Shown piece after piece: positions 1 to 20,678 of a DNA stretch of 20,678 bases. How positions within the stretch are numbered: position 1 is the stretch's first letter; every line of letters begins with the position of its first letter. The translations under genes and the position numbers were made by a program. The notes beneath the pieces are model-generated. The model had not been told where the DNA came from. It ran no database searches and saw nothing but the letters and a program-made list of their open reading frames with translations. The stretch is from Candidatus Altimarinota bacterium (GTDB lineage: Bacteria; Patescibacteriota; Gracilibacteria; UBA1369; LOWO2-01-FULL-3). Location: contig JAOZTS010000007.1 in assembly GCA_029939035.1 (NCBI GenBank), positions 1-20,678 on the forward strand, given 5' to 3'.

Positions 1-87
1 TGTCACTGGTCTGCCAACTCGAACTAGCTCCGAAATTATCAGAATAATTAAAATTATCAGAGCTATTATGAGGATGTACTTTTTCAT
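1..87 (-). CDS. N-terminus of a membrane-anchored or exported protein (partial)
   Basis: An open frame starts at the ATG at 87 and runs off the left edge, giving 29 residues. It begins MKKY, followed by an almost pure Ile/Leu stretch (residues 5-18) and then a polar segment SELVRVGRP. This is the pattern of an N-terminal signal anchor with the rest of the protein outside the membrane. It lies 9 nt after the stop of the TPR gene on the same strand, so the two are probably cotranscribed. A GAGGG run sits only about 1-2 nt before the ATG, too close for a normal ribosome binding site. Too little is visible to name a family. Confidence 0.5.
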   Translation of the reverse strand, partial: MKKYILIIALIILIILIISELVRVGRPVT

Positions 88-96
88 GCCCTCATT

Positions 97-699
97 CTAC
101 TTTTTCTTTTTGAGTTTGTCGAATTCTCTTTGGAAGAATTTAACAGCGTTAAGACATTCTTTCGCTTTTTGATTGTCTGGCTCAACCTGCAAAGTTTTTT
201 TGAAAAGTTGAGAAGAACGATCGAATTCTTTTTCATTTAGATAACAAACTCCAAGATCATTTAGAATCAGAGGATCGTTTGGAGCCAAAAATAGTGATCT
301 TTCTAAAATGATAACACCTCTTTTTCTTTGACCATGATGATACATGCTCCATCCAAGACATCTTAGAATTTCCGGATGATTTGGATAAACAGAATCAGCC
401 ATTTCTAATAGATCGACTGATTTGTCCCATTGCCCTGTGCATGAATGTACAAACCCTAATAGATAATTTGCATTAGCGCTTTTCTTGTCCACTTTCAAAG
501 CTTGTTTTAGAGCTTTTTCGGCTTTGTCGTATTTCCTTAGACTTAAATAGTTGTCGCCGATTTCTTCGTAAGCTTCGGTGCATGAAAGGTCGCTTGTCAA
601 AATCTTTTCACAGAGTCTGATAGCTTCCATGTGCTTTCCTTCACTTTTCTTTTTGTCGGCTTCCTCGATGAGAGGATTGGTTTTTGTTTCTTCAGGCAT
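97..699 (-). CDS. Tetratricopeptide repeat protein
   Basis: A 200-residue soluble protein made almost entirely of TPR helical hairpins, about five repeats between residues 8 and 177. Typical TPR positions are visible, for example YDKAEKALKQALKVD, WDKSVDLLEMAD, PNDPLILNDLGVCYLNEKEFDRS spread over successive repeats, and a C-terminal Lys-rich tail. TPR domains bind proteins; no catalytic domain is present, so the role is scaffolding or assembly of unknown partners. I start at the ATG at 699 rather than the longer TTG frame from 762, because that extension would translate straight through a good promoter (-35 TTGAAA, -10 TACAAT). No signal peptide is seen with this start. It is followed after 9 nt by a putative membrane protein. 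The family call is firm, the function unknown. Confidence 0.85.
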   Translation of the reverse strand: MPEETKTNPLIEEADKKKSEGKHMEAIRLCEKILTSDLSCTEAYEEIGDNYLSLRKYDKAEKALKQALKVDKKSANANYLLGFVHSCTGQWDKSVDLLEMADSVYPNHPEILRCLGWSMYHHGQRKRGVIILERSLFLAPNDPLILNDLGVCYLNEKEFDRSSQLFKKTLQVEPDNQKAKECLNAVKFFQREFDKLKKKK

Positions 700-733
700 T
701 TTTATTTTTGTTTTTGAATTTTTCGATCTAGCT

Positions 734-762
734 ATTGTATACCAAATTAAAAAATATTTCAA
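734..762 (-). promoter_or_regulatory. Sigma70-type promoter for the TPR gene
   Basis: On the minus strand TTGAAA (757-762) and TACAAT (734-739) are separated by exactly 17 nt. Transcription would start near 727, giving a leader of about 28 nt that is A-rich and has no Shine-Dalgarno motif before the ATG at 699. The match to consensus spacing is good; it also decides the start codon of the TPR gene. Confidence 0.6.
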
Positions 763-809
763 GCTTTAAGTTTACTGACTGGCATAAACACTGGAAATGT
801 CTAGAGGTT

Positions 810-839
810 TTGTGTAGAGTGAGCGCCTTTATATATAAG
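810..839 (+). promoter_or_regulatory. Promoter for the methyltransferase gene, probably giving a leaderless mRNA
   Basis: TTGTGT (810-815) is followed by a TATATATAAG run at 830-839. Using TATATA at 832-837 the spacer is 16 nt, using TATAAG at 834-839 it is 18 nt. Either choice puts the transcription start within a few nucleotides of the ATG at 841, so there is no room for a leader. The -35 match is moderate. Confidence 0.45.
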
Positions 840-840
840 T

Positions 841-1437
841 ATGGAATTCGACAAAATCACACATTTAGACTTGGGTTGTGGTCCTGCACCACTCAGAATA
901 GAAGACTTGCTTCGGCAAGGTGTTGAAAATTGTGTTGGGATCGATAGGGATTTGGGTCCTGAGAATGAGGACTTTATGTCTATGAAATGGGATTGGGGTA
1001 TTATGAAGGATGAACATCCTGTGGAATATGCTGAATGGAATATGCATGAGGGGCCGAAGGTTTTTATGCCTGCAGAAGTGGGAAATCATCTTATTTTGGG
1101 GGATGCTGTTAATGTTTTGAGATTGTTTGGTAGAGAGCAGATCCATGCTGTTTACGCGGATCATTTTTTTCATGAATTGAAACCTTGGCAGAGTGTGGTG
1201 ATGAGGGAAAAGATGGATAAGATATTAAGATCTGATGGTGTGATAATAGCCACGCAGCACGAAGGAGAGGAAACTGATGATGTTTTAGATATGTTTAAAG
1301 GATATGACGTTCTTGATATGTCTTATAATTATTCTTTAGTAACAAATGACCTAGTTTATTGGAAGGCTATTGAGGAAATAAACAATAGAACGACTGTTCA
1401 GGTTATTTTGGCAAAGTGTGCGACTGCGGCTAAGTAG
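841..1437 (+). CDS. Class I SAM-dependent methyltransferase
   Basis: A 198-residue protein with a Rossmann methyltransferase fold. Motif I (SAM glycine loop) is LDLGCGPAP at residues 9-17, motif II VGIDRD at 32-37 carries the acidic residue expected to bind the SAM ribose, GDAVNVL at 87-93 fits motif III, HFFHEL at 108-113 the next strand-helix, and ILRSDGVIIATQHE at 128-141 the post-motif strand. The substrate cannot be told from sequence; small-molecule, protein or RNA targets are all possible. The start is the ATG just below a TATATATAAG promoter element, so the mRNA is likely leaderless. Its last 40 nt overlap the 3' end of convergent galU. The gene stands alone on this strand. Confidence 0.8.
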   Translation: MEFDKITHLDLGCGPAPLRIEDLLRQGVENCVGIDRDLGPENEDFMSMKWDWGIMKDEHPVEYAEWNMHEGPKVFMPAEVGNHLILGDAVNVLRLFGREQIHAVYADHFFHELKPWQSVVMREKMDKILRSDGVIIATQHEGEETDDVLDMFKGYDVLDMSYNYSLVTNDLVYWKAIEEINNRTTVQVILAKCATAAK

Positions 1438-2210
1438 CCTTTTTTGTCGCCGGTGTCGAAGCGTTTGCCGGAGATTTCGTAGCCGTAGATAGGGGAGTGT
1501 TTGATATGCTGGATCATCCCGTCGATGAGGCGGAGTTCGCCTTTATCTTTTGCTTCTGCGGCTTTTAGATCGTCAAAGAGTTCTTTTGTGACGATGTATT
1601 TACCTATTATTGCGAGATTTGATGGAGCTTTTGTTGGTTTTTCTACTAGTGATTTTATTTTGTGGAGTTGTCCTTTGCTGGATTCTGCTGCAATCATTCC
1701 ATATTTCTTGCTGTCCTTTTTGTTGATCTTTACTAGTCCTATTATAGGAGTTGAGTGTTTTTCGTATTGCCGGATGAGTTGTTTGAGGGCAGGAGTGCGG
1801 CTGTCGTAGATGTCATCACCGAAGAGAACGGCGAATGGTCTGTTGCCGATTTCTTTTTTGGCGCAAAGGAGCGCGTGCCCATCACCAAGTGGTTTATCTT
1901 GGTTTACGAATGTGATTTTGGCCATATTTTCGATCTTTTCCATGTCGCGGACTAGATTGTGTTTTCCTTTTTCTTTGAGTTCTTTAATAAGGACTTTGTT
2001 TGGGGTGAAATAGTCTTTGATTGAATGCTTTCCGTTTCCGGTGATGATAATGATTTCTTTGATTCCACTTTTTACGGCTTCTTCAACTAAATATTGGATG
2101 CAAGGTTTGTCTACTATAGGTAGCATCTCTTTTGCGATGGATTTTGTTATAGGGAAAAATCTTGTTCCGAGTCCGGCCGCTGGTATTACTGCGAGTTGAA
2201 TCTTCTTCAT
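1398..2210 (-). CDS. galU: UTP-glucose-1-phosphate uridylyltransferase
   Basis: A 270-residue nucleotidyltransferase that makes UDP-glucose from UTP and glucose-1-phosphate in the cytoplasm, a precursor for cell-surface glycans. Visible motifs in order: GLGTRFFPITK at 13-23 (nucleotide-binding signature), PLGDGHA at 107-113, FGDD at 130-133 (metal-binding Asp), LVEKP at 188-192, GELRLID at 224-230 and RFDTGDKKGY at 250-259. These are the GalU/UGPase order and spacing. The protein is about 20 residues shorter than common bacterial GalU, stopping soon after the last motif. The ATG overlaps the hsp20 stop as ATGA, so translation is probably coupled. The 3' end overlaps the convergent methyltransferase gene by 40 nt. 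Confidence 0.92.
   Translation of the reverse strand: MKKIQLAVIPAAGLGTRFFPITKSIAKEMLPIVDKPCIQYLVEEAVKSGIKEIIIITGNGKHSIKDYFTPNKVLIKELKEKGKHNLVRDMEKIENMAKITFVNQDKPLGDGHALLCAKKEIGNRPFAVLFGDDIYDSRTPALKQLIRQYEKHSTPIIGLVKINKKDSKKYGMIAAESSKGQLHKIKSLVEKPTKAPSNLAIIGKYIVTKELFDDLKAAEAKDKGELRLIDGMIQHIKHSPIYGYEISGKRFDTGDKKGYLAAVAHFAKIT
1420..1450 (+). terminator. Possible nested hairpin terminator at the methyltransferase/galU junction
   Basis: An inner palindrome GGCTA-AG-TAGCC (1428-1439), which contains the methyltransferase stop codon, is followed directly by six T (1440-1445), the arrangement of a weak intrinsic terminator on the plus strand. An outer pair, GCGAC (1420-1424) and GTCGC (1446-1450), could close a second stem around it. 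The inner stem is short, effectively four pairs with a tetraloop, so activity is uncertain. It lies inside the galU coding sequence. Confidence 0.35.
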
Positions 2211-2599
2211 GCTTTAATTTTGATAATCTTTGTGTGTTCGAGTTTTTCCTTAGGAATGCGGATTTCGAGGACATTTCTGTCGAATGTAGCTGTGATTTTT
2301 TTCGAGTTTGCTTCTAATGGGAGAACTACGGATCTAGCAAAGTTTCCCCAGAAACATTCACGAGTGTAGTACGCATCCTCTTCTACTGTTTCGATTGGTT
2401 CTCTTTCTCCTTTTATAACTAACACATCGTCAGTGACTGAGATTTTGATATCCTTTTTCTCAACTCCAGCAATTGGAGCAAGGATCACGATCTCTTTGTT
2501 TGTGTGGTAGATGTCGAGAGAAAGTTGACCAACTTCACGTTTTAAGGGTTTGTTGTCTCCCTGTGGAAGTGGATGAATTTTTATGCTTGAGTTTTTCAT
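2207..2599 (-). CDS. hsp20: Small heat-shock protein, Hsp20/alpha-crystallin family
   Basis: A 130-residue ATP-independent holdase chaperone that binds unfolding proteins in the cytoplasm. The alpha-crystallin domain spans about residues 25-120, with the conserved A-x-x-x-G-V-x-K-x-D-I core (APIAGVEKKDI), the strand DDVLVIKGERE, the FARSVVLP segment and NVLEIRIPK near the end. The C-terminal tail ends KIIKIKA, where IIKI may serve as the I-x-I oligomer contact. The start ATG overlaps the ftsH TGA (ATGA) and its own TGA overlaps the galU ATG. Coupling to the ftsH protease puts a holdase and a quality-control protease on one message. No CIRCE-type operator was seen upstream of the operon. Confidence 0.93.
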   Translation of the reverse strand: MKNSSIKIHPLPQGDNKPLKREVGQLSLDIYHTNKEIVILAPIAGVEKKDIKISVTDDVLVIKGEREPIETVEEDAYYTRECFWGNFARSVVLPLEANSKKITATFDRNVLEIRIPKEKLEHTKIIKIKA

Positions 2600-4446
2600 G
2601 CTTTTGTCTTTTTAGGGACTTTTGTATTTTTAAAGTACTTTTTGAAATCTTCAGATGACAGTGTTTCCTTTTTGATAAGGTCAGTTGCGATTACTTCGAT
2701 TAGTTTCTTATTTTTTGTAATTAGTCCTTCTGTTCTTTTGTGTGCTTTGTCTAATATTTTTTTAACTAATTCATCTATTTTTGCAGCTGATTCTTCGGAG
2801 TAATTTTTTACGTGTCCGAAATCTTTTCCCAGGAAGATTTCGTCATTCTGATTTCCAAAAATAATTGGTCCTAGATCGCTCATTCCGAACTTTGTGACCA
2901 TATTGTGAGCCAATTTTGTGGCTCTCTGAAGGTCATTTGAGGCTCCTGTAGTCATTTCTCCAAAGAATACTTGTTCTGATGTGTAACCTCCGAGAAGTGA
3001 GCAGATTTCATCTTCGAATCTGCTTTTTGATGATAGGTGTTTGTCTTCTTCTGGCATGAACCATGTGACTCCGAGTGCCATTCCGCGAGAGATTACAGAA
3101 ATTTTGTGGACAGGGTCGCAGTTTGGAAGTAGGTGCCCGACAACGGCGTGTCCGACTTCGTGGAATGCGGTGATTTTCTTTTCCTTTTTACTTAGAACTC
3201 TGGATTTTCTTTCAGGTCCCATTACTACTTTTTCGATCGATTGTTCCATTTCTCTCATTCCAATCGTTTTTTTGTCGTGTTTTGCTGTTAGGATTGCAGC
3301 TTCGTTTGCTAGATTTTCAATGTCGGCACCGGTGAATCCTGGAGTTGAACGTGCGATTTTGTTCAAATCGACAGTTTTTGCTAATGGCTTATTTCTTGTG
3401 TGAACTTTTAGAATTCCTTCTCTAGCTTTTGCATCTGGCATGTCTACAACTACTCTTCTGTCGAATCTTCCAGGTCGAAGTAGGGCAGGGTCGAGGATGT
3501 CTGGTCGGTTTGTGGCTGCGATTACTATAACGTTTGTACCAGTTTCAAATCCGTCCATTTCTGTAAGGATCTGGTTCAATGTTTGCTCTCTTTCATCGTG
3601 TCCGCCTCCCATTCCGGCACCTCTGTGTCGTCCAACGGCATCGATTTCATCTACAAATATGATACAAGGAGCGTTTCTTTTTGCTCTAGTAAATAAGTCT
3701 CGTACTCTGGAAGCACCTACACCTACGAACATTTCTACAAATTCTGAACCGGAAATCGAAAAGAATGGTACGTCTGCTTCTCCGGCAATTGCTCTCGCTA
3801 ATAAGGTTTTACCTGTTCCTGGTGCTCCAACTAGCATTACACCTTTTGGGATTTTTGCACCAATACTTGTGTATTTTTGTGGTTTTTTCAGAAAGTCTAC
3901 TACTTCTTCCAATTCATCTTTGGCTTCTTCACATCCTGCAACGTCGTCGAATGTAGTTTTTTGTTTACCTTTTTCATAAACTTTTGCTTTGCTCTTTCCG
4001 AATGACATTGCTTGGTTGTTGCTGGATTGAGCAGATCGCATCATAAAGACGAAAAATGCAATTATTAGAAGGAATGGAACGACCCCTATTAATAGATCTG
4101 TCCAGAATTTGCCTGATTCGGTGTCTACTATAGTAATAGGAAGTGCCAGGATTACGTCTTCGTCTGCTCCTGATTTTTCTAGGATTTCGTAGATGCTGGA
4201 TCCAACTTCTTTGAATGTGTAAAGTTTGCTGCCGTCCACAAGTTCGATGTTGATGCGATTATCTGAGACTTCTACTTTGTGGATTTCTCCGGATTGAGCT
4301 TTTTCTACGAATGTATTTAAAGTGATTTCGGTTGATGGTTGTTGTCCCGAATTAAACATCATCGCGAGTCCGGCGGCAATTAATGCGATTATAATAAGGT
4401 AAATAAAGGTGTTTCTTCTTCGTGGTGGTCTTTGTAATACAGGCAT
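2596..4446 (-). CDS. ftsH: ATP-dependent zinc metalloprotease FtsH
   Basis: A 616-residue membrane-bound AAA+ protease that extracts and degrades misfolded membrane and some soluble proteins. Order of parts: TM1 at about 14-31, a short external FtsH-type domain, TM2 at about 115-136, AAA module with Walker A GAPGTGKT (207-214), Walker B IIFVDEID (262-269) and the arginine-finger region LRPGRFDRR (323-331), then the protease domain with the zinc motif HEVGH (429-433) and the likely third ligand Asp505 in ASNDL. All key residues are present and length is normal. The N-terminus [11 protein letters not shown] is basic, as expected for cytoplasmic side. The 50-nt gap to tilS has no clear promoter; a TTGAAA at 4505-4510, in the end of tilS, is a weak candidate -35. 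It heads the ftsH-hsp20-galU set. Confidence 0.97.
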
Positions 4447-4496
4447 AATAAAAGATTTTGTTTAGATTTTTGACGTCCTTAATAGTGGACTAAAAG

Positions 4497-5495
4497 TTAT
4501 AATTTTTCAATAGTGATTGTGCCGTTTTTTAGCGTCGCGAGGAGTTTTCCGAATTTCTTTTTTTTGTTGCCGATGTTTTGGTTGATGAGGTGGAGAACTT
4601 CTTCGATATGTGTGTTTTCGAGGTTTTTTGTGTTGCCCGTGATGGTTTTGTAGGTTTCTCTGAGGATTGTTTTTTGGAGGGCCGGGTGGAGTTTTGTGAG
4701 GGATTTTGCTGGGAGTTTGTTTGTTGTATTGTGGCGTTTGAGCCAGGTTTGGGCTTGTTGGTTTAGGTAGTCTTGGATTTCTCGGAGGTTTTGTGTGTTT
4801 TTTGAAGTAGTGAGTGCGATGTTGGGATTAATTTTCTTGAAGTGGGGGATTGCGCGGTTTCTGATTAGATTTCTGTTGTAATCGTCTGTGAGGTTGGATT
4901 TGTCTGTTAGGTATGGGATGCGTTTGTATTTGAGATAGTCTTGGATTTGCGTTTTTGTAATGGATAAAAGGGGACGAAGTAGGTTTTGGTCGAGCGTTTT
5001 CATTCCGGTTAGACCTTGAAGTGTTGCGCCTCGTGTTAAGTTGAGTAAAATTGTCTCCAAATTGTCGTCTGCGTGGTGGGCGGTGATGATGAATTTTGCG
5101 TTGTATTTTTTTGCGAGATTATTGAAGAATTTGTATCTTTCTTTGCGGCCAGTTTCTTCGATTCCTTTTTTAGATTGTTTGCTGATTTTTTTGATATCAA
5201 CGGCCTTTGAAACGAGAGAAATGGTTGGCGAATTTTCTTGATCAGGAATCGAGTTATTGTTTAGTTTGTCAACAAACTTTGCGATGAGTTTTTCGTCCTT
5301 TCCGCTTTCTTTCCGGAGTTTGTGATCTAAGTGAGCGATATGGATTTTGAGTGGGAATTTGGCTAAAAATTTCAATAAAAAGATAGAATCTGGACCTCCT
5401 GAAATTCCAGCAATTACCGTGTCGTTTTTTGATAAATATTTGCTCAAAATATTGTGAACGAACTTCTCTAATTTTTTTGCTTCTTGCGGTTTCAT
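4497..5495 (-). CDS. tilS: tRNA(Ile)-lysidine synthase
   Basis: A 332-residue N-type ATP pyrophosphatase that attaches lysine to C34 of the tRNA-Ile that reads AUA, changing both its amino acid and codon identity. The PP-loop SGGPDS lies at 32-37, followed by the HLDHKLR segment (55-61), GRKERY (116-121, a common TilS signature), TAHHADDNLET (138-148) and the LTRGA/GLTGM region (153-165). RPLLSITKTQIQDYL (174-188) and NRNLIRN (207-213) complete the catalytic domain. The C-terminal third is Lys/Asn/Thr-rich and matches the variable TilS tail only loosely. It starts 10 nt after the RNHCP gene, in one transcription unit. On the coding strand C exceeds G strongly (the plus-strand line 4681-4740 has 25 G and 4 C), suggesting a lagging-strand gene. 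Confidence 0.92.
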   Translation of the reverse strand: MKPQEAKKLEKFVHNILSKYLSKNDTVIAGISGGPDSIFLLKFLAKFPLKIHIAHLDHKLRKESGKDEKLIAKFVDKLNNNSIPDQENSPTISLVSKAVDIKKISKQSKKGIEETGRKERYKFFNNLAKKYNAKFIITAHHADDNLETILLNLTRGATLQGLTGMKTLDQNLLRPLLSITKTQIQDYLKYKRIPYLTDKSNLTDDYNRNLIRNRAIPHFKKINPNIALTTSKNTQNLREIQDYLNQQAQTWLKRHNTTNKLPAKSLTKLHPALQKTILRETYKTITGNTKNLENTHIEEVLHLINQNIGNKKKKFGKLLATLKNGTITIEKL

Positions 5496-5505
5496 TTAGT
5501 TGGGA

Positions 5506-5823
5506 CTATTTTGGGTAGAGTCGCTGCTGCGACTTTTCTATGATTTTGTCGAAATTGTCGTCTGGAGCAATCTTGTTTGGAATGATTTTACTGCATTTTG
5601 TGCATTTATGAAAAATATCCTTTTGATCTGCTCTAAAAGGTTCCATCAATGCTTTGCATGTTGATTCTCTGTCTCCTGGGACGTTTTTGTCTACATGTAG
5701 GGAATATAGGCACTTTCGGCAGTGATTCCTGCAGGATTTTTCGAGTTTTGGGTTATCTTCACCACAATTTTGGCAAATGAATGATTCGTTGATGGTGATG
5801 AAGTTCTTTCTCGTGTTTTCCAT
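5506..5823 (-). CDS. RNHCP-domain zinc-ribbon protein
   Basis: A 105-residue cysteine-rich protein of the RNHCP family, named after the RNHCP motif. Visible: C17-x2-C20 at the start of the ribbon, CRNHCRKC at 31-38 (the Pro of RNHCP is Arg here), LHVDKNVPGDR (42-52), C56, MEPF (60-63), and a further C74-x2-C77 pair. These would bind one or two zinc ions. The family is described as possibly RNA-binding, and the position 10 nt ahead of tilS fits a role near tRNA or translation, but that is an inference from context. The start ATG at 5823 sits only 6 nt after a -10 element, so the mRNA is probably leaderless. Confidence 0.8.
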   Translation of the reverse strand: MENTRKNFITINESFICQNCGEDNPKLEKSCRNHCRKCLYSLHVDKNVPGDRESTCKALMEPFRADQKDIFHKCTKCSKIIPNKIAPDDNFDKIIEKSQQRLYPK

Positions 5824-5829
5824 AGTTTT

Positions 5830-5858
5830 TGTATACTGGGTTTATTCCTATATTACAA
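5830..5858 (-). promoter_or_regulatory. Promoter of the RNHCP-tilS operon, leaderless type
   Basis: Minus-strand TTGTAA (5853-5858) and TATACA (5830-5835) are spaced 17 nt apart. The -10 ends six bases before the ATG at 5823, so transcription should start at or next to the A of the start codon. It is divergent from the pilus promoter, with only 4 nt between the two -35 boxes. Confidence 0.6.
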
Positions 5859-5862
5859 CCCT

Positions 5863-5890
5863 TTACGATTGGGGCAAAAAATGGTAGAAT
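5863..5890 (+). promoter_or_regulatory. Promoter of the type IV pilus operon
   Basis: TTACGA (5863-5868) and TAGAAT (5885-5890) are 16 nt apart, and the -10 is preceded by TGG, an extended -10 (TGnTAnnnT). Start would be near 5897, giving a leader of about 23 nt made almost only of A and T with two C and no Shine-Dalgarno sequence. A second -10-like TATAGA lies at 5892-5897. Confidence 0.5.
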
Positions 5891-5919
5891 ATATAGAATA
5901 AAAAATAAAAACAAACAAT

Positions 5920-6510
5920 ATGAAAAGAACTTCTACATTACTTATTCTCGGGATTCTCGTTGTTCTAGGAGTAGGTGTATACACTGGGTATTCTTTTTGG
6001 AAGAAATCTTCCAGTGAGGAAGACCTAAAACGAGTTGAATCTACTTTGACTGAGTATCAAAACAAGCTATTGCAGTTTGAAAGTGATGAGATTTTGGAAG
6101 CTATTAATGCTAAAAGGACATTAGATGACTTGGAAAGCGATATGATCCAATGGTCAAAAGTGATTAAGACTATTAGAAAAACGGTTCCAACTGATGATGG
6201 GCTTACTATTGTAGAGATTCTTTCTTATTCAGGTTCTTCTTCGAATGATATCAATATGAATGTGAAGACTTATCCTGATAGAGATGAGCCATATTTTGAT
6301 GTTGCTGATTTGATTGAAGGATTTGAGGAAAGTTCTGCTTTTGTAGGAAGTTTTGTTCCATCAATATCTGGAGGAACTGATGAAGATGGAAAAGAAATTC
6401 TAACTTTCTTGTTTGGAACAACTTATGTAGAGGCTGATCCTTTGGCATTGTTAGAAAATGATGCGGAAGAAGAAGTTGAGGATGAGGAAAGTGAAGCAGT
6501 TTTACGTTAA
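5920..6510 (+). CDS. PilN-like type IV pilus inner-membrane alignment protein
   Basis: A 196-residue bitopic protein: short basic cytoplasmic start MKRTS, a TM helix at about 6-28, a coiled-coil at about 32-80 (EEDLKRVESTLTEYQNKLL), then a globular part with alternating strands, and a very acidic tail from about 178 (EDEESE region). This layout matches PilN/PilO proteins, which dimerise in the periplasmic or external space and link the platform to the pilus. Sequence similarity to classical PilN is weak, so the name rests on layout and position directly before a PilO-like gene and pilC. No pilM, the usual cytoplasmic partner, is in view. The acidic tail is not usual for the family. First gene of the operon. 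Confidence 0.55.
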   Translation: MKRTSTLLILGILVVLGVGVYTGYSFWKKSSSEEDLKRVESTLTEYQNKLLQFESDEILEAINAKRTLDDLESDMIQWSKVIKTIRKTVPTDDGLTIVEILSYSGSSSNDINMNVKTYPDRDEPYFDVADLIEGFEESSAFVGSFVPSISGGTDEDGKEILTFLFGTTYVEADPLALLENDAEEEVEDEESEAVLR

Positions 6511-6535
6511 TTAATAATATTTAAATACAATTAAT

Positions 6536-7120
6536 ATGGCAGATACAGTTCAAAAAAATGATATTGAGTTCAAGGCTCCTTCGAAAGCCGGGACTTTAAT
6601 AGGTGTTCTATTGGTTTTGGCAACAACTGTTGGATATCTTTTTTACACAAAACCTTTAGCGGCAGATGTGAATGTAATGGAAGCGGATATTACTACTAAG
6701 GAAGCTGAAATAGAATCCATAAAGGGTAAAATCGCTGAATTTGAGAATGCAGAAGAGGAGCTAGGTATTGCGACAGAGGTTCAGAAGATTGAAAGCTTGC
6801 GAGCAATTCCTTCTACTATGCAGCAAGACGAAGTGATTCGAGATGTTATCAATATCACAGATACATATGATATTGAGCTGAAATCTTTGAGTTTTGGAGA
6901 GGGTAGTTCTGAGTATGAGGGTGTGAATGCTCTAAATATTAATGCGAGTTTTGAGGGGAATTACACAGATTTGGTTACTTTCCTTGAGGGAATTGAACAA
7001 AATCCAAGAATTTTCAAAGTAAAATCTATTAATGTTCAGTTAAATGAGCTTGATATCCTTGATATCAAGAGAGCGACTTTCTCGCTTGCAATGGAAGCTT
7101 ATTTTGCTGAAGTTCAATAA
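6536..7120 (+). CDS. pilO: PilO-like type IV pilus assembly protein
   Basis: A 194-residue bitopic membrane protein with about 18 cytoplasmic residues, a TM helix at about 19-40 (IGVLLVLATTVGYLFY), a coiled-coil at about 45-80 rich in Glu, Lys and Ile, and a C-terminal ferredoxin-like domain at about 95-192. In this domain the segment GNYTDLVTFLEGIEQNPRI (141-159) closely resembles the PilO/PilN helix-strand core. PilO pairs with PilN to form the alignment complex above the platform protein PilC. It starts 25 nt after the previous gene with an AT-rich leader and no Shine-Dalgarno motif, and is followed 9 nt later by pilC. The position and domain agree, so confidence is good. Confidence 0.75.
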   Translation: MADTVQKNDIEFKAPSKAGTLIGVLLVLATTVGYLFYTKPLAADVNVMEADITTKEAEIESIKGKIAEFENAEEELGIATEVQKIESLRAIPSTMQQDEVIRDVINITDTYDIELKSLSFGEGSSEYEGVNALNINASFEGNYTDLVTFLEGIEQNPRIFKVKSINVQLNELDILDIKRATFSLAMEAYFAEVQ

Positions 7121-7129
7121 TAAACAAAT

Positions 7130-8431
7130 ATGGAATCTGATATACAAATAAATAGTCCAAAAAAGGAAATGGCTAAAAAGCCTGAAGAGAAAAAAGAAGT
7201 TCAGCATTCTGAAGCGGATGCTACTGATTATATGGTTGAGGGTGTTGTGGGTGGAGCTGATGTTCTAAAAGAGATAAAGAGTTTTGGGAAAAAGAAAGTG
7301 GATACCGTGATTTATGGTGTTTATGATAGTTCAAGTCAGGGAATTTTTACTCGAATTAATGATTTCTTGATTGATAGAACAAAGATCAGCCTGAAAGATA
7401 AGTCTTATTTTTTTCATATGCTTGCTGTGATGGTGGATGGGGGAATCCCTGTTGTGCAAGCGGTGAAAGCGTTAGCTGGAAGGTCTCCAAATCGTAGGCT
7501 TCAAAGAGTTTTGAATACAATCGCATACAATTGTGAGAGTGGTTCAAATTTGAATGAATCAATGAGTCGTTTCGAAGATGTTTTTGATGAGGCGGAAATT
7601 GGAATTGTTCGATCTGGTGAGGCTACAGGGCGTTTGGATCTCATGCTTTTCAAACTTTCTGAACAATTGGATAAGAAACATGAACTTCAAATGAAATTGT
7701 GGGGAGCGGCGGTTTATCCGATTGCAGTTCTTGCAGTTTTGGTTTTGGTAAGTATCGGTATGCTCGTTTGGGTGTTCCCAACTCTTCTTAATTTGCTTAA
7801 GGAAGGTGGAATCTCTGATGATGCGTTACCTTTGCCGACTAGAATGCTTATCACGATTCAGAGTGGTTTGGTGAATTATTGGTGGGTGATGTTGATTTTA
7901 GGATTTTCTGGATATGGATTGTTTAATGTTTTTGTGAAAAGTGATTATGGTGCAATGTCATGGGATTATTGGAAATTGAAAATTTATATAGTTGGGACAT
8001 TGTCTCGAAAGGTATATGTATTGCGATTTGTGAGCTTACTTGGACTTTTGATCGAATCAGGATTACCTGTGATCAAGAGTTTGAAAATTGCAGGAAGTTC
8101 TCTCTCAAACAGAGTGTACAAAGCTCAAGCACAGGAAATTATCGATAATGTAAGAGTTGGAGGAAAGATTTCAGAAACATTGGAAAGTAGTGAGTTTTTG
8201 TTCCCACCAGAAGTTACACAAATGCTTCGTGTTGGTGAAAAATCCGCTACGCTTGGTACAATTTCACAAAAGATTGCAATTCAATATCAAAAGGAGATCG
8301 ATAATTCAATAAGGAAATTATCATCAGTTTTTGAACCATTTATGATCTTATTTGTAGGGTTATTCGTAGCTCTATTAGCATTAGCAATAATGGCTCCAAT
8401 CTTTAATTTGAGTGGAGCAATCGGAGTATAA
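7130..8431 (+). CDS. pilC: Type IV pilus platform protein PilC (T2SSF/GspF family)
   Basis: A 433-residue polytopic inner-membrane protein that forms the platform on which the PilB/PilT ATPases act to insert or remove pilins. Two T2SSF domains are visible, about 92-217 and 297-420. The first carries HMLAVMVDGGIPVVQAVKAL and EIGIVRSGEATGRLD, the second FVSLLGLLIESGLPVIKSLK and TQMLRVGEKSATLG. TM helices lie near 195-222, 250-270 and 402-425. The first 70 residues are charged, low-complexity and poorly conserved; many PilC proteins have such an extension. The start follows the previous stop by 9 nt without a Shine-Dalgarno motif. Length and motifs are normal for the family. Confidence 0.93.
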   Translation: MESDIQINSPKKEMAKKPEEKKEVQHSEADATDYMVEGVVGGADVLKEIKSFGKKKVDTVIYGVYDSSSQGIFTRINDFLIDRTKISLKDKSYFFHMLAVMVDGGIPVVQAVKALAGRSPNRRLQRVLNTIAYNCESGSNLNESMSRFEDVFDEAEIGIVRSGEATGRLDLMLFKLSEQLDKKHELQMKLWGAAVYPIAVLAVLVLVSIGMLVWVFPTLLNLLKEGGISDDALPLPTRMLITIQSGLVNYWWVMLILGFSGYGLFNVFVKSDYGAMSWDYWKLKIYIVGTLSRKVYVLRFVSLLGLLIESGLPVIKSLKIAGSSLSNRVYKAQAQEIIDNVRVGGKISETLESSEFLFPPEVTQMLRVGEKSATLGTISQKIAIQYQKEIDNSIRKLSSVFEPFMILFVGLFVALLALAIMAPIFNLSGAIGV

Positions 8432-8433
8432 TT

Positions 8434-9159
8434 ATGAATATTATAAAAAAAAAAGACGGATTTACTCTAGTAGAGATGCTGATAGTGATGTTCATTATCG
8501 CGGTGCTTTCGACTTTGGCAATTAATGGGTACACAGAATATAGGCGAACTGCTCTTTTGGACTTTGCTGCGGATAGTTTTACGGCTCAGTTCTATGGGCT
8601 TCGTGATAGTACGCTTCATGGGGATTTTGGGAGTGTTGAGTATGAAGCGATTTTAGAGGCAGTCGAGGATGAAAATGTGGAATATGAACCTTTTTCGGAT
8701 CCTAATTATGATTCGGATGTTGCGAGTTGTTTTGGGTATTATTTGAGTACTGATGGTGGTGATTATTCTATTCAAAAATTTGAAATTTCATATAGTAATA
8801 AGCTTGTATATGATGTGGTTAGTGAGACTTGGACAAGGGGTGGATGTGAATATCCTGAGTTGAATGATTCGACTCTGACTGAAACTGTCTATTCTGATCT
8901 TGGGTTGGACGAAGAGATTAGTGTTGTGGGGATTTATGATGAATATGGAGTGGATTTGAGTGAGAATATTGCGATTACGTTTATTCCCCCAAATGGGGAA
9001 ATATTTATTGATCCTGTTATTGCAGCACCTGAGGTGGTTTGGATTGAAATGAAGTATGGAAAAAGTGACGAAGATAAATATAAAAGAAATATTTTTATTG
9101 ATTTGGCTTCTGGCCAGGTCAATGTAACGAGAAGTGATTATGTTGGAACGCCGACTTAG
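8434..9159 (+). CDS. Type IV prepilin, FimT/GspH-like minor pilin
   Basis: A 241-residue class III prepilin. The leader MNIIKKKDG is followed by FTLVEMLIVMFIIAVLSTLAINGY: cleavage by prepilin peptidase is expected between G9 and F10, with Glu at mature position 5, and the hydrophobic stalk continues to about residue 32. The C-terminal head is acidic and Tyr-rich with two cysteines (VASCFGYY and RGGCEYP regions) that could pair. First of four minor pilin genes in the order known for fimU/pilV/pilW/pilX operons, where such proteins form the tip or prime assembly. It begins 2 nt after pilC. FimT/GspH assignment rests on gene order; the prepilin call itself is firm. Confidence 0.85.
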   Translation: MNIIKKKDGFTLVEMLIVMFIIAVLSTLAINGYTEYRRTALLDFAADSFTAQFYGLRDSTLHGDFGSVEYEAILEAVEDENVEYEPFSDPNYDSDVASCFGYYLSTDGGDYSIQKFEISYSNKLVYDVVSETWTRGGCEYPELNDSTLTETVYSDLGLDEEISVVGIYDEYGVDLSENIAITFIPPNGEIFIDPVIAAPEVVWIEMKYGKSDEDKYKRNIFIDLASGQVNVTRSDYVGTPT

Positions 9160-9796
9160 ATCTACATCTGGATTTAGTCTTACTGAAGTGATGATTGGAA
9201 TCATGATTTTGACCGTGGCTATCGTTTCTGCTTCAAATTTGCTCGTGAGTATGGTGAAGACGAACAAGGTGAATGTGCAGAGTTTGCAGGCTTACTATTT
9301 GGCTCAGGAGGGGATTGAGGCGATAAGGAATATTCGTGATACGAACTGGCTACATAATTTGGATTTTATGGGGGAGAATGGGCTTTATGGGTTTGAAGTT
9401 GGTAGGGATTATTATGTGTTTTTGGATAATGGGGGATGGATTAATTCGGGAAATGAGAAGGATGCTACGAGTATTAATATGTTGGATCAAATGAACCCAT
9501 GGATCTTTGATCGTTCAACCTATGCTCAATACAATGACGCGTTTGGTTTGATCAAGGAGGATCCTGGTGGTTATATTTCTAAAGCGGGAACTTCTGAAGA
9601 TCCAGTTTTTTATCGATATATTCAGATTTTGGATGCTTGTGATCATGATGCGGAATTGGAATTGGAACATTTTGATACTGATGAATGTAAGGATTTTATG
9701 TTAGTTCGATCTGTTGTTGAGTGGGATGATGGTGGAAAGCCTCGGGAAATAGCTTTGGAAACCGTATTAAGTAACTGGAAAGGAGGAGCATTATAA
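9140..9796 (+). CDS. Type IV prepilin, PilV-like minor pilin
   Basis: A 218-residue prepilin with leader MLERRLRSTSG, cleavage expected before FSLTEVMIG (G11/F12), Glu at mature position 5 and a hydrophobic helix to about residue 36. The segment LQAYYLAQEGIEAIRNIRD shortly after the stalk is typical of PilV-like minor pilins. I choose the ATG at 9140; a GTG at 9134 is also possible and adds only two residues. GAGAAG six bases before the ATG is a weak ribosome binding site. The gene overlaps the preceding prepilin by 20 nt in another frame. Stop TAA shares one base with the next ATG, so translation of the minor pilins is probably coupled. Confidence 0.85.
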   Translation: MLERRLRSTSGFSLTEVMIGIMILTVAIVSASNLLVSMVKTNKVNVQSLQAYYLAQEGIEAIRNIRDTNWLHNLDFMGENGLYGFEVGRDYYVFLDNGGWINSGNEKDATSINMLDQMNPWIFDRSTYAQYNDAFGLIKEDPGGYISKAGTSEDPVFYRYIQILDACDHDAELELEHFDTDECKDFMLVRSVVEWDDGGKPREIALETVLSNWKGGAL

Positions 9797-10407
9797 TGAA
9801 TAAAAAAGGATTCACATTAATAGAAATGATGGTTGCGATGGCAATATTTGTCATGTTCCTTGGGGTTTTGATTGGTTCATATACAGATATTGTTAAATCT
9901 CAACAGGAAGCCAATGATTACCGGATTTTGTATTCAGAAGCTCGAAGAGTTTTTGACAAGATTACTGAGGAGGTGAGAAACAATGCAATTTATTATGGTC
10001 CAAATGTTGGATATTATACGAGCTTACATACAGATTTAAAGCTATTATCTTTGGATGGGAATCGTCAGATTCTGTTTAGTTATGATGATGTTGAGAAAAA
10101 CATTAAATTTGCTGAAGTTGAAACAGGAATTCCTCCAAATGAATATTTATTAGTAGATTCTGAAGAAGGGCGAATTACCGTTAAAGAGTTTAATGTTTTT
10201 GTTTCGCCAGAAGATGATCCATATAAACTTGAAAATGTTTTTAATGATGGTCTTCAATTTCAGCCAAAAGTAACTGTTTTTGCTACTTTTGAGATGGAAA
10301 GAAGGAAAAGTGACTCTACTTATACTGTTGATTTACAAACCACTATCTCATCTAGACTATATTCGGTGTCGCCGTTACCTATTGATGGTCTATTTACTCT
10401 TGAATAA
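9796..10407 (+). CDS. Type IV prepilin, PilW/GspJ-like minor pilin
   Basis: A 203-residue prepilin with the shortest leader of the set, MNKKG, then FTLIEMMVAMAIFVMFLGVLIGSY: cleavage after G5, Glu at mature position 5. The following helix has SQQEANDYRILYSEARRVFDK, similar to PilW/GspJ proteins, and the head ends in a strand-rich region. Unlike most genes here it has a clear Shine-Dalgarno sequence, AGGAGG about 9 nt before the ATG, placed inside the end of the previous gene. It overlaps both neighbours by a single base (TAATG). Confidence 0.85.
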   Translation: MNKKGFTLIEMMVAMAIFVMFLGVLIGSYTDIVKSQQEANDYRILYSEARRVFDKITEEVRNNAIYYGPNVGYYTSLHTDLKLLSLDGNRQILFSYDDVEKNIKFAEVETGIPPNEYLLVDSEEGRITVKEFNVFVSPEDDPYKLENVFNDGLQFQPKVTVFATFEMERRKSDSTYTVDLQTTISSRLYSVSPLPIDGLFTLE

Positions 10408-11621
10408 TGAATAAAATTGCAAAGACAATTAGAGAAGTGCGAGGAACTGCCTTACTGGTAGCATTACTTGTTATGGGAGTTTTGATTGCTCTTTCTTTGG
10501 CGTTGTCTTCTCTGATTATTGGTGAATCTAGGTCTACAATGCAGTTAATCGATGCAGGAAGGGCGTATTACGCGGCTGAATCCGGGATAGAGCAGGCTTT
10601 GTACAATATGGATACTAATTTGCCTGGATGGGAGGGGAAAGAGGCTAATATTGGAAAGGCTGGGGAGGATGCAGTGTTTACTTATGAGGTGAAAAACCAA
10701 TGTAATTCTTATCCGTGTTTTGATGAGGAAGAATATGATGTTGGTTCGATGTTGAATTTTGCGCATAAATACTATGATGTTTTGGAATTGAATGAAACGG
10801 TTACAATTCCTTTATTTACAGTTAATGAGGATGGAGATATTTTGGTTGTTGAGGATTTTACTGTGGAATTTTTCGTATCGTTTGATCCTGATAAGCATTT
10901 GATTTTTGAAGGAGATATTTCTGGGTGGGATGTGCTGAGATGGAAAATTTTTGCTTTGAGAGAGGCGAATAGCGGAAGTTTCATTACCGAATCTATTCAT
11001 GATTTTACGGCTGTTTCTTCTGCTCAGAATAACGTTACCGGTGAAGAATTTGAGTCGAATGCAGCGATACCTTCATGGTTTGGAACGACTGCGTGTGTGG
11101 GAGGTGGAAATCCTGATATTGAGTGTCTTGTTTATCAAAACCAGAGTCTTGAAGGAGAATATTGTAATAATACGCAGGCGCGCGATTTCTATTTATATGA
11201 TGATCAGGGTGAGAGGTTTCAGGCTAAGTTGCCATGTTTTCCAATAGAGAATTTTTTAGAGAGAAATACTCCGCCGATTCCTAGAGTACCTGGTCCAGGT
11301 CCGACAGGACTTAATTATTTGTCGCTTACGAATCTTATGAATCCTGCGATGTTGGATCCGGATCAATTTAATAATGAGGTAAGGTTGGATATGTCACGAA
11401 TATATTTCAGAGTGGAGACATATGCAGATAACACTGTTCGTGAGTTTGCTTCGATTACTTCGGATGGATTTAGTGGGGACTCGAAACAGAGTTTGAGTGT
11501 GAATATCAAAAGGGATTCATATATGCCGGTGTTTAACTTTTCGGTTTATAGTACTTATAAAGAAGAGGGAAGTATCTTTTATTATGAGAATGATACGAAA
11601 GGCGATAAGGCTATACAGTAA
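10407..11621 (+). CDS. PilX-like minor pilin or pilus assembly protein
   Basis: A 404-residue bitopic protein. The N-terminal RGTALLVALLVMGVLIALSL (12-31) is a pilin-like hydrophobic helix but has no Glu at position 5, as in PilX proteins, and AYYAAESGIEQALYNMD (53-69) is the PilX N-terminal domain signature. The large outer part (about 70-404) has six cysteines at residues 99, 104, 230, 240, 253 and 277 and a Pro-rich PPIPRVPGPGP stretch near 290. It is larger than PilX of Gram-negative bacteria, so it may serve as a tip or adhesin subunit. It overlaps the previous gene by 1 nt and closes the pilus operon; metG follows after 37 nt. Confidence 0.75.
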   Translation: MNKIAKTIREVRGTALLVALLVMGVLIALSLALSSLIIGESRSTMQLIDAGRAYYAAESGIEQALYNMDTNLPGWEGKEANIGKAGEDAVFTYEVKNQCNSYPCFDEEEYDVGSMLNFAHKYYDVLELNETVTIPLFTVNEDGDILVVEDFTVEFFVSFDPDKHLIFEGDISGWDVLRWKIFALREANSGSFITESIHDFTAVSSAQNNVTGEEFESNAAIPSWFGTTACVGGGNPDIECLVYQNQSLEGEYCNNTQARDFYLYDDQGERFQAKLPCFPIENFLERNTPPIPRVPGPGPTGLNYLSLTNLMNPAMLDPDQFNNEVRLDMSRIYFRVETYADNTVREFASITSDGFSGDSKQSLSVNIKRDSYMPVFNFSVYSTYKEEGSIFYYENDTKGDKAIQ

Positions 11622-11658
11622 GCTTGACTGCGGAATGGCATGTTGGTAGGTTTTTAGC

Positions 11659-13161
11659 ATGAGTAAATTTTATATATCTACAGCAATTGCCTACGTGAAT
11701 GCTCCGCCGCATATTGGGCATGCACTTGAATTTGTACAGGCAGATGTTTTGGCGAGGTATCATAGGTTGAAGGGGGACGATACTTATTTTTTGACGGGAA
11801 CTGATGAACACGGGGTGAAGATTTACGAAAAAGCTCAGGAGTTAGGGAAGGAAACTCAGGAGGTTGTTGATGAAAATGCGAAAATATTTATGTCGTTGGC
11901 GAAGACTCTTGGATTGTCGAATGATGATTTTATTCGAACTACAGAGGATCGGCACAAGGCTGGAGCGAAGAAATTGTGGGAAAAAATGGTGGATGCGGGA
12001 GACATTTACAAAGATACTTATAGCGGGCTTTATTGTGTTGGATGTGAGGCTTATGTTGCGGAGAAGGATTTGGATGAGAGCGGACATTGTCCTAATCATA
12101 AGAAGAAACCGAAGGTTCTGGAGGAGGAGAATTATTTCTTCAAACTTTCAAAATATTCAGACAAAATTCGCGAAGCTATAGAAAGTGATAAGTTGAAAGT
12201 TGTTCCGGAGAGTCGTAAAAACGAGATGTTGAATTTGATTGGTGATGGACTGCCGGATGTTAGTTTTTCTCGACCAAAGAAGGATTTGCCTTGGGGTATT
12301 GAGGTTCCTGGTGATGAAAGTCAGGTGATGTATGTGTGGGGAGATGCGCTTAGTAATTATATTACTGCTCTTGGATATGGTGAAGATAGCGAGATTTACA
12401 AAAAATATTGGCCGGCTGATGTTCATTTGATCGGGAAGGATATTTTACGATTTCATGCAGGAATTTGGATTGGAATGTTGATGTCTGCCGGGATTGAAAT
12501 TCCTAAATCGGTTTATGTTCATGGATTTATTACGAGTGAGGGGCAAAAGATGAGTAAGAGTTTGGGAAATGTGGTTGATCCTTTGGAATATGTTGAAAAA
12601 TATGGGACTGATGCTTTGAGATATTTCTTGATGCGTGAAATTCCTACTGCTGATGATGGAGATTTTGGTCATGGACGTTTTGTAGATGTATATAATAGTG
12701 AACTAGCTAATGGTTTGGGGAATTTGGTTAATCGAGTTGTGATGATGACTGAGAAGTATGCGGAAAGTAAGGTGCCGGTGAAGGCGGGGAGTGATGTTCA
12801 TGATGATATGAAGGCGTATTTTGATAAATATGATGCTGCAATTGAGAAGTTTGATATAAAGGAAACCTGTGATGTGGTTATGAGAGTTGTTGATTATGGA
12901 AATAAGTATTTGGATGATACAAAGCCTTGGACTTTGGCAAAAGAAGGGAAAGAGGAAGAGCTGATGGAGGTGTTGTATAGATCTTTGGATGTGCTGAGGT
13001 ATATTGCAATGCTTACTGCACCGTTGATTCCTGAAACAACTAGAAAGATTATTGATCAATTAGGGCTTGAGGTGTCCGAGGACTTTTCGCAGTGGAGCGA
13101 GCTCAAAGAGGGCGGCTCTGTTTCTGTGTCAGATGCTTTGTTTCCACGTTTGGAAGAATAG
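11659..13161 (+). CDS. metG: Methionyl-tRNA synthetase
   Basis: A 500-residue class I aminoacyl-tRNA synthetase that charges tRNA-Met. HIGH motif is PHIGH at 17-21, KMSKS at 297-301 (GQKMSKSLGN). The knuckle contains one zinc site C126-x2-C129 ... C144-x2-H147, the single-zinc C/C/C/H arrangement known from Thermus-type MetRS. The anticodon-binding helical domain fills about 340-490 with NGLGNLVNRV (351-360) and DDTKPWTLAK (419-428). There is no C-terminal EMAPII-like tRNA-binding domain, so it is a minimal MetRS like that of Aquifex-size proteins. GGTAGG about 8 nt before the ATG may be its ribosome binding site. It ends 5 nt from the convergent pilin-like gene. Confidence 0.97.
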   Translation: MSKFYISTAIAYVNAPPHIGHALEFVQADVLARYHRLKGDDTYFLTGTDEHGVKIYEKAQELGKETQEVVDENAKIFMSLAKTLGLSNDDFIRTTEDRHKAGAKKLWEKMVDAGDIYKDTYSGLYCVGCEAYVAEKDLDESGHCPNHKKKPKVLEEENYFFKLSKYSDKIREAIESDKLKVVPESRKNEMLNLIGDGLPDVSFSRPKKDLPWGIEVPGDESQVMYVWGDALSNYITALGYGEDSEIYKKYWPADVHLIGKDILRFHAGIWIGMLMSAGIEIPKSVYVHGFITSEGQKMSKSLGNVVDPLEYVEKYGTDALRYFLMREIPTADDGDFGHGRFVDVYNSELANGLGNLVNRVVMMTEKYAESKVPVKAGSDVHDDMKAYFDKYDAAIEKFDIKETCDVVMRVVDYGNKYLDDTKPWTLAKEGKEEELMEVLYRSLDVLRYIAMLTAPLIPETTRKIIDQLGLEVSEDFSQWSELKEGGSVSVSDALFPRLEE

Positions 13162-13166
13162 ATCGT

Positions 13167-13577
13167 TTATACGTTTATTGATTTGGAAACGAATGTGATT
13201 ATGATTCTCACTAACGAGTAGGAGAGGATTATTAGGAATAAGCCTATAACTGTCCATGTGAGATGTTTTTTGGACTGTTCGAGTTGTTCTGAATCTGCTC
13301 CTCCCATTACCATGTTGAAAGCGGCAAAACCGATTAAAATCACTCCGAGTGGTGCAGCGAAATAGAGTAATGCACCTGCTATTGTTTGGAGGATGATGAT
13401 TGTTGCTGTGCTTCCTTGTGTTTGTCCTGCTAGATCATTGTTGTAATCAAGTTCATCTTCTCCGAAAAATAGATTGTCTGGTCTATATTCGTCAGGGATT
13501 TGGTATGCCTGAGCAACACTTGCTAGAGCTACAAGTAGTAGAATTGAACCGATTATGATTAATAGTTTTCTTTTCAT
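13167..13577 (-). CDS. T4SS_pilin/VirB2-like membrane protein, fifth of five paralogues
   Basis: A 136-residue exported protein with a signal peptide ending near VAQA (21-24), a short outer segment, and two TM helices at about 63-90 and 107-130. The loop between them, MGGADSEQLEQSKKH (91-105), is the diverged form of the G-(N/D)-D ... (A/S)-K core shared by all five tandem genes, and the second helix ends in LSYSLVRI, very close to the fourth-from-right paralogues (LSYSIIRI, LSYVIVI). I infer membership of the CPR T4SS_pilin family, in which two-helix subunits resemble VirB2/TrbC. No cysteine in the mature part. Starts 2 nt after the preceding gene; last gene of the pilT operon; nothing like a terminator separates it from metG. 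Confidence 0.7.
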   Translation of the reverse strand: MKRKLLIIIGSILLLVALASVAQAYQIPDEYRPDNLFFGEDELDYNNDLAGQTQGSTATIIILQTIAGALLYFAAPLGVILIGFAAFNMVMGGADSEQLEQSKKHLTWTVIGLFLIILSYSLVRIIITFVSKSINV

Positions 13578-13579
13578 TG

Positions 13580-14041
13580 TTACTTTGCCTTAAAGAAATC
13601 GAATTGGACTACACCGGTTACGAGTCCGTATGCAGCGGCCATTATTGCCATTCCGATTATTAGATATAGGATAATGTTTTTTGCTTTTGATATGTCTTCG
13701 TCGTTTCCTTGAGAAATGATGTAGTAAACGGCTGCGAATACTATTGCTACGATTGTTATGATCATGGATGCTCCTAGGATTGTTTTCATTGCAGTTTGGA
13801 ATCCACTTTCGAGTGAAATGTCTGGTAGAGCTGCTACTGCGCCAGCTTCTACAGGAGTTTTTACGTTATCGATGCCTCCTGGTCTTTCGAGCATTATGCT
13901 TAATGGATCTAAGCATTCATTATAGATACATCTTGTTCCTGCTGCGCATTGAGAATCTGATTCACATGCAGCTATGGCAGTTCCGGAAAGGCTTAGAATA
14001 AATATTATTGTACTTAATGTAATTAGAATTAGTTTTTTCAT
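13580..14041 (-). CDS. T4SS_pilin/VirB2-like membrane protein with four-cysteine N-terminal motif, fourth of five
   Basis: A 153-residue protein with a signal peptide ending near TAIA (21-24). The mature N-terminus starts with a compact cysteine motif, C26-x5-C32-x5-C38-x4-C43 (sequence ESDSQ, AAGTR, IYNE between the cysteines), which resembles small disulfide-bonded motifs of secreted proteins. A linker follows, then the core of two TM helices at about 87-110 and 123-145 with the loop SQGNDEDISKAKN (110-122). The loop matches the sibling genes best at G-N-D and A-K. The ATG overlaps the previous stop by one base (TAATG) and the next gene begins 2 nt after its stop. The cysteine motif is found in none of the other four paralogues. 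Confidence 0.72.
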   Translation of the reverse strand: MKKLILITLSTIIFILSLSGTAIAACESDSQCAAGTRCIYNECLDPLSIMLERPGGIDNVKTPVEAGAVAALPDISLESGFQTAMKTILGASMIITIVAIVFAAVYYIISQGNDEDISKAKNIILYLIIGMAIMAAAYGLVTGVVQFDFFKAK

Positions 14042-14496
14042 TATCCAATGTTTGTTATTTCATGAACTGTGGTTTCAGTCATATTCCCTTCGTATTTTAA
14101 ATTTGTGACGATTCTTATTATTGAATATGAAAGTATGGCAATGACTAGTCCTATCAGTGCATACATTGCTTGGTCTTTTGCTTTTTGAATTGCTTCGTCA
14201 TTTCCATATGCCATTGAAAACCTTACTCCAGCAATTAACAGCATCAATACCGATAACATTCCCACAAATCCAACTAATCCTACTGCATAGCTTGGTAGAA
14301 TTTTGTTGACTAATATATCTTCAGCACCTTCTTTTTGTTGTGCTGTTGTGTCTGGACCTGGAAGTAGGTCAGGTTTTGGGATGAGTTGTCGTTCGTATGT
14401 GCTTTCCGCAACTAGTCCATCTGCATATGTTGTCATTCCAACTATTGAGATAGAAGTTGTCAGTACTAGCAATATGTAGATTATTGTTTTTTTCAT
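14041..14496 (-). CDS. T4SS_pilin/VirB2-like membrane protein, third of five
   Basis: A 151-residue protein with signal peptide (MKKTIIYILLVLTTSISIVG), an outer segment rich in Pro and Gln (38-55), and two TM helices at about 70-95 and 110-132. The loop AYGNDEAIQKAKDQ (96-109) carries the shared G-N-D and A-K residues, and LSYSIIRIV closes the second helix. After it comes a 20-residue tail with Thr and Glu, which is on the same side as the N-terminal segment if both helices span the membrane. No cysteine. It shares one base with each neighbouring gene (TAATG), the tightest possible coupling. Confidence 0.72.
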   Translation of the reverse strand: MKKTIIYILLVLTTSISIVGMTTYADGLVAESTYERQLIPKPDLLPGPDTTAQQKEGAEDILVNKILPSYAVGLVGFVGMLSVLMLLIAGVRFSMAYGNDEAIQKAKDQAMYALIGLVIAILSYSIIRIVTNLKYEGNMTETTVHEITNIG

Positions 14497-15230
14497 TATT
14501 GTGTGAAGAAGTTAGGATTGATTGTATATAAAATTAGTCCTGACAAGAATAGAATGACTATTCCTGAGATAGATTTAATTATTCGGCCTTTTGCTGATTC
14601 GATTGCTTGTGTGTCTCCACCTGCAACTGATATTTGGACTCCACTAATTATTATAACTGCTGTTCCTATCAAACCGACTAAGCTGGCTGCCCATTTGTAT
14701 ACAAATGAGATGTAGCCAACGATTAGGGATGTTCCTCCTTTACTTAGGAAAACTTGTACAGGTTTGCATGAAGTTGTTACTTGGTAATTATAAGGTTTTG
14801 TGAAATCTGGTCCGGTTAGAGATTCGTTTTTGATGACGTTTGAGCATTTAGTTGCGAGTATTGAAATTACTTCTTCTTTGCCTTTTTTGGGAAGATATGA
14901 AAGGTAATTTCTGTAGCAAATTCTTGCTTCAAACTCTGCCTTGTCTTTGGTTGTTTTTGTGCTTGCTTCGAGACTTAATGGTTCTTCTATTATTGTTATA
15001 ATATATCCAGCGTCATCTCCTGGAGTGCCATCTTCTTTTGTTTCCTTGATGCAGTGATCGTCAGGTGTTATATCCATTAATCCTTCTGCTAAAGCTGCGG
15101 CCATTGAGGAGGTGTCAGGTTCTGTGTCTTTTGGTGCAGGGTCTCCTGCATAAGCTGAAATTGAGCTTATTGATACTAAAATCAAGCTTACAATTGAGAA
15201 TAGTGCTAATTTTGCTATGATTTTTTTCAT
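14496..15230 (-). CDS. T4SS_pilin/VirB2-like membrane protein with large outer domain, second of five
   Basis: At 244 residues this is by far the longest paralogue. After a signal peptide (ending near ISAYA, 24-28) comes an exported domain of about 130 residues with four cysteines (60, 105, 129, 155) that could form two disulfides. Two TM helices follow at about 176-200 and 216-236, with the loop VAGGDTQAIESAKGR (202-216) holding the shared G-G-D and A-K residues. The C-terminal end LYTINPNFFTQ is short. The long outer domain makes it a candidate for a tip, adaptor or lid subunit rather than a repeating unit; I do not recognise that domain. One-base overlaps with both neighbours. Confidence 0.7.
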   Translation of the reverse strand: MKKIIAKLALFSIVSLILVSISSISAYAGDPAPKDTEPDTSSMAAALAEGLMDITPDDHCIKETKEDGTPGDDAGYIITIIEEPLSLEASTKTTKDKAEFEARICYRNYLSYLPKKGKEEVISILATKCSNVIKNESLTGPDFTKPYNYQVTTSCKPVQVFLSKGGTSLIVGYISFVYKWAASLVGLIGTAVIIISGVQISVAGGDTQAIESAKGRIIKSISGIVILFLSGLILYTINPNFFTQ

Positions 15231-15667
15231 TAGCCTAAAATTGATTGTACGGTTATTACTATTACATAGGACAGTAGTGCTACTATGATTCCGATGACTG
15301 CGTATTTAACAACATTTTTGGCTTCGTCGAGTTTTTGTTGATCTCCTTGCGAAAACATCATTTGGAAGCCTCCAATAATTAGTATAATTACGGCAATTGA
15401 GCCCATTACTGTTAGGGCGAAATTGATTATTCTTATGATGAATTCTACGATTGGGTTTTGTCCTTCACCAAAGTATGTTTGTTCTTGTTGTTCTGTTTTG
15501 CTGTCTCCGGTACCAGTTGGATTGAGTTTTAATGTTTCGCTGATGTCAAAGTCCAATTCTTTGAGTTTTATTATGTTTGGATCACTTGCAAAAGCTGGTC
15601 CATTTAGTGCTGTGGCCAGAGTTGCGAATGTGAGTGCCGATAATAGTATGATTGCAATTTTTTTCAT
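15230..15667 (-). CDS. T4SS_pilin/VirB2-like membrane protein, first of five
   Basis: A 145-residue protein with signal peptide (MKKIAIILLSALTFATLATA, cleavage perhaps after AFA near 27), an outer segment of about 45 polar residues, and two TM helices at about 73-103 and 118-143. The loop FSQGDQQKLDEAKNV (105-119) is the clearest example of the shared G-D ... (A)-K core. No cysteine. It is preceded by pilT with a 5-nt gap (TAAACAAAATG, no Shine-Dalgarno) and overlaps the next gene by one base. Of the five it looks closest to a generic VirB2/TrbC-like subunit, so it is the best candidate for a main subunit, but this is inference. Confidence 0.75.
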   Translation of the reverse strand: MKKIAIILLSALTFATLATALNGPAFASDPNIIKLKELDFDISETLKLNPTGTGDSKTEQQEQTYFGEGQNPIVEFIIRIINFALTVMGSIAVIILIIGGFQMMFSQGDQQKLDEAKNVVKYAVIGIIVALLSYVIVITVQSILG

Positions 15668-15672
15668 TTTGT

Positions 15673-16716
15673 TTAGACTTCAAAATCTTTTGGCATGTTT
15701 TGGTAGACGCTTTCTTCTGTGATGAGTCCGGCTTCGAACAGATCGGTAAGCGCTTTTTTCATAGTTTGCATTCCTTCTTTTGTGGAAGTTTCGATTACTG
15801 AATTGATTTGGTGTGTTGTACCTTTTCTTATCATATTTGCGATAGCGCTGTTTGCGAACATTACTTCAAATGCTCCAACACGACCTTTTTCGTCTTTAGT
15901 CTTTAATAGTGTTTGCCAGAAAACGGCTTTTAAACTCTCTGATAATTGTGCTCGAATTTGGTTTTGTTGATCTGATGGGAATGCGTCTACGATACGATTG
16001 ACTGAGTCTGCACATCCTCTCGTATGGAGTGTTGCTAGGACCAAGTGACCGGTTTCTGCGGCTGTGATTGCTTGCTGCATTGTTTCGTTATCACGCATTT
16101 CTCCGAGTAGAATCACGTCTGGAGTTTCACGGAGAGCACCTCTCAACGCTTTTTTGAAGCTGTGTGTGTGAACTCCTACTTCTCGTTGTTGAATGATTGA
16201 TTGGTTGTTTTTGTGAACGTACTCGATTGGATCTTCGATTGTAACTATATGTTTTTTTTGATTTCTGTTGATTTCGTTGACCATGGCTGCGAGTGTAGTT
16301 GTTTTACCTGAACCTGTTGGTCCAGTTACTATCACAAGTCCGTTTTGTAGTGTTGTCGCTTTTTTCAACTGAGCGGGTAGTCCTAATTCATCCATAGTCA
16401 TAACATTTTCCGGAATAAGACGGAAAACTGCAGAAATACCTTTTCTTTGTACAAACATATTCACTCTGAAACGAGCGATTGTTTCTAGCTCCAATGAAAA
16501 GTCGATGTCCAAAGTTTGTTCAAAACGTTTTTTTTGTTCTGAATTCATGATTTCTAGCAGATATTCTTCTGCCATTTTCTTAGTAAGTTCAGAATGTTCT
16601 CCGATTGGGATTATGTCGCCGTTTATTCGAAGCATTGGTTTGATACCTGCAGCAATATAGATATCAGATGCTTGATATTGAACGGCTGTTCTAAATATTT
16701 TCGATAGCTTGTACAT
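15673..16716 (-). CDS. pilT: Type IV pilus retraction ATPase PilT
   Basis: A 347-residue secretion ATPase that depolymerises type IV pili by acting on PilC from the cytoplasm. Visible: N-terminal PAS-like part with ASDIYIAAG (16-24), Walker A GPTGSGKT (132-139), Asp box HIVTIEDPIEYVH (156-168), Walker B PDVILLGEMRD (199-209), His box HLVLATLHT (224-232), and AIANMIRKG (291-299) as a divergent form of the PilT AIRNLIRE box. There is no N-terminal PilB-type extension. It is the first gene of the five-pilin operon, not of the classical pilus operon, which is unusual. A strong promoter sits 33-61 nt upstream; the leader is A-rich and lacks a Shine-Dalgarno motif. Confidence 0.95.
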   Translation of the reverse strand: MYKLSKIFRTAVQYQASDIYIAAGIKPMLRINGDIIPIGEHSELTKKMAEEYLLEIMNSEQKKRFEQTLDIDFSLELETIARFRVNMFVQRKGISAVFRLIPENVMTMDELGLPAQLKKATTLQNGLVIVTGPTGSGKTTTLAAMVNEINRNQKKHIVTIEDPIEYVHKNNQSIIQQREVGVHTHSFKKALRGALRETPDVILLGEMRDNETMQQAITAAETGHLVLATLHTRGCADSVNRIVDAFPSDQQNQIRAQLSESLKAVFWQTLLKTKDEKGRVGAFEVMFANSAIANMIRKGTTHQINSVIETSTKEGMQTMKKALTDLFEAGLITEESVYQNMPKDFEV

Positions 16717-16748
16717 AACTAGCTTTTTTTGTGTTTATTTTTCCCTAT

Positions 16749-16777
16749 ATTATAGCATTTTTGGGCACTTTGAACAA
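16749..16777 (-). promoter_or_regulatory. Strong promoter of the pilT-pilin operon
   Basis: Minus-strand TTGTTC (16772-16777) and a perfect TATAAT (16749-16754) are separated by 17 nt. The start should lie near 16742, giving a leader of about 26 nt, A-rich and without a Shine-Dalgarno motif. It is one of the best sigma70-type matches in the window. Confidence 0.75.
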
Positions 16778-16791
16778 GAGTGAAAACACTC
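16778..16791. promoter_or_regulatory. Palindrome touching the pilT -35 box (operator or weak hairpin)
   Basis: GAGTG-AAAA-CACTC is a perfect 5-bp inverted repeat with a 4-nt centre, lying directly upstream of the -35 box of the pilT promoter. It could be a binding site for a regulator. It could also form a small hairpin at the end of the upstream gene's transcript, but no T-run follows on the minus strand, so a terminator is less likely. Confidence 0.3.
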
Positions 16792-16819
16792 GAAATAGGT
16801 TTTTAGTTGGGAGAATGTT

Positions 16820-17638
16820 TTATCTAAGAACCTTTAAGTCTAATGGGTCTATTGGTTCATCAGCTCGAGTGTCATCAGCAACCGGAGGATCTCCGAGAAC
16901 TGGTTCATCAGTGATTGGTTCATCAGTGATTGGCTCATCAAGAACTGGTTCGTCTGTGACGGGCTCGTCTTTAAGTTCTGTTAGACTAGGAAATGAGTCA
17001 TCGACTTCTTCTAGAACTGCATCTTCGAATACCTCGAGGTCTTCTTCTACTGGAGGGGCATAAATATCCTCCAATTCGTCTACAATTTCATCCAGCTCTT
17101 CCATTGCTTCAGAAGGTTCTTCGGTGACTTCATCTGTAGATTCAGAGGTGGAAAGTGTGTTTGTTGTAGGGATTTCTGATTCTTCAACAACATCTGCAGG
17201 TCCTGCAAAGAAATAGGTATAAGCGAAATATCCGCCAGCTAGGATTGCAATGACTACAATTATTATTATAAGGTATTTTTTTGAACTTTTTGTTGCGTCT
17301 GGTGTTTCCGATTCTGGTTCAGTTGCTTCTGTTAGACCTTCTTCTAGCTTTTTTTCTAGATCTTCTGGCTCAGCAGGTGCTTCCTCTTCAGCAGCTTCTT
17401 CCTCTGTTGGAGTAATGTCGACCGGTTCTGTTGGAGCTGGTTCGGCTGGTGTTTCTGCAGCAGGTTCAACAGGAGCAGCTGGATTAACAGGAGCTTCTGG
17501 AGTTCCGTTCCCAGTGTTTAGTGGGTTTGCAGGAGCATCAGTTGGTTGTTGTGCAGGTGCGTCTGGATTAGCTTGAAGTGAATCTTGGTCTATCGAAAAT
17601 GTTTTGTCGTCTGGATTTTGTGTGTTTTCATCAGGCAT
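16820..17638 (-). CDS. Pro/Glu/Ala-rich single-pass membrane protein with DEP repeats
   Basis: A 272-residue protein, mostly low complexity. Residues 1-118 are disordered and rich in Pro, Ala and Glu, followed by KSSKK and one TM helix at about 121-145 (YLIIIIVVIAILAGGYFAYTYFF). The positive-inside rule puts the long N-terminal part in the cytoplasm and the acidic C-terminal part (146-272) outside. The latter ends in five DEP-x-x pentapeptides (224-248: DEPVT, DEPVL, DEPIT, DEPIT, DEPVL). No known domain is seen; possible jobs are a wall-spanning spacer or a regulator of a surface structure. It starts 22 nt after the preceding gene and ends about 100 nt before pilT, which has its own promoter. 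Confidence 0.7.
   Translation of the reverse strand: MPDENTQNPDDKTFSIDQDSLQANPDAPAQQPTDAPANPLNTGNGTPEAPVNPAAPVEPAAETPAEPAPTEPVDITPTEEEAAEEEAPAEPEDLEKKLEEGLTEATEPESETPDATKSSKKYLIIIIVVIAILAGGYFAYTYFFAGPADVVEESEIPTTNTLSTSESTDEVTEEPSEAMEELDEIVDELEDIYAPPVEEDLEVFEDAVLEEVDDSFPSLTELKDEPVTDEPVLDEPITDEPITDEPVLGDPPVADDTRADEPIDPLDLKVLR
16895..16969 (-). repeat. Pentapeptide-coding 15-bp tandem repeat (DEP-x-x)
   Basis: Five in-frame 15-bp units encode DEP followed by V/I and T/L. Two neighbouring units, 16901-16915 and 16916-16930, are identical in DNA, which suggests recent duplication by slippage; the others differ at third positions and a few more. Confidence 0.75.
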
Positions 17639-17660
17639 GATGTTTGGATTTAATGTTTAA

Positions 17661-18218
17661 TTATTCCATATCTGGAACTTCTTCTGATTTTGGAAGCACG
17701 TTCTCTATTGCTCCCCATTGGCTATCTTCTAGTTCTGGGACTACTAATGTTATATTATCACCAACTTCAGCTTTAAAATAGGTTACTGAAGCTAGGAGTA
17801 CGCTATATGCTTTACTGTTAGCGATTACTTTGTATTGTCCGTCTTCATAAGTTAGTATTCCAATTACTCTTTTTCTTTCAACTGGTCCAATTTGTTTATA
17901 AAGGAATCCACCGTCGTCTTTGATTGTTAGTTTGAGTACGTCTCCAGGAATCAGTTTTGATTTTGAAGCGTAGTTTGCCGGAACTGGATATTCTTTGCCG
18001 TCTTTATCATTCATTGTTTGACCGTTGAATACTCCTTCAACAATCTTGTCTTCTCCTTCGGCACCTTCTGATGGTTCCATCTCTTCTGCCATTTTTGAGT
18101 AAACGTTTTTAGAAGAAGGTCCGGTCAATTCTGTGACCATTTGTTTTGCTGATCGTAAAGACGATTCAGCTGAATCGAGCATTTCTTTTATTAATGCGAG
18201 TTTGGAAGCTTGTGACAT
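17661..18218 (-). CDS. Unrecognised 185-residue soluble protein
   Basis: No family is recognised with confidence. Residues 3-32 look like an amphipathic helix (KLALIKEMLDSAESSLRSAKQMV), 33-57 an acidic linker, and 58-172 a strand-rich domain with GVFNGQTMNDKDGKEYPVP, a PGDVLKLTI turn (91-99), VERKRVIGIL (113-122) and VGDNITLVVPE (152-162). The two G-D-x-(I/L)-x-L turns suggest small beta-barrel folds of the kind that bind nucleic acid or protein, but this is inference from pattern only. No signal peptide or TM helix. It has its own good promoter and an A-rich leader, and is followed after 22 nt by the DEP-repeat membrane protein, so both are probably one operon. Confidence 0.7.
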   Translation of the reverse strand: MSQASKLALIKEMLDSAESSLRSAKQMVTELTGPSSKNVYSKMAEEMEPSEGAEGEDKIVEGVFNGQTMNDKDGKEYPVPANYASKSKLIPGDVLKLTIKDDGGFLYKQIGPVERKRVIGILTYEDGQYKVIANSKAYSVLLASVTYFKAEVGDNITLVVPELEDSQWGAIENVLPKSEEVPDME

Positions 18219-18254
18219 TTATTTTTTGTTTTAATTTATTTTTTTACTTCATTT

Positions 18255-18283
18255 ATTATACCAAAAATCGGGAATTATTTCTA
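18255..18283 (-). promoter_or_regulatory. Extended -10 promoter for the 185-residue protein operon
   Basis: Minus-strand TAGAAA (18278-18283) and TATAAT (18255-18260) are 17 nt apart, and TGG directly precedes the -10, an extended -10. The leader to the ATG at 18218 is about 30 nt, almost only A and T with one C, and has no Shine-Dalgarno motif. Confidence 0.65.
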
Positions 18284-18303
18284 TTCGTCCAGGTTGACGT
18301 AAT

Positions 18304-18666
18304 CTAGAAAAAGTATTTTCGCTTTTTTACGATTTTTTTGATAATTTCTCGTCTTGAAGCTCCTAAATTGGCGAAGATTCTGAATGTAAAAACTACTGTT
18401 ACTGCTAGATATAGATCGAGGCCGAGTTTTTCTCCTAGGAGTGTGATGCCAAGAGCGAGGATTATGTTAAATCCGAGTCCGGTTAGAAAGATGGACTGTT
18501 CGTATTCTTCTTCCTTTGTGAGTTTTGCTTTCATTGCTCCAAATAGGGCATCTACCATACCTATTATCGCTACTGCTGTGTATTTGATGTACTCGATTGG
18601 AATTGTGTAGGTGAGATTTAGTCCAATGATTATTCCAATTAGGAGTCCAATTGCTATGAATGCCAT
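18304..18666 (-). CDS. sbp: Small basic protein Sbp (DUF1290 family)
   Basis: A 120-residue integral membrane protein with four hydrophobic segments at about 2-20, 27-47, 58-77 and 84-100, ending in a basic tail (RREIIKKIVKKRK). The family signature is recognisable in GMVDALFGAMKAKL (36-49) and FRIFANLGASRRE (95-107). In Firmicutes sbp lies in the divIB-ftsA region; here it follows ftsQ by 10 nt, the same order, which supports both calls. Its molecular function is unknown; a link to division or the envelope is inferred from its neighbours. ftsA and ftsZ do not follow; the next gene downstream has its own promoter. Confidence 0.85.
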   Translation of the reverse strand: MAFIAIGLLIGIIIGLNLTYTIPIEYIKYTAVAIIGMVDALFGAMKAKLTKEEEYEQSIFLTGLGFNIILALGITLLGEKLGLDLYLAVTVVFTFRIFANLGASRREIIKKIVKKRKYFF

Positions 18667-18676
18667 ATGTGGGGCG

Positions 18677-19555
18677 TTATTTGCGTTTGTATATTATCTT
18701 ATCTCCGTTTCCGCCTGCAATCCTAAGATCGATATATTGAAGGTCTTCTGTGTAAATGTCCAGTTTTACCAGAGCCTTTTTGAGTTTTTTGAGCTGTTCG
18801 TCAGCTGGTTTTTGCATGTCTAGCCAGATGTAGAAATCCCTTTCTGTTAGTAGATGGATCTCTCTTGGGACTTTCTTGTAGACGACTTCTACGACTCGCA
18901 TTCCGAATTTGTCCTCGAAATATATGATTGTTTCTAGTATGTATCTGAGTTTATTTGCTTCTATTATTGGGCTTTCCGGATTTAATGGTTCGTCGGATTG
19001 AACTTTTATGAAGGGAAGACTGGTGCTTTCGAGGTCTTCTTTAATAGCGTAGCCGATTGAGTTGATGATGTAGCTTTTTTTCAACATTTGGCTTTCGTTT
19101 GTGACATTTGCGACGAGTGGATATTCGGAAAATGTAACTACTATTGAGCTTGGATAGTCTTTTTCTACTTCGATGTCCTCTATTTCTGGAAAATTGTCGA
19201 GGATTTTTATTTGTAGGTCTTCGGTGTTGGTGAAAATCATGTTTTTTCCTATACTTGTGCTTAGGATTTTTGTGATTTCTTGCCCGATTGCGTCGTTATC
19301 TATGAGTTCATTGGAGATTTTGATGTCTTTGACTTTGAAGTAGCTTGAGAAGAATATTCCGTAAACCGAAAGGATCACTAGTACTAATACTGTCAGTACT
19401 AATGTGAATTTTTTGATTTTTGCGAAATATGGATGAGATCTTTTTTGTAATCTTTTTGAATGATATCTCGTGTTTTTTAATTCTTTGGGAGTAAATGTCG
19501 GACTTTTTCCGTATTTGAACTTAAATTTCTGTATTTTCCTTTTTTTGTTGAACAT
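18677..19555 (-). CDS. ftsQ: Cell division protein FtsQ/DivIB
   Basis: A 292-residue bitopic division protein. The cytoplasmic N-terminus (1-47) is very basic, TM helix at about 48-70, then the POTRA domain (73-142) starting FKVKDIKISNELIDNDAI and ending PSSIVVTFSEYPLVAN. The FtsQ/DivIB C-terminal domain follows, with LQYIDLRIAGGNGDKIIY (272-289), the typical last strand. It works with FtsL and FtsB in the divisome to control septal peptidoglycan synthesis. The gene lies just before sbp and is divergent from folC with a 43-nt gap that must hold both promoters. All parts expected for the family are present; the long basic N-terminus is more DivIB-like. Confidence 0.9.
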   Translation of the reverse strand: MFNKKRKIQKFKFKYGKSPTFTPKELKNTRYHSKRLQKRSHPYFAKIKKFTLVLTVLVLVILSVYGIFFSSYFKVKDIKISNELIDNDAIGQEITKILSTSIGKNMIFTNTEDLQIKILDNFPEIEDIEVEKDYPSSIVVTFSEYPLVANVTNESQMLKKSYIINSIGYAIKEDLESTSLPFIKVQSDEPLNPESPIIEANKLRYILETIIYFEDKFGMRVVEVVYKKVPREIHLLTERDFYIWLDMQKPADEQLKKLKKALVKLDIYTEDLQYIDLRIAGGNGDKIIYKRK

Positions 19556-19568
19556 TTTTGGGTAGGAT

Positions 19569-19592
19569 TTTGATGCTTTGGTATCTTATACA
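19569..19592. promoter_or_regulatory. Divergent ftsQ/folC promoter region
   Basis: The 43-nt gap has GTATCTTATAC (19581-19591), an imperfect mirror that reads as a -10 on both strands: TATACA (19587-19592) on plus, six bases before the folC ATG at 19599, and TATAAG on minus, about 30 nt before the ftsQ ATG. No convincing -35 box is seen for either. For folC this again implies a nearly leaderless message. Confidence 0.35.
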
Positions 19593-19598
19593 AAAATT

Positions 19599-20678
19599 AT
19601 GGATTTTGAAAGCGCCTTACAGTATTTAGAGACTTTGATTTCTCATGAAAGGGATAGGGATTTTTTGTATGATGAGAAGAATTTTGACTTGGATCGATTT
19701 CGTTCGGTTGTGGAGGATTTCGGGGTGGATTATTCTGGTTTGAGAATTGTGCATGTGGCTGGTTCAAAGGGAAAGGGGAGTGTTTGTAACTTTGTTTCTG
19801 AATATTTAGTTCGAACTGAGGTTTCAGTGGGGCTTTTTACGTCGCCGCATTTGCGGGATATTCGTGAGAGAATTCGGGTTGGTGGTGAAATGATTTCGCG
19901 CGAGCGATTTAGTGAGTACGTTGGGGTGGTTGCAGAATATTTGGAGCGCTCTGATAAGCGAATAACCCATTTTGAGGTTTTGACTTTGATTGCTTTGAAG
20001 TTTTTTGTGGATGAGGGTGTGGAGTTTGCGGTTTTGGAGGTGGGATTGGGTGGTCGATTGGATTCTACGAATATTGTGGTGCCTGAGTTGAGTGTTTTGA
20101 CTGCTGTGGAGATGGAGCATGTAGGTATTTTGGGGGATAATTTGAGTGAGATTTTGGGTGAAAAGTTAGGGATTGTGAAGGAAGGAGTTCCATTGTTGGT
20201 AGGGGAGCAGAGTGAGGAGGTTATGGGGTTGTTGAAGGGGAAATTGGAGCGAAAGGTGGATGTGCATTATGTGGATGATTTTGATGTTGAGTTTGAGGGG
20301 GATGATATGGCTAGGGTTGTGAATGCTGGGACGGCGTGGTGTGTCCTGGAAATATTGTTTGGTGGAGTTGAGAAGAGTGTTTTTGGTGAAATTTTTGATG
20401 ATTTAAATATGCCTGGCAGGTTTGATGTTCGAGAAATTGATGGAAAAATAGTGGTTTTTGATGTGGCGCACACTATTGAGAGTATGAAAAACTTGATTCA
20501 GACGTTGAAAAACAAATTTTCTGAGAAGAAATATGTGTTTTTAGTGAAATTTTTGAAGGATAAGGATAAAGAGGGGATGATGAAGGTGATTAGTGAGGTT
20601 GCAGAAAAAGTTTACGAAGGTGTTGAAATGAAAGAAATAGATTTAAAAAGAGACCAGATCTTGGTTGTAACCGGGTCT
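19599..20678 (+). CDS. folC: Folylpolyglutamate synthase/dihydrofolate synthase (3' end outside the window)
   Basis: An open frame of 360 codons running off the right edge, probably missing about 50-80 residues. It adds glutamate to folates (and may join glutamate to dihydropteroate) with ATP. P-loop GSKGKGS at 55-61 (family T-N-G-K-G-S/T), GLFTSPHLRDIRERI (78-92), THFEVLTLIAL (123-133), EVGLGGRLDSTN (147-158), EKLGIVKEG (188-196, with the Lys expected near the active site), PGRFD (272-276) and VTGS (357-360) follow the FolC order. The segment usually reading DGAHN is DVAHT (288-292), so two positions usually conserved in the family are changed. It starts at an ATG 6 nt after a -10 element and is divergent from ftsQ. 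Confidence 0.88.
   Translation, partial: MDFESALQYLETLISHERDRDFLYDEKNFDLDRFRSVVEDFGVDYSGLRIVHVAGSKGKGSVCNFVSEYLVRTEVSVGLFTSPHLRDIRERIRVGGEMISRERFSEYVGVVAEYLERSDKRITHFEVLTLIALKFFVDEGVEFAVLEVGLGGRLDSTNIVVPELSVLTAVEMEHVGILGDNLSEILGEKLGIVKEGVPLLVGEQSEEVMGLLKGKLERKVDVHYVDDFDVEFEGDDMARVVNAGTAWCVLEILFGGVEKSVFGEIFDDLNMPGRFDVREIDGKIVVFDVAHTIESMKNLIQTLKNKFSEKKYVFLVKFLKDKDKEGMMKVISEVAEKVYEGVEMKEIDLKRDQILVVTGS

Follow-up and report, generated by a model that had tools for sequence, protein, structure and literature searches.

A VirB2-like pilin array of fixed number and position, often behind pilT, suggests five separate components of a single surface machine in an order of Gracilibacteria

The window, i.e. 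the whole 20,678-nt stretch of DNA analysed here, comes from a draft genome in a group of very small, uncultured bacteria; most of its named relatives are Ca. Peregrinibacteria. Its minus strand carries pilT followed by five tandem pilin genes, as stated in a preliminary description made from the sequence alone. The open reading frame coordinates were confirmed, and the intergenic gaps were re-measured as 5, −1, −1, −1 and 2 nt; gene starts were set mechanically, so that some intergenic gaps are off. The features of the locus are as follows.

16749..16757, minus strand: extended −10 promoter-like box TGCTATAAT, 32 nt 5′ of the pilT start codon (motif match)
15673..16716, minus strand: pilT, first gene of the operon, PilT/PilU-type ATPase of 347 aa (TIGR01420, 455.3 bits; tree of 61 PilT rows)
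15230..15667, minus strand: position-1 VirB2-like pilin, 145 aa (PF18895, 36.6 bits; position orthology)
14496..15230, minus strand: position-2 VirB2-like pilin, 244 aa, with a beta-rich outer domain (PF18895, 32.8 bits; AF2 model; position orthology)
14041..14496, minus strand: position-3 VirB2-like pilin, 151 aa (PF18895, 32.3 bits; consensus of 36 sequences)
13580..14041, minus strand: position-4 VirB2-like pilin, 153 aa (PF18895, 26.8 bits against a cut-off of 26.6; position orthology)
13167..13577, minus strand: position-5 VirB2-like pilin, 136 aa (PF18895, 27.1 bits against a cut-off of 26.6; position orthology)
11659..13161, plus strand: methionyl-tRNA synthetase-like gene (metG), 500 aa, convergent to the array (named by eye from the sequence)
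5920..11621, plus strand: type IV pilus cluster with pilN/pilO-like genes, pilC (7130–8431) and prepilin-like genes (named by eye from the sequence)

Hydropathy analysis showed that each of the five pilins starts with a hydrophobic N-terminal stretch, followed by an outer segment of variable length and by two hydrophobic helices flanking a short loop, in agreement with the preliminary description; the loop sequences quoted there are all present in the translations. With the signal peptide taken from hydropathy, this is the VirB2-type layout of a signal peptide and two membrane helices round a short polar loop, and the same hairpin behind a signal peptide is found in the VirB2/TraA conjugative pilins of the F pilus and T-pilus. 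All five proteins pass the PF18895 (T4SS_pilin) cut-off of 26.6 bits (26.8–36.6 bits, two of them barely), and their description as paralogues of one family is supported. The second profile suggested for them, TrbC/VirB2 (PF04956), gave a different result: it is weakly seen in two of the pilins (20.2 and 20.1 bits, below the cut-off of 27.9), the remaining three have no listed match at E ≤ 1, and none of the five passes. The outer segment of the position-3 pilin contains an iPkp..LPGp motif conserved in the consensus of 36 sequences. Elsewhere, the same genome encodes two conserved proteins of three fused pilin domains, beside PKD-repeat pilin giants; such fused-pilin loci were picked for matches in long frames, and their recurrence is no estimate of frequency. 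The AF2 model of the position-2 pilin (pLDDT 85.1, pTM 0.69) has helices at residues 166–202 and 207–237, while that of a three-domain protein is weak (pLDDT 66.9, pTM 0.39). A PDB search with these two models returned nothing at E ≤ 0.001, the three-domain query being the weak model just mentioned, and in comparisons of the model structures the VIA rows mostly span just the generic hairpin.

Recurrence of the array was followed in 60 genomes of the order, sampled as relatives and including the source genome, using a pilin profile that started from the domains in the window and was broadened iteratively. Arrays of at least three domains were obtained from 51 genomes; the counts leave out G010, G013, G015, G025, G029, G034 and G055, and of the rest G017 has a single pilin where its contig ends, while in G049 a contig edge was met. 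Five domains are present in 44 of the 51 arrays, and one array has six. Contig ends truncate five of the six shorter arrays; the sixth (G006) retains position 4, split between two frames. For 218 of the 220 domains in the 44 five-domain arrays, the best match is the same position in another genome; 1000 within-genome label shuffles averaged 44 such matches and reached at most 69. Mean identity is 23% between paralogues and 41% between same positions of different genomes. Neighbouring members are fused in eight genomes (3–4 in seven, 4–5 in one), with five domains retained. Thus, the array layout is not due to chance and recurs across the order, which answers in the affirmative whether related genomes keep the same number and order. 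Strong synteny of the locus could partly account for the fixed order but not for the persistence of paralogues that share 23% identity. A hetero-oligomer is the interpretation that best fits the constant number, the identity of positions and the fusion of neighbours, and the sequence data argue for the five pilins being non-interchangeable parts of one assembly. The single hetero-oligomeric structure proposed in the preliminary description is kept in this sense, as a reading.

The pilT product exceeds the TIGR01420 cut-off (319.1 bits) by far and in this respect is the same as PilT/PilU ATPases of type 4a pili. The array lies directly behind pilT in 32 of the 51 cases and behind pilT with 0.3–1.5 kb between in 8 more, which excludes that the adjacency is confined to the source genome; other arrays sit behind ftsK or a VirD4-like ATPase (T4CP). 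Outside the order, 114 genomes had a PilT match, and 20 loci chosen by match strength, kinship or origin from a single-contig genome were fetched. None of the 20 contains VirB2-like pilins, unlike the operon described here, and 10 of them adjoin pilC. A tree of 61 PilT rows consists of two fully supported clades of 47 and 14 rows (support 100/100), with pilin neighbours confined to the former, hereafter referred to as array-type. The link between pilT and the array is real but not obligatory.

A candidate promoter-like element was found upstream of pilT. In the window, TGNTATAAT has 3 matches against 0.88 expected, a number reached in 5 of 100 shuffles. TGNTANAAT is present no more than 90 nt upstream of 35 of the 47 array-type pilT genes and in 3 of 520 control stretches taken from within pilT. 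The position of this putative box is consistent with transcription of the pilins together with pilT, as had been proposed, and we favour co-expression of PilT with the pilin set.

The gene found most regularly beside the array is the metG-like one: a convergent homologue lies behind 42 of the 43 arrays that are followed by at least 1.7 kb of sequence. In 23 of 51 loci a pilC homologue is seen 4.1–5.7 kb past the array, and many of the other stretches are not long enough to reveal one. In all three genomes of family f4 a VirD4/TrwB-type coupling ATPase is encoded immediately upstream of the array, and in G047 the coupling ATPase is in one frame with pilin 1.

A scan of nine window proteins was consistent with the earlier statement that VirB4, VirB6 and VirD4 are missing from the window. 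The search for VirB4 and VirB6 elsewhere in the source genome was successful for the former only: VirB4 was identified by PF19044 on contig C91, and TrbL/VirB6 (PF04610) gave no match. PrgI with a TrsD-like neighbour and four matches to VirD4-like ATPase were also found in this genome. VirB4 is above the PF19044 cut-off in 53 of the 60 genomes. In accessible parts of PMC12102498, VirB6 homologues are reported absent from Gracilibacteria, perhaps through divergence. No pilin domains occur near virB4 in nine fetched virB4 stretches of the order, from the source and eight other genomes. Among the strong virB4 matches listed, virB4 and the array share a contig in just five genomes, more than 100 kb apart; in the rest of these matches they are on different contigs, and the distance cannot be judged. 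Outside the order, pilins are 5.6–12.9 kb from virB4 in 7 of 13 pilin-bearing genomes, among them the two genomes searched from a sister family within the class, and in the other six no pilin lies within 13 kb of virB4.

Divergent VirB2-like pilin arrays have already been published for Patescibacteria (441 arrays of 2–11 genes in 383 assemblies), where they are read as variation by analogy with Bartonella and Anaplasma (PMC12102498, in part). An array that stores surface variants, for antigenic or host-range variation, would fit the high divergence of paralogues and the widely varying length of outer segments, position-1 proteins ranging from 88 to 298 aa with the shortest truncated by a contig end. 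However, the constancy of number and position in the 44 five-domain arrays, which span 14 families, speaks against such a store, and the changes seen are an exchange of positions 1 and 2 in G024 and in G005, whose array is cut, an extra position 1 in G031 and the broken frame in G006. Copies interchangeable or shuffled between genomes, as in a variable-antigen array, were looked for and not found, and we regard a variant store as very improbable. Also quite improbable is that PilT is a dedicated motor of the pilins, as VirB11 is for VirB2, instead of a retraction ATPase of type IV pili. The restriction of pilin neighbours to one PilT clade, even in the eight genomes from which both PilT types were fetched, and the box 5′ of pilT speak for such a motor. 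Against it, arrays are present in G031 and G042, where PilT is missing at E ≤ 1e-60, and in three genomes of f4 and one of f16 that have only the other PilT type; arrays also occur behind ftsK or T4CP, and array-type pilT is apart from the array in five genomes. Moreover, all but one (G012) of 25 f1 genomes with a PilT match have just one PilT at E ≤ 1e-60, the array-type one, which is, therefore, the only candidate retraction ATPase found there and may serve the type IV pilus cluster at the same locus. Use of PilT as a motor of the pilins, raised in the preliminary description, is thus unlikely.

Company of metG, pilC and often pilT would also suit a membrane channel of the type IV pilus or DNA-uptake machinery, outside any type IV secretion system (T4SS). 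We consider this improbable, given the T4CP directly upstream in f4, the proximity of virB4 to pilins outside the order and a family profile that is that of T4SS pilins. A more elaborate arrangement, in which each pilin forms one protofilament of a five-start pilus, an asymmetric, address-coded tube, and the three-domain fused proteins take the place of the missing VirB6 by providing a pre-joined base or channel, appears unlikely.

We give a probability of roughly 0.6 to the reading that the array encodes five non-interchangeable VirB2-like subunits, a heteromeric part of a reduced T4SS made together with PilT. The five subunits would assemble together, probably into a heteromeric pilus stub or a membrane-spanning collar. 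We infer that this assembly belongs to a reduced chromosomal T4SS, whose VirB4, PrgI, TrsD-like protein and VirD4-like ATPases would be supplied from elsewhere in the genome. The coupling ATPase gene upstream of the array in f4, the pilins near virB4 outside the order and the essential pilin series published for the Southlakia T4SS cluster (PMC10633639, in part) speak for this assignment. Since the operon starts with pilT in most of the order, the pilins would be produced along with PilT, probably the ATPase that retracts the type IV pili encoded nearby. Such a linkage most likely serves joint control, in which type IV pili may pull the cell towards a partner and the T4SS-like structure would act once contact is made. 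The distance of virB4 from the array in the order, the lack of a PF04610 match, the TrbC/VirB2 scores below cut-off and the empty PDB search count against a heteromeric T4SS part.

Several known systems share features with the array. The published Patescibacteria arrays also have PF18895 among their profiles, are tandem and show about 25% identity among members, according to accessible parts of PMC12102498; the present ones differ in having five position-conserved members behind pilT, ftsK or T4CP, away from virB4. The main text of that paper has 0 occurrences of pilT, and its accessible parts do not discuss positional orthology of array members. An essential pilin series within a T4SS cluster is described for Southlakia (PMC10633639, in part). 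The F pilus and T-pilus are five-start assemblies with one pilin per pilus (PMC9259494, PMC9905601, both in part), unlike the five different subunits here, of which position 2 has a sizeable outer domain. Archaeal Ced and Ted DNA import systems are likewise chromosomal systems domesticated from a T4SS, with parts resembling VirB4, VirB6 and VirB2, but accessible parts of PMC9905601 name one pilin per system (CedA1, TedC) and no five-member array. Ced import requires type IV pili (PMC12102498, in part).

What is new here is a pilin array fixed in number and position, whereas published arrays are read as variation. That five subunits keep their positions across 14 families speaks for a heteromeric machine of VirB2-like proteins rather than for variation, and the sequences suggest that the five different small membrane proteins are separate components of a single surface machine. 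The essential but unexplained T4SS of Patescibacteria thereby becomes testable one subunit at a time, and the recurrent linkage to pilT and T4CP offers a handle on possible coordination of type IV pili and T4SS in epibiotic cells.

The six genes of the row headed by pilT were found as first described: all lie on the minus strand, and the re-measured gaps are 5, -1, -1, -1 and 2 nt. Contig C29, which makes up the window, belongs to a draft genome of 1.10 Mb that is 89% complete. PilT scores above the TIGR01420 cut-off. Profile search placed all five small proteins above the T4SS_pilin (PF18895) cut-off, two of them barely; none of the five reaches the cut-off of the TrbC/VirB2 profile. Among named genomes, those with the nearest relatives of PilT bear for the most part the label Ca. 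Peregrinibacteria; some are labelled Ca. Peribacteria, and the labels of a few are odd. Two records titled Nitrospirae/Nitrospirota (L162 and L163) encode PilT proteins 95% and 92% identical to that of the window, and their titles therefore look wrong. The gene immediately upstream of pilT (16820-17638, minus strand) encodes an acidic protein that has one helix and carries a DEPITDEPV-type repeat at its C terminus; a shorter likely relative was recognized by eye upstream of pilT in genome G054 (L090).

T4SS_pilin matches are present in all 60 genomes examined from the order, our own included. Arrays were surveyed in stretches around pilT and where found elsewhere, using a pilin profile built from the window's own domains, and were counted when at least three domains were seen. 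Among the 51 genomes with an array, 44, spread over 14 families, have five domains, three have four, three have three and one has six. Five of the six arrays shorter than five domains are truncated by a contig end. The sixth, in G006, reads 1-2-3-5 with this profile (positions numbered from the pilT-proximal end), and a position-4 hairpin split over two frames is recognizable by eye between 3 and 5. For 218 of the 220 domains of the five-domain arrays the best match in another genome occupies the same position; over 1000 rounds of label permutation within genomes, the number of such matches averaged 44 and never exceeded 69. Both misses belong to G024, with the order 2-1-3-4-5; the array of G005, truncated by a contig end, reads 2-1-3-4, and in the six-member array (G031) two domains are closest to position 1. 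Identity between paralogues averages 23% (maximum 35%), compared with 41% for the same position across genomes. Position 1 is marked by a VQS end, position 2 by conserved cysteines and an ILYtiNPtFF end, and position 3 by iPkp..LPGp. Positions 3 and 4 are fused into one protein in seven genomes and positions 4 and 5 in one, the total staying at five domains. Of 188 called gaps, 183 do not exceed 40 nt.

In print, 441 pilin arrays, each with 2-11 genes and about 25% identity, are described from 383 assemblies of Patescibacteria, and variation is proposed as their role (PMC12102498); this was the only paper that literature searches for T4SS_pilin and PF18895 returned. A fixed number, position identity and fusions of neighbours would be expected of distinct parts of one assembly rather than of a store of interchangeable variants. 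Six sequence-divergent pilins, with the idea of a conduit, are described for Southlakia in the cited part of PMC12857230. No fixed five-pilin set was found among the titles and beginnings of abstracts that the literature searches listed; within those limits the set appears new to print.

The adjacency to pilT extends beyond our genome: a same-strand pilT lies upstream of 40 of the 51 arrays, directly in 32 (at most 36 nt apart or overlapping) and with 0.3-1.5 kb between in eight. In family f1 a pilin directly follows pilT in all 25 genomes with a PilT match (24 arrays and the truncated G017). Upstream of five arrays, at 4-1086 nt, lies ftsK (identified by Pfam in G039 and G054, by similarity in the remaining genomes), and upstream of two, plus G047, a VirD4/TrwB-like coupling ATPase. 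In G047 this ATPase and the position-1 pilin form one continuous 826-aa frame (L268:7372-9852, minus strand). Three arrays have none of these genes in the available stretch, two of them beginning at a contig end. A tree of 61 PilT proteins splits into two clades (support 100/100), one of 47 rows, 41 with pilins near, the other of 14 rows with none. Arrays occur without PilT at E<=1e-60 in G031 and G042, and with only the other PilT type in three genomes of family f4 and one of f16; the array-type pilT stands apart from the array in five genomes. Of the 47 array-type pilT genes, 35 have a TGNTANAAT box in the 90 nt that precede them, as do 3 of 520 control stretches taken from within pilT; the transcription unit thus most likely begins at pilT. 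Outside the order, none of 20 fetched PilT loci, taken from 114 genomes with a PilT match, has pilin domains in the available stretch, and pilC adjoins ten of them.

The most constant array neighbour is a convergent methionyl-tRNA synthetase-like gene, metG, behind 42 of the 43 arrays with enough sequence (the exception is G044), followed by a pilC cluster, seen 4.1-5.7 kb beyond the array in 23 loci. Directly behind the arrays of G160 and G187, two genomes outside the order with four domains each by the window-derived profile, is a gene that reads by eye as metG; the array locus thus seems older than the order.

Our genome has 15 T4SS_pilin matches, 14 above the cut-off: five in the array, three in single genes and the rest on contig C28, where two proteins each combine three fused domains and a PKD-repeat protein begins with one more.

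Pilin genes of our genome outside the array (T4SS_pilin matches)
L009 (C28), 14-4922 and 5082-6242: fused pilins and pilin-plus-PKD protein
L010, 1183-1827: single pilin gene
L011, 329-712: single pilin gene
L012, 10694-11071: single pilin gene

The same row of two three-domain proteins and a pilin-plus-PKD protein was seen in 19 of the 20 loci fetched for it, besides our own; its last member is split in G046. The pilin-plus-PKD giant is a single frame of 1,367-1,856 aa in 18 of 19 relatives, and on C28 it is split into 961 aa followed by a 387-aa open frame. The fused domains each have their own orthologues (nearest labels agree in 120 of 120), and an alignment of position 1 with the final domain of the first fused protein has probability 97.6. 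In some genomes a further PKD protein behind the row carries a hairpin that weakly resembles a pilin. In six of ten stretches taken from relatives, a single pilin follows a gene of 283-304 aa. In G180, outside the order, pilin domains lie in very long frames, one of 667 aa and one of 2,258 aa or more (L305, 5222-14001).

In our genome VirB4 is present on contig C91, beside genes reading by eye as gyrase. This VirB4-like gene (L136:4284-6618) comprises two overlapping ORFs of 286 and 510 aa; strong matches in relatives are mostly in frames of about 630-870 aa. Our genome also has four matches to a VirD4-like ATPase and a PrgI whose neighbour, matching TraC weakly and under the cut-off (E 0.0019), might be a TrsD-like protein; the PF04610 profile found no VirB6 in it. 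Within the order, none of nine fetched virB4 stretches contains a pilin domain. Among the strong virB4 matches listed, those of G007, G014, G018, G045 and G059 share a contig with the array at more than 100 kb, and the rest are on other contigs. Of 15 genomes outside the order, 13 have pilins, which lie 5.6-12.9 kb from virB4 in seven (two of these, G160 and G187, belong to the class of the window's genome) and not within that range in six.

Conjugative pili are described, in the cited part of PMC9259494, as five-start VirB2 assemblies on a VirB6 pentamer, and an obvious thought, by analogy, is that each of the five protofilaments would have its own pilin. Part of CedA and, more weakly, VirB6 are noted to resemble the pilin (PMC9905601, in the part cited), which makes the fused-pilin proteins candidates to stand in for the missing VirB6; direct comparisons of them with VirB6-like proteins gave no match. 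The array most likely encodes a heteromeric VirB2-like assembly that is co-produced with PilT across most of the order and belongs to a dispersed type IV secretion system.
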